Shown here: piece by piece, positions 1-64,000 of the stretch
How positions within the stretch are numbered: the first letter of the stretch is position 1
Layout: each line of letters opens with the position of its first letter
Assembly: GCA_003164715.1 (NCBI GenBank)
Contig: PLTZ01000054.1
Location: 1 to 64,000 of the forward strand
Length of the DNA: 64,000 bases
Direction: 5' to 3'
Source: Opitutaceae bacterium
GTDB taxonomy: Bacteria; Verrucomicrobiota; Verrucomicrobiia; Opitutales; Opitutaceae
Made by a program: the position numbers and the translations under genes
Notes under the pieces: generated by a model
Databases searched by the model: none
The model's input: only the letters and a program-made list of their open reading frames with translations
What the model was told of the DNA's origin: nothing

Positions 1-32
1 GGCCCAAACCAGAAAGCCCTACCGCGTCCGGC

Positions 33-54
33 CCGCGGAAGAGTCTTTCCGCGG
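33..54. other. 8-bp perfect inverted repeat near the left edge
   Basis: CCGCGGAA (33-40) and TTCCGCGG (47-54) form a perfect stem around a 6-nt loop, about 30 bases before the first gene. There is no T-run on either side, so a classical intrinsic terminator is not supported. It could end transcription from a gene outside the window or regulate the gene at 85. Nothing else is visible in bases 1-84. Confidence 0.4.
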
Positions 55-84
55 CGCCCATCGCCGGTCTAGTCTCCTGCGTAA

Positions 85-1296
85 TTGAACTCCGGCGGAC
101 TCGAAATCACCTACCTCTTCACGACCTTCCCAAAGACGACCGAGATGTTCCTGCAGCGGGAGATCGCGGCGCTCCGGGCGAACGGCGTCCGCCTGAGGAT
201 CCACTCGATGTGGGGCGGCGGCGGGTCGTTCCGCGGGATCGAGGTCGAGGCGTTCAACAAGTGGAGGCTCCTCGAGCTCTTCTGGCTGATCCCCTACGAG
301 TCCTGGCGCAGGCCGCAGGTCCTTAAGCAGCTTCTGCACGGGCTCGCCACGAGGCGCGCCCCCTCGTGGATCAACTTCTGGGAGAACATGCTCGGCGCCG
401 GGTTCGCCTGCCTCTACGCGAGGGCGTTCCGGCGCGCCCCCCCGCAGCTGATCCACGCCGCGTGGGGCGGGGGGCCGGCGACGGCCGCCTGGCTCCTCTG
501 GCGGCTCGACGGCCACCGGTTCAGCGCGGGCGCCCACGCCTACGACGTCTTCGAGCACGGGGGCGACTGGTGGCTGAAGGAGAAGCTCGAGGCCGCGGTC
601 TTCGTGCACACCTCGACCGAACTCGCCCGCCAGGAGCTGATCGCCCGGGGCCTCCCCCCGGAGCGGGTCGTCTGCATCCGCAGCGGCCTGGAGCGGCTGC
701 CGGCCCTGAAGGCGCTTCACGCCTCGCGCGTGCCCCTTCACGTGCTTTCGCTCGCGCGGCTCGTTGAGAAGAAGGGGCTCGACCGGCAGCTGCGGATCTA
801 CGCCGCGCTCAGGGCCGCGGGCGTCGAGTTCACGGCCCGGATTGTCGGGGACGGCCCGCTGCGGCCGAAGCTCGAGAGCCTGGCGGGGAGCCTCGGGGTC
901 GCCGACCTGGTGACGTTCGTGGGACAGGTGCCTCCCCAGGAGGTGTGGGAGCACCTGGAGTGGGCCGACGTGCTCCTTCACACGGGGGTGGTCGCCCCGA
1001 GCGGCGACCGCGACGGCCTTCCCAACGTGATCGCCGAGGCCATGGCGGCGGGGGTTCCCGTGGTGACCTCCCCAACCGCCGGCACGACCGAGGCGGTGAG
1101 TGACGGGGTGACCGGGATCGTGCTCCCGGTCGACCGTCCCGAGGCCTGGGTCGGCGCCCTGCGCCGGCTCTCGCACGACGACCCTCTCTGCGAGTCGCTG
1201 CGCCGCCCGGCGAGGAAATGGATCGAGGACAACTTCGACGTCCGCTCCAACACGGAGAGGCTGCTCGTTCGGCTCGAGGCGGCCGCGGCCCCATGA
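85..1296 (+). CDS. GT4-family glycosyltransferase
   Basis: Predicted cytoplasmic retaining sugar transferase, 403 residues. The N-terminus (ITYLFTTFPKTTEMFLQREI) has the usual GT4 opening seen in colanic-acid-type transferases. The C-terminal half carries the nucleotide-sugar site: GDGPLRPKLE, then DGLPNVIAEAMAAGVPVVTS, with an acidic residue and Glu spaced as in the E-x7-E motif. An in-frame stop (82-84) lies immediately upstream, and the first usable codon is TTG at 85. The conserved first beta strand begins only a few residues later, so this start is likely. Donor and acceptor cannot be read from sequence. The stop overlaps the next ATG (ATGA), so the two genes are probably translated together. 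Confidence 0.88.
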   Translation: MNSGGLEITYLFTTFPKTTEMFLQREIAALRANGVRLRIHSMWGGGGSFRGIEVEAFNKWRLLELFWLIPYESWRRPQVLKQLLHGLATRRAPSWINFWENMLGAGFACLYARAFRRAPPQLIHAAWGGGPATAAWLLWRLDGHRFSAGAHAYDVFEHGGDWWLKEKLEAAVFVHTSTELARQELIARGLPPERVVCIRSGLERLPALKALHASRVPLHVLSLARLVEKKGLDRQLRIYAALRAAGVEFTARIVGDGPLRPKLESLAGSLGVADLVTFVGQVPPQEVWEHLEWADVLLHTGVVAPSGDRDGLPNVIAEAMAAGVPVVTSPTAGTTEAVSDGVTGIVLPVDRPEAWVGALRRLSHDDPLCESLRRPARKWIEDNFDVRSNTERLLVRLEAAAAP

Positions 1297-2309
1297 TCTT
1301 CTTCGACACGACGAGCGCCGCCTCGTGGCGGCACTCCTCCGGCCTGGCGAGGGTGAGCCGGCGCCTGAAGGACGAGCTCGGGGGCGCGGCCACCGGCGCC
1401 GCGTGGAGCGAGATCGGCGCGACGGCGTCCGGGGCCGACTGGTTCTTCACGCCGGAGCTCTTCTCGGAGGCGGAGCGGCCGGGATTCACGGAGTTCCTCG
1501 CGAGGCGCCCCTGCAGGCTGGCGGCCCTCTACCACGACGCCATCCCGCTGAAGCACCCGTCCATCACGTGGGCAAAGAGCGTCGCCCGGCACCCCTCGTA
1601 CATGAAACTGCTGGCGCGCTTCGACAGGGTCTGGGCGGTCTCGGCGGCCAGCCGGGAGGAGCTGCTCGGCTTCTGGAGGTGGCAGGGGGTCTGCGGCCCG
1701 GCGGTCGAGGTGCTCCCGATGGGAGCCGACGGGGCGGGTGCCGCCCGGGCACTGGGCGGCGCGGTAAACGGAACGCCGCCGCCTAGAATCGTCGCGGTCG
1801 GGATCCTCGAGCCCCGCAAGAACCAGGGCGTGATCCTTGACGCGTGCGAGGCGCTCAGGCGCGAGGGGCTCGAGATGGAGCTGCACCTGGTCGGGCGGGT
1901 GAACCCTCAGTTCGGCGGGCCGATCTCGCGGCGGGTGGGGGAGGCGGCGAGGCGCTGGCCTGGCCTGCGCCACCACGCCCGCATGGACGATGCGGCGCTC
2001 GCGGAGCTACTCTCGAGCGCCCGCGCCACGGCGTTTGCCTCCATTGCCGAGGGCTGCGGGCTGCCGCTTCTCGAGTCGCTCTGGATGGGGGTGCCGTGCG
2101 TCTGCAGCGGCATTGCGCCCCTGCTCGAGAACGCGGCCGGCGGCGGCTGCCTCGTGGTTGCCGGCAACGACCTGGCGGGCTGGACCGAGGCCCTGCGGCG
2201 CGTCCTTTCGGACGACGCCCTGCAGTTGAGGCTGGCCGCGGAGGCGTCCAGCCGCCCGCTCGCCCGGTGGGCCGACGCGGCGCGGGTCCTTCGCGAGGCG
2301 CTCGCCTGA
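1293..2309 (+). CDS. GT4-family glycosyltransferase
   Basis: 338-residue GT-B transferase. The start ATG at 1293 overlaps the previous stop; an in-frame extension upstream to 1218 is out-of-frame reading of the preceding gene. Visible motifs are YHDAIPLKHPS in the N-terminal domain, VAVGILEPRKNQGVILDACE at the linker, and IAEGCGLPLLESLWMGVPCV, which supplies the E-x7-E pair. It is clearly paralogous to the enzyme at 4253-5428: both open with a short strand then TG/SG-x-x-RV, and both contain HDA, FWRW/YWRW and RKN blocks in the same order. The sugar specificity is unknown. Confidence 0.88.
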   Translation: MIFFDTTSAASWRHSSGLARVSRRLKDELGGAATGAAWSEIGATASGADWFFTPELFSEAERPGFTEFLARRPCRLAALYHDAIPLKHPSITWAKSVARHPSYMKLLARFDRVWAVSAASREELLGFWRWQGVCGPAVEVLPMGADGAGAARALGGAVNGTPPPRIVAVGILEPRKNQGVILDACEALRREGLEMELHLVGRVNPQFGGPISRRVGEAARRWPGLRHHARMDDAALAELLSSARATAFASIAEGCGLPLLESLWMGVPCVCSGIAPLLENAAGGGCLVVAGNDLAGWTEALRRVLSDDALQLRLAAEASSRPLARWADAARVLREALA

Positions 2310-2433
2310 TCGCCCCCAAGGGTGCCGGGCAACTCGGCCGGGAGCGTCGGGCCAGCCAATACCTGAAAGAGCCGCCGGGGTTCACCAAGTCGCTTCCTGG
2401 TGACAACCAACAAGTTCTCTCTGTTCATCCTAA

Positions 2434-2453
2434 TTACTCAGGATGATGAGTAA
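2434..2453. other. Inverted repeat between convergent genes
   Basis: TTACTCA (2434-2440) and TGAGTAA (2447-2453) form a perfect 7-bp stem with a 6-nt loop. It sits in the 292-nt gap between the convergent gene ends at 2309 and 2602. It could act as a bidirectional transcript end, but there is no strong T-run. The rest of the gap is lower in GC than its surroundings, and I see no gene in it. Confidence 0.35.
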
Positions 2454-2601
2454 AAGCACTCTACTGCCAAGGATGTCGTCAGGACCACTCGCAATACTCG
2501 GCGAACTTCAAAATACCTTCCGGCGCCGCAAGCCCGCGCCTGTCTATCAGAGGGCGAGTCAACGAGCCCGACTCACACTAAAGTCGGTCAGTTCCTATCC
2601 C

Positions 2602-2925
2602 TTAGCTCCGCCGATGAATGAAGTAGTTGACCAGAAAAAGGATGGGAAATGCGAGGAGGAGGCAATACGCCGAATTCAGGACGGCGCCTGCGACATACCA
2701 GCCCCGCAGCGCCTTGGTCTTCAAGGCGCCCACGGCTGCCGCCAGGGCGGGGATCGAGAGGACCGGAATGAACAGCACCGCAAGGGTGATCGCATTATTG
2801 ATCGAGTTGCGTTGGGCGTTGGCGGTCATCCCCGTTGCGTAGCCCAGGATGATTACCTGAAGGAGCGCCGCGACGATGGGCGTTGCGCAGATGAGAACGG
2901 GCTTCGATTTCCAAGGGTTGGCCAT
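2602..2925 (-). CDS. Small hypothetical membrane protein
   Basis: 107 residues from an ATG at 2925 (MANPWKSKPV). Three hydrophobic segments are visible at about residues 12-31, 44-64 and 76-101, followed by a positively charged tail (YFIHRRS), as for a small inner-membrane protein with three spans. The frame is open far upstream, but that part only reads through the neighbouring aminotransferase gene in another frame. It lies 41 nt downstream of that gene on the same strand and may be cotranscribed. I do not recognise a family. Confidence 0.6.
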   Translation of the reverse strand: MANPWKSKPVLICATPIVAALLQVIILGYATGMTANAQRNSINNAITLAVLFIPVLSIPALAAAVGALKTKALRGWYVAGAVLNSAYCLLLAFPILFLVNYFIHRRS

Positions 2926-2966
2926 GCCCGTCGAAGCTCGGTTGGCTGGCTTTGGCGCCGGGCGCC

Positions 2967-4163
2967 CTAAAGCTTCTTGGCCGCGTAGGCCATCGCCGCG
3001 GCGATCTGCTCCAGCTGCTCGTCCGTGTGCATCGCCGAGACGGCGGTGCGGATCAGGTCCTTGCCCGCGGGAACGGCGGGCGAAGTGGCCATGACGGTGA
3101 AGACCCCCTTCTCGAGAAGGGCCTTCCAGAAGGGATAGACGCGCTCCTTCGAGCCGAGCACGATCGGGACGGCGGGCGTCTCGCTCTCCCAGGTGTCGAA
3201 GCCGAGGCCCTTCAGGATGGCCCGGTACTTCTTCGTGTTGGCCCAGAGCCTCTCGATATGCTGCGGCTCGCTCTGCATGACCTCGAGCGAGGCCTGCGCG
3301 CACGCCGCCTGGCTCGGGCTAATCGCCGCGCTGAAGATCGTCTGCTTGGAGTGGGTGCGCAGAAACTCGATCACGTCCTTCGAGGCCGCCACGAAGCCGC
3401 CCGTGCTCGCCAGGGACTTGGAGAGGCTGCCGCAGATCACGTCGACCGCGTCGTTGAGTCCGAAGTGGTCGACCGTGCCGCGGCCCTGGCGGCCGAGGAC
3501 GCCGAATCCGTGGGCGTCGTCCAAGACGATGAAGCAGCCGTGCTCCTCGGCGATCTCGTTGAGCTCCGGCAGCCGGGCGATGTGCCCCTCCATCGAGTAG
3601 ACGCCCTCGATCACCAGCATCTTCGGGGCGGTCGGGTTCGCCGCGGCAATGACCTCCCTCAGGTCGTCGGGATTGTTGTGGGAGAAGCGTTCGACCGTGG
3701 CGTTCGAGAGGCGGATTCCGTCCCACAGGCAGGAATGGACGTTCTTGTCGGCGAGGATGACGTCGCCCTTCTGGGCGAAGGCGGCGACGCTCGAGAGGCA
3801 GGACAGGTAGCCGGCGGCGTGGATGTGGCACGCCTCGCGCCCCAGGAAGTCCGCGATCCTCTGCTCAAGCTCGACATGGTAGGTCCGTGAGCCGTTGGAC
3901 GGCCGAGCCCCGGTCGTGCTCGTCCCCCATTTGACGAGCGCCGCCCGGCCCGCCTCGACCACCTTGGGATGGAAGGAAAGCCCCAGGTAGTCGTTGCTCG
4001 ACAGCATGATCATCTCCTTGCCGTCCAGGTGTATGGTCGTCCCCTTCTGGGCATCCATCGCATGGTAGAACGGCGCGTAGCGCAGCCGCATCTTGGTCGA
4101 ATAGTCCTCGCTGCAGCGCCCCAAGATGGGCTTCTTGTTCTTAAGGAATAACGTGATAGCCAT
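2967..4163 (-). CDS. Alpha-oxoamine synthase-like PLP enzyme (KBL/SPT/BioF family)
   Basis: 398-residue fold-type I PLP enzyme. Family motifs are present: SSNDYLGLSFHPKV near residue 55, DKNVHSCLWDG with the ring-stacking His (about 143), LDDAHGFGVLG (Asp and His near 215-218) and GSLSKSLASTGG with the Schiff-base Lys249. Enzymes of this family condense an amino acid with an acyl-thioester: 2-amino-3-ketobutyrate CoA ligase, 8-amino-7-oxononanoate synthase, serine palmitoyltransferase. The N-terminus resembles the SPT/KBL branch more than BioF, and no biotin genes are nearby. The placement within a glycan locus suggests a lipid-linked or unusual amino-ketone product, but the substrate is not determinable. 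Confidence 0.85.
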   Translation of the reverse strand: MAITLFLKNKKPILGRCSEDYSTKMRLRYAPFYHAMDAQKGTTIHLDGKEMIMLSSNDYLGLSFHPKVVEAGRAALVKWGTSTTGARPSNGSRTYHVELEQRIADFLGREACHIHAAGYLSCLSSVAAFAQKGDVILADKNVHSCLWDGIRLSNATVERFSHNNPDDLREVIAAANPTAPKMLVIEGVYSMEGHIARLPELNEIAEEHGCFIVLDDAHGFGVLGRQGRGTVDHFGLNDAVDVICGSLSKSLASTGGFVAASKDVIEFLRTHSKQTIFSAAISPSQAACAQASLEVMQSEPQHIERLWANTKKYRAILKGLGFDTWESETPAVPIVLGSKERVYPFWKALLEKGVFTVMATSPAVPAGKDLIRTAVSAMHTDEQLEQIAAAMAYAAKKL

Positions 4164-4193
4164 GCGGGCCCGACGCTAAGAGCGACCTACAGG

Positions 4194-4207
4194 TTTGCAA
4201 ATGCAAA
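4194..4207. promoter_or_regulatory. Palindrome upstream of the PLP enzyme gene
   Basis: TTTGCA and TGCAAA separated by two bases make a 14-nt palindrome about 30 nt upstream of the start at 4163. It sits in an 89-nt gap after the GT4 gene, in a locally A/T-rich patch. Size and position fit an operator or promoter element. There is no further support. Confidence 0.3.
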
Positions 4208-4252
4208 TGGGAGCGCCCACAGGCCCCCGACCATCAACGCATTCCAAATTTC

Positions 4253-5428
4253 TTATGCGTTACGGCGCAGGGTGCCCGTCCAGGCGAGAAGCTCGGTGGC
4301 GTAGTCCCCCCAGGACTTGAACCGGCGGCCCCTGGCCTCGCTCTCGAGCGTGGACCGTTCGGAGGGGGAGGCCAGCAGGCGGCCGAGGGCGGAGGCGATC
4401 TCGGCCGGCCCCGCGGCGCCGAGGCTCAGGCAGCCGCCGCCCCGGGCCACCTCGCCAAGGGCGCCCTCCGTCCGGCACAGGCAGGGTTTGCCGCGGGCCA
4501 GGCTTTCGGCGACCGGGAGCCCGAAGCCCTCCGCAATCGAGGGGTACACCGTGAAGGCGCATTGGCGGTACGCCGCCTCGAGGGCTTGGTCTGAGACCGG
4601 GCCGTCGTGGCGGACCGGCCTTCCCGACGCGCGCAGCCGCCTTAGCTTCTCAAGCGCCGCGGCGCCCGTCTCCGGGTTTGAGAGCCCGACTAGGCGAAGC
4701 TCGAAGGCCGCCCCGGCCGACCAGAGCGTCTCGCAGGCGTCGAGAAGCGCGGCGTGGTTCTTCCTTCCCTCGATGCTGCCGACGCAGAGGACGACCGGCA
4801 CGCCGCCTGGCGGGGTCGCCCCGTCCTCGGCGGGCGCCGGGTCGATCCCGAGGGGCAGTGCGACCACCTGAGGGAGTCGGGTGGCGCCGAGCCAGCGCCA
4901 GTAGTCGAGCAGGCAGTCGCGGGACGCCTCCGAGACGGCGGCGATGCCGTCAAACTGCAGGAGCTCCTGCAGGTACGCGGGAAAGCGGGCGACGTTTAAG
5001 CGGGGCGTGAATTCGGGGTACTGGAGCGCGAGCGCGTCGTGAAAGAGCGCGACCCGGGCGCCCTCTGCCGCGGCGAAGAGGCCCGGGAGCGCCGCCGCGA
5101 CCTCCGGCGAGAAGATCTCCGGGACGAGGACGCCGCCGGCGGAGCCCGGGGCGAGCGGGCTGGCCCGGCCCGAAAGCCGCCGCAGCCGGCCCGTGATTCG
5201 GGCGCGCAGGGGCCAGCGTGAGCCGCGCGCCCCTGCGGCGCAGGCGGCCGCGAGGTTACGCTCCTCCCACGGCTCAAGCGGGCGCCAGGCGGACTCGTGG
5301 GGGTCGAAACAGACGGACAGGGCCCTCCCCGCAAGCGCCCCGCGCAGCGAGCGCACGACGCGCTGGATCCCCGTGCGGGCCCGGGTGTGGCTCGTGTGGG
5401 TCAGGTCAAGGAGAAGCGGGGCGGGCAC
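4253..5428 (-). CDS. GT4-family glycosyltransferase
   Basis: 391 residues from a GTG at 5428. GT-B features are LLDLTHTSHTRARTGIQRVV at the N-terminus, FHDALALQYPE, VVLCVGSIEGRKNHAALLDA before the donor-binding domain, and IAEGFGLPVAESLARGKPCLC with the E-x7-E pair. It is a paralogue of the gene at 1293-2309. It follows the membrane protein at 5438 with a 9-nt gap, so the two are likely cotranscribed. Specificity is unknown. Confidence 0.88.
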   Translation of the reverse strand: MPAPLLLDLTHTSHTRARTGIQRVVRSLRGALAGRALSVCFDPHESAWRPLEPWEERNLAAACAAGARGSRWPLRARITGRLRRLSGRASPLAPGSAGGVLVPEIFSPEVAAALPGLFAAAEGARVALFHDALALQYPEFTPRLNVARFPAYLQELLQFDGIAAVSEASRDCLLDYWRWLGATRLPQVVALPLGIDPAPAEDGATPPGGVPVVLCVGSIEGRKNHAALLDACETLWSAGAAFELRLVGLSNPETGAAALEKLRRLRASGRPVRHDGPVSDQALEAAYRQCAFTVYPSIAEGFGLPVAESLARGKPCLCRTEGALGEVARGGGCLSLGAAGPAEIASALGRLLASPSERSTLESEARGRRFKSWGDYATELLAWTGTLRRNA

Positions 5429-5437
5429 GGTTGGGGG

Positions 5438-6964
5438 TCAGGGCTTTGCGGCGCCGAAGTCCCGCCGCAATATGACGATGTCATGGACCTTTCCAACCTC
5501 GATCCAGCGCCCGGGCATCACCTTGCGGAGCACGTCAGACTGCTCGATCTCGTAGGGGAAGAGCACGGCGTAGAGCGGCCGGTTGGCCGCGCGGATGGCC
5601 GACTCGATCCTCCCGACGTTCTCCTTGGTCACCTCCTCCCAGCGCACGAACGTGAACGGCGTGTCGAAGTAGAGCGCCCCGGTCACCTGCGCCGCGAGGC
5701 ATACGGCGTCCCCGGGCACGTGCCCCTGCATCCAGCCGCTCAGGTCGCGGTACCGGAGCTCCTCCCCCTTGATCGAGAACGGATGGAGCGAGCGGTCCGG
5801 CCACGCGAGGGCGAGCGCCGCCAGGGCGAGGCCGAGGGCGAGCGCCGCGGGCGCGCGGCCGGGGTCGGCCCACGCGGGCGCGCGGCCGAGGAGCGCACGG
5901 GCGACCAGGAGCGCCGCGGCCACGAGCGCGGGGGCGGCCGGCAGGAGGAACCGCAGGTACCACCAGGTCTCATGGGTGCACACGTACGCGGCATAGAAGC
6001 CCGCGTAGGCGAGGATCCATGTCGCCAGAAGCCAGCGGGTCCGCGGGCTCTCGCTCCCTAGCCACGGCAGCCCGAGGTCGAGCGCGACCAGCGGGGTGAA
6101 GAGGACGGGCAGCCAGCGCGCGTAGTGCAGGAGGGTCTCGGGGACGTACCGCGACCCGAAGTAAGCGCTCGCGTCGCCGTATCCGGTGACCGCAAGGCCG
6201 CCGTAGGCCGACAGGTCGTGCGCAACGAAGACCGCGGCGCCGGGCAGGCCCCCGAGGACGAGGAAGAGCCAGCGCCTGGGCGACACCCCGAGGACCACCG
6301 CGAGCGGCGCGAAGGCGAGGACGTTGGTCGGCCGAAGCAGGACATCGACCGCCACCGCGGCGCCGGCGCCAAGCGCCCATGCCGGCTTCTCGCGGCTTTT
6401 CAGGGCCGCGAGGACCGCCAGCGTCGTCCAGAGGAGGGACGGCACGTCGCTCATCGCCTGGAGCGACATGAAGAGGTAGAGCGGGCTTAGCGCCAGGATC
6501 GCGGCCCCGAGGACCGCCCATGGCCGCCCGAGCCCGAGCGCGCGCCCGAGCGCGTACATCGCCGCCAGGCCGGCGAGCGAATGCAGGAGGATCGCCGCGT
6601 CGCCGGCGTGCCGCCAGCCGGCGAGTGGCTCCATGGCGAGGATGAAGAGCGGGAGACCGACCGGGTAGGTGGGCACGAGGCCGTCGCCGTTCCATGCCGG
6701 CTTGAATCCCAGGGGCACATAGAGCATCGGGGTGTCGGCGAGCCGCGGGAGCCCGGGGATCGTGCGGATGCGCGCGTGCAGGTTACCCGCCGCCAGCAGG
6801 CGCGCGTGGTTCATGTAGCCCGAGGTGTCCGAGCCCCCCGGCAGCGCCGCCACGTGCGCGATCAGCATCGCCGTGTAGAGCGCCAGCGCGACCACCGCCG
6901 CCGCGACAGCCGCGCGCCTCGGCTCCACGTTGGGCGACGGTGTCGGGGCGGCGGGAAAATCCAT
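5438..6964 (-). CDS. GT39/ArnT-like polytopic membrane glycosyltransferase
   Basis: 508 residues from ATG 6964. A first transmembrane helix (about 17-39) is followed by a loop with an acidic residue in GGSDTSGYMNHARLL. In GT-C enzymes that position holds the catalytic Asp. About ten further hydrophobic helices follow, then a C-terminal soluble region of about 120 residues (from about 390) without further helices. The architecture matches dolichyl- or undecaprenyl-phosphate-sugar transferases acting on the periplasmic face. The 42-nt gap to the divergent gene at 7007 must hold both starts. Confidence 0.7.
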   Translation of the reverse strand: MDFPAAPTPSPNVEPRRAAVAAAVVALALYTAMLIAHVAALPGGSDTSGYMNHARLLAAGNLHARIRTIPGLPRLADTPMLYVPLGFKPAWNGDGLVPTYPVGLPLFILAMEPLAGWRHAGDAAILLHSLAGLAAMYALGRALGLGRPWAVLGAAILALSPLYLFMSLQAMSDVPSLLWTTLAVLAALKSREKPAWALGAGAAVAVDVLLRPTNVLAFAPLAVVLGVSPRRWLFLVLGGLPGAAVFVAHDLSAYGGLAVTGYGDASAYFGSRYVPETLLHYARWLPVLFTPLVALDLGLPWLGSESPRTRWLLATWILAYAGFYAAYVCTHETWWYLRFLLPAAPALVAAALLVARALLGRAPAWADPGRAPAALALGLALAALALAWPDRSLHPFSIKGEELRYRDLSGWMQGHVPGDAVCLAAQVTGALYFDTPFTFVRWEEVTKENVGRIESAIRAANRPLYAVLFPYEIEQSDVLRKVMPGRWIEVGKVHDIVILRRDFGAAKP

Positions 6965-7006
6965 ACTTGCTTTGGATGGGCAGGGAGAGTGGTTTGTCGC
7001 CTTTTG

Positions 7007-8623
7007 GTGGTAAGACTCAAATCATTTCTCCGGGGAAGGGGCGCCGCGCTTCGGTGGGGCGCCTGCGCGCTTGCGGCCGGGGTCTTTGCCTGGAGCGTGG
7101 CGTTCTTCTACCTGCCGGGGCAGGGATTCACGTACATGATCCAGTTCGGGTCGAAGGAGAGCGCGCGCTACCTGCCCGAGCTGAAGGCGGTCAACCACTA
7201 CGAGCGGGCCGACTCGCCCGGGTACGACTCCCAGTGGTACGCGCAGATCGCCATGCATCCGCATCTGCGGGATCCCGTGCTCGCCAAGGCGGTCGACAGC
7301 CTTCCGTACCGGGCGCGCCGGATCCTCTTTGTCTGGGGCGCGTGGGTCTTGGGCGGCGGGAACCCGGCGCGTGCGCTAAACGTCTACGCGGCGCAGAACA
7401 TCGTGTGCTGGTTCATCCTGGCGGCGCTGCTCCTGCGCTGGCTTCCGCCGATCAGCTGGGGCAACTGCTTTCGATGGGCGGCCGTGCTCTATTCGTTCGG
7501 GCTGATCTTCAGCGTGGCGTTGGCGCTTCTGGACGGCCCGGCGCTCCTGCTGACAATGGTCGGCATGATGATGCTGGAGTGCGGCAGGCCCTGGAGCGGG
7601 GCCCTCGTCATGGGGCTTTGCGGGCTTGGCAAGGACACGAGCGTCCTCGGCGGCGCGGCGCTCAAGCCCCCGGAACCGCGCCGGCCGCGGACGTGGGCCC
7701 CGTGGCTCGCCCAGGTGGCGCTTGTGCTCCTTCCCCTTGCGGCATGGATGGTCTGCCTGCGGGTCTGGCTCGGCGCGGGCGACGACATCGGCCCGCGCAA
7801 CTTCGCCCGGCCCTTCGCCGGTCTCGCGAACAAGCTTCAGGACACTCTTGCGGGCCTCGTCGCCGGGGGCTACCCGAGCCCCCAGGTCACGCGGCTCGAC
7901 CTGCTGATCTTCATCGGGCTCCTCGCGCAATTCTTCTTCTTTGCCTTTAGGAGGCGCTGGCAGGAGCCCTGGTGGCGGGTGGGGGCGTCCTACGCCGTCT
8001 TGATGATATTCCTCGGGGACGCGGTTTGGGAAAGCTATCCCTCGGCCGCCGCGCGGGTGCTGCTCCCGATGACCGTCGCCTTCAACATCCTCGTGCCCCG
8101 CGGGAAGTGGTGGCCGATCCTCCTGGTGGTCGGCAACCTGGGCGTCCTCGCGTCCCCCGACCTCCTGAGACCGCCGGGCAGGGAGAGCTTCGTGGTCGAG
8201 GGCCCGAGGGCGCTCCTGATCAACCCCGCGGACCGGCACACCGTCGAGGCCGTGTTCGGGCCCAGCAACTGGTGGGGCCCCGAGAAGTCGCGCTGGGAGT
8301 TCTTCCGCTGGAGCCTGGGAGACAGCACAGTCGCGATCCGGAATCCCCAGTCCTTTGCGATCCTGGCGGACATCCGGTTCAAGCTCCGCTCGGTCGACGA
8401 GCGCGGCGCGTCGGTGACCTTGGGGGGCAAGGTCGTCTGGCAGGCCCACTTGAAGCCCGCCGAGGTTCTGCCCGGCGCCCTTCACGACGTGCTGCTTAAG
8501 CCGGGCGACACGGTCCTTCTCTTCCAGAGCGACCGGCCCCCCGCATACCCGGGCAACTTTGACCCGAGGAGACTCACCTTCCAGGTGCGCCACCTCGAGA
8601 TCGACCTGAAGGAGCGCCGCTAA
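7007..8623 (+). CDS. Polytopic membrane protein, cell-surface glycopolymer type
   Basis: About 538 residues. The frame is open well upstream, but that part is antisense to the divergent gene. The start is therefore GTG 7007 or TTG 7004, with a weak purine stretch (GGGAGAG, 6984-6990) ahead. After one N-terminal helix there is a loop with DSPGYDSQWYAQIA, resembling the YDGQ-YA motif of membrane proteins found in polysaccharide loci. Some eight to ten hydrophobic helices follow, then a soluble C-terminal domain of about 140 residues. Probably a GT-C-like transferase or polymerase. The gene ends 8 nt before the methyltransferase. Confidence 0.6.
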   Translation: MVRLKSFLRGRGAALRWGACALAAGVFAWSVAFFYLPGQGFTYMIQFGSKESARYLPELKAVNHYERADSPGYDSQWYAQIAMHPHLRDPVLAKAVDSLPYRARRILFVWGAWVLGGGNPARALNVYAAQNIVCWFILAALLLRWLPPISWGNCFRWAAVLYSFGLIFSVALALLDGPALLLTMVGMMMLECGRPWSGALVMGLCGLGKDTSVLGGAALKPPEPRRPRTWAPWLAQVALVLLPLAAWMVCLRVWLGAGDDIGPRNFARPFAGLANKLQDTLAGLVAGGYPSPQVTRLDLLIFIGLLAQFFFFAFRRRWQEPWWRVGASYAVLMIFLGDAVWESYPSAAARVLLPMTVAFNILVPRGKWWPILLVVGNLGVLASPDLLRPPGRESFVVEGPRALLINPADRHTVEAVFGPSNWWGPEKSRWEFFRWSLGDSTVAIRNPQSFAILADIRFKLRSVDERGASVTLGGKVVWQAHLKPAEVLPGALHDVLLKPGDTVLLFQSDRPPAYPGNFDPRRLTFQVRHLEIDLKERR

Positions 8624-8631
8624 AGTCCCCC

Positions 8632-9399
8632 ATGAACCTCTGGCAGGTCCGACGCCACTGGGACGCCCTCGCGAAGGACGACCCGTTCTTCGCGGTCCTC
8701 ACGGAGGCCCGCAAGCAGGGAAACCGCTGGGCGATCTCCGAGTTCTTCGCGACCGGCGTCGAGGAGGTGGCCCGCGACCTGGAGCAGGTGCGCCGGTGCG
8801 ACCCAAAGGTGAGGCTGCGCCGCGCGCTCGACTTCGGGTGCGGGGCCGGCCGCCTGACGCAGGCCCTGGCGCGCCACGTCGAGCGGGTGACCGGCGTCGA
8901 CATCTCGGAGCGGATGGTGGCGCTCGCGCGCCAGCACTGCAGCGACGAGCGCGTCTGCTTCGTCCAGAACGTGCGGCCGGACCTGAAGGTGTTTGCCTGC
9001 CGGTCGTTCGACCTGGTCTACAGCCGCATCACCCTCCAGCACATCGCGCCCCGCTATACGCGCCGCTACCTGCGGGAGTTCATCCGGGTCCTGGGGGCGG
9101 GGGGCGTCATGTCCGTCCAGATCCCGGACCGGGTCCCGGCCGGGGACCCCCCGGACCGCCTCAGGTTCTCGTTCTGGCCCCCGACCCTGTGGATGCGGAT
9201 CCGCCGGCACGTCCGCTACCATCACCCGGGCTGGTTTCCGGGAACCCCCAAGATGCAGATGTACGCGATCCCGAAGGACCAAGTGCTCGCGCTCCTGGCG
9301 GCCCTGGGCGCGGAGGTGCTCTCGGTTGAGAAGTGCGAGCACGGCGCCGTCGACAACTACGTCTACATCGCGCGCCGGCCCCCGGGCTGGGAGGAGTGA
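8632..9399 (+). CDS. SAM-dependent methyltransferase (class I)
   Basis: 255 residues. The SAM-binding motif I is ALDFGCGAGRLTQALA (about 64-79), followed by motif II VTGVDIS with the ribose-binding Asp, and a post-motif FDLVYSRITLQHI typical of type 11 methyltransferases. Its position, 8 nt after a membrane glycosyl-handling gene, suggests sugar O-methylation or chain capping. The acceptor is unknown. Confidence 0.88.
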   Translation: MNLWQVRRHWDALAKDDPFFAVLTEARKQGNRWAISEFFATGVEEVARDLEQVRRCDPKVRLRRALDFGCGAGRLTQALARHVERVTGVDISERMVALARQHCSDERVCFVQNVRPDLKVFACRSFDLVYSRITLQHIAPRYTRRYLREFIRVLGAGGVMSVQIPDRVPAGDPPDRLRFSFWPPTLWMRIRRHVRYHHPGWFPGTPKMQMYAIPKDQVLALLAALGAEVLSVEKCEHGAVDNYVYIARRPPGWEE

Positions 9400-9467
9400 C
9401 GCGGCCGGCCGCTGCCAGGAAATCCTGACACTTGCGCCCGTTGGTTCCCCCTGCGTCAGCCGCGGTG

Positions 9468-9479
9468 CCGCGATCGCGG
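9468..9479. other. 12-bp GC palindrome between genes
   Basis: CCGCGATCGCGG is a perfect palindrome inside a larger GCCGC...GCGGC arrangement. It lies in the 151-nt gap between the methyltransferase and the next membrane protein. It could fold in the transcript or bind a dimeric regulator. No promoter consensus is convincing in the rest of this gap. Confidence 0.3.
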
Positions 9480-9550
9480 AGCGGCAAGGTTGCCTGATGG
9501 GAAACGGAAATGCTTTGGCAATCTGAGCGCTGGAAATACCATGACGCCGG

Positions 9551-11383
9551 ATGAAACCTAACGGCCGCTGGCGACTATGGCTCCTTGCGACAGCGCTCGG
9601 GGCCGCGATCGTCGGGGCCAAGGCCGCCATCGTCTCCCGTTTCGGCACGGACATGCCGTACATGGACCAGCTGGCGAAGGAGGGGGAGATGATCCTTGCG
9701 CCCTTTTACGAGGGGAGCCTTAGAGCCCATGACTTCTTCGTCCCCCACAGTGAGCACAGGATCGCGCCCACGCTCGGTTTGAGTCTGCTCCTCGCGGCTG
9801 CCGGAGGCCAGTGGGACGCGAGGGTGGAGTGCGTCGCGAGCGCATTGCTTAACGCCGCGATCCTCGTGGGAATCGCGGCGTTCGCGTGGCGCGAGTTCTC
9901 AGCAAAATCCGGGCTCTTCGTGGCTTGGTTTCTCGCGATTCTCGGCAGCATGCCCCTGGCGTGGGAGAACATCGTCGTCGGGTTCCAGTCCCAGTTCTAT
10001 TTTCTGATCGGATTCTCCCTGGCCGCCATTTACGGCCTCCTGGCGCCCGGGGGTCCCCGAACGGGTCGGTGGTGGTGGGGCCTTGGCTGCGCGGGGCTCG
10101 CATCGGTGAGCATGGGCTCGGGCTTTTTCTGCGTCTTTCCCGTCGCGCTGGCTTCCAGTATCCGCCTGCTCACGCACCGGAACTGGCGATCAGCGGATTC
10201 GGTCACCCTCGGTGTTGCGGTGCTGCTCGCGGCCCTGGGCTGGTTTTTTCGCGCCGATGCGCCCTGGCACGCCGGGCTTCAGCCGAGAAACGCGGGGGAG
10301 TTCGCGCGCTTCATGCTGCGTTGCCTCGCCTGGCCGCGGCCCCAGTGGCCCTGGCTCGCCCTTTGGATTTGGCTTCCCTGGGTCGCATTTGCTGCGCGCG
10401 CCGTGTCCCGTCGCAGGATGGGCAGCAACCGGGATGAGATTGTCCTCGGATTCGGGGTCTGGGCCTTGCTGCAGGTGATTGCGGTTTCGCATTCCCGGGG
10501 CGTGGGCGGCGGAATTCCGGCAAATCGTTACGGGGATGTCTTCGCCATCGGCGTCGTCTCCAACCTCCTGATCCTCTTGTCCTATACCGGCGCCGGCCGC
10601 ACTCGGCGCGTCCTGACCGCGGCATGGGCGGGCAGCGTGTTGGCGGCCGGGGCCCTTTCAGTCCTGCCGGTGTGGAAGACGGAGTTGCCGGGAATGGCCG
10701 CCCGTTTCCGGGAATGCGAGCGAAACGTGGGCGGATACGTCCGAACCGGCGATGCCCGGTTCCTGGAAAAGGGGGAGGTCCCGCTGCCATTCCGGGACTG
10801 GTTGCGCAAGATCCTGGACCGGCCCGCGGTGAGGAACCTGCTTCCGGCGAGTGTCCGGGCGCCTCTGCCGTTCGTCCCGGACCCCACGGGCACGCATGAC
10901 TTTGTCCCAGGCAGCGGCTCGCCGGAGCCGGCGCCCCCCGATGCCCAAGCGTACTGGGGTTCGTACGGTCAGACGCGCCCGGCGGAGTTTCGCAGCATGC
11001 CGATCACTCCGACATCCTTTCATTTCTGGAAATTCGAGGTGGCCGGGCGGACCGGGGCCCCGAACGCCGCCCTGTGGCTCGAGACCCTGGGCGACCCGCC
11101 GGTGTCAAAGCAGGTGGTCCCGCCCCGCGAGCCTGAGGAGGGCTGGCGTTCGGCCTGGGTGAGAATACCGGACGGCGCTCCCTCGATCGTCGTTTATGCT
11201 CGCACAAAGGGACCTGCGGGCTGGCTTTCCTTCAGCGCGCCTGTGGAGGAGTCCACCCTTTCGGAGCTGGTCCGGCGTTTTGCACAGCAGGGTTTCTGGG
11301 TGTGGGCCGGCGGCATCGTCCTCTTGATTGCGGCCACGGTTGTCGTCGTTCAGCCCGCCGGCGGACGCTCAAACCGCACGTAG
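9551..11383 (+). CDS. Large polytopic membrane protein of unknown function
   Basis: 610 residues from ATG 9551. An N-terminal helix is followed by a loop with GTDMPYMDQLAKEGE and HDFFVPHSEHRIAPT. The His/Glu-rich PHSEHR stretch recurs in membrane proteins of exopolysaccharide clusters. About nine helices follow up to residue 380. A soluble region (about 385-580) comes next, and the protein ends with one more helix (FWVWAGGIVLLIAATVVVV). This is a GT-C-like layout, but no family catalytic signature is certain. A convergent gene begins 95 nt downstream. Confidence 0.55.
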   Translation: MKPNGRWRLWLLATALGAAIVGAKAAIVSRFGTDMPYMDQLAKEGEMILAPFYEGSLRAHDFFVPHSEHRIAPTLGLSLLLAAAGGQWDARVECVASALLNAAILVGIAAFAWREFSAKSGLFVAWFLAILGSMPLAWENIVVGFQSQFYFLIGFSLAAIYGLLAPGGPRTGRWWWGLGCAGLASVSMGSGFFCVFPVALASSIRLLTHRNWRSADSVTLGVAVLLAALGWFFRADAPWHAGLQPRNAGEFARFMLRCLAWPRPQWPWLALWIWLPWVAFAARAVSRRRMGSNRDEIVLGFGVWALLQVIAVSHSRGVGGGIPANRYGDVFAIGVVSNLLILLSYTGAGRTRRVLTAAWAGSVLAAGALSVLPVWKTELPGMAARFRECERNVGGYVRTGDARFLEKGEVPLPFRDWLRKILDRPAVRNLLPASVRAPLPFVPDPTGTHDFVPGSGSPEPAPPDAQAYWGSYGQTRPAEFRSMPITPTSFHFWKFEVAGRTGAPNAALWLETLGDPPVSKQVVPPREPEEGWRSAWVRIPDGAPSIVVYARTKGPAGWLSFSAPVEESTLSELVRRFAQQGFWVWAGGIVLLIAATVVVVQPAGGRSNRT

Positions 11384-11428
11384 ATTCGGATTTCATCCTT
11401 GTCAGGGTGGAGGCGCAGGAAACCTATG

Positions 11429-11447
11429 CGGTGCGGTTCACGCACCG
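11429..11447. terminator. Hairpin between convergent genes
   Basis: CGGTGCG (11429-11435) and CGCACCG (11441-11447) pair perfectly over a 5-nt loop in the 95-nt space between two convergent gene ends (11383 and 11479). The location fits a bidirectional terminator, but neither side has a good T-run, so the call rests on position and stem strength. Confidence 0.45.
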
Positions 11448-11478
11448 GCCGAAGGGGTTCACGCGGGCGCTCGCCCAG

Positions 11479-13131
11479 CTATAGGTAGGCGAGCGTCTGG
11501 AGGCGCCGACGGTAGCGGGCCCCGATGACGGCGGGCGCAAATCGCTCCTCGATCGTGCGCCGCGCGGCTGCGCCCAGCTGCGCCGCCTCGGCGGGGTTGG
11601 ACGCGACCCGCCTCATGAGTTCCGACGCGTGGCCCACGTCGGCCTGCGCCCACGTGGAACCCTTGGAATAGGGCCCGTGGTTCTCGGCCAGGGCCTCCAG
11701 GGTGTAGCGCACGGGGTACCCGTTCACGTGGTTCACGTACTCCGCGGTCGCCGACCAGTCGGTCGAAATGGCGGGCTTGCCGAGGTACATGCATTCGGCG
11801 ATCGCCAGGCCGAACCCCTCGGAGCGGTGGAGCGAGACGAAGCAGTCGCAGGCGGCCTCGAGCGCGTAGACGTCGGCGCGCGAGAGCGTCTCGCTGATGA
11901 TGACTGTCCCGGGAAGGTCCCGGACGGCGTCCCGAAGCGCCGCGAAGTCCGCGGCGTTGAGGTCCGCGTTCTGCACCTTGATCACCAGGGAGGCGTTCCC
12001 CGTGGCGAGGCCCGACCTGCGGAACGCCTCGATGACGGCGCCCGGATTCTTGCGCGCCGTGTAGGAGTTCAGGTCGAAGAGGCAGAGGAAGAGAAACCGG
12101 CCGGCGGGCAGGCCGAAGCGCGCGCGCAGGGACGCGGGGGTCCCTGCGGGGCGCTCGAAGCCGATCGCGTGCGGCATGGTGAGCACCGGGAGGACCGACT
12201 TGAGTGCCAGCGACTCCTTCACAAAGTTGCTCGGGCACCAGATTTCGTCGAAAAAGTCGAGGGACGACATCCAGGCGTCCGGGAAATCCGGGAGCTCCCA
12301 CGCGAAATACCCGATGTTGTACTTGCCGTCCCTGAACTGCACGCCGTGGTGGTGGTCGATGTCGCGCGCGACGGGCGGGTCGATGTGAAACACATTCGCC
12401 CCGTAGGGGTTCGTATCCTCGAGCCGCCCCGAGTACGTGGTGTCGCCGAGGCGGTTGCGGCAGTTGAGCTTGAGGGGCACCAAGGCGATCGGAAGCGACA
12501 CCGCGTCGGCGGCCCGCACCATGCAGCGGGCCGATTCCCCGATCCCCAAGTCGGCCGAGAGGAACCCGACGACATTCAACCCGGTGCGCAGGTGGGCGCG
12601 GCCGAAGTCGGCGCAGTAGGGGCTCTCCCGCTTCGAGAAATCGTAGATCCGCTCTCCCGCGCCCGACTCGACCGTGAGGAGCCGCACCTGCCGGTTCTTG
12701 TTCTGGGCGCGGAAGCGCTGGATCGGCCCGAAGCGGGTCACCCGCCCGAGCCACGCCAGGGCGTTCGTGAAGCCGCACCCGTGGAGCCGCAGCGTCACGA
12801 CGGAGCCCTTCTGGGCGGACACGGGCTCGAGTGCCAGGCGCGCCTCCCACGGGCCGGGACCAGCCGCGCGGATCTCGGCGACGCTCTTCCCGTCCAAGAG
12901 CACCTCGAGGACCGGGAAGGCCCTTTCCGGGCCGCGCGCCTGCGGATGGGCGAGGAACTCGCCCTTCAGGACAATGCAGGAGATGTCCGCCACCGGGGGC
13001 AGGTGGATAAAGGCGCTCTCGCGCAGCCAGGCCGAGCGGATCGAGAACTCGTCAAAGTACAGCCCCGAGTAGCGGGTGAAGCGCCGGGCGAAGGCGCCGC
13101 CGTACGGGCGGGTGTGGGGGAGCGTGGACAT
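11479..13131 (-). CDS. GT4-family glycosyltransferase with N-terminal beta-rich domain
   Basis: 550 residues. Residues about 1-165 look like a beta-sandwich module: alternating strands, FPVLEVLLDGKSVAEI, VVTLRLHGCGF. This is not part of the catalytic fold. The GT4 part starts near LNVVGFLSADLGIGESARCM and contains FLCLFDLNSYTARKNPGAV, ISETLSRADVYALEAACDCF and SLHRSEGFGLAIAECMYLGK, with the E-x7-E glutamates. The extra domain may bind carbohydrate or membrane. The gene is 2 nt from the upstream GT2 gene, which suggests cotranscription. Confidence 0.85.
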   Translation of the reverse strand: MSTLPHTRPYGGAFARRFTRYSGLYFDEFSIRSAWLRESAFIHLPPVADISCIVLKGEFLAHPQARGPERAFPVLEVLLDGKSVAEIRAAGPGPWEARLALEPVSAQKGSVVTLRLHGCGFTNALAWLGRVTRFGPIQRFRAQNKNRQVRLLTVESGAGERIYDFSKRESPYCADFGRAHLRTGLNVVGFLSADLGIGESARCMVRAADAVSLPIALVPLKLNCRNRLGDTTYSGRLEDTNPYGANVFHIDPPVARDIDHHHGVQFRDGKYNIGYFAWELPDFPDAWMSSLDFFDEIWCPSNFVKESLALKSVLPVLTMPHAIGFERPAGTPASLRARFGLPAGRFLFLCLFDLNSYTARKNPGAVIEAFRRSGLATGNASLVIKVQNADLNAADFAALRDAVRDLPGTVIISETLSRADVYALEAACDCFVSLHRSEGFGLAIAECMYLGKPAISTDWSATAEYVNHVNGYPVRYTLEALAENHGPYSKGSTWAQADVGHASELMRRVASNPAEAAQLGAAARRTIEERFAPAVIGARYRRRLQTLAYL

Positions 13132-13133
13132 GC

Positions 13134-14102
13134 CTAATGGGAGAACATTTCACGCCACCGGGCGAGCTCGAGATCGATGGCGGCGTTGGCGGGGGCGAGC
13201 GAGACGTCGGGCGGCCGGACCTTGGCGTGGAGCAGGTAGAGGCCCGCCCGCACCGCCGCCGCCCGATCCTCGATGTCCCGCGGCTCGACAATAAGCCTCC
13301 AGAAGTACTCGTGGGCCTCCGGGCGGTGGTAGGCGTTGGCCACGGCCACGGCAAGGGGGTCCCGCCATTGCCGCACGAGCCTCCAGGTGTTCTCCTCGTC
13401 GCGGCGCTTGCGCCCGGGCGACGAGCTCACGTGGTGGAGGACCCTGCTGCGCAGGGCGACGACGTTCACGAGGCCCGCCTGCCGGGCGCGCAGGCAGAGG
13501 TCCACGTCCTCGCAGCCGTTAAAATAGGCCTCGTCAAAGCCGCCCAGCCGGCGCCAGGTCGCGGCCCGGACGAGGACGCAGGCCCCCGTGACAGCGAAGG
13601 CCCTGCGGCGGGGCCGAAGGAGGACGGACAGCGGGTGGGGGAGCCGGCGGTCGTGCTCGGGCTTGCCCTTCTCGTTAACGAAGATCCCGGCGTGGTCGAC
13701 CGCGCCCAAGGCTGCGTCGATCTGCACGTTGCCCACGAGGCCCGCCCGCCAGCCGAGGAGCCGCAGCGCCCAGAGCATGGGCGCAAGCCAGCCGCGGCCA
13801 AGCACCAGGTCGTTGTTGAGGAGCGCGAGGATCCGGCCCCTCGCCACCGATGCGCCGCGGTTCGTCGCGGCGCCAAAGCCCATGTTCCGGTCGTTCAGGA
13901 GGACGCGGTAGGGTTCGCCCAGGGCGGCGATCCACTCGCGGGTCCCGTCGGTGCTGCCGTCGTCGACCAGGATCACCTCGTAGCTAAAGCCGCCGGGGAT
14001 CGACTCGCGCAGGCTCGCGAGCATGGCCTGCGTGCGGCCAAGGCAGTTGAACAGCGGCGTGATGACGCTCAGGCGCGGCGTGCCGGAACTCCTCGGTGAC
14101 AC
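13134..14102 (-). CDS. GT2-family glycosyltransferase (rhamnosyltransferase-like)
   Basis: 322 residues from a GTG at 14102. GT-A motifs: SVITPLFNC at the first strand, VILVDDGSTDGTREW, the NMGFGAATNRG block and ALLNNDLVL, which holds the DxD-like metal site. Later, FNGCEDVDLCLRARQAG matches the ED-x-D-L block of rhamnosyltransferase-type GT2 enzymes. It lies directly upstream of the rml genes' stop in the same direction, which fits use of a dTDP-6-deoxy sugar, though this is inference. Confidence 0.87.
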   Translation of the reverse strand: MSPRSSGTPRLSVITPLFNCLGRTQAMLASLRESIPGGFSYEVILVDDGSTDGTREWIAALGEPYRVLLNDRNMGFGAATNRGASVARGRILALLNNDLVLGRGWLAPMLWALRLLGWRAGLVGNVQIDAALGAVDHAGIFVNEKGKPEHDRRLPHPLSVLLRPRRRAFAVTGACVLVRAATWRRLGGFDEAYFNGCEDVDLCLRARQAGLVNVVALRSRVLHHVSSSPGRKRRDEENTWRLVRQWRDPLAVAVANAYHRPEAHEYFWRLIVEPRDIEDRAAAVRAGLYLLHAKVRPPDVSLAPANAAIDLELARWREMFSH

Positions 14103-14115
14103 GGGTTCCGGCCTC

Positions 14116-14991
14116 CTATTGCCCGGAGAGAAGCCCGCGCAGGTAGTGGGCGTAGCTCGACCTGCCGAGCTTCGCGATGTTCGCCTCGAACTGGGCGGTG
14201 TCGATCCAGCCCTGGCGCCACGCGATCTCCTCGAGGCAGGCGATCTTCAGGCCCTGGCGGTTCTCGATGACGTGGACAAACTGCGCGGCCTCAAGCAGCG
14301 AGTCGTGCGTCCCGGTGTCGAGCCAGGCCGTCCCGCGCCCGAGGACCTCGACGTGCAGGCTGCCGGCCGCGAGGTACAGGAGGTTTAAGTCGGTGATCTC
14401 GAGCTCGCCGCGCTTGGAGGGCTTCAGGCTGCGCGCGAGCGACACGACCTGCGCGTCGTAGAAATAGATCCCCGGGACGGCGACGCTCGACTTCGGCTCT
14501 GCGGGCTTCTCCTCGAGCGAGATCACGCGGCCGTCGGCGGCGAACTCGACGACGCCGTAGGCCGAGGGGTTGGAGACGTGGTAGCCGAAGATCGTCGCGC
14601 CCTTTGAGCGCGCGTCGGCCGCGGCGAACCTGGCCGGCAGGTCGTGCCCGTAGAACAGGTTGTCGCCGAGGATGAGTGCACTCGGGGCGCCCCCGATGAA
14701 GTCGGCGCCGATGATGAACGCCTGGGCAAGGCCCTCGGGACTCGGCTGCGCCGCGTAGTCGATCCGCATGCCGAGCTGGGCGCCGTCGCCTAGGAGGCGC
14801 TGAAACAGCGGAAGATCCTGCGGGGTCGAGATAAGGAGCACCTCGCGGATCCTGGCCAGCATCAGCGCGGACAGCGGGTAGTACACCATCGGCTTGTCGT
14901 ACACCGGCATGAGCTGCTTGCTGACGGCGATCGTGAGCGGGTAGAGCCGGGTTCCGGAGCCGCCTGCTAGAATGATCCCTTTGCGATTCAT
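14116..14991 (-). CDS. rmlA: Glucose-1-phosphate thymidylyltransferase RmlA
   Basis: 291 residues, the normal length. It makes dTDP-glucose from dTTP and glucose 1-phosphate, the first step of dTDP-rhamnose synthesis. The signature [11 protein letters not shown] is near residue 9, followed by [24 protein letters not shown] and [10 protein letters not shown], with [18 protein letters not shown] near the end. The start is ATG 14991, since the longer frame only reads through rmlB. It lies 20 nt downstream of rmlB in the same operon. Confidence 0.97.
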
Positions 14992-15011
14992 ATTGGGGAG
15001 ATTGACGGGGT

Positions 15012-16079
15012 TCAGGCCGTCTTGCCGAGCCTTTCGCGCGCATACCGCTTGGCCGTGACCTCGTCGCACCACGCGCGGTTCGCCAGGTACCAGTCGACGG
15101 TTTTCGAGAGGCCGGACTCGAACGACTCCTGCGGGCGCCACCCAAGCTCCCGTTCGAGCTTCGAGCAGTCGATCGCGTACCGGCGGTCGTGGCCCGGCCG
15201 GTCGGCGACGAATTCGATCTGCGAGGCATAGGGCCTTCGGTCCTTGCGCGGGGACCGCGCGTCGAGGAGCGCGCAGATGAGCCGCACCGCGTCCACGTTG
15301 GCCGTCTGGTTCATGCCCCCGACGTTGTAGGTCTCGCCGGGGCGGCCGCGCCCGAGGACCAGATCGATCGCCCGGCAGTGGTCCTCGACGTAGAGCCAGT
15401 CGCGGATCTGCCGGCCGTCGCCATAGACCGGGAGCGGCCGGCCCTCGAGCGCGTTCAGGATCACCAGCGGGAAGAGCTTCTCCGGGAAGTGATACGGACC
15501 GTAGTTGTTCGAGCAGTTGGTGGTAAGGGTCGGCAGGCCGAAGGTGTGGCGGTAGGCCCGCACGAGGTGGTCGCTCGCGGCCTTCGAGGCGGCGTACGGG
15601 GAGTTGGGCGCGAACGCGGTCTCCTCGGTGAACGCGGGCGCCGAAGGGGACAGGGTCCCGTAGACCTCGTCCGTCGAGACGTGCTGGAAGCGGAACGCCC
15701 CCCGGCGGGGCTTCGGCAGGCCGCACCAGTGGCGCCGGGCGGCCTCCAGCAGGCGCAGCGTGCCGACGACGTTCGTCTGCACGAAGGGCTCGGGGGAGTC
15801 GATCGACCGGTCGACGTGGCTTTCGGCGGCGAAGTTGACGACGCAGTCCACCGCATGCTCGGAAAGGAGCCGCGCGACGAGCGGCGCGTCGCCAATGTCC
15901 CCGTGGACGAAGAGGTACCGGGGATCACCCGCGACCCGCTCGAGGTTCGCGGGGTTGCCGGCGTACGTGAGCTTGTCCAGGTTGACCATGCGGGCGACGG
16001 CGGCGCCCCGTTCCGCGAGCAGGTGCCGGATGAAGTTGCTCCCGATGAACCCGCAGCCTCCGGTGACAAGGACATTCAT
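15012..16079 (-). CDS. rmlB: dTDP-glucose 4,6-dehydratase RmlB
   Basis: 355 residues, an extended SDR. The NAD motif [10 protein letters not shown] starts at residue 7. The catalytic dehydratase motif STDEVYG (135-141) supplies Asp137 and Glu138, and Tyr162-xxx-Lys166 (YAASK) is in place. The segment [14 protein letters not shown] is the family substrate loop. The product is dTDP-4-keto-6-deoxyglucose. The gene ends 20 nt before rmlA and begins 5 nt after the epimerase/reductase gene. Confidence 0.97.
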
Positions 16080-16084
16080 TGCGC

Positions 16085-16957
16085 TTAGGCGGCCCTCTTC
16101 CAGGCCTTCAAGTCGCGCTCGATCGCCTCGTGCACGGGGGAGAGGCGGATCCCGACCCCGGCCAGCTTGGAGGGGTCGAGGACGCAGTTCGAGCGGGGCG
16201 TCCTCGCCGCCGCGCTCATGAACTCCTCCTCGCTGGCGAAAAAGGAGAACTCCTTGGCGCAGACCCCCGAGCGTCGGATCAGCTCCACCACCTCGCGGGT
16301 TGTCACCTTGCCCGGGTTCGTGACATTGTAGGTCCCGAAGGGCACGCGCTTCGCCCAGCAGTCCAAGGTGGCCTCCGCGAACTCATCGAGCTCCGAGATC
16401 GAGTTGGTCACGTCGAGGAGCTTCGCGTAGCGCATGAGCTTTGTCAGATAGTTGCGCGGGTTGTCGACACGCTCGAACGGGATCCTCAGGCGCCAGACGA
16501 AGAGGTTGGGATGGCCAGCCAGGACCTCCTCGCCGAGCCCCTTCGTCCCGCTGTAGAACGAGCAGCGTTTCGCCCGGAACGTGAAGTTGGGCTCGTCAAT
16601 CTCCGTGAAGCCCGCCGCGCCGGGACCGTCCCCGCTGAAGATGCACCCCGAGGAGACGTGGCCCCAGGGAACCCCCGCGGCCTCGCACGCCTGCGCGACA
16701 AGCCCGGGGAGCACGGCATTGCCGAGAAGGCACTCCGCCTTGTCCAGCTCGCAGGCGTCCACGTTGGGCTTCCCCGTGTAGCCCGCCGCGTTGATGAGAA
16801 ACTCGGGGCGGTCCTTTAGCAGCGCGTCGCGCAGCGTGTCCGGGCGGGTGTAGTCGACCTCCGAACGGCGCAGGCTGCAGAAGGCGATGGCCCTGCGTCT
16901 GAAGAGCGCCTGATAGGCCTGTCCGACATATCCCGAGCCTCCGAGTAGATAAATCAT
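16085..16957 (-). CDS. NRS/ER-type dTDP-4-keto-6-deoxyglucose 3,5-epimerase/4-reductase
   Basis: 290 residues from ATG 16957. It is an RmlD-superfamily SDR (GGSGYVGQ, Y135-x3-K139), but it matches the plant/viral bifunctional NRS/ER enzymes block by block: [12 protein letters not shown] (56-67), SSGCIF (102-107), PNF before the YSGTK site, [24 protein letters not shown], and [12 protein letters not shown] near the C-terminus. The Cys of GCIF (105) and the Lys of LTK (173) align by eye with residues I recall as the plant enzyme's epimerase acid/base pair. No rmlC occurs in the window, so this one protein probably converts the RmlB product to dTDP-L-rhamnose. Confidence 0.82.
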
Positions 16958-17029
16958 TGAGAGTGGAACGGGTAAGCCAATCGATCGGGCGGGGGGAAAC
17001 AAGGGTTTTTGAACGCTCCCGACAGCGAT

Positions 17030-18406
17030 TCAGACCGTCCTTGAGGCTATGGACGCCAGGATCGCGGTCAATCCGGCGCAGTTTGCAGCCAGCGCCGCCC
17101 ATGACAGGCCGGAGCGAATCCTCGGGAACCCGCCATGCAGGGCCTCCTGCCACGCGGCGGCGAGCCCCAAGACGACCGGTGGGAGGTAGCGCCCGGCAAG
17201 GCCCGGGACATGCTGCGCTCCCACCGTCCCGAAGGAGACCCAGAGCGCCAGGGCAACAAGGAAGAGAACGGCGAAGGATTGAAGGGCCAACGCAGCGGCC
17301 CACTTCCAGTCGGCGGCCTCCCTCCAGGATCCGCAGGTCACGAGGCCGGCTAGGACAACAAAGGAAAGCCATGAGAGAGGCCTGTAAAGCCCGGGCGGGA
17401 TCCATCCGCCGACGTCGCAGAACATGTGCGGCCACTGTGGGGCGAGGTCGTTCGCCAGAAGAAGATTCCGGAAGGGTTCGATGAACCGTCGAGGGTCGCC
17501 GATGAACCAGGCCTTCTGAGCGGCAAGCGGCGGGTGGTCCGGCTTGAACCAGCGGGCCACGTCGACATTCATGTTCGCGCGGTTCCAGGCATACCACGCC
17601 CCAGCCGCGCACAGGAAATACGCGCAGAGGCAGCCGAACCTGGCGCGCCGCGAGCCAAAGTGCCTCTCCGGTATCAGCGCGATGCAGGCGAGCAAAGCGA
17701 CGGCGGTGGGCTTCAGAAGGACCGTAACGAGTCCCGCCGAAAGGACGACGGCGAGATCCACCGCGGACGCCCGTGCCGCTTGCGCGCGAAGGCGCCATGC
17801 GCTCGCCATCAGGAGGAGCGGCGCGGCGAAGTTGATCCCGTCCGCGCTCACGGAGGCCGCCTGGATCACGCTCAGGGGAAATGTGGCGACGATCAGTGCG
17901 CCCCAGTGGAAGTGCGGTAGGAGCTCAAGCGCGGCGACGACGAAGGCGATGTATCCGGCGAGGTTGCACAGACAGGCTGCCCTGTGTGCCGAAAGGGGCG
18001 ACGGTGTCACCCAAGCCGCAATTCGCATGCCGGCGGCCTGGAGCGCGTAGTTAGCCGGGCTGTAGATCGCGGTGTTGGTAAACTCCACCCGCGTGGTGCC
18101 GGAGTCCTTCAGCGATCTGGCGGCGAGCGCCGACCAACCCTGGAGCGTGCCAAAATCGTGGCCGTCCCAGTAGGACCTCCAGAGCGTGTTCACGAAGTCG
18201 ACATGGCTCCGGGGGAGGGTGCCGCCCACCGCGGTTTCCGAATAGTACTCCGGCCGCATCCGGCCCTCCGACACCTGCAGGGCCCTGAAATAGTGGCTCG
18301 GGCCGTCGAATGTGGCGGCGGGCGGGACCAGGAAGACCGCCGGGATCCCAAAGAGGGCGCCCACCAGGAGGGCGAGGCGGGATTCGAGGCGCAGCCGGAC
18401 GCTCAT
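17030..18406 (-). CDS. DUF2142-like polytopic membrane protein
   Basis: About 458 residues from ATG 18406; a TTG six codons upstream would overlap the preceding region. A first helix is followed by FDGPSHYFRALQVSEGRM, which matches the DUF2142 opening (DEPAH-x-YRA-x-Q-x-SEG). Later come SPANYALQAAGM, ATFPLSVIQAASVSADG and, near the C-terminus, LAGRYLPPVVLGL, the GRY-x-P block. About ten helices. DUF2142 members are common in polysaccharide clusters and are suspected GT-C relatives. No enzymatic role is proven. Confidence 0.72.
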   Translation of the reverse strand: MSVRLRLESRLALLVGALFGIPAVFLVPPAATFDGPSHYFRALQVSEGRMRPEYYSETAVGGTLPRSHVDFVNTLWRSYWDGHDFGTLQGWSALAARSLKDSGTTRVEFTNTAIYSPANYALQAAGMRIAAWVTPSPLSAHRAACLCNLAGYIAFVVAALELLPHFHWGALIVATFPLSVIQAASVSADGINFAAPLLLMASAWRLRAQAARASAVDLAVVLSAGLVTVLLKPTAVALLACIALIPERHFGSRRARFGCLCAYFLCAAGAWYAWNRANMNVDVARWFKPDHPPLAAQKAWFIGDPRRFIEPFRNLLLANDLAPQWPHMFCDVGGWIPPGLYRPLSWLSFVVLAGLVTCGSWREAADWKWAAALALQSFAVLFLVALALWVSFGTVGAQHVPGLAGRYLPPVVLGLAAAWQEALHGGFPRIRSGLSWAALAANCAGLTAILASIASRTV

Positions 18407-18420
18407 TGCCGAGCAGGGGG

Positions 18421-19161
18421 TCAACGCCGCCGGTAATCCCCCCGGCTAAAGTACTTCTCGAGCCAGACGTAAAGGCAGATGAACAGGTAGCGGCTGCCCA
18501 TCTCCTTGATCTTGAGCTTGGGTTCCCCGTGGCGCCGGTTGCGCCACGAGATCGGGACGATGGTCCACGTGTAGCCGCGGACGATGGCCTTGAGCGGCAG
18601 CTCGACCGTGAGGTTAAAGTGCGGCGCGATAAAGGGCCGGCAGCCGTCGATCACGGTGCGCCGGTAGGCCTTGAACGCGTTCGTGGTGTCGTTGAGCGGG
18701 ATGTGGAACATCACCCGGATGAAGAGGTTCGCCAGGCGGTTGACGAAGAGCTTCACGCCCGGGTAGTCCGTCACGTCGCCGCGGCGCAGGAACCGGCTGC
18801 CAAAGACGCACTCGTGCCCCTCGCAGAGCAGGCGCCAGTACTTGACCGCGTCCGAGGGAAGGTCCGATGCGTCGGCCATCATGATGACCACCGCGTCGCC
18901 CTTCAGGTGGCCGAACCCGTGCGTGATGGCGCGCCCGAACCCATGGGGCCCCGGGTTCTGCACGGAGACGAGCGTCGGGATCTCGCTCGTGAGCTCCTGC
19001 AGGACCCGCCAGGTCTGGTCGCGGCTGCCGTCGTCCACGACGATGATCTCGTGGGGCACGCGCTCGCGGGTGAACTCGGCGTAGAGGTCGCGCAGCGTGG
19101 AGGGCAGCGATTCCTCCTCGTCGCGCGCGGGAACGACGACCGAGAACAGATTCAGGCTCAT
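18421..19161 (-). CDS. GT2 glycosyltransferase, DPM1-like
   Basis: 246 residues from ATG 19161. The DPM1/polyprenyl-phosphate-sugar synthase pattern is clear: FSVVVPARDEEESLP, IIVVDDGSRDQTW, GFGRAITHGF, MMADASDLPSD (acidic site) and FGSRFLRRGDV. It lacks the C-terminal membrane pair that the enzyme at 48496 has, so it is a short soluble type. It probably loads a polyprenyl phosphate for one of the neighbouring membrane transferases. The start overlaps the upstream stop (ATGA), and a membrane-protein gene follows 14 nt downstream. Confidence 0.87.
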   Translation of the reverse strand: MSLNLFSVVVPARDEEESLPSTLRDLYAEFTRERVPHEIIVVDDGSRDQTWRVLQELTSEIPTLVSVQNPGPHGFGRAITHGFGHLKGDAVVIMMADASDLPSDAVKYWRLLCEGHECVFGSRFLRRGDVTDYPGVKLFVNRLANLFIRVMFHIPLNDTTNAFKAYRRTVIDGCRPFIAPHFNLTVELPLKAIVRGYTWTIVPISWRNRRHGEPKLKIKEMGSRYLFICLYVWLEKYFSRGDYRRR

Positions 19162-20231
19162 CAGAGCGGCGCCGACAGCTCGAGCCAGTCCGGGTGGGTG
19201 CCGGCGTGCGCGGCGATCTCCTCCAGGATGGCAACCGCGGGCGTCTTTGGCCTCCATCCCCAGACGCGCTCGGCCTTCGCCGGATCGAGGACGATCCACG
19301 GGAGGTCAAAGGGCCGCGAGCCGGGATCCGCGGCGACGGGGTGGGCGCCGAACCGGTCGTCGCACCATGCGGTCAGCTGCCGGAGCGACATCGCTGAGGC
19401 GGCCCCGCCGCCCACGTTTACAATCCGGTCGCCGTCCGCGACCTTCGGTGCGGCCATCTGCGCCGAAAGGAGCGGGACGAGGTCGTTCGGGTGGAGGCAG
19501 TCGCGCACCTGGCGGCCCTTGCCCCCGAATCCGATGTACCGCAGGGGCCTGCGGCGCAGGTGGCTGTTGATCCAGTAGCTAAAGATCCCCTGGTCGGGCC
19601 TGCCGAACTGCCCGGCGCCGGCGAGGATGCCGCAGCGGTTGACAAACACCGGCAGGCCGAAGGCCTGGCCGTATTCGAGAGCAAGCGCCTCGCTCGCGAG
19701 CTTGGTCGCCCCGTAGAGGGACACGGGGGCCGCGGTCGGGAAGGCCTCGGAGAGCCCCTGGGGGCCCATTCCGGGCGGAAGCAGCGCGCCTGCAGGCTCG
19801 AAGGCGCCGTCCTTGACATGGACCGGCAGCGCCGCCAGGGGGGCGATGCTGTAGACGCGGCTTGAGCTAAGGAGGATGAACCCCGCGCCGTGGCGCTTGC
19901 AATACTCGAGGAGGTTCAGGGTCCCCAGCAGGTTGTGCTCGACCACCTGCCGGGAGCTCGAGCTCCCGTCGACGCCGGCCATCACGCTCGGGTTGGCGGC
20001 CGCGTCAATCACCCAGTCGGCCGGCGCAAGGGCGTCGACGTCGCTCTGGGACCGGACGTCCCCGTGCACGAGGCCTATGCCGAGGCGCTTGAGCTCCGCG
20101 CGGTTGGCCTCGCTCCCGGGCCGGATGAAGTTGTCCAGGCCGCGGATCTGGTGCGCCGCGCCCTGGGCCGCGAGCGCACGGGCGATCGTGCTTCCCGCAA
20201 AGCCGCAGATTCCGGAAATCAGGATGCGCAC
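19161..20231 (-). CDS. NAD-dependent epimerase, CDP-paratose 2-epimerase-like
   Basis: 356 residues from a GTG at 20231. An extended SDR with ISGICGFAGSTIARA at the dinucleotide site, SSSRVYS and an intact YGATK catalytic pair. Features shared with RfbE-type 2-epimerases are HNLLGTLNLLEYC, GQFGRPDQGIFSYWI and GKGRQVRDCLHPNDL. It is related to, but clearly different from, the enzyme at 20885-21946. The substrate nucleotide sugar is not determinable; no CDP-sugar genes are seen in the window. Confidence 0.8.
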   Translation of the reverse strand: MRILISGICGFAGSTIARALAAQGAAHQIRGLDNFIRPGSEANRAELKRLGIGLVHGDVRSQSDVDALAPADWVIDAAANPSVMAGVDGSSSSRQVVEHNLLGTLNLLEYCKRHGAGFILLSSSRVYSIAPLAALPVHVKDGAFEPAGALLPPGMGPQGLSEAFPTAAPVSLYGATKLASEALALEYGQAFGLPVFVNRCGILAGAGQFGRPDQGIFSYWINSHLRRRPLRYIGFGGKGRQVRDCLHPNDLVPLLSAQMAAPKVADGDRIVNVGGGAASAMSLRQLTAWCDDRFGAHPVAADPGSRPFDLPWIVLDPAKAERVWGWRPKTPAVAILEEIAAHAGTHPDWLELSAPL

Positions 20232-20244
20232 GCCCGTGTCGACC

Positions 20245-20847
20245 TCAGTTGTCAGGCGGGGGGGGCGTTCCGGAGGCGGCCTTTTGCTTCGCCTCCTGGT
20301 AGGCCTTGCGTTGCTGAATGCCTATCTCGAGAAGGTCGCTGACGAGCATCCGCGCCTCGCGCTGTTCCTGGGCCGGCGACCCGACGGCCTCCGCTCGGGC
20401 CGCCGCGATCGGCGGGGCGGGGGGTGGGGCCGGGCGGGTGGCCAGCAGCTGCTCGGCCGTGGGGGCCGTCGCGGCCAGGGCCTTGCGCATGGAGAGCTCC
20501 TTGCGAGCGCCCGCGACCAAGACGACCGCGGTGTCGTTCAGGGGGTCGAAGCTGATCACCTTGACGCCGTCGACGTCGCCCCCGACCGGGATCCAGCGGG
20601 TGTGCTTGGCCTGCCGCTCAAAAATGCAGACGGAGACATCGCTGCCCTCGACCGTCGAGCCCGCAAGCTCATAGGCCTCGGCGGGCGCGCCAGCCGCCCC
20701 GAGGCTGGCGGATCCCTTGGGCGCAAAGGGCGAGTTCGCGACGAGGGTCTCCTGGCCCGACGCCAGCAAGGCGAGACCGAGCGCGGCGGCGCCCGCGACG
20801 GCGAGGCGCCGGGGCAGCCTCTGGAAACGGGTCAGGTCATGAATCAT
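20245..20847 (-). CDS. Secreted hypothetical protein, GspC-like N-terminal region
   Basis: 200 residues. A signal peptide or anchor is visible (RRLAVAGAAALGLALLASG), then NSPFAPKG, AYELAGSTVEGS and FERQAKHTRWIPVGG. This order recalls the pseudopilus-type GspC/PilP-like small proteins that I associate with Verrucomicrobiota. The C-terminal half is rich in Ala and Pro and ends in PPPPDN. It lies between two related epimerases on the same strand, with gaps of 13 and 37 nt, which is an odd setting for a secretion-type protein. No enzymatic motif is visible. Confidence 0.6.
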   Translation of the reverse strand: MIHDLTRFQRLPRRLAVAGAAALGLALLASGQETLVANSPFAPKGSASLGAAGAPAEAYELAGSTVEGSDVSVCIFERQAKHTRWIPVGGDVDGVKVISFDPLNDTAVVLVAGARKELSMRKALAATAPTAEQLLATRPAPPPAPPIAAARAEAVGSPAQEQREARMLVSDLLEIGIQQRKAYQEAKQKAASGTPPPPDN

Positions 20848-20884
20848 CAGTGCTTAAAGACGCTAGGGGATTGGTCCGGCTACG

Positions 20885-21946
20885 TCAAACTCGCGGTCTC
20901 CTCTTCCAGGACTCGACAATCTGGCGGACGGTTTCCGCCAGCGACTGCGTAATGTCCCAGGATGGAAAATGCTGACGCATTTTCCTCAAGTCGGAGTAGT
21001 AGCAGATATGGTCGCCGATCCGGTTCTCCTCGACGTAGGAATACACCTGCGCCTTGCCCGAGAGGGACTCGGCCAGCGTGAAGGCCTCGAGGATCGACGT
21101 GCTGTTCGCCTTGCCGCCCCCCAGGTTGTAGACCTCGCCCCGCTTCGGGGCCGCGACGAACGCCGCCACGAACCGGGCGACGTCCAGCGAGTGGATATTG
21201 TCCCGCACCTGCTTGCCCTTGTAGCCGAAGATCCGGTATTCGCGGCCCTCGAGGTTGCACTTGACCAGGTAGCTGAGGAAACCGTGGAGCTCGACCCCGG
21301 AGTGGTTGGGTCCCGTGAGGCACCCCCCGCGCAGGGCGCAGGTCGGCATGCCGAAATAGCGGCCGTACTCCTGCACCATGACATCGGCTGCGACCTTCGA
21401 GGCCCCGAAGAGCGAGTGGGTCGACTGGTCGATCGGGAAGGTCTCGGGGATGCCCTCCGCGTAGGCCGGGTCGGCGTAGTCCCAGCGCGTCGCAAGCTCC
21501 CTCATCGCGATCCGGTTCGGTGCGTCGCCGTAGACCTTGTTCGTGCTCAGGTACACGAAGGGCGACTCCGGGCAGGCGCGGCGCGCGGCCTCCAGGAGGT
21601 TCATTGTTCCGACGGCGTTCGTGTCGAAGTCGTCGAACGGGATCGCCGCCGCCCGGTCGTGGCTCGGCTGAGCCGCGGCGTGCACGATCGCGGCGGGTTT
21701 CAGCGACGCGACGAGGGCGAGGACGCCCGCGCGGTCGCGGATGTCGAGCTCGTGGTGCGTGAAGTGGCCCAGCTCGCGGACGAGGCGCTCCTGGTTCCAG
21801 CGCGTGTCGCCCTGCGGCCCGAAGAAGACCGCCCTCTGATTGTTGTCGATCCCATGCACCGCATACCCGAGTTCGCGCGCGAAGTACGCGCACACTTCGG
21901 AACCGATGAGTCCCGAGGATCCGGTTACAAGGAGTGTCTTAGGCAT
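20885..21946 (-). CDS. Atypical extended SDR, CDP-paratose 2-epimerase-like
   Basis: 353 residues from ATG 21946. [11 protein letters not shown] binds [11 protein letters not shown] (134-141), NSTSILEAF and [16 protein letters not shown] match RfbE-type epimerases. The Y-x3-K pair reads SLFGASK, giving Phe180 and Lys184, so the usual catalytic Tyr is replaced. I recall this variant in other members of the subgroup, so it is probably not a sequencing error. It is the first gene of the block, transcribed away from the membrane protein at 22177 across a 230-nt gap. Confidence 0.78.
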
Positions 21947-22176
21947 CGCGGGCCACTATGCAGGGAAATCCCAGGGGTTGGAAGCGGTACTTTGCCGGCG
22001 CTACGATCCAGGAGTAGGTGTCACGGCCTCGAGCCTGCCCGGACGGTGCGCCCTCATTGCAGACCGGAACGATGACCGTGACGGCGCCGGTGGCGGTCAG
22101 TGGCCTTGGGATAGAAGTTTCTGGCGATCATCATCTTCGGCTGGTCTAAACTTTGGCTCCATGGTAAGCCCAGTAA

Positions 22177-24546
22177 ATGGATGCTTCCGCGTCTCCGTCA
22201 ATCCGCTCGAGCGGCCCGCGGTGGAGCCTCCCTCGGGTCCTGGAGACGCTCGCGCTCACCCTGGTGGTCACCTCGACCCTCGTCAGCATTCCCCTGCCGC
22301 CGGGCACTAGCGTCGACGCCTCGTGGCAGGAGATGCTGATCCACGCCCGCGCGCGAGGGATGCAGTTTGGCAGGGATATCGTCTTCACCTGGGGCCCATG
22401 GGGCTACGTCTGGGCGAACTACCATTTGGGCGCCGCGGGCGCCGCGCGCCTCCTCGCCTGGAAGATTGCGGCAAGCGCCGGGGTCGCCCTGGCGCTTGTG
22501 CTCCTTACCCGCTCCCTCGCGCCGTGGAGGAGGTGGGCGTTCGCGGCCGTGTTCATGGCGTTCAACTGGCTCTTTCAGGATGTCGCCTTCTTCGACCTGA
22601 TCGTGCTGGTCGGCATCGCCGGGCTCATGCCGCGCGGGGCGCCCCTCTGGCAGCTGGCCGCCTGGGCGTGCGTGCTCGGATTCCTCGCTCAGATCAAGTT
22701 CACCTACCAGATGCTGACGGCTGCCGCGGTGCTCGCCGCGGTGGCCTGCCTGGCGGGCCGGCGCTCGTGGCGCGGGGCCGCCACGGTCGCGGTCGCCTAC
22801 TCCCTCTCCGCGGCCGCGGCCTGGGTGGGCGCCGGGCAGAACCTCGCGAACTTTTGGGACTACCTGCGCGGCAGCCTCGAGATCGCCGGCGGCTACGCCG
22901 ACGCGATGGGGGTCGACGAGCCCCTTTGGGTCTTCCTCTGCGGCGCGGCGCTGGCGGCGGCCTGCGCGGCGTTTGCCTGGACGGCATGGCGCAAGATCCC
23001 CGAGCGTGGGTACGGGCGGTGCGCGAGCGCGTTTCTGGCTTTTTCGATGTTCCTCATGTGGAAGGAGGGGTTCACCCGTGCGGACGGCCACGTCATGGGG
23101 TTCTTCGCCTTCATCCTCACGCTCCTGGCCGCCGTCCCGAGCCTCCTCTTCCCCGGGCGGCGGTGGCACCCGTTCGAGGCCTCGGCGCTCCTCTGCCTCG
23201 TCGGGATGGCGGCCGCCGACTCAGTGATGCTCCTGCGCGCACCCCGCATCGCGTGGGAGCGGATGTATGGGGGCGGGGCCATGGTCCTTAAGCTTAGTTC
23301 GCTCCCGGGGGAGTGGCAGCGCTCCCTTGACGAGGCCGCGGCGTCGGCGGCCCTGCCGGCCATCTCGGCGGCGGTGGGTAGCGGGACCGTGGACGTCTAC
23401 AACTGCCTCACGGCGGCGGCGATCCTGAACGGGATGAACCTTGCCCCAAGGCCGGTCTTCCAGGGCTACTCGGCGTACACGCCGCGCCTCGAGCGGCTGA
23501 ACCTCCGGTTTTACCAGTCCGCTCGCGCCCCGGACTTCCTCATGTGGGGCGCCGAGCAGCTGGATTGGCGCTACCCCGGCCAGGACGACGCGATGCTGAT
23601 CGCGGCGCTTCCGACCCACTACGCGCCGCTTTTTTCCGAGGGCAGGTTCTGGCTCCTGAAGCGGACGTCCGCCCTTTCGGGGGCGGAGCCCGCGCGCCGC
23701 CTGATTTTCAACGCGAGGGTGCGCCTCTCCGACGAGGTCGTGCTGCCGCCCCAGCGCGACCAGGCGATCTGGCTGCGGGCGGACGCGGTGCCGAACGCGC
23801 TCGGACGGGCCCGGGCGCTGCTTTACAAGCCCGCGAGGATCGACCTGGTCACCACGGATGACGAGGGCCAGCGCAGGTCGTGGAGGCTCATCCCCAGGAC
23901 CGCCCGCGACGGGCTTGTGCTTGTCCCCACGCTCGCGGAAGGAAGCGACATGGCGCTCTTCCTTCGCGGGGAGGCGAGCTCGTGGGTCAAGTCGTTCCAT
24001 TTCGAGGCGCCGGGCAGCCAGGGCGAGTTCTGGAGGTACGTGGACGTGGGCGTGTTCGGCATGCCCGGGATACCGCTTAAGCCCGTGTTTCGAGCCGGGC
24101 CCCTGGTGCGGCTTGGAATTCTGGATCGGGCCCCGATCTCGGTCTCCTCCACGGTCTCGACCGAAATCATCGACGTAGGCAAGGGCAAGGCGCTCCAGCT
24201 GCACGCGGAGGGCGAGCTGGTCCTGGGGGTTCCCCCCGGGGCCTCGCGCCTCACCTTCGGCTATGGCATCCGCGAGGGCGCGTACACGGGCTCCGGCCAC
24301 ACGGACGGGGTGGATTTCGAGGTGGACGCGGTGTGGGCCTCGGGCCGGCGGGAGCGCCTCTGGGAGCGGTACCTTGACCCGGTCACGCGTGCTGAGGACC
24401 GGGGCACCCAGCAGCTCGACCTGGCGCTTCCCGGCGATGCGCCGCTACGCCTCATCCTGCACACCGGCGCGGGGCCCAGGAACGACAACCGGTGGGACTG
24501 GTCGTACGTGTGCTCGCTGCGGATGCTGGCGGAGGGGGCCCCATGA
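22177..24546 (+). CDS. Large polytopic membrane protein of polysaccharide locus
   Basis: 789 residues from ATG 22177. After an N-terminal helix (about 18-40) the first loop reads VDASWQEMLIHARARGMQFG, then DIVFTWGPWGY. I recognise this from membrane proteins of surface-glycan clusters. About nine helices run to residue 360, and the C-terminal half (about 370-789) is soluble and beta-rich, with HTDGVDFEVDAVW and RYLDPVTRAEDRGTQQLDL. Probably a GT-C-like transferase with a periplasmic domain. Its stop overlaps the next start (ATGA). The 230-nt divergent gap upstream shows no clear promoter. Confidence 0.6.
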   Translation: MDASASPSIRSSGPRWSLPRVLETLALTLVVTSTLVSIPLPPGTSVDASWQEMLIHARARGMQFGRDIVFTWGPWGYVWANYHLGAAGAARLLAWKIAASAGVALALVLLTRSLAPWRRWAFAAVFMAFNWLFQDVAFFDLIVLVGIAGLMPRGAPLWQLAAWACVLGFLAQIKFTYQMLTAAAVLAAVACLAGRRSWRGAATVAVAYSLSAAAAWVGAGQNLANFWDYLRGSLEIAGGYADAMGVDEPLWVFLCGAALAAACAAFAWTAWRKIPERGYGRCASAFLAFSMFLMWKEGFTRADGHVMGFFAFILTLLAAVPSLLFPGRRWHPFEASALLCLVGMAAADSVMLLRAPRIAWERMYGGGAMVLKLSSLPGEWQRSLDEAAASAALPAISAAVGSGTVDVYNCLTAAAILNGMNLAPRPVFQGYSAYTPRLERLNLRFYQSARAPDFLMWGAEQLDWRYPGQDDAMLIAALPTHYAPLFSEGRFWLLKRTSALSGAEPARRLIFNARVRLSDEVVLPPQRDQAIWLRADAVPNALGRARALLYKPARIDLVTTDDEGQRRSWRLIPRTARDGLVLVPTLAEGSDMALFLRGEASSWVKSFHFEAPGSQGEFWRYVDVGVFGMPGIPLKPVFRAGPLVRLGILDRAPISVSSTVSTEIIDVGKGKALQLHAEGELVLGVPPGASRLTFGYGIREGAYTGSGHTDGVDFEVDAVWASGRRERLWERYLDPVTRAEDRGTQQLDLALPGDAPLRLILHTGAGPRNDNRWDWSYVCSLRMLAEGAP

Positions 24547-25838
24547 GCACCGGTGCCACAGACCGGCCTGCGGGTGCTCGAGGAGCCCTTGAGCGCTGGA
24601 TCCTGATCGCGACCGGGTTGGCCGCCCTGGCTCCCTATGTTGCCTATCACGGCTTCTTCGCGCGCCTCTACTGGTTCGGCGATGAGTTCGATCTCTTGGA
24701 CCAGATTGACCGGCTCGGCTTCTGGAAATGGATGTGGCTTGTCTTCGCCGAGAACTTCGTCCCGCTCTTCAAGCTCCTTTGGGGCGGCGGGGCGCTCCTC
24801 TTCGGGGGATCGTACGCGGTGATGGTGGCCTTGGTCTGGCTGACCCACGCCTTGAACGTGATGCTGCTCGGACGGCTGATGCGCACCTGCGGGTTCGCCT
24901 GGGCGGCCGTCCTTTCGGCGCAGGCGGTCTTTGCGCTCACCCCGGCCAACATGGAGACCCTGGCCTGGACCGTGCAGTGGTCGGCGGTGCTGTCCGCGAC
25001 GTTCATGCTGCTGGCGCTCGACTCCTTCCTGCGCTCGCCCTACGGACGCGCGCCGATCGGGTGGGGCGCGGCGAGTGCCCTGTCCTTCTCGCGGGGGGTC
25101 CTCACGGGAGCGCTCTTGGCGGCCGCGAGCCTTTGGGGAGGGGAGGGGGCGCCGCGCCGAAGCTTTTTCGGGCGGGCCGCCTGGGCGCTCGCCTATCTTT
25201 CGCCCGCCTTGATCGTCGGCGTGCTGATCACGCGGATGGCGACTGGCAATCACCAGCACATGGCCGGCCACGGGGCCGAGGCGGCCGTGTTCGGCCTGTG
25301 GTACTACTGCCTAAACCCGGCGTATCTCGTCCTCTCGGTCGACTCGTGGGGCTGGCGCACCGTCGCGCTCCTTGGCCTCTGCAAGGCCGCGCTTGTCGCG
25401 TGGGCGGTCCTGCGCAGCCGGGGGCGGCTGCGCCTACTCGTCGTGCTCATGGTGGCGTTCGATCTCGGGAACGCGGTCCTGCTGGGCATCGGGCGCTACC
25501 ACACGGGGCTTTTGGCAACGGTCGGCTCAAGGTACCAGTACGCCTCGCTCCTTGGAATCGCGCCGGCCGCGGGCTTCTGGCTCGCGTGGCATTGGGAGAG
25601 GCTCCCGGTCTCTGCCGCGGCTCGCCGGCTCTCCTTCGCCGTCGTCCTCGCGCTCGCGGCCTATTGCATGTGCCGGCAATGGTCGGCGGGCCTGGACGTC
25701 TTCACGGCGACCCGCGGGTCGGATTCGCGCCGCCTCCTGCTGGTCGACAAGGACCCGTCCCCGAACTCCGTGCCGGGCATCCCTTTTCTGCCGATGGATC
25801 GGGCGAAGGCCCTGATCGCAAAGTACGACCTGCATTAG
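24543..25838 (+). CDS. Polytopic membrane protein, GT-C-like
   Basis: 431 residues from ATG 24543, which overlaps the previous stop. The first loop after helix one is YWFGDEFDLLDQID, with adjacent acidic residues as in GT-C transferases. About ten helices follow (for example VMVALVWLTHALNVMLLG and FAVVLALAAYCM), and there is only a short C-terminal tail. It ends convergently with the methyltransferase, the two stop codons overlapping by 3 nt. It probably works with the preceding protein. Function is not established. Confidence 0.6.
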   Translation: MSTGATDRPAGARGALERWILIATGLAALAPYVAYHGFFARLYWFGDEFDLLDQIDRLGFWKWMWLVFAENFVPLFKLLWGGGALLFGGSYAVMVALVWLTHALNVMLLGRLMRTCGFAWAAVLSAQAVFALTPANMETLAWTVQWSAVLSATFMLLALDSFLRSPYGRAPIGWGAASALSFSRGVLTGALLAAASLWGGEGAPRRSFFGRAAWALAYLSPALIVGVLITRMATGNHQHMAGHGAEAAVFGLWYYCLNPAYLVLSVDSWGWRTVALLGLCKAALVAWAVLRSRGRLRLLVVLMVAFDLGNAVLLGIGRYHTGLLATVGSRYQYASLLGIAPAAGFWLAWHWERLPVSAAARRLSFAVVLALAAYCMCRQWSAGLDVFTATRGSDSRRLLLVDKDPSPNSVPGIPFLPMDRAKALIAKYDLH

Positions 25839-26554
25839 CCCGGCTTGCGCCCGGTGGCCGCGATCAGCTGGTTCGGAAGGTCGCGCACGCGCACGTCCTC
25901 AAACCCCGCCTTCCTCAGGTAGGCGCCGAGCTCCTCGCGGGTCGAGGCCATGCTGATGTGCGCCGGCCGCCGGTCGACCGGGTACCGGGCGCCCTCGGTG
26001 AAGACCTTCCAGCCGTGCTCGGAGTCCAGCGGGAAATTGTCAAAGTAGCAGCGCCCGCCGGGCCGCAGGACCCGGAAGGCCTCCTCGACGTACCGGTAGC
26101 GGTCCCATTCGAAGAGGTGCATGAAGACGATCGTGCAGTAGACCAGGTCGAAGGCGTCCCGCGGGAACTCCTGCAGGCCGACCGTCGCAAGCTCGACAAG
26201 GGTCGTGTTCGGGCGCTCCGAGAGCCGGGCGGCCGCGTGCGCCAGCATCCCTCCGGAAATGTCCGCCCCGAACCAGTGCAGGCATTCCTTGCTGAGCGGC
26301 TTTCCCACCCGGGCGATGCCGCAGCCGATCTCTAGTACCACGTCGTTCGGCCCAAGGCCCACGGTCTCCCTCAGGGTGCCGATGAAGCTCTGGGCCGTCA
26401 GCTCGAGCTTCGCCTCGTCCATGTGGCCCGCGACCGCGAGGGAGGCGACGTCGGGATCCTGCGACTGGAGGTTCCAGACCTTCTTGTACTCCGAGCGATC
26501 GCCGAGGGTCGACGTGCTCTCGGACCAGCGCTGGTTGGCGTCGGAGGAGGTCAT
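25835..26554 (-). CDS. SAM-dependent methyltransferase (class I)
   Basis: 239 residues from ATG 26554, overlapping the upstream stop (ATGA). Motif I is VVLEIGCGIARVGKPL, followed by WFGADISGGM and FDLVYCTIVFMHL. It is the last gene of the heptose/polymerase operon, directly after a coiled-coil protein. That arrangement recalls WbdD-like chain terminators, in which a methyltransferase and a coiled coil are joined in one protein. The acceptor is unknown. Confidence 0.88.
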   Translation of the reverse strand: MTSSDANQRWSESTSTLGDRSEYKKVWNLQSQDPDVASLAVAGHMDEAKLELTAQSFIGTLRETVGLGPNDVVLEIGCGIARVGKPLSKECLHWFGADISGGMLAHAAARLSERPNTTLVELATVGLQEFPRDAFDLVYCTIVFMHLFEWDRYRYVEEAFRVLRPGGRCYFDNFPLDSEHGWKVFTEGARYPVDRRPAHISMASTREELGAYLRKAGFEDVRVRDLPNQLIAATGRKPG

Positions 26555-27267
26555 GGCCCCTTGGGCTCGCACCAGATCGACGTCCGCATGATCCACCGCC
26601 ACTCGGAGCCCTCGAGCTGGGCCTCGAGGCTGAGCCGGTGCCTTCCCGGGGGCGTCTCGAATCGGATCTCAAAACCCGGGCGGGGGTTTGCCGGCTGGGC
26701 GCCGTACCTTGCGATGACCTCTGGCTCCTCCAGACCGTGACGCCCGACGAAGGTCCTAGCGTCGACGACGGCGCGGACGGACGTGACCTGCCTGCCATCC
26801 TCGGGGAAGGCCCAGCCCCGGAGCGTGAACGCGTCCTCGTGGTAGATGCGGAACGGGGACGTGTGGAGGTAGTAGGTGAAGACTGCGCCCTCGACTTCGG
26901 CGCCGGCCGGGGCGCCGGCGGCGGCCCCGCGTGAGAAAAGGCGCGCGACTATGCGCAGCGGCGCCGTGAGCTTCCATGACCAGGAGTCCCAGAGCCCTCC
27001 GAGCTGGGCCTCGACGGCCGCCCTGCGCTCGCCCTCGGCCTCGAGCTTGCGCACGAGGTATTCAATGTCGGCGGACGCCTCCTGTCCGCGCTTGATGAGC
27101 GCCACGCGCTCCTCGCGCAGCGTGTGCAGGTAGGTGTTGCGCTCGCCGCGGTCCAGGAACTCCTGCACCATGTTGGCCCGGAACTCGGCCTCGCGCCTCT
27201 TGACTTGGTCGAGCTCGGCCTGGAGGGCGGCGGCCCGCGGGTTGGGTTCTTCGGGCTTCGGGTTCAA
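26551..27267 (-). CDS. Coiled-coil protein with C-terminal beta domain
   Basis: 238 residues from a TTG at 27267 whose last bases overlap the stop of the giant glycosyltransferase gene (TTGA). Residues about 10-90 are heptad-rich and charged, a likely coiled coil. The junction SWKLTAPLR (97-105) follows. Residues about 128-233 form a beta-rich module beginning with FTYYLHTSPF and FTLRGWAFPEDG. The same junction and module order occurs inside the neighbouring 1325-residue protein. No transferase motif is visible. A later start (for example at MVQEFLDRG) is possible. Confidence 0.65.
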   Translation of the reverse strand: MNPKPEEPNPRAAALQAELDQVKRREAEFRANMVQEFLDRGERNTYLHTLREERVALIKRGQEASADIEYLVRKLEAEGERRAAVEAQLGGLWDSWSWKLTAPLRIVARLFSRGAAAGAPAGAEVEGAVFTYYLHTSPFRIYHEDAFTLRGWAFPEDGRQVTSVRAVVDARTFVGRHGLEEPEVIARYGAQPANPRPGFEIRFETPPGRHRLSLEAQLEGSEWRWIMRTSIWCEPKGP

Positions 27268-30200
27268 GGCAGGTGGGCCATCCAGGCTTTGGTCGCGCGG
27301 GAGAGGTACGCCGGGGAGAAGTCCTCGCCGACGAGGGTGAGGTTGGGATTGTACGCGGGGTCGTTCATCAGCAGCGAGCCCCAGGTGTTCATCATATAGT
27401 CGATCTCCGACTGGAAGCGCGCCTTCTTTTCCGGGGTGTCCTCGACGCCGCGCGTGGCGGATTCGTGGTGGTAGAACTCCGCATGGGGGGTCCAGAGGTT
27501 GCGGTAGCCCGCGGCCAGCAGCTTGCAGCACAGGTCCACGTCGTTAAAGGCGATCGGCAGCTCCTTCTCGTTTAACCCGCCGACCTCGAGGAACCTGTCC
27601 TTGCGGATCACCAGGCAGGCCGCCGTTACGGCGCTGTAGTTCTGCACAAGGCGCAGCCGGTTCTTCTGCCCGTGGTCGCCCCGCGGGAACTCCTTGAAGG
27701 GATGCCCGGCGACGCCGCCTAGGCCGAGGACTACGCCAGCGTGCTGGACCGTGTTCAGGGGATAGTAGAGCATCGCCCCCACGGCGCCGATCCCCGGACG
27801 CACGGCCTGGCTCACCATCTCGCTCAGCCAGTCGGAGTTGATGACCTCGATGTCGTTGTTGAGTAGCCCGATCACCTCGCCTCGGGCCTCCCTCACCGCA
27901 AAGTTGTTGATCGCGGAATAGTTGAACGGCTCCCCGTAGCGGACCACCCGGACCCTCGGGTCGGAGCCCCCGGCCGCCTCCGCAAAGAAGGCGATCGTCT
28001 CGGGGTCGTCCGAGTTGTTGTCGACAACGAGGACTTCGAAATTGGGGTAGTCGGTCTTGTCGAGGATGCTCCGGAGCGCCTGCCGGACGAACTTCACCGC
28101 GTTTCGGGTCGGGATGATGAGCGAGACGAGCGGGGCGGGCGAGGGCAGGGGATAGCGAATCCTCCAGTGGTCGCCGGGCACGGGCAGGAGCTCCACCTTC
28201 TCCCCCACGCGCCTGAAATGGTCCTCGAGCGCTATCCGGGCGGCGTCGACGGGGTAGCTCTTCTCCGCCAGCTGGAGCGCGGTCGAACCCGGGACGGCCC
28301 TCCAGTGGTAGAGGAGCTTCGGGATGTGGCGGATCGTGGCCGCCGGGATGCGCTCAACCGTTCTAAGGACGAGGTCCCAGTCCTGGCTTCCCTCATAGCC
28401 CTTGCGGAAGCCACCGAGCCCGCGGATCAGCTCGGTGCGGTACACGGTCAGGTGGGAGATGTAGTTCTGGCCGAGGGCGAGGTCGGGGTTCCAGTCGGGC
28501 TTAAAGTACGGGTCGAACCGCCGGTCCTCCATGTCGATCTTGTCCTCGTCCGAATAGATGAGCTGCGCGTCCGGGTGGAGGTCGAACTCGGCCGCGACCT
28601 CGTAGAGGGCGGTCGGGGAGAGCACGTCGTCGTGGTCGAACAGGGCGACCAGCTCGCCGCTTGCGAGCTCGAGCGCCGTGTTCGTGGCCTCGCAGATGTG
28701 GCCGTTTGAGGGCCGGTAGGCCACCTTGATCCTCGGCTCCTTCGAGGCGTAGCGCTCGATCACCTCGCGGACATGGGGAAGGGTCGAGGCATCGTCCGCG
28801 ATGCACAGCTCCCAGTGGGGATAGACCTGGTCCATGACGGACTGTATCGTCTTGGCGAGGAGGCCCTCGGCCGGGTCGTACACCGGCATGACCACCGAGA
28901 TCACCGGCCGCGTCCGGAACGCCTCGATGTGGCCGCGGATAGCCCTCAAGTCGGCCTCGTCGAGCGCCTCGTGCTGCTCGCACCATTTCTCATAGTCGCT
29001 CTGCTCGGTCGGGTCGCCGGCCTTCCCGACGTGCACCATCTTCTGGAAGAGGGGGCTCCAGCCGTCGTCGTGCTGCACCTCGACAAGCAGCAGGTGGTCG
29101 CCGAGTGCCGTCGGGATGTCGACCTTGATGCCGCTGTACTCGGACTGCTTCATCCCGGTCGACGCCAGGACATCGAGGCGCTTCGAGCCGTAGATGCCCA
29201 CGGTGGTCCTGCCCGCGAACTGCGCGCGGATCCCGCGAATCGGCGCCCCGGAATTTTCGTAGCACCAGCCGAGGAGCAGGAGCTTGTTCGAGGCCGTGCT
29301 CCAGGAGCGCGGGTGGTCGACATTGAAGGTGTAATGGTAGGACCGGCGCGGCGCCTCGGCCTCGGGCGGCGGGGTAGCGGGCGCGGGGCTGGCCGGCGGC
29401 TCCGGCGCGACCCGCGCGACCGGGGCGGGCGCCGAAACCGGCGCCGGGCGGGAACGCCCCGCAATCCGCCGCCAGAGGCGCTCAAAGTCGCGCAGCGGCG
29501 CCGAAAGCTTGTAGGCGCGTGACTGGATGATGGATTTAAGCCGCTCCTCGCGGGCCCTGAGTTCGGTGTCCATATCGAGAATCCGCGCCACCAGGCGCCG
29601 ATGCTCCTCGGAGGCGGCCCGCGCGGCCGCCTGCGCCTCAGCCGAGCGCGCGGCCGCGGCCACCGCCGCCTGCTCCCGCTCGACCCTCGCGAGCTTCTCG
29701 ATGCCGCCGATCCTGGCCTCGAGGTTAAGGATGTGCCTGTCGGAGAGCTTCTTCTGGAGCTTCAGATGACGATCCTGGTGCTCGATCTTCTCCTCGAGGT
29801 TGCGCGCGTGCTGGCTCGTTAGGTCGCGCTGGAGTTCCAGGTGGCGCACGGTCTCCTCAAGCTGCAGCCGCACCGCGTCCCTCGCCGCGGTGGCGCTCGA
29901 CTGCCGCTCATCCTCGATCCTGACAATGTCAGCCAGGCACGCCGCGAGCGCCGCCAGGTCCGCCGCCGCGGCGTTGCGGTCCTTGAGCGGCGCGAAGGCG
30001 TCGGCCAGCTCGTAGGCCGCGGCGGTCAGGTCGGAGCCGTTCGTCGTCCGGATGACCTCCCAGCAGCGCTTCGGTGGCCGGGCTGCGGCCTCGTGGTAGA
30101 CCTTCAGGAGCGCCGCTGTGTTGCGCTCGAGGTCGAAGTGCTTCCGCGCAAACGCCGCGCCCTTCTCGCCAAGCGAGGCGGCGAGCGCCGCGTCGCCAAA

Positions 30201-31241
30201 GACCCGCTCGCAGCAGTCGGCGATGTCGTCGGGGGTTCCGCTGGACAGGAAGATCGCCTCCTCGCCGTCGCGCATCCCGAGTGCGATGTTGGTCGGGGGA
30301 AGGACGACCGGACGGCCGGACGCGAGGTATTCCGGCAGCTTTGACGGCAGGCGGTAGTCGTTAAAGGGGCCGGGGCGCCCCGGCTGCACGAGGACGTCGG
30401 CCAGGGCGAGGAGCCGCGGGAGCCGGGCCTTGGCGATGAACCCGAGGTCGGTCACGTGTGCCTTGAGCTCCGGGGTCAGGCTTTCCTGGAACTGCGGCCG
30501 GTTAAAGCCCGTGCGGACCAAGCGGGTGGGGGTGCCCCTCTGGTTAAGGGTCCGGACGGCTTCGTAGAGTTCCAGCATCTCCGGCTCGTTTGCGAACGTG
30601 TTGCTGCCGGTGAAGACGACCACCTTTTCGCCTTCCTTAAGGCCGAGCTCCCTGCGAAGCGCCGGGTCGGCGGTGGCGGGCCGCAGGTACAGCGGATCGA
30701 CACCGGGCTCCAGGACGGAGAAGGGCACGCCGGCCGGGACAAACTCCCTCAGGCTGTGGACGATGACCGTCGCGGCGTCGGCCAGGCGAAGGAACGTCCG
30801 GTGCCGCAGGGGGTGCGGCAGCCGGTCGGACATGACCGCGTCCAGGTCGCCGAACCCCATCGACCTGAGCTCCATGATGGGCCGCTTCGCATATCCGGAG
30901 ATCAGGTATTCCTCGTTGTCCTCGAGGTGTACGACCAGCCGGGCGCTCGTCGCGGCGACCCTCTGGTAGGAGACGACAAACTTGCGGACGAACTCCCGCG
31001 GCGTCCAGGCGTGGATGACATCGGCCGTCCGCCCGTCGGGGAAGAAGGCGGGGCGCTCGAGGAGCTCGTTATAGAGGGCGGCCGTGAACGCCGGACTAGG
31101 GACAGCCGACAGGCTGTCCATCCCGGAGGGGACCGCCACGACGCACGCGTGTCCCCGGGCGGACAGCGCGCGCGCGAATCCGCCGATGTGGTTCAGGCTG
31201 TTGGTGGTGAAATCGCCGTAGTTGACGAAGAGGATGTTCAC
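27264..31241 (-). CDS. Giant trimodular glycosyltransferase (GT4 + coiled coil + GT2 + GT2)
   Basis: 1325 residues from a GTG at 31241. Residues 1-385 form a GT4-like domain (VVVFTGSNTFANEPEML, RLPSKLPEYLASGRPVVL). Residues about 425-590 form a long charged coiled coil ending in AYKLSAPLRDF, then a Pro/Ala linker (598-632). A beta module follows (about 635-740, LLLLGWCYENSG). The first GT2 domain (about 780-990) has ISVVMPVYDP and DHDD (869-872). The second GT2 domain (about 1038-1270) has SLIIPTRNA and LLNNDIEVI. Such proteins build repeating oligosaccharide units on the cytoplasmic side. The coiled coil could set chain length or assembly. It overlaps the next gene. Confidence 0.85.
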   Translation of the reverse strand: MNILFVNYGDFTTNSLNHIGGFARALSARGHACVVAVPSGMDSLSAVPSPAFTAALYNELLERPAFFPDGRTADVIHAWTPREFVRKFVVSYQRVAATSARLVVHLEDNEEYLISGYAKRPIMELRSMGFGDLDAVMSDRLPHPLRHRTFLRLADAATVIVHSLREFVPAGVPFSVLEPGVDPLYLRPATADPALRRELGLKEGEKVVVFTGSNTFANEPEMLELYEAVRTLNQRGTPTRLVRTGFNRPQFQESLTPELKAHVTDLGFIAKARLPRLLALADVLVQPGRPGPFNDYRLPSKLPEYLASGRPVVLPPTNIALGMRDGEEAIFLSSGTPDDIADCCERVFGDAALAASLGEKGAAFARKHFDLERNTAALLKVYHEAAARPPKRCWEVIRTTNGSDLTAAAYELADAFAPLKDRNAAAADLAALAACLADIVRIEDERQSSATAARDAVRLQLEETVRHLELQRDLTSQHARNLEEKIEHQDRHLKLQKKLSDRHILNLEARIGGIEKLARVEREQAAVAAAARSAEAQAAARAASEEHRRLVARILDMDTELRAREERLKSIIQSRAYKLSAPLRDFERLWRRIAGRSRPAPVSAPAPVARVAPEPPASPAPATPPPEAEAPRRSYHYTFNVDHPRSWSTASNKLLLLGWCYENSGAPIRGIRAQFAGRTTVGIYGSKRLDVLASTGMKQSEYSGIKVDIPTALGDHLLLVEVQHDDGWSPLFQKMVHVGKAGDPTEQSDYEKWCEQHEALDEADLRAIRGHIEAFRTRPVISVVMPVYDPAEGLLAKTIQSVMDQVYPHWELCIADDASTLPHVREVIERYASKEPRIKVAYRPSNGHICEATNTALELASGELVALFDHDDVLSPTALYEVAAEFDLHPDAQLIYSDEDKIDMEDRRFDPYFKPDWNPDLALGQNYISHLTVYRTELIRGLGGFRKGYEGSQDWDLVLRTVERIPAATIRHIPKLLYHWRAVPGSTALQLAEKSYPVDAARIALEDHFRRVGEKVELLPVPGDHWRIRYPLPSPAPLVSLIIPTRNAVKFVRQALRSILDKTDYPNFEVLVVDNNSDDPETIAFFAEAAGGSDPRVRVVRYGEPFNYSAINNFAVREARGEVIGLLNNDIEVINSDWLSEMVSQAVRPGIGAVGAMLYYPLNTVQHAGVVLGLGGVAGHPFKEFPRGDHGQKNRLRLVQNYSAVTAACLVIRKDRFLEVGGLNEKELPIAFNDVDLCCKLLAAGYRNLWTPHAEFYHHESATRGVEDTPEKKARFQSEIDYMMNTWGSLLMNDPAYNPNLTLVGEDFSPAYLSRATKAWMAHLP

Positions 31242-31265
31242 CGTGGGGGAGCCGGGCGCCGGGAA

Positions 31266-32699
31266 TCAGTAGGGCTTGAGCGTGCTGGCGGCGTCGCCGA
31301 CGGCCGCTGACTTCGGCATCGGGAGGTTGTCAAAGCCCCCGGCGAACCGCATCACGACCGCGTCCCAGGGCGTGGCCCCGCGCTGCGAGCGGTTCGGGGT
31401 AAGGCTCCATTCCATGATGGCGGTCGCCATGATACACGGGTCGGCGATGGGGAGCTCGGCGAAGGTGTCCCTCCTGGCCTCGAGCGGGGCCTCAGTCGAA
31501 TCCATGCGCCCGCGGAACTCGGCCTGCGCCGCGTCGTCGGCGCCCGGCGTGCCCGCAGGCGCGTACGCCTTGCGGGCGGCCTCGGCCTTCGTGAGCTCGC
31601 CCGCCTCCGCGTAGAGCTCGATCGCCTTGAGTGCGCACGCGCGCCTGAGCGGCTCCGCCAGGTCGCGGCTTCGCGCATAGGCGGCCACCGCGTCCAGCCG
31701 GCCGGCGTCGGCCAGGCGCGTGAGGTAGGCCTCGTGCGCTTTCACGGGCGCATCCGCCTCGGGGGCGATCCCCTGGGACGCCGCATAGACGGCGAGGAGG
31801 GGGGCGGCCGCCTGCTCGTCTCCGCCGAAGATCTGGCGCGCCGCGGCGCGGATATCGTCCCTGAGCGCGGTGTTCTGGACGGCCAGGTGGACGGTTTGGA
31901 TCGTGGGCCGGGCGGCGCCGTGGAGGCGCTCCATCCGCTCGATCAGCATCTGCCGCTCGACCACGGCGGCGAGCGCCGCCGCTCGGACGGCGCCTGTCGG
32001 GTGGTCGGCGACGAACGTGAACAGGTCGGCGCGCGGCTTGCCCTGGAGCGCGAGGGCCTCGGCTTGGATCGCGTCGAATCCGGCGGCCGCCTTATCCTCG
32101 GGCGTGGCGCCCGCGGAGAGCTTGCGCACCATGTCCTCGGCCCCGTAGATCGCCGCGATCCTGAAGATGCTGCGCAGCAAGAGCGGCCGGTGGACGTCCA
32201 GCACGGGGAAGCGCAGCGCCTCGTTCCACCTTTGCCGGCGGGCAAGGACCTCGAGAATGTTGGCGAGCGCCTCGTCGCGCTTCGCGTCGTTTCGGGTCTC
32301 GTCCCTTCCGTACAGGAAGATGGCGCAGTTGACGTCGTCGAAGGCGCCGATGCGCTTGAGCTCAAGGTTGTAGAGCACCCGCTCCCTGAAGTAGTCGAGC
32401 GCGTAGGGCCCGAGCTTGAGTTCGCCCCGGGCCATGGACCGGGCCGTCGGCGAGTCGGCGTAGACGCGCCGGATCCGGTCGACGTTCGACTGGGCCCGCT
32501 TCCAGTAGAACTGCAGGTAGGCGTAGGAGTAGTTCCCCTCGGCCATGTTGCTGACATAGGCGTTCGCCTCGGCGTAGAGGCGGGCGGCCTCGGCGTTGCC
32601 CGCCTCGGGGCTCGAACCGTCCAGGTTGGCCGCCCCGACGGGCCTAAGGAGGACCGGCGCCAGGGCGAGGAGGCTCAGCAGTCGAAAACGGGTGGACAT
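31266..32699 (-). CDS. Secreted alpha-helical hypothetical protein
   Basis: 477 residues. A cleavable signal peptide is likely (LLSLLALAPVLLRPVGA then ANLDG). The rest is almost entirely helical and Ala-rich, in repeating pairs such as RLYAEANAYVSNMAEG, ALALQGKPRADLF and RACALKAIELYAEAGE, suggesting TPR/HEAT-type solenoid repeats in the periplasm. No catalytic motif. It lies between the transaldolase gene and the giant glycosyltransferase in the same direction, so it may help assembly or export of the glycan, which is speculation. Confidence 0.6.
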   Translation of the reverse strand: MSTRFRLLSLLALAPVLLRPVGAANLDGSSPEAGNAEAARLYAEANAYVSNMAEGNYSYAYLQFYWKRAQSNVDRIRRVYADSPTARSMARGELKLGPYALDYFRERVLYNLELKRIGAFDDVNCAIFLYGRDETRNDAKRDEALANILEVLARRQRWNEALRFPVLDVHRPLLLRSIFRIAAIYGAEDMVRKLSAGATPEDKAAAGFDAIQAEALALQGKPRADLFTFVADHPTGAVRAAALAAVVERQMLIERMERLHGAARPTIQTVHLAVQNTALRDDIRAAARQIFGGDEQAAAPLLAVYAASQGIAPEADAPVKAHEAYLTRLADAGRLDAVAAYARSRDLAEPLRRACALKAIELYAEAGELTKAEAARKAYAPAGTPGADDAAQAEFRGRMDSTEAPLEARRDTFAELPIADPCIMATAIMEWSLTPNRSQRGATPWDAVVMRFAGGFDNLPMPKSAAVGDAASTLKPY

Positions 32700-32706
32700 A
32701 AGTGAA

Positions 32707-32740
32707 CGGGCGGACCCTCACACTTGCAGGTGTCCGCCCG
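32707..32740 (-). terminator. Hairpin between transaldolase-family gene and next gene
   Basis: CGGGCGGAC (32707-32715) pairs perfectly with GTCCGCCCG (32732-32740) over a 16-nt loop, in a 66-nt gap. On the minus strand it lies downstream of the transaldolase-family gene (ends 32766) and just upstream of the start at 32699, followed by TTCACTTATG with few T residues. It could be a weak terminator, an attenuator that lowers downstream expression, or an mRNA end protector. Confidence 0.4.
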
Positions 32741-32765
32741 GAAGGTAAATGACGAAGTGGGTGCG

Positions 32766-33485
32766 TCAGAGCTTGTAACCGCAATCCGCAGCGTCCTTTG
32801 CGAACATCTTGACCGTGTCGAGCGAGAGTTCAGTGAGGTCCATGCCGAACATCTTCGCCGCCTTCCCGAGGATGTCGTGGGGAACCGTGATGATCGCGCA
32901 GCCGCACTCCTCGGCCTGGAAGATGTTGAGGACCTCGCGGGTGCTGGCCCAGAGCAGCTCTGCCTTGGCGTGGCCGTAGAGAAGGGCGCCGCAGGCGCGC
33001 ATGAGCGGGACGGGATCGACGCCTGTGTCCGCAATCCGCCCCGCGAACACCGAAACGACCGACGGGACCGCGGGGTTAAGCGCCTCGGCGACGCCCGCCA
33101 CCTGCCTTAGCGTCAGGATCGCCGTGACGTTCAGCTTAACCCCCTGCGTCGTGAGCTCCTTGATGAGGGGCAGCGAGGACTCGCCGCGCGAGTTGGTGAT
33201 CGGGATCTTGGTGTAGACGTTCTTGCCGAGGGCGGAGATCTTGAGCGCCTGGCGCTTCATGTCGGTGAAGTCGTCCGTGAAGACCTCGAGCGAGATCGGC
33301 TTGGCGGTCACGGTATGCAGGATGTCCTTGGCGAAGGCCTCGTAGTCCTTGATCCCGGCCTTCTTCATCAGGCTCGGGTTCGTCGTCAGGCCCTTGATGT
33401 AGGGCTTGGAATAAAGGTCGAGGATGCCCGCCTTGTCGGCGCCGTCGGCGTAGAGCTGAATCTTGAGGTCATTAAGGGATTTCAT
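32766..33485 (-). CDS. Transaldolase-family enzyme
   Basis: 239 residues, the short TAL/FSA-like branch of the transaldolase superfamily. Motifs are GLTTNPSLM (32-40), SLEVFTDD and VYTKIPITN, which places the Schiff-base Lys at 93, then LNVTAILTL and SVFAGRIADTG. Transaldolases exchange a dihydroxyacetone unit among sugar phosphates. Directly next to the heptose genes, it could feed sedoheptulose 7-phosphate into GmhA, which is inference. The start ATG at 33485 has a TATACT box 6 nt upstream and no clear ribosome-binding site. Confidence 0.87.
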   Translation of the reverse strand: MKSLNDLKIQLYADGADKAGILDLYSKPYIKGLTTNPSLMKKAGIKDYEAFAKDILHTVTAKPISLEVFTDDFTDMKRQALKISALGKNVYTKIPITNSRGESSLPLIKELTTQGVKLNVTAILTLRQVAGVAEALNPAVPSVVSVFAGRIADTGVDPVPLMRACGALLYGHAKAELLWASTREVLNIFQAEECGCAIITVPHDILGKAAKMFGMDLTELSLDTVKMFAKDAADCGYKL

Positions 33486-33491
33486 GGGTAC

Positions 33492-33497
33492 AGTATA
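33492..33497 (-). promoter_or_regulatory. Candidate -10 box for a leaderless transcript
   Basis: On the minus strand TATACT ends 6 nt before the ATG at 33485. That spacing would place the transcript start at or very near the A of the start codon. The 60-nt gap is A/T-rich for this locus. A matching -35 at 17 bp is poor, so the promoter is only suggested. Confidence 0.35.
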
Positions 33498-33545
33498 GAG
33501 ACAATTGAGGTCACCGTTTGCCCCCCCGCAAGGAGATTAAAATCT

Positions 33546-34103
33546 TCAGGCGTGCGCGGCCGCTGCCCGGTCCGCCAGGATAACGGCCACCGCCTCGTGG
33601 AGCGTGCCCACGGTGAAGTCCGGATTTGTAAAATGTTCATCACTATAGCCGTAGTCGATGAAGACGGTCCGGACGCCCGCGCGCTTGCCGCATTCGACGT
33701 CGCGCCACCGGTCGCCGATCATCCACGACCGGGAAAGGTCGAGACCGAGGGCCGCGGCCGCGTCCAGAAGCATGCCTGGGCCGGGTTTGCGCCTCGGGGA
33801 ATCCTCGCCGAGGCCCGGATCGTAGCTCACCTCGACACGCTCGATTTCCGGGATCCGCTCGAGGAGCCGCTCATGCATCGACTCGATGACCTCCTGCGCG
33901 ACCAGGCCGCGGCCGACATCGGGCTGGTTCGTGGCCACCACGAGCGCGAAGCCGGCCGCCTTGAGGGCGCGGCATTCGGCGGCGGCGCCCTCGACGAGCC
34001 GAAAATCCTCCAGCCGCTCCGGCGCATACGGTTTACCGTCCCGAACGAGCTGGACGTTCAGGACCCCGTCGCGGTCCAGGAAGACTGCGGGCCTAAGCGC
34101 CAT
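33546..34103 (-). CDS. gmhB: HAD-IIIA phosphatase, GmhB-like
   Basis: 185 residues. It should remove the 7-phosphate from D-glycero-manno-heptose 1,7-bisphosphate. HAD motifs are complete: FLDRDG with Asp10 and Asp12, VVATNQ (57-60 region), RRKPGPGM with the motif III Lys, and GDRWRD (130-135). The zinc-binding Cys-x-His...Cys-x-Cys loop that precedes RKP in E. coli GmhB is absent: the sequence there is SYDPGLGEDSPRRKP. It is flanked by gmhA (4-nt gap) and the transaldolase-family gene, which supports the heptose role. Confidence 0.85.
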   Translation of the reverse strand: MALRPAVFLDRDGVLNVQLVRDGKPYAPERLEDFRLVEGAAAECRALKAAGFALVVATNQPDVGRGLVAQEVIESMHERLLERIPEIERVEVSYDPGLGEDSPRRKPGPGMLLDAAAALGLDLSRSWMIGDRWRDVECGKRAGVRTVFIDYGYSDEHFTNPDFTVGTLHEAVAVILADRAAAAHA

Positions 34104-34107
34104 CCGC

Positions 34108-34713
34108 TTACGGCTTGGCGGTGACCGACTCCCACTTCGTCTGGTTCACCTTCAGGTCGGGATGTGATACAAACAGGTGCCAGACAATGGCTTGAAATGC
34201 CTCGCTGTGCGGCGTGACGTTGTTGGGGTTCACGGTCGGCACGATGACGCACGCGTCGGCGACCTTGGCGGTGTAGCCGCCGTCCTTGCCCACGATCCCG
34301 ATGATCCGCGCGCCGACCTGCTTTGCGAGCTGGAGCGCGGCGACGAGGTTCGGCGAGACGTTCTTCTCCACGTTGCCGCCGCCTACCGACAGGATGAAGA
34401 GGCAGTCCTTGCTGTTGAGCTTGCTCACCCTCAGCCACTCGACAAACACGCTGGCCCATCCCTCGTCGTTGGTGCGCGCCGTGAGCTCCGAGACATTGTC
34501 CGTCGGGGCATAGGTCTCGATCCCCGCGATCTTGCGAAAGTCGTTCACCGCGTGCGAGGCGTTGGCGGCGCTGCCCCCCACGCCAAGCATGAAGAGCCGC
34601 CCGCCATGCTCCCTCACGGCGCGCAGTTCGGCGACGCACTTATCGCAGTCGGCCGGATTAAGCTTCGCCACGATTTCGGCCGTTTCTTTCAGGTGCTGTG
34701 CTGAGTACGACAT
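34108..34713 (-). CDS. gmhA: Phosphoheptose isomerase-like SIS protein, GmhA
   Basis: 201 residues, one SIS domain. It converts sedoheptulose 7-phosphate to D-glycero-D-manno-heptose 7-phosphate. Motifs: MLGVGGSAANASHAVNDFRK with the phosphate-binding Gly/Ser stretch, LTARTNDEGW with the conserved Glu, SVGGG, and PHSEAFQAIVWHLFV carrying the C-terminal Glu and His. This NDFRKIAG variant is the one I know from GDP-heptose gene sets rather than from ADP-heptose LPS-core genes. Same strand and close spacing with gmhB and hddC. Confidence 0.88.
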   Translation of the reverse strand: MSYSAQHLKETAEIVAKLNPADCDKCVAELRAVREHGGRLFMLGVGGSAANASHAVNDFRKIAGIETYAPTDNVSELTARTNDEGWASVFVEWLRVSKLNSKDCLFILSVGGGNVEKNVSPNLVAALQLAKQVGARIIGIVGKDGGYTAKVADACVIVPTVNPNNVTPHSEAFQAIVWHLFVSHPDLKVNQTKWESVTAKP

Positions 34714-34763
34714 GGGGGTCAGGATGCAAATGGCGGTCCCAAATGCGAGGCGGCAATGGGGGG

Positions 34764-35477
34764 CTACGTGGATTTCTTAAGCAGGCTGTCGAGCTCGCGC
34801 AGGCCGGCGTGCGACCCGACCTCGTAAAACCGCTCCCTAATCTCGAGGCCGGCAAGTTCTCCGCGGCCAAGGAGGGCGCGCTGGACGTCCGAGAGGTCCA
34901 CGACCTCGTTGCGCGCGAAGCCGTCGAACGCCTGGCTCCGGAACACGCCGAGGCCGTAGTCGATGTGCCGCATGGCGGGGAGCCTGTTCTTCTTGTCGTA
35001 CGCCCGGATGGCGCCCGCTTCAAACCAGACGTTGCTTGAGTCGAAGCGCCCGCTGTTCTCAAAGACAGTCATCATCCCGAGCTTGCCGGAAGCGAGGAAG
35101 GCGCGGCCGACGGCGAGGTAGTCGATCGGCAGGTAGCTGTCGCCGTACAGGACGTAGAAGGCGTCCCCGAGCGCCGGCAGCGCCTTGATGAGCGCCCCGC
35201 CGGTCCCGAGGAGCTTCGGCCCGTCGAAGGAGTACGCGATCTCGACCCCCCAGCGCGAGCCGTCGCCGTAGCGCTCGACGATCTTCTCGCCCAGGTAGCC
35301 GACGCACAGCACCAGGCGCCTGAGGCCGGACTTCTTCAGGAGTCGGATCTGGTGCGTGAAGAACGGCTCGCCGGCGACGTCGACCAGGAGCTTGGGGAGG
35401 GTCTCGGTGATCGGCTTGAGGCGGGTGGCGAGCCCCCCCGCGAGGATGGCGACCGGAAGCTCCGCGGGACTTGGCAT
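34764..35477 (-). CDS. hddC: Heptose-1-phosphate guanylyltransferase, HddC-like
   Basis: 237 residues, a sugar-phosphate nucleotidyltransferase. The signature is AILAGGLATRLKPIT with the catalytic Lys in LPKLLVDVAGEPF. GTGGALIKALPAL and LYGDSYLP (metal-binding Asp) follow. By neighbourhood with hddA, gmhA and gmhB it should join GTP and D-glycero-alpha-D-manno-heptose 1-phosphate. A hexose-1-phosphate substrate cannot be excluded from sequence alone. Confidence 0.86.
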   Translation of the reverse strand: MPSPAELPVAILAGGLATRLKPITETLPKLLVDVAGEPFFTHQIRLLKKSGLRRLVLCVGYLGEKIVERYGDGSRWGVEIAYSFDGPKLLGTGGALIKALPALGDAFYVLYGDSYLPIDYLAVGRAFLASGKLGMMTVFENSGRFDSSNVWFEAGAIRAYDKKNRLPAMRHIDYGLGVFRSQAFDGFARNEVVDLSDVQRALLGRGELAGLEIRERFYEVGSHAGLRELDSLLKKST

Positions 35478-35495
35478 CGGTCGGGGGCCGTTAGA

Positions 35496-36479
35496 TCAGT
35501 TCTGGGCGACAACCTTGGTGCCCTCGAAATCGAACCGGAACCGGACCTCCTGGAGGCCCTTCTCCCGCATCGCGTGCCGCAGGCGCTTCTTGTCACCGGC
35601 ATAGAACATCAGGAATCCGCCGCCGCCCGCCCCGATCAGCTTCCCGCCAAGGGCCCCGTTGGCCATCGCGGCGTCGTACCACTCGTTGATGCGGGCGTTG
35701 CTCATCCCTGAGCTCCTCTGCTTCTTGCGCTGCCAGTGCACGTCCATGAGCGCGGCAAACTCCTCGAGCTTGCCCTGCTCGAGGCAGTCGAGCGACTTGT
35801 AGCCGAGCTCCTTGGTGAAGTGCAGGTTGTCGAGCATCGACGAATCATGGGCCTTCGAGCGGTCGTTCTGGTCTTTGAGAATCACGGACGCGCTGCGCGA
35901 GTATCCGGTGAAGAAGAGCAGCAGGTTGTCCTCGAGGTTGTAGAGCGTCTCCTCCGAGATCTGGCACGGCTTGAACTCGACCCGCCCGTCCTTGTGGAAG
36001 GTGAACGCGGTGATCCCGCCCACGGCGGCAATGTACTGGTCCTGCTTGCCGATCGGCTCGCCCAGGCGGTTGATCTCGATGTCGCAGGCCTGCTCGGCCA
36101 GCTCGGCCGGCGAGATCAGGCTCTTCTTGTGCGCGTGGAGCGCCTTCAGAAGCGCCGTCGTGAAGCTTCCCGAGGAGCCGAGCCCCGTGCCACCGGGAAT
36201 GTCGGCCATCGACGTCAGCTCGATGTGCGGGTCGGTGACGCCGGTCAGCTTCAAGGCCTCGCGGACGATCGGGTGCTCGATCTGGTCGACCGACGTGACG
36301 CGCTCAAGCTTCGAGTACTTTACGATGATCTCCTCCTGGAAGGTGGTGTGCTTGGTGATGTACACATACTTGTCGATGGCCGCGGCGACGAGGAAGCCGC
36401 CGTGCTCGCTGTAGTAGCTCTTCAGGTCGGTGCCGCCGCCGCCCAGGGAGACGCGCAGCGGTGAACGTGTGATGATCAT
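35496..36479 (-). CDS. hddA: GHMP kinase, HddA-type heptose 7-phosphate kinase
   Basis: 327 residues from ATG 36479. It phosphorylates D-glycero-D-manno-heptose 7-phosphate at C1. GHMP motifs: RSPLRVSLGGGGTDL at the N-terminus, IPGGTGLGSSGSFTTAL (ATP-binding Gly/Ser loop, about 95-110) and IGAGGGGFLMFY near the C-terminus. The length is typical. Its start overlaps the stop of the upstream oxidoreductase gene (ATGA), tying that gene to the heptose operon. Confidence 0.93.
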   Translation of the reverse strand: MIITRSPLRVSLGGGGTDLKSYYSEHGGFLVAAAIDKYVYITKHTTFQEEIIVKYSKLERVTSVDQIEHPIVREALKLTGVTDPHIELTSMADIPGGTGLGSSGSFTTALLKALHAHKKSLISPAELAEQACDIEINRLGEPIGKQDQYIAAVGGITAFTFHKDGRVEFKPCQISEETLYNLEDNLLLFFTGYSRSASVILKDQNDRSKAHDSSMLDNLHFTKELGYKSLDCLEQGKLEEFAALMDVHWQRKKQRSSGMSNARINEWYDAAMANGALGGKLIGAGGGGFLMFYAGDKKRLRHAMREKGLQEVRFRFDFEGTKVVAQN

Positions 36480-37501
36480 GGGATGGGGTAGCCGCTTTTC
36501 TTGTAGATTGCCTCGACTATTTCGAGCGTCTTCACGCCTTCCCGCAAGCCCGGCGATGGCGTGCGGCCAAGCCGGACGTCCTCGACAAAGGCGAGCGTCT
36601 CCGCCGCCCAGGAATCGTCCCCGGCGGCAAACTCCCAGGTCTGGGTCTCCGGTGGGCCCATCTGGGGAAGCATCTTGTAGTAGGTCAGGCGCTCGGTGCC
36701 GTAGCTGCCGCCCAGGCCGTCCACGGCGAGCTTCCCGTCGCGCCCATAGATCTCGAGGGAGAACAGGTTCTTCCACTCCGTGCAGCTCACCTGCAGCCAT
36801 GCGGTCTGGCCGCCCGCCGTCCGCAGGCAGAGGAACGCGTTGTCGTCCACTTTCATGTCCCAGAAGAACGTCGCCGCATGGCCCTCCACCGTCGGGAAAT
36901 CGCCGAGGAACCAGGACGCCAGGTCGATAAGGTGCACGCCCTGGTCGATCAATTCGCCGCCGCCCGAGAGCTTCGGATCCGCGCGCCATTCGCGGTCGTA
37001 ACCCTTGCGCCCCCCGTGGCCGTAGCGCCCGCGCAGGAACATGAGGGGCCCGAGGACCCCGGAGTCCACGATCTCGCGGGCCTTCGCAAGGCCGGGATGA
37101 TACCTGTGGTTGTAGCCGATCCGCACCCGGACGCCGTGCGCCGCGGCCGGGCCCTCCAGGCTTCGGAGTTCGCCGGGGCCGAGGGCGCCCGGCTTCTCGA
37201 TGAGCACGTGCTTGCCGGCGCGGATGGCGGCGAGCGCGATCGGGGCAAGCGATGCGTTGAGGGTCGCGACGATGACCGCATCGACCTCGGCGTGCGCGAC
37301 GACCGTCTCAAAATCGGCCGCGGGTTCGCAGGCCGCCGCGAGGCCGGAGACGGCCGCGGCCCGGGCCGGATCCAGGTCGCAGGCGAACCGGAGCCGGACG
37401 CCGGGGACCTTGGCAAGGGCCACCGCCCGCTTCCTGCCGATCAGTCCGCAGCCGACGATGGCGAAGGACAGCGGCTTATTGGCGGGCGTGGGAGCGTTCA
37501 T
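36476..37501 (-). CDS. Gfo/Idh/MocA-family oxidoreductase
   Basis: 341 residues from ATG 37501. The N-terminal Rossmann domain opens AIVGCGLIGRKRAVAL and carries HVLIEKPGAL. The C-terminal beta domain contains GYNHRYHPGLA, GGGELIDQGVHLIDL with the catalytic-region His, and WLQVSCTEW. It is the first gene of the heptose operon and overlaps hddA. It may oxidise a sugar or nucleotide sugar for heptose modification or an amino-sugar route. The substrate is not readable. Confidence 0.87.
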   Translation of the reverse strand: MNAPTPANKPLSFAIVGCGLIGRKRAVALAKVPGVRLRFACDLDPARAAAVSGLAAACEPAADFETVVAHAEVDAVIVATLNASLAPIALAAIRAGKHVLIEKPGALGPGELRSLEGPAAAHGVRVRIGYNHRYHPGLAKAREIVDSGVLGPLMFLRGRYGHGGRKGYDREWRADPKLSGGGELIDQGVHLIDLASWFLGDFPTVEGHAATFFWDMKVDDNAFLCLRTAGGQTAWLQVSCTEWKNLFSLEIYGRDGKLAVDGLGGSYGTERLTYYKMLPQMGPPETQTWEFAAGDDSWAAETLAFVEDVRLGRTPSPGLREGVKTLEIVEAIYKKSGYPIP

Positions 37502-37564
37502 GCAAGATGCCTTCGCAGGGGAGGGGGCTCCACGCAAGTGAAGAATATGCCCCGGCGCTGCGTA

Positions 37565-37582
37565 CCCGCGCGCCAGCGCGGG
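37565..37582. other. Strong GC hairpin in divergent intergenic region
   Basis: CCCGCGC (37565-37571) and GCGCGGG (37576-37582) enclose a 4-nt loop, in the 158-nt gap between divergently transcribed genes starting at 37501 and 37660. It may be an operator or a leader hairpin. No second copy was seen in the window. No convincing promoter boxes stand out in the rest of the gap. Confidence 0.35.
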
Positions 37583-37659
37583 CACGAAGGGAAGGACAGC
37601 GACGAGGGACATCAACACGGGCTTGTCACTGGCGCCGCGAGCCGATTCTTCTCATATGC

Positions 37660-38049
37660 ATGGCAGCCCTTCTTCCAAGGCTTTTGCGCTACGCCGCCGT
37701 GGGCGGCCTGGTGATGGTCGTGTTCAGCGGGCTGAACTGGCTGCTGGGGCGCCATTTTGGGAAGGATGTCTCGTTCCTGCTGGCGTACCCGCCGGCGGTC
37801 GCGCTGCATTTCTGGCTGAACAAGACGTGGACGTTTGGCTGCGAGCGGACGGACGCCGCCCGTCAGGTCTCGGAGTACGTTGTGATGGTCGCCGTCACCT
37901 TTGCGATCCAGGCCGCGGTCTTCAAGGCGCTGACGGTGTTCACAGGCCTCCCCGGATGGGCCGCGGCCGCGGCGGCAAACGCGGCCCAGATGGCGATCAC
38001 CTTCCTCGCGATGCAATTCAGGATTTTCAGGAACGCGCCTGAGCTCTGA
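37660..38049 (+). CDS. GtrA-family membrane protein
   Basis: 129 residues from ATG 37660; the longer in-frame reading upstream is not hydrophobic and is unlikely to be coding. Four helices: about 9-27, 37-55, 70-90 and 98-118. Family signatures are LLRYAAVGGLVMVVFSGLNWLL and ALHFWLNKTWTFG, plus FRIF at the end. GtrA proteins help move polyprenyl-linked sugars across the inner membrane, usually with a GtrB-like GT2 and a GT-C transferase. Its stop overlaps the start of the next gene (TGATG), so it may supply the substrate for that protein. Confidence 0.87.
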   Translation: MAALLPRLLRYAAVGGLVMVVFSGLNWLLGRHFGKDVSFLLAYPPAVALHFWLNKTWTFGCERTDAARQVSEYVVMVAVTFAIQAAVFKALTVFTGLPGWAAAAAANAAQMAITFLAMQFRIFRNAPEL

Positions 38050-41000
38050 TGGCAAGACGCTGGCTCGCTGGCATTCTGACGGTCTCGTTTGCCCTGAGGA
38101 TCTGGCTCGCCGCGGGAGGCGGCCAGGGCTTCTGGCCCGACGAGTCGCGCTACGGGTCGGCCCGGGCGGCCGCCTTCGACCTGACGCACGGAAGGTTCAG
38201 GGACGCGCTTGAGGCCCTCTTCGGACACGCCGACCATGTTCTTTTCCGTCCCGCGGCCCTGCCCGCGGCCCTGCTCGACTCATGGGCCGGCGGGGCGCAT
38301 CCGGCCCTTGTCTGGGCCTATTTCGCCCTCTTCTCGGTTGGGATAATCTTCCTTATTTGGGCGGTAGCCCTGAGGGTGGGCGCCTCTGAGTCCGAGGCCC
38401 TATGGGCTGCCTTCCTGGCAGCCGCGGCCGCCAGTCTCTTCAGTTACTCGAGGTTCTATCTTCCCTACGACGTTGCGCTGTTTGGGCTCATGGCGGCCCT
38501 GTGGGTGGCCCTGGGCCGGGGCACACCGGGTAACTCGATACTGACGGGCGCCGTTGCAGGACTTGGGTTCCTGACGTACAACGGCTATTGGCTGCTCTGC
38601 GGGACGGTGCTCCTCCTGTACACGGCTCTCGGCGACGGAGGCCCGAGGAAGGCGGTGATGCGGGGCGGCTTCGCGGCGCTGGGCCTCGCGCTCACCGTGT
38701 CGCTTGTCGTCGCCGCGGGAGGCGCCTTGTCGGGGGGCGTGCTGTCGGCCTACAGGGCGCTAGCCGGCAGCGTGAAGCAGGGGGATTTCCACATAGGCTA
38801 CCGGGTAATCACGGAATACCTTTGGTTCACGGAACGGGGGTTGGCCATTCTCGGCGTGGCCGCGCTCGCCTTCGCCGTCGCCACCGGCTCGCTAAGCCTG
38901 CGGGGCGGCCGGCTGCGGTGGTGGATGGGGGGCCTGGCGCTGGTGGTCGGCGGGCTCGTCTTCTTCTCTGACGTCGTGCCGGTCTTCATGGTTTACGGCA
39001 GGCTCACCCGGGCGGCGGTCCCCTTTGCCTGCCTGGGGGCGGCACAGGGAATCACGCTCTTCCTGGAGCGGCGCCGCTTCAGGAGGCTTTGGTCGGCGGG
39101 CCTGGCCTTGCTGGTGGCGCTCCTCGCGGCCTACAATTTCGCGGCGCCGCTCCGGCAGGTGTTCCCGTCCGATTTTTCCCTGATGTCCGAGAAGGAGATA
39201 AGGCGGGACTCCGGCAACGCGTACAGTTTCTACCTCGTGCTATTTGCGGAGCCCTTGTGGGGCAAGCCGCTCCACTACGACCTGCCGCCTCACGAGGACC
39301 TTCTCGTCCGTGCGAACCCGATGGCCTATCGGCCCTACCAATACGAGGGATACTCCGCCGCCCAGCGTGAGGAGCTCAACCGCCTCGATGTTTCGATGCG
39401 ACTGGTCCGTTTCGATGCGCGCCTCAAGCGCTACGACCGGGACCTGGACGGCTACCCGGGCCCCGTGCGGATCACGGTGACCTTCCGCCCCGTCGACGCT
39501 TCAGGCACCGAGCCCCTCGTGGTCTGCGGAACCCGGGATGCGGCCGACACGGTTTTTGTCAGATACGTGGATTCCAGGCATATCGCCTTCGGCCTGGACC
39601 ATTGGGGCACGCCTCTGCTCCTCTCGGAGCCTCTGGAGGTGGACTTCGCGAAGCCCCACGAGCTTGTGGTCTCGGCGGGATCGCTCCTGCCACCGCCCGC
39701 AAGCGCCTTCTACGGGGCGTCACCGGCATGGCGGGGACTGCGCGACCGCTTCGTTGTCATCATGGACGGCCGCGTGGCGGTCTCGACGCACGCTGACTTC
39801 TATCCCTGCACACCCGAGGACATCCTTTTTGGGGCCAACTTGGTTGGCGGCTCGACAGCCGTGACCCGCTTCTCCGGCGCGGTTTCGGCCTTCTCCAGGG
39901 CTTCGATTGAGGACATCGCCGCCGCGGTCCCATCGGCGGCCGCTGCAAGGATCGTGCGCGAGCGGCCCGCCGATTGGGCGGGTGCCATGGGACCGCTGCG
40001 CCTGCGGTTCCGGCTTCGCCCGCCCGGGCCGGGTTTCTTTGCGAGCCAACCTCTGCTCGGCATTGGGGGGCCAAACTCGAGCGACATGCTTTATGTTGAA
40101 CAGGGTGCGGGAGGGGGTTTTCGGATCGGCTACGATAGCCGCGGCCGCGCCCTGCTGCTCTCCGAGCCGATGTCCCCTTCAGCGAGCGGTTGGGAAAGCA
40201 TGGATGTCTGGATTGGCTCCCTGCTTCCCGCTTCCGGCGCCCCCGTCTTCTCGCGTTTCAAGGGGCTCGAGAGGATGCGCAGCATGATTGACATTCGGGT
40301 GAACGGAGAGCCGGCGCTGCTCGCAGAGAGGCCGTTTGCGCCTGTCAACCCCAAGTGGATCGCGCTCGGCGAGAACACCATCGCCTGCTCCCTTTGCGGC
40401 GTGCATTTCCAGGGCGACATGCCTTCCGTGCGCGCGATAGGGCCGGAAAACCTGCCGGCATTCGGGACGCGTCTGGGCGAGATGCTGGACAACCCGGACG
40501 ACGCATGGTGCGGGCACACCGGCCCGCTAAGGCTCAGGGTCCGATTCCCAACCGGTCTGGCGGGCGAGACCGAGCCGCTGCTCGTGTCGGGCTCCACAGG
40601 AGCCGGGGATGCCCTGTCCGTCCGTTATGACGACGACAGCCACCTGCGGTTCCTCTTTGAGCACTCGCGAGGCGAGGCGGTTGTGTCGGAACCCGTGACG
40701 ATCCGGCCCGGTGAAATGAACGAGGTCCTCCTGAGCACCGGGGCGCTCATGCCTCCTGAGGGGGCGCGGCTTTACGAGGACTCGCCCGACCTTCTCAGGC
40801 TTCGCGCCCTCGCCGAGGTTGCCGTGAACGGCCGGCCCGTCCTTCTGGCGTGGCAGGCGCCGCATCCCTGCGACGCCCGGCAGGTGGAGCTTGGAGCGAA
40901 CAATATCGGGGTCGGCGCATCGGGGCCGCGCTTTCACGGGGAGATTGGCGCGCTCTCGATCGCCCGGCCGGCGGACGCCTTCGAGCAGGGGGCCCTCGAC

Positions 41001-41504
41001 CCCCGCTTGGCGAGGCCGGGATGGGAGGGCTACCCGGGCCCCTTGCGGCTCAAGTTTTCCGTGCGCGAGGAAAGGCCTGGACTAGGACAGCCCATCATCA
41101 CCACGGGCGTTCCGGGTGGCGGGGACTTCATCTTCCTCGACTTCGGGACCGACGGGCTTGCCCGCATCGTGCTCGATCACTGGGGCTCGGCGCCGGTGCG
41201 ATCGGCCGGATTCACGCTGCCGCCCGGGGGATGGCATGAACTCACCATGAGCTTTGGTGGGCTCTTTCCGCCGCCGCAGTGCGCTCTGTACGAACGCCAG
41301 CCCGAGCTTCTGAAGCTGCGCTCGATACTGGTCATCCTCGTGGACGGGCGCCGGGTTCTGTCATCAGCCGAACCGAGCCACCTGACGCCTGCGGCGCGGA
41401 TAATCCTCGGGGCCAATCTGATCGGGGGCTCCAGCACCGGGCCTCTTTTCGGGGGAAGCATCACCGAGGTTGAGCAGGCGCCGCTCGAGACCGTGAGGCC
41501 TTAG
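38049..41504 (+). CDS. Giant membrane protein with four copies of an unnamed beta module
   Basis: 1151 residues. Residues 1-365 are membrane-embedded: about ten helices, with a first loop WPDESRYGSARAAAFDL whose Asp-Glu pair resembles the catalytic loop of GT39/ArnT-like enzymes. Residues about 366-465 are a linker. Then come four tandem modules of about 150 residues (468-617, 645-797, 822-973, 993-1146), each with GPLRL-like, PLL-x-x-G, DHW-like, LSEP, VNGR-like and GANLIGGS-like blocks. Related modules end the proteins at 41565 and 44346. It probably transfers or binds glycan at the periplasmic face. The start overlaps gtrA-like. Confidence 0.75.
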   Translation: MARRWLAGILTVSFALRIWLAAGGGQGFWPDESRYGSARAAAFDLTHGRFRDALEALFGHADHVLFRPAALPAALLDSWAGGAHPALVWAYFALFSVGIIFLIWAVALRVGASESEALWAAFLAAAAASLFSYSRFYLPYDVALFGLMAALWVALGRGTPGNSILTGAVAGLGFLTYNGYWLLCGTVLLLYTALGDGGPRKAVMRGGFAALGLALTVSLVVAAGGALSGGVLSAYRALAGSVKQGDFHIGYRVITEYLWFTERGLAILGVAALAFAVATGSLSLRGGRLRWWMGGLALVVGGLVFFSDVVPVFMVYGRLTRAAVPFACLGAAQGITLFLERRRFRRLWSAGLALLVALLAAYNFAAPLRQVFPSDFSLMSEKEIRRDSGNAYSFYLVLFAEPLWGKPLHYDLPPHEDLLVRANPMAYRPYQYEGYSAAQREELNRLDVSMRLVRFDARLKRYDRDLDGYPGPVRITVTFRPVDASGTEPLVVCGTRDAADTVFVRYVDSRHIAFGLDHWGTPLLLSEPLEVDFAKPHELVVSAGSLLPPPASAFYGASPAWRGLRDRFVVIMDGRVAVSTHADFYPCTPEDILFGANLVGGSTAVTRFSGAVSAFSRASIEDIAAAVPSAAAARIVRERPADWAGAMGPLRLRFRLRPPGPGFFASQPLLGIGGPNSSDMLYVEQGAGGGFRIGYDSRGRALLLSEPMSPSASGWESMDVWIGSLLPASGAPVFSRFKGLERMRSMIDIRVNGEPALLAERPFAPVNPKWIALGENTIACSLCGVHFQGDMPSVRAIGPENLPAFGTRLGEMLDNPDDAWCGHTGPLRLRVRFPTGLAGETEPLLVSGSTGAGDALSVRYDDDSHLRFLFEHSRGEAVVSEPVTIRPGEMNEVLLSTGALMPPEGARLYEDSPDLLRLRALAEVAVNGRPVLLAWQAPHPCDARQVELGANNIGVGASGPRFHGEIGALSIARPADAFEQGALDPRLARPGWEGYPGPLRLKFSVREERPGLGQPIITTGVPGGGDFIFLDFGTDGLARIVLDHWGSAPVRSAGFTLPPGGWHELTMSFGGLFPPPQCALYERQPELLKLRSILVILVDGRRVLSSAEPSHLTPAARIILGANLIGGSSTGPLFGGSITEVEQAPLETVRP
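39450..41486 (+). repeat. Four tandem protein-domain repeats within the gene
   Basis: DNA positions of the four modules: 39450-39899, 39981-40439, 40512-40967 and 41025-41486. They are divergent at DNA level but share the order GPLRL, PLLVSG, VRYxD, LSEP, HELVVS-x-GSLLPP, LR then VNGR, and GANxIGGS-x-x-x-x-FxG. They resemble LamG/concanavalin-like sandwich modules, which is a fold guess only. Confidence 0.7.
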
Positions 41505-41564
41505 CGCGCACGCGGTCCAAAAATCCTCGCCAAACCTGGCGGTAGACGGGTTACAGTGGCCGGA

Positions 41565-44339
41565 ATGGTCGGTTTCCTCGCTCTCCTTGGGGTTCCGCTG
41601 CTTGCGGGCCTCGGTGCCTGTCTTTGGCCCCACCGCAAGTCGCCGGCCGAGCGCAGGGAGATCACCTCAGTCTTCGTCCTCCTGCTTGCTGTCGGCCTCT
41701 TCATCGCCGGGCCCTTCCTCACGACCTCCGGCATAGGAACGGGCGAGGCCATCAATTACAGCCTGAGCACGGCGGACTTCGCCACCCAGGCGAGGGCCGG
41801 GGTGTACCCGCCGCTGGTCGGTCAGAGCGAGTACGCCTTCAACGGGCGGATTCATCCCTTAAGGACCGCCCCCTACATCGGGCACCTGGCCGGGCTGATC
41901 GATCTCCTCACCGGACGCAGGCTTAACTTCTGGGCGATCCAGAACCTGGAACTCTCCGCAAGCCTGATCGCCGCGGTCTTCAGCATGTACGTATGCCTGC
42001 GCAGGGCCACCCCGGCGTCCCGTTACACGGCGGCCGTCCTGGCGGCGTGCTACGGGCTGGCTCCCGGGGTTCTCTCGGTCGTGTACGCCATGGACCTTTA
42101 CATGACCGCCATGACGCTCCCGTGGGTCCCTGTGGTCCTGTGCGGGGCGATCGGCCTGCAGAAGCGGTGCGGCTTTGAGGAGGTCGCGCTCCTGGCGATC
42201 GGCCTGGGAGTTTCCTGGGAGGCGCATCCCCCCGTTGCGTTCTGGCTTACGATCGTCAGCGCGCTCGTGCTGCTTCCCCCAATCCTCGCCGGGCGGATTC
42301 GCGGCCGGCAGTGGCTGTACCTGGCCGCGGGGGCCGTCTTCTGCGGGTGCATTGCCGCCTTTGGATTCATGTCGGCCCTGACCGTGAGGAACTACGGTCA
42401 GATCACGGAGGTCTCGAGCGTCGAGCTACTCCTCGGCGAGGTCAGGAAGGTCTTCGCGGACTCCCTGCGCCCGGTGAGCCCGACTGCGAACAGGCTGGGG
42501 GACTTCCAGCTCGGGTACCTTTACTGGGCCTTCCTCGCGCTGGCATGCGCCGGGGCGCTCGCGCGGCGAAGGCCGCTCCCGCTCTGGCTAACGCTCATCA
42601 CCGGGGTGCTGCTCCTGCTGACGACGCCGGTGCCGTTCCTGACCGAATGGATATGGAAGCATGCGCCGACGATCACGGTGACGCTTACCAACCAGTGGCC
42701 GATGCAGCGGCTTTACCTGGTCGCCACCGCGCTCATCCTATTCGCGCTTGCGTCCGTCTATCCGCGAATCGGGCCGATCCCGAAGCAGGCGCGCGACGTC
42801 GCGCTTCTCGCCATCCTGGCCGCGGCCGCATGGACCGGGTTCGAGGCCTACCGCTTCGTGGGCCGGGGCTTCTCCTCCCGGCTTCCCGAAGGCCGCTCGG
42901 CGCTCCTTCACCACCCCGAGAACATCAACCTGACGATCGTCTCCTATGCGATCCTCGGGGCGCCCCCCTCCTTCGAGAGTGGCCCGATGGATCCCGCGAT
43001 GGAGTTCCGGTTCCTGCGCCGGTTTGACGCCCGCCCGATCGCGGGCAACTGGGAGGCCGCCCTGGCGCAGCCGGGCCCCGTCCAAAAGGGTACCTTTGAG
43101 ACGACCACGAGTGCCGAAGGCTCGGTATCGACCGCCCCCAAGCTGGTCCTTGAGCCGGGCCGGCGGTACATCCTTACCGTAGCCCTTTCGGGGCCGGCGC
43201 GCGCCGGGACGCTCCAGCTTTCGGGCGGGTCGCTCTACCGCGAATACCCCGTGCTGCCCGCCGCCTCCTCGTGGGGCTTCGGGGTTGCGCAGGGGCTCCG
43301 GCGCCCCCTCTCGCTCTGGACGGCCGGCAGCCGGCCGGAGGAGATCGAGGTCAGGTTCGCGGATGCGATCGACGGGACCCAGTTGGGGGACTTTGCCGAC
43401 TTCACGTTCAAGGAGGTCGACACCCACAGCCTTCCGGTGGTGCTCGAGTCCCTGGTTCCGCTTAAGATGCGGGTTCTGGCGCCCGAGGCCTGCTACCTCG
43501 AGACTCCGCGGCTCTTTCTCGAGGGATACCGGGCGACCGTGAACGGCCAGGGCGCCCGCGTTCAGGGGTCGCCGGACGGGCTCGCGATGTTCGCCGTTCC
43601 CGCCGGGGAATCGACCGTGGTCCTGGCCTACGCCGGCCCGGCCTCCCTGCGGGCGGCCTTTGGGATTACGCTCGTCGCCTCTCTGGTCGCCGCCGCCGTC
43701 CTGTTGCTGGTGCTGGTCCCGGAGCTGGAGCCCTTGCTTCGCAGGATTAAGGGCCTCCTCGGAAGGGCCGCCTCCTTCACCCTGCGGCGGGGCTGGCAGC
43801 TGGCCCTTGTTGCGCTCGTCCTTGCCGCCCTCGCAGCCGGCATTCGCCTCTGGCGGGCGAGCTGCCCGCAGGCTGGAGCGTTGCACGTCCGCCTTGTCCT
43901 TCCGCGAGGGCAGACGGGCCGCCAGCAGCCCGTGCTCGTGACCGGCAGGAAGTCGGCGGGGACCTTCGTGTACCTGGTCTACCAGGATGCGACCCATGTG
44001 AAGGTGGGCGTCGATGTATGGGGGGTGCTCGGGTACCAGTCGGAGCCCGTCGAGGTCGACTATTTTGCAGAGCAGGATCTCGTCATCTCGACCGGGGCCC
44101 TTTACCCCGAGGGAAATCCCGCCCTGAGCGGCCTAGAGCCCGCGGCGCTCGCCGACCTGCGCGGGCACATCCGGGTGGACCTGAACGGCCGCAGGGTGGT
44201 CGACAAGGCCGTCCAGGACTTCCCCAGCGCTCCAGGGGAAATCGACATTGGGCGGAGCCGGATCGGCGGCTCAAACTGTGAGCCGAGGTTCACCGGGACA
44301 ATCCTCGCCGCCGAGCGCCTGAAGGTTCCTGGGCGCTGA
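41565..44339 (+). CDS. Giant YfhO-like membrane protein with one C-terminal beta module
   Basis: About 924 residues from ATG 41565 (an in-frame GTG lies at 41556). About twelve helices occur before residue 430. The first large loop has GVYPPLVGQSEYAFNGRIHPLR, followed by LDLLTGRRLN-like text and later TNQWPMQRLYLVATAL. A periplasmic beta domain follows with LEPGRRYILTVAL, GSLYREYPV, CYLETPRLFLEGYRATVNG and VPAGESTVVLAY, as in YfhO-type proteins. A last helix pair precedes one module (about 772-921). It is paralogous to the proteins at 44346 and 52079. A role in sugar transfer at the periplasmic face is likely but unproven. Confidence 0.72.
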   Translation: MVGFLALLGVPLLAGLGACLWPHRKSPAERREITSVFVLLLAVGLFIAGPFLTTSGIGTGEAINYSLSTADFATQARAGVYPPLVGQSEYAFNGRIHPLRTAPYIGHLAGLIDLLTGRRLNFWAIQNLELSASLIAAVFSMYVCLRRATPASRYTAAVLAACYGLAPGVLSVVYAMDLYMTAMTLPWVPVVLCGAIGLQKRCGFEEVALLAIGLGVSWEAHPPVAFWLTIVSALVLLPPILAGRIRGRQWLYLAAGAVFCGCIAAFGFMSALTVRNYGQITEVSSVELLLGEVRKVFADSLRPVSPTANRLGDFQLGYLYWAFLALACAGALARRRPLPLWLTLITGVLLLLTTPVPFLTEWIWKHAPTITVTLTNQWPMQRLYLVATALILFALASVYPRIGPIPKQARDVALLAILAAAAWTGFEAYRFVGRGFSSRLPEGRSALLHHPENINLTIVSYAILGAPPSFESGPMDPAMEFRFLRRFDARPIAGNWEAALAQPGPVQKGTFETTTSAEGSVSTAPKLVLEPGRRYILTVALSGPARAGTLQLSGGSLYREYPVLPAASSWGFGVAQGLRRPLSLWTAGSRPEEIEVRFADAIDGTQLGDFADFTFKEVDTHSLPVVLESLVPLKMRVLAPEACYLETPRLFLEGYRATVNGQGARVQGSPDGLAMFAVPAGESTVVLAYAGPASLRAAFGITLVASLVAAAVLLLVLVPELEPLLRRIKGLLGRAASFTLRRGWQLALVALVLAALAAGIRLWRASCPQAGALHVRLVLPRGQTGRQQPVLVTGRKSAGTFVYLVYQDATHVKVGVDVWGVLGYQSEPVEVDYFAEQDLVISTGALYPEGNPALSGLEPAALADLRGHIRVDLNGRRVVDKAVQDFPSAPGEIDIGRSRIGGSNCEPRFTGTILAAERLKVPGR
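43878..44327 (+). repeat. Single copy of the shared beta module
   Basis: The C-terminal module of the preceding protein has the same block order as the repeats at 39450-41486: LHVRLVLPRG, QPVLVTG, VYLVYQDATHV, SEPVEVDY, LVISTGALYP, LRGHIRVDLNGR, then IGGSNCEPRFTGTI. Confidence 0.7.
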
Positions 44340-44345
44340 GGGCCG

Positions 44346-47300
44346 CTACCTGCCGGGCGCAGGGGGAAGCACCGGGCCCGCGCGTTCGGCAAAGATGACG
44401 GTCCCGCTGAACTCGGGATCGGACGTGGAGCCCCCGATCGGGTTCCGCGCAACCGCGACCTCGCCGGGGGCGGACGGGTAGGTGGCCTTCTGCAGGGAGA
44501 GGACGACCTTCCCGTCGAGCCGAACATCAACCTGTCCCGCGAGGCGGCGGCGCAGGCTCGGGTCGAGCCCGCGCCACGCCTGGTCATCGTCGGCCCCGGG
44601 AAACAGCGAGCCCATGCTGATCCAGATCTCATGGGGGGCGCCGTAGTCGACAGCGATCGGAGCACTCAATCCACCACCGACCGCCCAGTGGTCGAAACCA
44701 AGGCGCACATGAGCGTCGTCTGCGTACACCACGTAGACAAAGTCCCCGGCGCCCGTGTGCCCCGTAGAGAGCAGAGGCTCCTGGCGGCCGGGCTTGCGCG
44801 GCGGGAACCTGACGACCAGGTGAACCGGACCGCTTGTCTCGGGCTCGTCGCTCGCCTTTGCCATGTGGGTTCTCAGCTCCACGTCCATCTGCGGCCCGGT
44901 GAAGCGCGCGTCGACCCCGGGCGCCTTGAAGATGTTGAGCCCCGAGACGACGACCGGCGGCTCGGGCGCCGGAATGCTCTGATGTCCGATCACATGGACC
45001 CCGTCGAACTCGCAGGCCACGTCGAAGCTCGCCGGGACGTCGGGCGCCTCCCCGGTGATGAAGTCCACCTCATGGGCCGCCTTAGGATCGTAGGCGACCT
45101 CCGCAGACTTGGCCGGCACGCCGCCAGGTCCCCAGCAGGTGAGCCGAATCCTGCCCGCGGCAAGGTAGGTGACGTAGCACACCCGCCGATTCGGTCCCGA
45201 GGACACCGACAGGAGGGGCTCGCTCCGTCCCGAGGCTTCCCGGGGAAAGACGAGGCGCATATGCGTGTGGCGCCCCGACGGCAGCGCGAACGTCCTCGGC
45301 GTCGCAAGGCGCTCCACCTTCAGGATTTCGCCCATGAATTTTCCGTCCGAAGTGGATCCAAACGGCGCCTCGCCCGCCAGCACCTGGGATGGGGTTGTCT
45401 CATAGGCGTAGGCCGGGGAGTCGATCGCCACGCGGCCATTGAGCTCCACCCGGATCTCGCCGCGCAGGCGCTCCGCCTCCGAGGGCTGGAGCGCCTTGAC
45501 CTTCGGGTTGGAAAGCGGGAAGAGCGCGCTGTCCGAGACGACCAGCGACTGGGGCCGGCCGTAGGGCACCTCCAGGGGGGCGCTCTGGAAGAGCGTACCC
45601 CAGACGTCCGCTTCGACGCGAACGTGGTCCCTGTCGAGGAGGCTGATCGAGACCACGGTTCCGGCCCCGGCCTGACCCGTCGTGAGAATGGGCTGGGTGA
45701 AGCCGAGGAGGCCGGCTGGGCGGGTGAACTCCACCCGAATCGGGCCTACGGCCTCGAGCGAGGCCGCGTGCAAGGCCCGCACATATAGGGCGATCGTGAG
45801 CGCCGCGGCGGCCGCCGCCACGGCGAGAGTCGCCAGCTTGCGTCTCTTTGCGAAGGCAACGGGTGCGAGCGTGGCATCAAGCAAGAGGCCGAGCCACCTC
45901 GGGGTCCTCAGCCAGCCAAACCGGAGCCTCGAGCCGCCCGACCACAAGACGAGCTGCCAAAAGGCACCCGCGCCGAGCCCTGCCCAGCCGAGGGCGCCGA
46001 TCCAGAATGTCGCCGTGAGGCCGAACGGGGGCGAATACGTCAGGGTCACGTAGCTCACCCCGGCGCCCACCGGGATCATCACGAGGTTCTCCGGGGAGCG
46101 GATCGCGGCGGTCCAGCGCCCGTTGACGGTGGCCCGCCATCCCTTAAGCCACATGCGCGGGGTCTCCAGGTAGGCGGTCCGGGGAGCGGTCACGCGGGCC
46201 CGGTACGGGATCCACGACTCGACGCAGATCGGCAGGCGGTCACGCTCGTACGCATAGAGCCAGAAGCGGCCGAACGGGAGGTTCTCCCCCGCGTAGCGCG
46301 GCGCGATGAACATGCCGGTCGGCTCCACGGGTCCCGGCTCGTTCACGACCAAGGGGAAGACGCGGCTGCTCATGGGGCCCGAGCCGAACGCAAGCGAGGG
46401 GCCCCGGCGCGCGGCTCCCGAGCCGGAATCCGGCAGCATGTACTCCCGGAACATGCTGCGGGTCTCGAGCTGAAGGAAACCCTCGACGCCCGGCTGGGCG
46501 AAGTCGAGGCGCAGCGCGTAACGCCGGCCCGGCTCCAGCAGCAGGCCAGGCTTGAGCCGGTAGTACCCGCTGTTCGTGACGCTCGTTCCCGTCCACGCCC
46601 CCGATTGCACCAGCTGGGAGCCGGAGTCCGCGACCCCGGGATGGCCCTCGGCCGGCGCCGCGTAGTCGGCGTTGCTGACGAAGGCCTCCATGGTGCGGAC
46701 ATCCAGGAGGCGGTTCTCCAGCCACGGGTCCATGTAGGCGTGGCTGAAGTACGACGGGGTGTAACTGAAGGAGGAGTAAGCGTACCGCGAAAGCCGCAGG
46801 TTGTCCAAACCCTCCGCGACCCTCGTGTCCTCGGGGGTGGACCGCATGGGGTAGATGACCCTCTCCATCCGGTACGCCTCCCGGCCGGACCAGGCGATCG
46901 CGCACGCGAAGAACGCGAGGAGCGCCGCATAAGGCCCCCTTCTCGAGCCGATGCCGCGGGAAGCGATCACGATGGCGGCCGTGAAGACGATCAGCGCCGA
47001 CCAGACCAGAAACAGGCGCTGCATGGGCCAGATGTTCTGGATGGTCACAAACCAGCCCGGAAGATGGGACCAGATGGCGTTCGTGAGCCACGGGACGGGC
47101 AGCTCGACCGGGATGATCAGGATTGTCGCCGCGGCAAAGCCCCACGCAACGCGCGGTCGCGGTCCCGCCATGAGGCACAGGGAGACTAGGAGGGTCCCGA
47201 GGAGGGCGTAGCCCAGTTGGTAGTCGGCGAGGCCCGGCTTGTCCGGGTTTATCGGCATAAAGTTCGCCGGGAAGTTGGCGTAGATGACCTCCGCCGCCAC

Positions 47301-48479
47301 CACCCCGGAGGCCTGGCTCTTGATCTGGTTGTCGAGCGTGAGCACCGAGACAAACGGCTCGGAGCCCAGGATCAGGAATGCCGCCGCGAGGAAGGCCGCG
47401 AGCCTGAACTCCCTCGACCACGGGCGCCGCCTGACGAAGGCGGGCATGTACAGGCATGCCGCGATGATCGTCAGCCAGAGCGCGATTGGCGAATGGCAGA
47501 TCCATGACCCCGCAAGGCCGGCGGCGATCCAGAGCCGGCCCCAGCGGTCCCCCTTCTGCCAGACGCGCCAGCAGCCGTGCAGCGTGAGCGGCACGAACGG
47601 GAGCGCCATGAAGGTCATGAACTGGTCGCCGATCATCGGCGGCGCGAGGACGCCGGGCCCGGTGATCCAGAGGACCGCGAGGGCACACGCGGCCCACGGG
47701 GCGCTCCGGAGGATCGACCGAAGGCAGGCGTACGCCGAATAGGCGCCGATGATGGCCGTCACGGCCAGCTCCGCGTTGCGCAGCGCCGTGACCTCGAGGG
47801 ACCGCAGGGTCAGGAGGTCCAGGACGGCGCCCGCGTACTGGAAGCCGGGTGCGTAGCGAAGGGGGGAGACGGCGCCGTTGAACGCGTAGGCGCTCTGGCC
47901 GACCCAGACGGGAAACACGCCTGAGCGCAGCTGGGTGATGAAGTCGCCGAGCATGGTCGTGTACCATTGGGCGTCCCCGGAGCCGATCGCGCCGCTGTAG
48001 TAGAACGGCGTCATGACAAGCGTCGCCGCGGCTCCGAGCGCGATCCACCGGAGCACCTCCTGCGAACGGCCTGAACCGCCGGAGGCGGCGCCAAAATAGA
48101 CACTCCTCATGAGCCAGATGAGGCCGCCCGCCGCGGCTCCGAGCCAGAGGCCCTCGCCTCTGCTCACGTGGAGCCAGCTGCCGACCCAGGGGATGCAGGC
48201 GAGCGCCGCCAGGGCCGCGCCGACCCCCGCCGCCTTGAGAAGCGCCAGGGCGGGGCGCCCCGGCGACGCCCGGTGCGCACGAAAGGCAAACGCGAGGAGC
48301 GGCGCCGCGAGGGCCGGCCCCAGCACCCGGGGCCAGGGGATCCCCGCGTGGTCCCCGAAACTCTGCAGGGCATACCAGAGCCACGCGGCGATCGCGGCGT
48401 CGCCCAGCATGACTGCGGCCACCGCGAGTCCGTCCCGACGCTTGAGTGGCTCGCCCTGCGAGACGTCGTGGTCCATCAT
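44346..48479 (-). CDS. Giant YfhO-like membrane protein with three C-terminal beta modules
   Basis: 1377 residues from ATG 48479 (a second ATG follows directly). About twelve to fourteen helices lie in residues 1-530, with the loop GSGDAQWYTTMLGDFITQL, then VFPVWVGQSAYAFNGAVSPLR and QNIWPMQRLFLVWSAL. The YfhO-like periplasmic domain (LEPGRRYALRLDFAQ, MFREYMLP, AYLETPRMWLKGWRATVNGR) covers about 545-820. More helices come to 905. Three modules follow: 912-1057, a divergent short one at 1073-1204, and 1217-1367. It is the final gene of a long overlapping operon, 16 nt after the GT2 at 48496. Confidence 0.73.
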   Translation of the reverse strand: MMDHDVSQGEPLKRRDGLAVAAVMLGDAAIAAWLWYALQSFGDHAGIPWPRVLGPALAAPLLAFAFRAHRASPGRPALALLKAAGVGAALAALACIPWVGSWLHVSRGEGLWLGAAAGGLIWLMRSVYFGAASGGSGRSQEVLRWIALGAAATLVMTPFYYSGAIGSGDAQWYTTMLGDFITQLRSGVFPVWVGQSAYAFNGAVSPLRYAPGFQYAGAVLDLLTLRSLEVTALRNAELAVTAIIGAYSAYACLRSILRSAPWAACALAVLWITGPGVLAPPMIGDQFMTFMALPFVPLTLHGCWRVWQKGDRWGRLWIAAGLAGSWICHSPIALWLTIIAACLYMPAFVRRRPWSREFRLAAFLAAAFLILGSEPFVSVLTLDNQIKSQASGVVAAEVIYANFPANFMPINPDKPGLADYQLGYALLGTLLVSLCLMAGPRPRVAWGFAAATILIIPVELPVPWLTNAIWSHLPGWFVTIQNIWPMQRLFLVWSALIVFTAAIVIASRGIGSRRGPYAALLAFFACAIAWSGREAYRMERVIYPMRSTPEDTRVAEGLDNLRLSRYAYSSFSYTPSYFSHAYMDPWLENRLLDVRTMEAFVSNADYAAPAEGHPGVADSGSQLVQSGAWTGTSVTNSGYYRLKPGLLLEPGRRYALRLDFAQPGVEGFLQLETRSMFREYMLPDSGSGAARRGPSLAFGSGPMSSRVFPLVVNEPGPVEPTGMFIAPRYAGENLPFGRFWLYAYERDRLPICVESWIPYRARVTAPRTAYLETPRMWLKGWRATVNGRWTAAIRSPENLVMIPVGAGVSYVTLTYSPPFGLTATFWIGALGWAGLGAGAFWQLVLWSGGSRLRFGWLRTPRWLGLLLDATLAPVAFAKRRKLATLAVAAAAAALTIALYVRALHAASLEAVGPIRVEFTRPAGLLGFTQPILTTGQAGAGTVVSISLLDRDHVRVEADVWGTLFQSAPLEVPYGRPQSLVVSDSALFPLSNPKVKALQPSEAERLRGEIRVELNGRVAIDSPAYAYETTPSQVLAGEAPFGSTSDGKFMGEILKVERLATPRTFALPSGRHTHMRLVFPREASGRSEPLLSVSSGPNRRVCYVTYLAAGRIRLTCWGPGGVPAKSAEVAYDPKAAHEVDFITGEAPDVPASFDVACEFDGVHVIGHQSIPAPEPPVVVSGLNIFKAPGVDARFTGPQMDVELRTHMAKASDEPETSGPVHLVVRFPPRKPGRQEPLLSTGHTGAGDFVYVVYADDAHVRLGFDHWAVGGGLSAPIAVDYGAPHEIWISMGSLFPGADDDQAWRGLDPSLRRRLAGQVDVRLDGKVVLSLQKATYPSAPGEVAVARNPIGGSTSDPEFSGTVIFAERAGPVLPPAPGR
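44379..45746 (-). repeat. Three copies of the shared beta module
   Basis: DNA positions are about 45309-45746, 44868-45263 (divergent, about 130 residues) and 44379-44831. The first and last keep PLL/PIL-TG, GAG, HVR, LR-GE/GQ and IGGS-like or FGSTS blocks. The middle copy keeps the EPLLSVSSG and YVTYL strands but has lost the VNGR and IGGS parts. Confidence 0.68.
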
Positions 48480-48495
48480 TTGTGGTCCGCCGGAC

Positions 48496-49437
48496 TCACA
48501 GATTGATTCGCCTCTCGATGATGTAACGCGGGCGCCCCCGCGCCTCGTCGAGTGTCCGCCAGAGATACTCGCCGAGGACGCCCAGCATGATGAGCTGAAC
48601 CCCTGAGACAATGAGGAGCACGCACATGAGCGACGACCAGCCCTGAACCGGGCTGCCGAGCAGGAGGGCGCGGATCGCGATCACCGCGGCGTACACGAAG
48701 CCGCTGAGCGCAAACAGGACCCCGCAGGCCGACGCGAGGCGCACCGGCGCATAGGAGAAGCTCACGAACGAGTCGACCGCCAGCTTGAGCTTCTTGCGCA
48801 GGGTCCATTTTGAGCGGCCGCTAAGCCGCGCGGCCTTGTCGTAGACGATGGATTCCTGGTCGAACCCCATCCACTGGATGAGGGAGAGGAGCGACGTGTG
48901 CTTCTCCGGGGCGGCGCGCAGCTCGTCGATCAGCCTGCGGTCGACCAGGAGGAAGTCGGCGCCCCTCGACGGGGGCTCCACCTCGGAAAACCGGCGCATC
49001 AGGTGGTAGTACAGGCGCGAGAGGAGCCTAGTCGGTAGGGACTCCCCGCGGCGCTCCCCGCGGATCGCCCACACCACCTTGGCGCCGCTCCGCCATTTTG
49101 CGACCAGTTCGGGGATCACCTCCGGGGGGTCCTGGAGGTCGGCCGCGAGGATGACTGCGGCGGCGCCCCCGCAGTGTTCGAGACCGGCCGTGAAGGCCTT
49201 GTGACTTCCGAAGTTCTTCGAGAACCGCAGCACCTTGACGCGCGGGTCCTTTGCCGCCAGCTCCGCCAGGACCCGGGCCGTCCCGTCGCGGGAATGGTCG
49301 TCGACAAAGATGAACTCCGGCTCTAGCTCGAGCGCGGGCCAATCGATGGCGCACAGCCGCTCGTAGAGCGCCGGAAGGTTCCTCTCCTCGTTGAACGCGG
49401 CGACGACGACGGAAAACTGGGGATTCTCGGCGCTCAT
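48496..49437 (-). CDS. GT2 polyprenyl-phosphate sugar transferase, ArnC/GtrB-like
   Basis: 313 residues from ATG 49437, chosen because it overlaps the previous stop (ATGA); an ATG at 49455 is also in frame. GT-A motifs: FSVVVAAFNEERNLP, FIFVDDHSRDGT, KNFGSHKAFTAGLEH and AADLQDPPE (98-106). Two C-terminal helices (about 231-257 and 266-290) end in GEYLWRTLDEARGRPRYIIE, the hallmark of the ArnC/GtrB branch. It should load a sugar onto undecaprenyl phosphate for a GT-C partner, plausibly the giant protein encoded next. Confidence 0.9.
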   Translation of the reverse strand: MSAENPQFSVVVAAFNEERNLPALYERLCAIDWPALELEPEFIFVDDHSRDGTARVLAELAAKDPRVKVLRFSKNFGSHKAFTAGLEHCGGAAAVILAADLQDPPEVIPELVAKWRSGAKVVWAIRGERRGESLPTRLLSRLYYHLMRRFSEVEPPSRGADFLLVDRRLIDELRAAPEKHTSLLSLIQWMGFDQESIVYDKAARLSGRSKWTLRKKLKLAVDSFVSFSYAPVRLASACGVLFALSGFVYAAVIAIRALLLGSPVQGWSSLMCVLLIVSGVQLIMLGVLGEYLWRTLDEARGRPRYIIERRINL

Positions 49438-49880
49438 CGGGTTCCTCGGCTCCATGAGTCAACCTCACTGCGCAGGTCCCGGACAATACGCGCCGGCACG
49501 CCCGCCATGAGGGAATAGGGCGGGACGACCGCGTCCTCGAGGAGCACGGCGCCGGCCGCGATCACGCTGTGGTCGCCGACCCGGGCGCCCATCTGAACGA
49601 CGGCGTTCGCCCCGACGAAGACATAGTCCCCGATCTCGGTCGCCTTGCGGTCGACCTCCGGGTACTTCCCTTGCGTCACGCACCTGCGGACCGTGGAATG
49701 GGAGAGCACCTGCGCGCCGCAGCTTATGTTGCACCCCTTGCCGATCTTCAGGCCGCCGAGTCCGTCGATCAGCGTGAATGCGCCGATCCAGGTGCCCTCG
49801 CCGATGTCGGGCGTGCCTGCGACCCAGCAGAAGGGGTTGTAGGGGTTTGGCGGCAGGGGTTTTGCTGCGTGCGGGTCCAT
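49434..49880 (-). CDS. Left-handed beta-helix acyltransferase (WbbJ-like)
   Basis: 148 residues from ATG 49880. Hexapeptide repeats are visible from about 25 to 130 (IGEGTWIGAFTLID, IGKGCNISCGAQV, IGDYVFVGANAVV, VGDHSVIAAGAVL), and the trimeric acyltransferase ending is VPPYSLMAGVPARIV. It probably N-acetylates the amine made by the DegT aminotransferase next door, 1 nt upstream. O-acetylation is an alternative. Confidence 0.85.
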   Translation of the reverse strand: MDPHAAKPLPPNPYNPFCWVAGTPDIGEGTWIGAFTLIDGLGGLKIGKGCNISCGAQVLSHSTVRRCVTQGKYPEVDRKATEIGDYVFVGANAVVQMGARVGDHSVIAAGAVLLEDAVVPPYSLMAGVPARIVRDLRSEVDSWSRGTR

Positions 49881-49881
49881 T

Positions 49882-51021
49882 TCAGGGTCGGGGTGCGTGC
49901 CTTCGGACGGCGGCTGACACCCGATCGATATCAGCGTCGGCCATCTGGGTGTAAAGGGGCAAACAGACGCATTCGTCGCTTGCGCGCTCGCTCTGCGGGA
50001 ACGACTGCGGGCCGAACCGCTCGACATAGGACGCCTCCCGGTGGATCGACATGATGCCCCTTCGCGTGGCGATCCCCTCCTCGAGAAGGCGCTGCATGAA
50101 GGTATCGCGGCGCGCGGCGCCCGAACCCTCGAGGCGGATGAGGTACGTCTGCTGGTTCCAGCGGCAGTCCGCCGGCTCGGCGAAGAGGCGCACACCCGGT
50201 GTTCCGGCGAGCATCCGGTCGTAGTGCGCGGCGATGGCGCGGCGGCGGGCAAGGATCGCGTCCAGGCGCCTGAGTTGGCAGAGGCCTATCGCGGCCTGGA
50301 CGTCGGTCAGGCGGTAGTTGTAGCCAAGGATCGGATAGATCTCCGACACGACGGTCTTTGACTGGTGGCGCTCGAGGTCGTTGACCGACATGCCCTGCTG
50401 GCGCAGGAGGCGAAGCCTCGCTGCGAGGTCTGCGTCCGGGGTCGTGATCATCCCGCCGTCCCCGGTGCTGATGACCTTGCGCGGGTGGAAACTAAAGCAA
50501 ACAAGCGGCGAGTAGGTGTTGTCGCCGACCGGCTTTCCCCGGTACACGCTGCCGGTTGCGCAGGCGGCGTCCTCGATGATCGTTACCCCGCGGCCCCGGA
50601 CCGCGGCCGAGATGGCCGCCATGTCCGCCGGCCGGCCGACCTGGTCGACCACGATGATCGCCTTCGTGCGCCCGGTGATCGCCGCGGGGATGAGGCGCGG
50701 GTCCATGTTCAGGGTCTCGGGGTCGATGTCTACGAACACGGGGCGGGCGCCGCAGTAGAGGATCGGGTTCGCGGTGGCGATGAAGCTATGGGGGGGTGCG
50801 ATCACCTCGTCGCCGGGCCCGATCCCTGAGGCGACAAGCGCCAGGTGAAGGGCGGTCGTGCAGTTGGACACCGCCACCGCGTGCGCGGCGCCCACGCGCC
50901 CGGCAAACGCCTTCTCGAACTCCGCGACCCGGGGCCCCTGCGTGATCCACCCGCTGCGGATCGTCTCCGCCACGAGGGCGATCTCCTCCTCGCCGAGCTC
51001 GGGTTTGGCGACCGGTATCAC
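49882..51021 (-). CDS. DegT/DnrJ/EryC1 sugar aminotransferase
   Basis: 379 residues from a GTG at 51021. PLP fold with VSNCTTALHLAL, GDEVIAPPHSFIATANPI, IIEDAACATGS (PLP-binding Asp) and CFSFHPRKVISTGDGG with the Schiff-base Lys182. The opening PVAKPELGEEE and SGWITQGPRVAEFE matches the ArnB/PglE-like branch, which aminates 4-keto sugars. With the adjacent SDR and acyltransferase it forms a candidate amino-sugar cassette. The start overlaps the SDR stop (GTGA). Confidence 0.9.
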   Translation of the reverse strand: MIPVAKPELGEEEIALVAETIRSGWITQGPRVAEFEKAFAGRVGAAHAVAVSNCTTALHLALVASGIGPGDEVIAPPHSFIATANPILYCGARPVFVDIDPETLNMDPRLIPAAITGRTKAIIVVDQVGRPADMAAISAAVRGRGVTIIEDAACATGSVYRGKPVGDNTYSPLVCFSFHPRKVISTGDGGMITTPDADLAARLRLLRQQGMSVNDLERHQSKTVVSEIYPILGYNYRLTDVQAAIGLCQLRRLDAILARRRAIAAHYDRMLAGTPGVRLFAEPADCRWNQQTYLIRLEGSGAARRDTFMQRLLEEGIATRRGIMSIHREASYVERFGPQSFPQSERASDECVCLPLYTQMADADIDRVSAAVRRHAPRP

Positions 51022-52034
51022 GCGACCTCCCAGTTGCGGGTCTGCATGTGCGAAAGGCAGCCGGGGTCGGCCCGCAAGAGCTCCCTGTAGTACTCGACCG
51101 TCGCCACCAGGCCCTCGGCGGGGCGTGTGCGCGGCTTGAAGGACGTGGCGCCCCGGAGCTTGGCCGGGTCCACCCAGAGCCGCGGGACGTCCCCGGGCCG
51201 CTCGGCGGAGAACTCGGGCTTGAGATCCGGGCGACCGATGGCCGCGACAATCAGCCGTGCAATCTCGTCAATCCGCACCTCCTCGCCGTAGCCGAGGTTT
51301 ACGACGTCCCCAACCAGGGCGTCGCACGCGGCGATCCCCACAAGCGCCTCGGCGCAGTCCTTCACGTACAGGAAGTCCCGCGTGTGGGAGCCGTCGCCGA
51401 AGATGACCGGCGCCTCGCCCGCAAGCGCGCGCAGGATGAACCGGGGGATGACCTCGCCCGAGTCCCCCTCGAAATGGGCCCTGGGGCCGTAGTTGTTGAA
51501 GGGGCGCACGCGAACGACCGGCATGCCGTAGCAGGTGCCGAAGGCGGCCGCATAATGCTCGCCGGCCAGCTTCGACGCCCCGTAGACGGTCGTGGGCCAG
51601 GTGGCCACGGCCTCTGTCAGCGGAAAGGCGGTCGCGGCCCCGTACACCTCGCTGGTCGATACATAGATGAACCGGCCGACGCCCGCCTGGCGGGCGGCCG
51701 TGAGCACCTGGAGCGAGCCTAGGGCGTTCACGTGGTGATTCTCCAACGGGTCGTGGAGCGAGTGCCGCACGCCGAGGCAGGCCAGGTGGAAGACCGAGTC
51801 GACGCCGCCCGCCATGACCGTGCGGCACGTGGGGGCGTCGGTGATGTCGCCCTCGATCACCCGCAGCCTGCCCGTGCGCCCGGCCTCCGCCAGATTCTCG
51901 CGCCTCCCGTTTCTGAAGTTGTCGAGCACGGTCACGCGTAAGCCCTTGGCCACGAGAAGGTCGACCAGGTGGGAGCCTATGAATCCGGCTCCGCCGGTCA
52001 CCAGGACGCGGCAGTCGGGATCGGTGATCTTCAT
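51018..52034 (-). CDS. Extended SDR, nucleotide-sugar dehydratase/decarboxylase/epimerase
   Basis: 338 residues. Contains VLVTGGAGFIGSHLVDLL, DNFRNGRREN, STSEVYG and an intact YGASK. The Glu in STSEVYG is the feature of dehydratases and UDP-glucuronate decarboxylases rather than simple 4-epimerases (which have S-S-x-x-VYG). It may make the 4-keto sugar used by the aminotransferase that overlaps it. A UDP-xylose-synthase-like role is the main alternative. Confidence 0.82.
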   Translation of the reverse strand: MKITDPDCRVLVTGGAGFIGSHLVDLLVAKGLRVTVLDNFRNGRRENLAEAGRTGRLRVIEGDITDAPTCRTVMAGGVDSVFHLACLGVRHSLHDPLENHHVNALGSLQVLTAARQAGVGRFIYVSTSEVYGAATAFPLTEAVATWPTTVYGASKLAGEHYAAAFGTCYGMPVVRVRPFNNYGPRAHFEGDSGEVIPRFILRALAGEAPVIFGDGSHTRDFLYVKDCAEALVGIAACDALVGDVVNLGYGEEVRIDEIARLIVAAIGRPDLKPEFSAERPGDVPRLWVDPAKLRGATSFKPRTRPAEGLVATVEYYRELLRADPGCLSHMQTRNWEVA

Positions 52035-52078
52035 GAAACTCGCAGTCTAGATGATCCCGTCCGGTGTGCCCATGAAAA

Positions 52079-54586
52079 TTATCGCCTGAGGGCGCATTTC
52101 GCGCCCGCGAAGACGAGCCCGAGCCAGGCCGCACCCGTGAGGAGATAAGCCAGAAGCAGAGCCGGCGGGGGCTTGTAGGACAGCCTCACCTCGCTCTCTC
52201 CCGCCGGGATCGGCACGGCGATCATGGCGTTTCCGGTGGCGCGCACCTCGGAGGGCCGCCCGTTGACGGTGGCCGTCCAGCCCAGGGTGTAATACCGGAA
52301 GGACTCGAACCACCCGGGGGCGGGGGAGCGCACGTCGGAAACCAGGGGCGCATAGGCCTTAAGATGGATCGGAAGATCGGCCGGGTCGTAGGGTATGAGC
52401 GCATAGCGCGCAAAGTCCGTGTACCACGCAAGGTCGGCCTTTGGGTCCTGAACGACAAAATCGAGCGCCATCTCGATCGGGGCGCCCGACGGGTTAAAGA
52501 GCGGGATCACCCGGGAGCTCTCGTCCGCGGACCCGAACGCAAGGCGGCCGCCCGACGCCGGCAGATAGTACTCGCGGGCCACGCCGGGTCCCTTGGCCTG
52601 GAGCGCGCCCGTGTAGGACTTGGCCAGGAAGTCGAAGGCCAGCAGGTAGTGCTGGCCCGCAGCCAGCGTTATCTTTGGGGCGAGCTCGATCCAGGGCCTT
52701 CCGTCCGCGGCGGCTTTTCCGTGGAAGACGCCGGGAAGCCGCCGATGGGCCTGGGGCTGTCCGAAGTCGAAGCCCGGGGCGATCGCGCCGGCGTTTGAGA
52801 CAAGATACGTCTTCATGTCGCGATCAAGGACGCGCTCCTCGAGCCCGTAGTCCATGAACCCGTAGGAGAAGAAGGCGCTCACCCCGCCCAGAAGGCCTGT
52901 GGAAAAGATCGGCACGGCGAAGTTGTTTGGCGCCAACTGCTCTTCTGAGGCCTCCCTCGAGTTGGCGATCGCCGCCCCACGCCTGAGGAACGGTTGAAGC
53001 TGAACGCCGCCCCAAAGTACGGCGACACCGAGGAAGAAGAGGAGCGCCGCGCTGCGCCTGGGCCGCGCGGCAAGCGTGCGGGCCGCAAGGACAACCGAAC
53101 ATGCGGCAAGTATCGGGAAAAGGCGCTGGGTGGGGGCGGCGTTGGTGGCGTCCAGCACCGCCTGCGGCACCGCCCGCCAGAGGAGCTCGTTGACGCCCGG
53201 CACGGGCATCGACAGGAGCAGCAAGACCGCAGCCGCGATCAGGAGCGGGCGCGCCGCTGCCAATCGGATCCTCCACGCCGCGGCCAACGGGAGAAGCAGC
53301 GCCGCGCCCACGCCCCAGCCGGGCTGCAGATCCGAAAGCATCGAGGCGGTGGCGGAAACCGGCAGGAGGGCCGCCGGGAACATATGCCCCAGGTCGGAAA
53401 GCATTTGAGGCACGGAGATGGGAGGCTGCTTCGGCGCCGCCAGGATCCGGATCGAGACAAACACGTAGCCGCAGAGCGCGAGGAAGAGCCCAAAGGCCCC
53501 GGCGGAGCGCCCGAGCTCGCGGCGGCTTCGGCCGAACCCGCAGGCCCATCTCGCAGCAACCGCCACCGCCGCCGCGAAGGTCACCCACATGCCGATGGGG
53601 CTGTGGCAGAGCCAGCACGCCGCGCATCCCGCCGCTACCATGGCCCACCCCGAGAAGTCGTCCCGGTCGTGTATCCGGACGACGCCGGCGAAGGCGACGG
53701 GCAGGTAGGGCAGGGTCATGACCGACATGAACAGCTGGCCCGTATAGGCCATGCCAACCACCGCAGGGCACCACCCATAGATGACGGCCAGAAGCAGGGC
53801 CTCGAGGCGCCGGCCGGGCAGGACCGCCCTCAGGCAGAGGTAGGCCGAGACGCAGCCCGCAACGCTGCTCGCAACGACCGCGAGGTTCAGGAGCGCGTAG
53901 GCGCTCAGCCGGCGGCCGGTCACCAGGTCGAGCGCCAGGGTTGCGTGCTGAAGGTACGGAGCCACGCGCAGGGGCATGACGGTGCCGAGGGGCGCCAGGT
54001 AGGTCTGGCCCACGAACACGGGCCCGAGGCCCATCCGCCACTGATTCAGGAAGTCCGCGACGACAGAGGTGTACCATCTGGCATCCACGCCGCCCATGAT
54101 GCCATCGTGGAGGAAGGGGCCTATCGCATAGAGGCCCGCGCCCCCAGCGGCCGCGATCCGCAGACCCTCGCGCGTCCGTGGATAGCGCCCGAGCCAGTGC
54201 ACGCCCGCCCTCAGCGGCGGCCCGAGACCTCCAAGGCGGCGCGCCAGCCATGCTGCGGCCCGGTGGGCGCCTCCGCGCAGCCTAAGGAGCAGGGGCAGCC
54301 CGAAGAAGACCGCCCAAACCGGCACAAACCACAGGACCGCGGCGGGCAGGCCGTAGGCGAGGCGCCCCGCAGCGACAATGCCGACCGCTACCGCGGCCGC
54401 TGCTGCGCCGGACCATCTGGCCTTCCACCCGAGGGCGATCCATGCCGCGATGCCGCCGGCGTAGAGCGTCCACGGGACGGCCCATGAGCCCGACACGCCC
54501 TGCGACAGCCGAAGCGCCACCACCAAGCCGAGCGCCCGCCATGCGAACCCCGCCGCGTCCCGATGCCTTTCGGGGCCCAAGGCCAT
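52079..54586 (-). CDS. YfhO-like giant membrane protein without C-terminal modules
   Basis: 835 residues from ATG 54586 (GTG 54589 also possible). It has the same layout as the proteins at 41565 and 44346: GGVDARWYTSVVADFLNQ, GPVFVGQTYLAPLGTVMPLRVAP, LDLVTGRRLSAYALLNL, HSPIGMWVTF, TQRLFPILAA, then a periplasmic domain with AREYYLPASGG, ESFRYYTLGWTATVNGR and VPIPAGESEVRLSY. It ends in a short last helix with no added beta module, so it looks like the unadorned form of the family. It follows the aminotransferase gene with a 1-nt overlap. Confidence 0.72.
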   Translation of the reverse strand: MALGPERHRDAAGFAWRALGLVVALRLSQGVSGSWAVPWTLYAGGIAAWIALGWKARWSGAAAAAVAVGIVAAGRLAYGLPAAVLWFVPVWAVFFGLPLLLRLRGGAHRAAAWLARRLGGLGPPLRAGVHWLGRYPRTREGLRIAAAGGAGLYAIGPFLHDGIMGGVDARWYTSVVADFLNQWRMGLGPVFVGQTYLAPLGTVMPLRVAPYLQHATLALDLVTGRRLSAYALLNLAVVASSVAGCVSAYLCLRAVLPGRRLEALLLAVIYGWCPAVVGMAYTGQLFMSVMTLPYLPVAFAGVVRIHDRDDFSGWAMVAAGCAACWLCHSPIGMWVTFAAAVAVAARWACGFGRSRRELGRSAGAFGLFLALCGYVFVSIRILAAPKQPPISVPQMLSDLGHMFPAALLPVSATASMLSDLQPGWGVGAALLLPLAAAWRIRLAAARPLLIAAAVLLLLSMPVPGVNELLWRAVPQAVLDATNAAPTQRLFPILAACSVVLAARTLAARPRRSAALLFFLGVAVLWGGVQLQPFLRRGAAIANSREASEEQLAPNNFAVPIFSTGLLGGVSAFFSYGFMDYGLEERVLDRDMKTYLVSNAGAIAPGFDFGQPQAHRRLPGVFHGKAAADGRPWIELAPKITLAAGQHYLLAFDFLAKSYTGALQAKGPGVAREYYLPASGGRLAFGSADESSRVIPLFNPSGAPIEMALDFVVQDPKADLAWYTDFARYALIPYDPADLPIHLKAYAPLVSDVRSPAPGWFESFRYYTLGWTATVNGRPSEVRATGNAMIAVPIPAGESEVRLSYKPPPALLLAYLLTGAAWLGLVFAGAKCALRR

Positions 54587-55689
54587 CACCAGTCTTTGAA
54601 CTCGCAGATCATGGCCGCGACGTACTCAACCTGCGCGTCCGTCATGTCGGGATAGATGGGCAGGCTGATGCACCCCTTCGCGGCGGCCTCGCTGACGGGG
54701 AAGTCGCCCGCCCGGTGGCCGAGACCGGCGAAGCACTTCTGCAGGTGAAGGGGCAGGGGATAGTGCAGGGCGGTCCCGATCCCGCGCGCCTCGAGGTGCT
54801 CGCGCAGGCGGTCGCGCTTTGGGTGCCGAACCACGTAGAGGTGGTAGACGCTCTCGACCCCGGCCGCCTCGACCGGGAGCTTGAGCGGCGTCGAGGAAAG
54901 CAGCGCATGGTAGCGGTGGGCGATCCGCCTCCTCGCCGCGGTCCACGCCGGCAGGTGGCGCAGCTTGACGCTGAGCACGGCCCCCTGGATCCCCTCCATG
55001 CGGTAGTTGTATCCGACCTCGTCGTGGTAGTACCTTGCGGTGGAGCCGTGCTCGCGAAGGGCGCAGGCGCGCCGGGCGTAGTCCGCATTGTTGGTCGCCA
55101 GGGCGCCGCCCTCTCCGCACGCTCCCAGGTTCTTGCCGGGGTAGAAGCTGAAGGCCGAGAGTTCCCCGAACGTGCCGACCGTCCGGCCCTTGTAGCGGGC
55201 GCCGTGGGACTGCGCCGCGTCCTCGACCAGCGGGATCCTGCGCCGGCCGCACACCTCCGCGATCGGGTCGACGTCGAAGGGCTGGCCGTAGAGGTGCACC
55301 GGCATCACGGCCTTCGTCCGCGCGGTCACCGCCCGCTCAACCAAGCGCGGGTCCATGTTCATCGTCCGGTCGTCGATGTCGACGAAGACGGGCTTCGCGC
55401 CGACGTACGCGATCGCCCAGCTGGTGGCGATGAACGTGAACGGCGTCGTGATCACCTCGTCGCCGGGACCGATGTTGAGGAGGCGCATCGCCACGTGCAG
55501 GGCCGAGGTGCCGCTGTTGAAGCCGACGCAGTGCCGGGCGCCCTGGTACGCCGCAAAGTCGCGCTCGAACTGCGCGACCTCGGGGCCGAGGCAGAAGGCG
55601 CACGAGTCGAGCGTGCGCGCGATCGCGGCGTCAAGCTCCGGCCGGACCGAGCGGATCTGCGCGGGGAGGTCGTAGTAGGGCACTTTCAC
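54586..55689 (-). CDS. DegT-family aminotransferase, WlbC/WbpE or GnnB-like
   Basis: 367 residues from a GTG at 55689 that overlaps the acyltransferase stop (GTGA). Motifs: GFNSGTSALHVAM, GDEVITTPFTFIAT, VHLYGQPFDVDPI, LVEDAAQSHGARY and FSFYPGKNLGACGEGGA with Lys186. The HLYGQ and FYPGKN versions are typical of WlbC/WbpE-type 3-aminotransferases, which aminate a 3-keto UDP-sugar. It lies in a run with a WbpD-like acetyltransferase and a WbpB-like dehydrogenase. Confidence 0.9.
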   Translation of the reverse strand: MKVPYYDLPAQIRSVRPELDAAIARTLDSCAFCLGPEVAQFERDFAAYQGARHCVGFNSGTSALHVAMRLLNIGPGDEVITTPFTFIATSWAIAYVGAKPVFVDIDDRTMNMDPRLVERAVTARTKAVMPVHLYGQPFDVDPIAEVCGRRRIPLVEDAAQSHGARYKGRTVGTFGELSAFSFYPGKNLGACGEGGALATNNADYARRACALREHGSTARYYHDEVGYNYRMEGIQGAVLSVKLRHLPAWTAARRRIAHRYHALLSSTPLKLPVEAAGVESVYHLYVVRHPKRDRLREHLEARGIGTALHYPLPLHLQKCFAGLGHRAGDFPVSEAAAKGCISLPIYPDMTDAQVEYVAAMICEFKDW

Positions 55690-56183
55690 GGGGAAGGCTT
55701 CTTCGCCAGGGGCCGCGCCGGGTTGCCCGCCACCACGGCCCCCGGGGCCACGCTGCGGGTGACGACGCTGCCGGCCCCGACCATCGCCCCCGCGCCAACC
55801 GTGACGCCGCACAGGAGGGTCGCCCCCGTGCCGATCACGGCGCCCTTCCCGACGCGGGTCGGCACCACCTTCCAGTCGGCGTCCGTCTGCATCGAGCCGT
55901 CGGGATTGGTCGCGCGCGGGCTCTTGTCGTTGATGAACGAGACATTGTGCCCGATGAAGACCCCGTCGTCGATCTCGACACCCTCGCAGACGAACGTGTG
56001 GCTCGAGATCTTGCAGTTCTTTCCGATGCGCGCGTTCTTCTGAATCTCGACAAAGCTGCCCACCTTCGTGTTGTCGCCGATCTCGCAGCCGTAGGCGTTC
56101 ACGAAGTTGAAGAAGCGCACGTTCTTGCCGACGCGCACGTTCACAAGCGTCCTGCGGGGGCTGTCCTCGTTGATCAGCTCCAT
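55686..56183 (-). CDS. N-acetyltransferase, WlbB/WbpD-like left-handed beta-helix
   Basis: 165 residues. Hexapeptide repeats start near VGKNVRFFNFVNAYGCEIG and continue through IGKNCKISSHTFVCEGVEI, DGVFIGHNVSFINDKSPR and VGKGAVIGTGATLLCGVTV. HTFVCEGV and FINDKSPRA are typical of WbpD-type 3-N-acetyltransferases. It should acetylate the amine made by the overlapping aminotransferase. It overlaps the oxidoreductase gene by 10 nt. Confidence 0.9.
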   Translation of the reverse strand: MELINEDSPRRTLVNVRVGKNVRFFNFVNAYGCEIGDNTKVGSFVEIQKNARIGKNCKISSHTFVCEGVEIDDGVFIGHNVSFINDKSPRATNPDGSMQTDADWKVVPTRVGKGAVIGTGATLLCGVTVGAGAMVGAGSVVTRSVAPGAVVAGNPARPLAKKPSP

Positions 56184-57187
56184 GTGAGCTCCACCTCCCT
56201 GCCCGCGCCCGTGACGGAGCGCTCCGCGCCTTCCAGGACCCTCACGGTGTCGGCCCCGAAGCGGCCGTCGGAGAGGGGCGGCTTCCCGTCATGCACCGCC
56301 GCCGCGAAGTCGGCCACGAGGTTCGCCAGGGCCTCCTTCGGCGCAATCTTCGGGGAATACACGTCGCCCGCCCGGTACTCGAACATGAGCCGGCTGCGCT
56401 CCTCGTCCGTGCGGGCGACGACGCCCGAGTCGTAGATCTTGACCGGCTCCGTCGCGTTGAGGTCGTCGTAGACGATCATCTTCCTGTCGCCGCCGATCAG
56501 CATGTGGCGGATCTTGACCGGCGAGACCCACGAGCAGTTGAGGTGCACGAAAAGCCCGGAGGCGTAGCGCAGCGTCAGGACCCCGATGCTCGCGAGCGGC
56601 CCCGGGGGATGCGCGGAGCCGATCGCCTGGACGGTCGTCGGCCGCTCGCTCGTGAAGAGGTTGACGATCGAGATGTCGTGGACCGCGAGGTCCCAGAGGA
56701 CGTTCACGTCGTGCTGGAAGAGGCCGAGGTTGATGCGCGTCGAGTCGATGTAGTTGAGGCGGCCGAGCTCCCCCGACTGGATGAGGGCGCGGATCCGCTG
56801 GACGGCCGGATGGTAGACGAACGTGTGGTCGACCATGAGGATCCGCCGGGCGGCCGCGGCCGCCCGGAGCAGGTGCTCGGCGTCCGCGGAACGGGTCGCC
56901 AGCGGCTTCTCGACAAGGACGTGCTTGCCGGCCTCGAGCGCCGCGAGCGCCAGGGGGACGTGCGACGCGACGGGGGTCGCCAGGGCGACGGCGCCTATGT
57001 CCGGGTCCTTAAGGACGTCGGCGAAACTCCGCGCCCCGGCCGAGCCCGGGTTCTCGCGCAGGCCGCGCGCAAGCCGGGCCGGGTCCTCCTCGCAGATCAC
57101 GACCCGCCCGAAGCTTCCGTTCTGGGCAAAGTTCCGGGCGAGCTTGGGGCCCCAGTACCCGTACCCCACGATGGCGACAGCATTCAT
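56174..57187 (-). CDS. Gfo/Idh/MocA dehydrogenase, WlbA/WbpB or GnnA-like
   Basis: 337 residues from ATG 57187. NAD site VAIVGYGYWGPKLARNF, then HVLVEKPLAT, TFVYHPAVQRIRAL, and LWDLAVHDISIVN with the conserved Asp/His pair. It probably oxidises C3 of a UDP-GlcNAc-type sugar so that the following aminotransferase and acetyltransferase can install a 3-acetamido group. No UDP-GlcNAc 6-dehydrogenase (WbpA) is in the window, so the product need not be a uronic acid; the GnnA/GnnB lipid A type is an alternative. Confidence 0.88.
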   Translation of the reverse strand: MNAVAIVGYGYWGPKLARNFAQNGSFGRVVICEEDPARLARGLRENPGSAGARSFADVLKDPDIGAVALATPVASHVPLALAALEAGKHVLVEKPLATRSADAEHLLRAAAAARRILMVDHTFVYHPAVQRIRALIQSGELGRLNYIDSTRINLGLFQHDVNVLWDLAVHDISIVNLFTSERPTTVQAIGSAHPPGPLASIGVLTLRYASGLFVHLNCSWVSPVKIRHMLIGGDRKMIVYDDLNATEPVKIYDSGVVARTDEERSRLMFEYRAGDVYSPKIAPKEALANLVADFAAAVHDGKPPLSDGRFGADTVRVLEGAERSVTGAGREVELTWS

Positions 57188-57189
57188 GG

Positions 57190-58014
57190 TCAGAAGTTCA
57201 TGCCCCGGTCCTCGGGCACGATTCGCCGGAGCGTGTAGACGTCGCTCCGCTCGAGGTGGACGGCATTGTCGATGAGCCGCTGCCAGGGGTCCCACGGGGC
57301 GCTCAGGAGCTTGCCGCTGATGCCGTCGCTCTTGGCGGAGAGGAGCCACTCGACCATGTCCAGGGCGCGCTCGAGCGTGGCGCCGCTGTCGGACTTCTGC
57401 TTGATGGCCGAGTCGAACTCGGCCTGCCCGGCCACGTCTGGCCCGAGCGCGATCACCTCGTCCGTGAGGCGGGTCGCGATGGCGCCGGGGGCGACGGCGT
57501 TGATGTCGAGCGGCGCGTCGCGCTCCTCGGCGGCGATCGTCTCCACGAGGCGCACGATGGCCGTCTTCGCGATCCCGTAGGCGGAGAAGTTGGGCCGCGC
57601 CTTCGTGGCGCCGCCTCCGGAGAAGCAGACGATCTTCGAGCGCCGAGCGGCCCGGGAGAGGAGGCCGTGGAACGCGCGGATCGCGTAGAAGGTCCCGTCC
57701 AAGTTGGCGCGGACCGTGGCGCTCCAGCGCACCGGGTCAGCGTGGACGGCCGGGCTCACCTCGCCAAGCGAGCCCGCGCAGCAGACGAGCGCGTCCAGGT
57801 CCTTCCATTTATCCGACACCGAGGCCGAGGCGCGCTGCACATCGCCCCAGTCCGCGACGTCGCACCGGCTAAAGAAGAAGGCGCCGTTCTGCGCGGCGGC
57901 GAACGCCGACTGGTCGGAGCGCGCGAGCCCCCATATCTGGTGGCCTTCGCCGAGAAGGCGCAGCACCAGGGCGCGGCCGATGCCGGAACTTGAGCCCGTG
58001 ACGACGATCTTCAT
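57190..58014 (-). CDS. Short-chain dehydrogenase/reductase
   Basis: 274 residues from ATG 58014. Classical SDR: IVVTGSSSGIGRALVLRL, CDVADWGDV, VCCAGSLGE, FSGGGATKARPNFSAYGIAKTAI with catalytic Tyr and Lys. The VAPGAIATRLTDE block follows. It may reduce or oxidise a sugar intermediate of this operon. The substrate is unknown. It overlaps the upstream gene by one base and precedes the dehydrogenase gene by 2 nt. Confidence 0.85.
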   Translation of the reverse strand: MKIVVTGSSSGIGRALVLRLLGEGHQIWGLARSDQSAFAAAQNGAFFFSRCDVADWGDVQRASASVSDKWKDLDALVCCAGSLGEVSPAVHADPVRWSATVRANLDGTFYAIRAFHGLLSRAARRSKIVCFSGGGATKARPNFSAYGIAKTAIVRLVETIAAEERDAPLDINAVAPGAIATRLTDEVIALGPDVAGQAEFDSAIKQKSDSGATLERALDMVEWLLSAKSDGISGKLLSAPWDPWQRLIDNAVHLERSDVYTLRRIVPEDRGMNF

Positions 58015-58508
58015 CACTCCTTGCCCTCCGGGACGGCGAAGTGAGCCAGGATCCACGGCGCCGCCCCGGTCTTCTCCGGCGCATGGTCCATGATCCAGAA
58101 GGCGTCGAGCCGCGGGTATTTGCGGGTGGCCTCGTCCGCGAGCGCGATCTCAAAGGTGATCGTCGTCCCGGCGCGGCTCTCGTCGCGGCGCACCGACGCG
58201 ATCCTAAAATGGTCGCCGACCTTCAGCACGTCGAGAAGCCTCACCCCGGGCAGGTCTGCCCCGATGTTGGCCGCGCTCACCTGCGCCGGAAGCTCCGGAA
58301 CGGCCTCGTGGGAGCCGATCAGCGGCCAGTCCGAGTCGTGGGCCTTGAACTTGAACACATAGCAGTCCTGCTCCAGGATGAAGCCGCGCCCGGGCAGGTT
58401 CGTGTAGGGGGCTAATCCATTGATGTACGAGGTCTTGACCGAATGGAGCTGCAAATAGACGAACACCGCGAGGAAGGCGGCGACGACGGCAGCGATGAGC
58501 CATTTCAT
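58014..58508 (-). CDS. Membrane-anchored hypothetical protein
   Basis: 164 residues with one N-terminal helix (about 4-21, WLIAAVVAAFLAVFVYL) and a soluble mixed domain (GFILEQDCYVFKFKAHDSDW, TITFEIALADEATRKYP). It is the first gene of the long overlapping operon and is divergent from the oxidoreductase at 58619. No family recognised. Probably an inner-membrane-tethered periplasmic protein. Confidence 0.6.
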   Translation of the reverse strand: MKWLIAAVVAAFLAVFVYLQLHSVKTSYINGLAPYTNLPGRGFILEQDCYVFKFKAHDSDWPLIGSHEAVPELPAQVSAANIGADLPGVRLLDVLKVGDHFRIASVRRDESRAGTTITFEIALADEATRKYPRLDAFWIMDHAPEKTGAAPWILAHFAVPEGKE

Positions 58509-58618
58509 CGCGTGAGGATAGGTCGAAACGCTCCATCTTGGCGAAGGTTTTCGGCGCGGCGGCGGCCGGGAGCACTTTCGGGTTGTGCGTGGGTCCCAAA
58601 ACGAAAGCCTCTTGGGCG

Positions 58619-60106
58619 GTGACCGCGCCCCTCCAAGCTGAGCCCAGGACCCTGCGCAGGGTCGCGATTGTCGGTGCGGGACCGGCGGGGCTCACGGCCG
58701 GATTCAACGCCGGGCGTGCAGGCTGGGACGTCACCATTCTCGAGAAGGACCCGAGTTACGTGGGGGGCATATCGCGGACGGTCTGCCACGAGGGCTACCG
58801 CTTCGACATCGGCGGCCACCGCTTCTTCAGCAAGAGTGACGAGATCACCCGGTGGTGGCGGGAACGGCTGCCGGACGACTTCATCCAGGTGCGCCGGATG
58901 TCGCGCATCTTCTACCGCAGGCGGTTCTTCGACTATCCGCTCAAGCCGTGGAACGCGCTCAGCAACCTGGGGCTGCTGACGAGCATTGCCTGCGTCGTGA
59001 GCTACGCCTGGGCGCGGGTCTTTCCCCGCCGCCCCGAGACGTCCCTCGAGGACTGGGTCTCCAACCGCTTCGGCCGGAGGCTCTTCAAGATCTTCTTCAA
59101 GACGTACACCGAAAAGGTCTGGGGGATTCCGACGAGCGAGCTGAGCGCCGACTGGGCGGCCCAGAGGATCCGGGGCCTGTCGCTTTCGACGGCGGTCAAG
59201 AACGCGGTCATGGGCAAGTCCGGCAAGGAGGGGGAGGTCGTGAAGACGCTCATCGACACGTTCTCCTATCCCCGGCTCGGCCCGGGGCAGATGTGGGAGA
59301 AGACGGCCGCGGACATCCGGGCGGCCGGCGGCCGGATCGTCATGGGAGCGACGGTTTCACGGATCCTCCACGAGGGAGGGCGCGTGACCGCCGTCGAGTT
59401 CGTGGACGGCGCGGGCCGCGCCACCCAGACCGAGGCCGAACAGTTCATCGTCTCCATGCCGCTCCAGGAGACCGTGCTCGCGTTCGACCCTCCGCTGCCC
59501 GAGAGCGCAAGGGCCGCGGCAAGGCGGCTTCGCTACCGCGACTTCCTCACGGTGGCCTTGGTCGTCGAGGGCGAGAATCCCTTTCCCGACAACTGGATCT
59601 ACATCCACGAGCCCGAGGTGAAGCTCGGGCGGATCCAGAACTTCCGCAACTGGAGCGAGGCGATGATCGGCAGGCCCGGGACCACCTGCCTCGGCCTCGA
59701 GTATTTCTGCTTCGCAGGCGACGGCCTCTGGTCGGCGGCCGACGCCGACCTGCTGGAGCTCGGCAAGCGCGAGCTGGCCCAGCTTGGCCTCGTCCAGCCG
59801 TCGCAGGTCAGGGAGGGCGTCGTGGTGCGGGTCGAGAAGGCGTATCCGGTCTACGACCCGGGCTACCAGGCGAACGTGGACCTCATCCGCACCGCGATCG
59901 GGGAGTTCTCCAACCTCAGCGTCGTTGGCCGCAACGGCATGCACAAGTACAACAACCAGGACCATTCCATGATGACGGCAATCCTGGCGGTGCGGAACCT
60001 CGAGGGCGGCCATTTCAACCTCTGGAACGTCAACTCGGACGCTGAATACCACGAGCAGGCGCAGGGCGAGGATACGACGGGCCGCCGGATGCCCGAGCGG
60101 ATCTGA
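58619..60106 (+). CDS. FAD-dependent oxidoreductase of the amine oxidase/UGM-like superfamily
   Basis: About 495 residues from GTG 58619; earlier in-frame starts (GTG 58589, TTG 58538) would only add a nonconserved tail. The FAD site is RVAIVGAGPAGLTAGF with EKD. FDIGGHRFFSKSDEITRWW follows and resembles UDP-galactopyranose mutase and related flavoenzymes. YTEKVWGIPTSEL and MHKYNNQDHSMMTAI are found in the polysaccharide-locus branch. Activity could be ring contraction or oxidation of a nucleotide sugar. It is not a close match to standard Glf. Confidence 0.8.
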   Translation: MTAPLQAEPRTLRRVAIVGAGPAGLTAGFNAGRAGWDVTILEKDPSYVGGISRTVCHEGYRFDIGGHRFFSKSDEITRWWRERLPDDFIQVRRMSRIFYRRRFFDYPLKPWNALSNLGLLTSIACVVSYAWARVFPRRPETSLEDWVSNRFGRRLFKIFFKTYTEKVWGIPTSELSADWAAQRIRGLSLSTAVKNAVMGKSGKEGEVVKTLIDTFSYPRLGPGQMWEKTAADIRAAGGRIVMGATVSRILHEGGRVTAVEFVDGAGRATQTEAEQFIVSMPLQETVLAFDPPLPESARAAARRLRYRDFLTVALVVEGENPFPDNWIYIHEPEVKLGRIQNFRNWSEAMIGRPGTTCLGLEYFCFAGDGLWSAADADLLELGKRELAQLGLVQPSQVREGVVVRVEKAYPVYDPGYQANVDLIRTAIGEFSNLSVVGRNGMHKYNNQDHSMMTAILAVRNLEGGHFNLWNVNSDAEYHEQAQGEDTTGRRMPERI

Positions 60107-60222
60107 CCCGCGACGCGGTGCTTGCGGTCACGAGGCCCGAGGTACTGCCTTGCAGCAACAGCCTTCCCACCCAGCTGTTCACACTTAGCTCCTCGCAGCA
60201 TTAGGGGCTGCTGAGATCAGGA

Positions 60223-60259
60223 CTTGCGTCGATAGAGCGGGCTTTGCACATGACGCAAG
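60223..60259. other. Inverted repeat downstream of the ATPase gene
   Basis: CTTGCGTC (60223-60230) and GACGCAAG (60252-60259) form an 8-bp stem with a 21-nt loop, 30 nt past the ATPase stop at 60289. It may end its transcript. The surrounding 182 nt (60107-60288) are lower in GC than the locus and hold no gene. Confidence 0.35.
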
Positions 60260-60288
60260 CAGCCCGTATTTTCGCTGCGACAGCAAGT

Positions 60289-61749
60289 TTACGGCGCGAA
60301 CAGGGCTTCGAGCGGAACCACGTTTTGCACAAGTTCGGCCTGATATTCGTTCGCTTTGAGACCGTGAGCCGAGACCATGACGAGGAACAGGGCTTTGCGC
60401 GTGCCGGTGACCCGGCGAAACACCTCCAGCTTCGAGCGGATCTCGCGGGCGTAGGCCTTGTCGATGACGAACTCATGCTCGCTGAATTTCATCTCGCACA
60501 CGCTGATCACGCCATCGGCGCGGTCGAAAAGCAGGTCGATCTGCGCCCCTGTGTCCTCCTTATCCTTAGCGTGGTGCCGCCAGGAAGAAACTGATGCCTG
60601 AACCCCGGCGATACCCAGGGCCTTCTTGATTTGCGCGGAGTGCCGCAGGCAGATGTTCTCAAAGGCATAGCCGCTCCACGCCATGCCTGAAGGGGCAAGC
60701 CGGCGACTCGGCCAGTCCGTGGCCGCGCCCCGGGCTCCCTGGCCTTCCACCCAGCGAAGGTGAAATAGGGTCAGTTCGTCAATCAGGCGAAAATAAGGGT
60801 CCCGGGTGGCATCGCCGAACGGCATCATCCGACAGATGAATCCCGATGCCTCCAGTTCATCGAGAATGGTCGTCAGTGCCCCGCCGGATTCCAGCTTAGT
60901 TGCCTGAATAATCTCGAGTCGCCTAAGACCAGACTGGCGCTTGGCCAGCGCCCGGACAACCTGCAAGTGGCGCTCGTGTTTCTCGAAGAGGGCGGCGAAG
61001 ACCTCGTCGAACTCGCCGCCGAGCGGGGCACTTGGCGCGAAAAACAGGGACTGGATGTTCTGCGCGGCGGACCACCCCTTGCGCACATGGTTGAGGTAAA
61101 ACGGGACGCCTCCGATTGCCATCGCGAGCTCGACCGTTTGCTTGTGGTCGAGGAGCAGGCCGTTGGCCCTCAGATAGTCGGCGATCTCGGGCAGGCTAAA
61201 TGGCTGGAGGTGGATGGTGCGTGTGATCCGATTGTGCAAGCCCCCTTTGTGCTTGAGCACCTTTGCGATCATCCAGGAGGCGGCCGATCCGCAGATTACC
61301 ACGATCAGGTTTCTTTGCTTGGTCCCCCAAGTGTTCCAGAAATGGTCGAAGGCGGACAGGAACCCGGACTTCCGGCTGGCCAACCAGGGCAGTTCATCAA
61401 AGAAAACGACCTTGCGTCCGCTGGTCTTCAAGTGGGGATCGAGGTAGGTGATCAGCTCCTGAAAGGCCTCCGTCCAGTCGCTCGGCGCCGCAAGGTTGAA
61501 GCCAGTAGCCTGCTTCATCTGGTTCGCGAAATTCCTCAGCTGCTTGGACAGGGGAGCGTCGCCCACCCCAGTCATCTCAAAGCAGAGCTCCTTGGCGAAG
61601 TAGGACCTGACGAGATATGTCTTGCCGATGCGCCGCCGGCCGTGGATGGCGATCAACTCGGGACGACCGGAGGCTATTGCCTCCGCGAGCTGCTCTTGCT
61701 CGGGCATACGGCCAATCAAAGGCGGATTGATGCTGGGAGAGGTTGTCAT
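60289..61749 (-). CDS. AAA ATPase with C-terminal PD-(D/E)xK-like domain (archaeal-type, DUF234 group)
   Basis: 486 residues. Walker A is GRRRIGKT (37-44), Walker B VVFFDELPW (114-122) and the sensor region VICGSAASWM. A helical/winged segment follows (about 255-310). The C-terminal part has GAQIDLLFDR and VCEMKFS, giving Asp405 and Glu419-x-Lys421 of a nuclease-type fold, with YAFENIC ahead. Members are scattered widely across bacteria and archaea, and their role is unclear (possibly defence or mobile-element control). It has lower GC than its neighbours and no link to sugar metabolism, so it looks acquired. Confidence 0.85.
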   Translation of the reverse strand: MTTSPSINPPLIGRMPEQEQLAEAIASGRPELIAIHGRRRIGKTYLVRSYFAKELCFEMTGVGDAPLSKQLRNFANQMKQATGFNLAAPSDWTEAFQELITYLDPHLKTSGRKVVFFDELPWLASRKSGFLSAFDHFWNTWGTKQRNLIVVICGSAASWMIAKVLKHKGGLHNRITRTIHLQPFSLPEIADYLRANGLLLDHKQTVELAMAIGGVPFYLNHVRKGWSAAQNIQSLFFAPSAPLGGEFDEVFAALFEKHERHLQVVRALAKRQSGLRRLEIIQATKLESGGALTTILDELEASGFICRMMPFGDATRDPYFRLIDELTLFHLRWVEGQGARGAATDWPSRRLAPSGMAWSGYAFENICLRHSAQIKKALGIAGVQASVSSWRHHAKDKEDTGAQIDLLFDRADGVISVCEMKFSEHEFVIDKAYAREIRSKLEVFRRVTGTRKALFLVMVSAHGLKANEYQAELVQNVVPLEALFAP

Positions 61750-62058
61750 AAATAGCCGGAATAGCCTTGGAAGGAACGAATCCGGCTAGATATAGCAACC
61801 TCATAATTAGCCGGAGGAGCACAATCCACCGTGTTCCGGCTGAATACGGGCCTCGCGGCCTAGCCGGGGCCGTCGGTCCTTAGCAGCAGTCAAGTAGATA
61901 GGCCACAAACCTAATTGGAATAATTCTTGGGCCATAGCTAAACCAGGACGCCGACGGGCAAGAGCAACCACGTGCAAAGCGCCACCGGCGAGAATCGGGG
62001 TGTCAGGCGGGGCGTCCTGGGCCTGCTCGCTCAGGGCGGCTAATTCGCGGCGCCGCGG
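61750..62058. other. 309-nt gap with repeated TAGCCGG motifs and a 10-bp inverted repeat
   Basis: The sequence TAGCCGGA occurs at 61753-61760 and 61808-61815, its complement TCCGGCTA at 61781-61788, TCCGGCT at 61835-61841 and TAGCCGG at 61861-61867. All lie within 115 nt upstream of the ATPase start, so they may be operator or recognition sites. Farther on, CCAGGACGCC (61943-61952) and GGCGTCCTGG (62011-62020) form a perfect 10-bp inverted repeat 58 nt apart. No gene is visible here. Confidence 0.6.
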
Positions 62059-63033
62059 TCAGTGCCGCGCCTCATACACCCAGCGGTTAGCCTCGAGCCA
62101 CTTGAGGGTCCGGATAATCCCCTGTTCGATCGTAAGCTTGGGCTTCCAGCCGGTCGCCAGGATCTTCTTCGTGTCCAGCAGGATGAAGGGATTGTCGCCG
62201 ATCCATCCGCGGTCGCCGCCCGTGTAGCGCAGCTCGGGCTTGAGCCCGAGCGCCCCGCAGATGTGGCGGACGCTGTCGTTGACCTGGACGAATTCGGACG
62301 TCCCGAGATTGTAGATCTGGCAGCGGTGCGGCGCCTGCCGTGCCGTGTGGTTTCGGGTCACGTGGAGGATCGCGTCCACGCAGTCCTGGACGTAGAGGTA
62401 GCTCTTGCGCTGCGAGCCGTCGCCCAGGATCTGGAGCCACGCCGGGTGCTCGGTCAATTGCTTGTAGAAGTCGAAGATGTGCCCGTGGGTGTAGCGCTCG
62501 CCGAGGATCGAGACGAAGCGGAAGATGTAGCCTTCCATCCCGAAACCCTCGCAGTAAGCCGAGATGAGGCCCTCCCCGGCGATCTTCGAGGCCCCGTAGA
62601 GGGAGGTCTGCACGGGGAACGGGGCGTCCTCCGGCGTCGGGATCATCTTGGCCTCGCCGTAGGTGGAGCCGGTTGACGAGAAGGCCATGCGCTTGACGGC
62701 GCATGAGCGCATCGCCTCGAGGACATTGTAGGTGGCGATCGTGTTCTGCTCCAGGTCCCGGCGCGTGTGCTCGGTGCCGAACCTCACGTCGGCGTTCGCC
62801 GCCAGGTGGAACACGAAGTCGCAGCCCTTCATCGCCTTCGCAAGTGAGGACTGGTCAAGGTTGTCGCCGCGGACGAACTTGAACGCCTTCGAGACGCGGG
62901 CTCCCTCGAGAAAGCGCTCCTGGCCGGTCGACAGGTTGTCCCAGCCGACGACCGGGACGCCGTCCGCGAGGAGGCGGTCGACGAGGGTCGAGCCGATGAA
63001 GCCGGCGCAGCCGGTCACAAAAGCCTTTTTCAT
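62059..63033 (-). CDS. NAD-dependent epimerase, UDP-hexose 4-epimerase-like
   Basis: 324 residues from ATG 63033. Extended SDR with FVTGCAGFIGSTLVDRLL, GWDNLSTGQERFLEG, AFSSTGSTYGEA and YGASKIAGEGL. FRFVSILGERYTHGHIFDF and SYLYVQDCVDAI match the GalE-like epimerases of glycan loci. The substrate could be UDP-Glc/Gal or the N-acetylated forms. The methyltransferase gene ends 19 nt upstream of its start on the same strand. Confidence 0.85.
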   Translation of the reverse strand: MKKAFVTGCAGFIGSTLVDRLLADGVPVVGWDNLSTGQERFLEGARVSKAFKFVRGDNLDQSSLAKAMKGCDFVFHLAANADVRFGTEHTRRDLEQNTIATYNVLEAMRSCAVKRMAFSSTGSTYGEAKMIPTPEDAPFPVQTSLYGASKIAGEGLISAYCEGFGMEGYIFRFVSILGERYTHGHIFDFYKQLTEHPAWLQILGDGSQRKSYLYVQDCVDAILHVTRNHTARQAPHRCQIYNLGTSEFVQVNDSVRHICGALGLKPELRYTGGDRGWIGDNPFILLDTKKILATGWKPKLTIEQGIIRTLKWLEANRWVYEARH

Positions 63034-63052
63034 GGAATCGGGGGCGGCGCGG

Positions 63053-63784
63053 CTAGCCCTGGAGCGGCACCGGCCGCGGCCGGAGCGCAAGGCCAATGCA
63101 GAGGTTATTGAAGATGAAGGGCAGGAAGGGGAGCGGGAAGAGCACCTTCTTCTCGATTGTGAAATAGGGCTTCAACTCCGCGAGGATCTCGTGCGGCAGG
63201 TTGATGTGCTCCCGTGAGATGAGCCAGTGGTAGCCGCCCTTGAAATGGCGATTGTACACGCGCTCAGCCGAAATCTTGCGCGCGAGCGAGTAGGCGGGGC
63301 TTCCCTCGCAGGGGATGACGACCAGGAGCTGGCCCCGCTCCCGGTTGAGGAGCCGGTAGGCCTCCCGGATGCACGACGGGAGGTCCGGCAGGTGCTCCAT
63401 CACGTGGACGGCGATGTAGCGGTCGAAATACCCGTCGGGGAAGTCGAGCCGCGCCTGGCAGTCGCCCGTGATGGCCTTCGCCCGCGGGAAGCGCCGGCGG
63501 ATCTCCTCTGCCATGTTCTCGCGAAGCTCCACCGCGTAGTAGTTGGCCTCCTGCTCCGCGGAAAGCTTCTCGTGGTGGAGGTGCTCGCCCAGGCCCGCGC
63601 CGATCTCGACCGTCGTCCGGAACCCGGGGCGCGAGTGCCTCACGGGGAAGGAGTGGTTGAAGCGCTCGACGATCCCGAAGCGCGTGGGAAGCTCCTGGTG
63701 CCACACCTTCATGAACCCGTCGCTGATGCGCTGCTGCTCCGGGGTCAAGGGAGGCAGGACCTTGGGCCACTTTGCCGTTTGCAT
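63053..63784 (-). CDS. Class I SAM-dependent methyltransferase
   Basis: 243 residues. The SAM motif is TTVEIGAGLGEHLHHEKL, followed by YYAVELRENMAEEI, AITGDCQARLDFPDGYFD and IAVHVMEHLPDL. The C-terminal part has a hydrophobic segment (LFPLPFLPFIFNNLCIGLAL) that could touch the membrane. Its genomic position suggests modification of a lipid-linked sugar or of the glycan terminus. The GT2 gene lies 5 nt upstream. Confidence 0.85.
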   Translation of the reverse strand: MQTAKWPKVLPPLTPEQQRISDGFMKVWHQELPTRFGIVERFNHSFPVRHSRPGFRTTVEIGAGLGEHLHHEKLSAEQEANYYAVELRENMAEEIRRRFPRAKAITGDCQARLDFPDGYFDRYIAVHVMEHLPDLPSCIREAYRLLNRERGQLLVVIPCEGSPAYSLARKISAERVYNRHFKGGYHWLISREHINLPHEILAELKPYFTIEKKVLFPLPFLPFIFNNLCIGLALRPRPVPLQG

Positions 63785-63789
63785 GGGTG

Positions 63790-64000
63790 CTATTTCCCGG
63801 GGAAACCCTCGGCGCGGTCGACGATGAAGCGGGGCCGCGCGCGGACCTCCTCGTAGATGCGCCCGATGTACTCGCCAAGGATGCCGACGCTGATCAGCTG
63901 GATGCCCCCCATGAAAAGGATCAGTATGACGAGCGTCGGATTGCCCACCGGGAACGGGAAGCCGCAGAGCTTCATGATGAGATAGGCGAGCGCGATAAGG
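63790..64000 (-). CDS. GT2 polyprenyl-phosphate sugar transferase, C-terminal part only
   Basis: Only the last 70 or so residues are present; the frame stays open to the window end. The sequence [20 protein letters not shown], then [20 protein letters not shown], is the C-terminal membrane pair and tail of ArnC/GtrB/DPM1-like GT2 enzymes. It closely resembles the end of the enzyme at 48496. The catalytic domain lies outside the window. Confidence 0.82.

Follow-up and report, generated by a model that had tools for sequence, protein, structure and literature searches.

The window, a 64,000-nucleotide stretch of the genome of an Opitutaceae bacterium (contig PLTZ01000054.1), contains three adjacent genes for large membrane proteins (P1, P2, and P3), whose C-terminal ends carry four, one, and three copies, respectively, of a module of ~155 residues (M1–M8). 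These genes and modules, and the neighbouring genes referred to below, are as follows.

37507–38049, + strand: gene for a GtrA-type putative flippase (PF04138 GtrA_DPMS_TM, 45.3 bits against a cut-off of 26.1)
38049–41504, + strand: P1, membrane protein with four C-terminal modules, itself without a Pfam match
39450–39911, + strand: M1, module in P1
39978–40448, + strand: M2, module in P1
40509–40973, + strand: M3, module in P1
41025–41489, + strand: M4, module in P1
41556–44339, + strand: P2 (927 residues), YfhO-like protein of predicted GT-C type with one C-terminal module, without a Pfam match
43866–44330, + strand: M5, module in P2, with T, V, and S in place of the predicted-site residues D34, H52, and N134
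44346–48479, − strand: P3, YfhO-like protein with three C-terminal modules and a likely ATG at 48479
45297–45755, − strand: M6, first module of P3, with T, V, and A at D34, H52, and N134
44865–45284, − strand: M7, middle module of P3, degenerate, as it also is in relatives
44370–44840, − strand: M8, last module of P3, with the complete predicted site; structure modelled
48496–49455, − strand: gene for a GT2 enzyme resembling polyprenyl-phosphate sugar synthases (PF00535, 96.8 bits)
52079–54589, − strand: sister YfhO-like protein without a module (PF09586, 32.2 bits against a cut-off of 28.5)

All eight segments lie where the original prediction had placed a repeated module, in the same 4 + 1 + 3 arrangement, and the likely ATG of P3 coincides with the end given there for the third protein, 48479; a longer TTG frame of P3, to 48611, runs into the upstream GT2 gene.

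The surrounding genes encode a GHMP kinase, a HAD phosphatase, a nucleotidyltransferase of the heptose-pathway or a related type, a dehydratase-like enzyme, a DegT aminotransferase, a hexapeptide acyltransferase, and a multi-glycosyltransferase protein. Because sugar-nucleotide, aminotransferase, acyltransferase, and multi-glycosyltransferase genes are thus found around P1–P3, the region is a polysaccharide locus. The GtrA gene is located upstream of P1, its stop codon having one base in common with the P1 start (TGATG), and the GT2 gene is located 16 bp upstream of P3; the GT2 product matches the PgfS model NF047588 with an E value of 1.3e-59, yet with 202 bits against a cut-off of 500. The gene set of a three-component system (GT2, GtrA, and putative GT-C genes) is accordingly present in the window, and among the 33 related loci, many of which are short, GT2-like genes occur in 13 and GtrA-like genes in 10. 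Within 33549–36989 (− strand), the GHMP kinase and the HAD phosphatase resemble those of a heptose-nucleotide pathway, and the nucleotidyltransferase has MurU as its best and HddC as its third NCBIfam match, all of them below the equivalog cut-offs. The segment 27264–31241 (− strand) encodes a protein of 1325 residues in which three glycosyltransferase stretches are found, one of group 1 and two of family 2.

The reality of the repeats was examined by pairwise alignment against 200 residue shuffles per pair. For the seven regular copies, all 21 pairs scored above the best shuffle (z 9 to 52), and for the eight copies together, 23 of 28 pairs did so, in keeping with the claim that the segments align above random. 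M7, corresponding to the copy that had been described as degenerate (44868–45263), was the weakest in this comparison, exceeding the best shuffle with just two of its seven partners (M5 and M8). It is nonetheless a credible module, because its alignment to the other modules is in register and its best matches are middle modules of P3-like proteins: the best match elsewhere is the middle module (68% identical) of the orthologous protein in L049, a locus of the Opitutaceae MAG palsa_1447 that carries P3-like and other orthologs, and the next are the middle modules of five further P3-like proteins. For each of the eight modules, the best match outside the window occupies the corresponding position in the L049 orthologs, and the module order is therefore old.

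No Pfam or NCBIfam model reached its cut-off on the modules when the whole proteins and the modules were scanned, so that, as had been stated from the letters, they are not assignable to a named family. None of 83 modules reached the curated cut-off of Pfam Laminin_G_1, Laminin_G_2, or Laminin_G_3 (PF00054, PF02210, and PF13385); there were weak single matches to PF00054 (1/83, E 0.0054) and PF02210 (1/83, E 0.056). Searches of the window's own genome with PF13385 and PF02210 found nothing, and these models therefore miss the modules. A search of PDB sequences with the module profile gave sub-significant matches alone, the best being agrin (E 0.013), with no Emb chain at E 10. A candidate NCBIfam assignment, NF045579 rhamnoside_JR, was rejected as weak (E 0.0035 on P1 over 42 residues; one of 83 modules, E 3.4e-4).

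The fold was more informative. The AlphaFold model of M8 (pLDDT 96.1; pTM 0.91; from 83 modules) is a β-sandwich of the concanavalin/LamG/galectin type. In a Foldseek search it matched CBM40, Limulus pentraxin, Gas6, agrin, neurexin, and laminin LG domains (E ~2e-4 to 3e-3; six matches with E ≤0.001; TMq 0.42–0.55 for the best matches, with CBM40, pentraxin, Gas6, agrin, and neurexin), and among the matches listed by VIA, which are not taken as exhaustive of families, were GH16 glucanases, sialidases, galectins, and the LG domain of SHBG (Z 10.2–11.2; rmsd 2.4–3.2 Å over 112–130 aligned residues). Profile alignment with hhalign pointed in the same direction. The profile of the 83 modules matched a Laminin_G_2 set at 90.5% (E 1.4e-6), and a pooled Laminin_G_2+3 set at 77.9% (E 1.8e-5) over columns 4–151, almost the whole module, against up to 1.3% in the controls for the pooled set. 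The Laminin_G_3 set by itself gave 9.0% (E 0.0037; its controls up to 0.3%). The controls consisted of the module profile reversed, the target sets reversed, and ten column shuffles of the module profile, and their overall maximum was 8.0% (E 0.0043), against the reversed Laminin_G_2 set. The Laminin_G_2 set comprised 21 segments from related genomes retained out of loci L130–L159, and the Laminin_G_3 set 12 segments out of loci L100–L122, from which the misframed L100 was left out; loci with stops or not simply cut were likewise omitted from these sets. The modules thus have in common with Laminin G domains (PF00054, PF02210, and PF13385) the predicted fold, the order of conserved blocks, and the Laminin_G_2 profile match, and differ in that no module reaches a Pfam cut-off. 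The original prediction of a LamG/concanavalin-type fold is borne out by the M8 model, Foldseek, VIA, and hhalign, and the module, judged by profile and model, is best called a putative new, divergent LamG-like family; the locus in this way points to a domain family unnamed by Pfam and NCBIfam.

The AlphaFold model of P2 (pLDDT 82.8, from 17 sequences) consists of a membrane part (~residues 21–468), an outer β-domain (~residues 485–692), more helices, and the module. In VIA, this model aligned with yeast STT3 (Z 21.3; 371 aligned residues; rmsd 4.2), AftD (Z 20.5; 447 aligned residues; rmsd 5.5), and ArnT (Z 18.6; 385 aligned residues; rmsd 4.5), and its membrane part with AftA (Z 18.2). The first four rows of a Foldseek search with the P2 model were chains of the EmbA–EmbB complex and AftD (E 2e-6 to 6e-5), the top rows having a low global TM of 0.23–0.30. 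A GT-C membrane fold of P2 is thus supported by the model, and P1 and P3 would also be of GT-C type, P1 probably of the PMT_2 type.

P1 and P2 gave no Pfam match at E 1, and P3 matched YfhO (PF09586) below the gathering threshold, with 15.1 bits against 28.5, a model that P2 did not match. P3 is 33% identical to P2 over 685 residues, and the module-free sister matches both over more than 650 residues at 31–32%. P1 differs in type from P2 and P3. The relative L070:6160-9141, which shares 50.9% identity with P1 across 460 residues in the N-terminal part, narrowly passes the PMT_2 model PF13231 (26.3 against 26.1 bits), and P1 contains the sequence WPDESRYG, with WPDEGRYG in L063, which we take to resemble an ArnT/PMT motif and which would be a candidate for the acidic catalytic motif of a GT-C outer loop. 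The two types meet in L063:3111-8990, a frame of 1959 residues in which YfhO-type and P1-type parts are fused with three modules, and which is followed by a module-only protein. Single-linkage grouping of the membrane parts merged the P1-type with the YfhO-type, probably via this fusion, and no family count is given. A frame of the same length (1959 residues) with modules is also found in an Opitutaceae genome (G450).

The arrangement of modules and membrane parts was surveyed in 74 module frames from the 33 loci and the window, of which 13 cut by the locus end and 1 duplicate were dropped, leaving 60. Membrane segments were taken from a Kyte–Doolittle window as a count of hydrophobic segments rather than a topology prediction. 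The modules follow at least five hydrophobic segments in 50 of the 60 complete distinct frames, and one module stands ahead of at least seven segments in five frames (after one segment in four of them, and after none in one). The remaining five have few hydrophobic segments, and two of them, in L075 and L077, look incomplete at the start. The other three (L063:9326, L066:10754, and L070:9056) have, judged by eye, an apparent signal peptide and otherwise consist of modules only; they are located directly downstream of P1-type genes and represent two genomes, L066 and L070 being on one MAG contig. A strict gene-split origin of these module-only proteins, by release of P1 modules 2–4, had weak support and is not proposed here. 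The module number per frame ranges from 1 to 4.

Lys/Arg counts at the segment before the modules, scored for 58 distinct segments out of the 74 frames, showed an excess on the N-terminal side in 34, the reverse in 10, and equality in 14; the counts on the N-terminal and the other side are 5:2 in P1, 4:3 in P2, and 4:2 in P3. Because of this mixed charge bias and the three module-only relatives with apparent signal peptides, an extracytoplasmic position of the modules is favoured. The periplasmic location first proposed for them is accordingly upheld in part, with the bias in 34 of 58 segments and the module-only relatives on its side, 10 segments against it, and 14 neutral, and it is less firmly supported than the repeats and the fold.

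The sampled genomes place the module in Opitutaceae only. In the window's own genome, there are two more clear copies (C71, E 6e-25; C36, E 3.5e-18), and a broader profile detected a further copy on C31 (E 4.8e-9). Hydrophobic membrane parts precede the copies on C71 and C31, and the one on C36 is situated at the edge of its contig. The 33 related loci are titled Opitutaceae, Opitutus, Opitutae/Opitutia, uncultured, or Verrucomicrobia, with L063 titled Akkermansiaceae, and one of them, L079 (EW11), is without a MAG mark. Module matches were found in 15 of 57 sampled relatives, but in none of the 20 among them that belong to other families of the order; within Opitutaceae, they were found in 47 of 200 sampled genomes and 17 of 49 genera (the own genome is included in these counts and in those that follow). 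The class sample (5/286) and the phylum sample (5/387) yielded the same five genomes, all Opitutaceae, so that no sampled genome of the order, class, or phylum outside Opitutaceae had a module match; the first-look candidates scored per genome were the best 9 in the phylum sample, 19 in the family sample, and 13 in the class sample. The module is absent from 2 of 12 same-genus relatives. When nine genomes were checked, membrane parts of the P2 and P1 types were found in two only, both with modules; a single weak module is present in one of the other seven, and none in the remaining six.

Covariation among 168 unique modules (9885 column pairs; weighted at 70% identity, kinship beyond that weighting being ignored) ranked H71–D110 first, D34–H52 second, H52–Y122 third, D51–S139 fourth, and W53–S139 sixth. 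In ten P3-like proteins, selected for having three modules and with gaps counted as absent residues, D34, D51, H52, W53, and N134 are kept in all ten last modules. The first modules have W53 in 10/10, D34 and H52 in 0/10, and N134 in 1/10; the middle modules have D51 and H52 in 0/10 and D34 in 1/10, and in all ten proteins they score lower against the profile than the other two modules. The modules of these arrays are therefore not equivalent: the predicted site is complete in the last, changed in the first, and lost from the middle one. In the M8 model, D34 and D51 are located on neighbouring strands (32–40 and 45–52), and by hairpin register they would face each other. Taken together, the covariation, the position-specific residue loss, and the strand positions of D34 and D51 point to one predicted binding rim in the last module (D34, D51–H52–W53, Y122, and N134–S139), which selection would maintain in some modules but no longer in others. 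Two observations led us to consider a calcium site like that of neurexin (D137 and N238 in the accessible text of PMC2570956): the alignment of D34 with an Asp of agrin and CSPG4, and the absence of D34 (10/10) and N134 (9/10) from the first modules. Covariation of D34 with N134 is weak (rank 2219 of 9885) and thus lends no support to a neurexin-type Asp/Asn calcium pair.

The repeats, the module fold, the GT-C core of P2, and the gene neighbourhood are supported by the computations, and in our preferred reading, which we hold to be rather probable, P1–P3 are GT-C transferases of a polysaccharide locus with divergent LamG-like tails that bind the acceptor or product glycan near the active site. 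The GT2 enzyme would transfer a sugar to polyprenyl phosphate, the GtrA-type protein would flip the loaded sugar across the membrane, and P1, P2, and P3, acting on the outer face of the inner membrane, would pass it on to an acceptor polysaccharide in the periplasm, while the tail arrays would hold the acceptor or product glycan close to the active site. We infer the polyprenyl-phosphate donor and the periplasmic transfer. Glycan binding by the modules, which the original prediction had suggested, is plausible, and the acceptor polysaccharide would be the most likely ligand by analogy with known systems. According to the accessible text of PMC3044687, the lectin-like C-terminal tail of mycobacterial EmbC binds acceptor analogues, and a Trp change in the tail leads to the loss of both binding and LAM synthesis. 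AftD and potentially S. aureus YfhO are ascribed carbohydrate-binding domains on the outer side, for which binding of the acceptor polymer has been proposed (PMC8035078, in its accessible part), and a periplasmic three-component scheme has been described for Gram-negative O-antigens (PMC11127046, likewise). Such a tail would not be needed for every enzyme of this kind, because the sister at 52079–54589 is encoded in the same locus without a module. We count against the preferred reading this module-free sister, the 9.0% with Laminin_G_3, the scores of P1–P3 below Pfam cut-offs, the mixed charge, the few GT2 and GtrA genes in related loci, and the weak D34–N134 covariation.

LG domains bind proteins and steroids as well, and the shared jelly-roll fold is by itself no proof of function, which counts against glycan binding. 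The modules might instead be protein–protein contacts that join the membrane enzymes, and the free module proteins, into one complex without binding glycan. The Gas6–Axl and neurexin complexes are among the Foldseek matches, the 1959-residue fusion fits a physical association of the YfhO-type and P1-type proteins, and a module-only protein directly follows a P1-type gene in three loci (two MAGs). Nevertheless, many of the VIA matches with the best Z are proteins that bind or cleave sugars, the module number varies from 1 to 4 among the 60 frames, and the last module of P3-like proteins keeps its five predicted-site residues in 10/10; we find this alternative unlikely.

A bolder form of glycan binding, which we offer as a quite unlikely proposal, is a clade-specific, position-coded glycan-reading arm, in which the ordered complete, altered, and lost sites would hold successive parts of one polysaccharide and direct where or how far the GT-C enzymes decorate it, some arms being released as exported proteins that act in trans. 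It is very unlikely that the modules merely shield or stabilise the enzymes in the periplasm, with no specific ligand: the middle modules of P3-like proteins are retained even though D51 and H52 are gone in 10/10, but the unchanged D34, D51, H52, W53, and N134 of the last modules (10/10) and the covariation of several predicted-site positions are unlike inert spacers. That the tails are rulers, as first suggested, or processivity arms, the module number setting how far the polymer is held or extended, fits the tandem arrays of up to four in an order as in the L049 relative and the degenerate middle module common to ten P3-like proteins, yet is the least probable of these readings, as P2 has a single module and separate module-only proteins could not act as a covalent ruler.

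Glycan-binding tails on GT-C enzymes, the preferred reading, would place P1–P3 beside known systems. With EmbC/EmbB, they would share a membrane glycosyltransferase and an outer C-terminal jelly-roll or lectin-like carbohydrate-binding tail (PMC3044687, accessible text), and Foldseek places chains of Emb complexes near the top of its list for the P2 model; the Emb tail, however, has two subdomains with a calcium ion according to the same text, whereas the LamG-like tails repeat one module up to four times in tandem and are found on several membrane types. The GT-C core of the P2 model aligns with AftD over 447 residues, and the likeness would be one of fold and outer domains, the latter being carbohydrate-binding in AftD (PMC8035078, accessible part). 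The CsbB–GtcA–YfhO system of three-component glycosylation described there likewise combines GT2, GtrA, and YfhO-like proteins, whose genes are in one cluster in the window; P2 and P3, however, are below the YfhO model cut-off, and LamG-like tails are not mentioned in the accessible part of PMC8035078, which offers the speculation that the acceptor may be bound by a separate protein.

In the literature found, outer lectin-like acceptor recognition by GT-C enzymes so far rests on mycobacterial enzymes. Our search, whose coverage left out most subscription papers, found no experiment on the present proteins and no earlier description of LamG-tailed glycosyltransferases of Opitutaceae. The family offers a natural series, in which the same module is placed on several membrane types, in one to four copies, terminal or inserted, together with a module-free sister enzyme and module-only proteins adjoining enzyme genes, and such a series makes the acceptor-binding question of GT-C tails directly testable.

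Some module-bearing proteins depart from the main types. Five multi-span proteins of another type in L068, L074, and L080 (− strand frames) have one module before at least seven segments, and the one of them that was scanned against Pfam gave no match. In L058:6935-10492 and L059:3392-5941, the modules follow membrane parts that group with neither main cluster, and the latter narrowly passes DUF2079 (PF09852; 28.3 against 28.2 bits).
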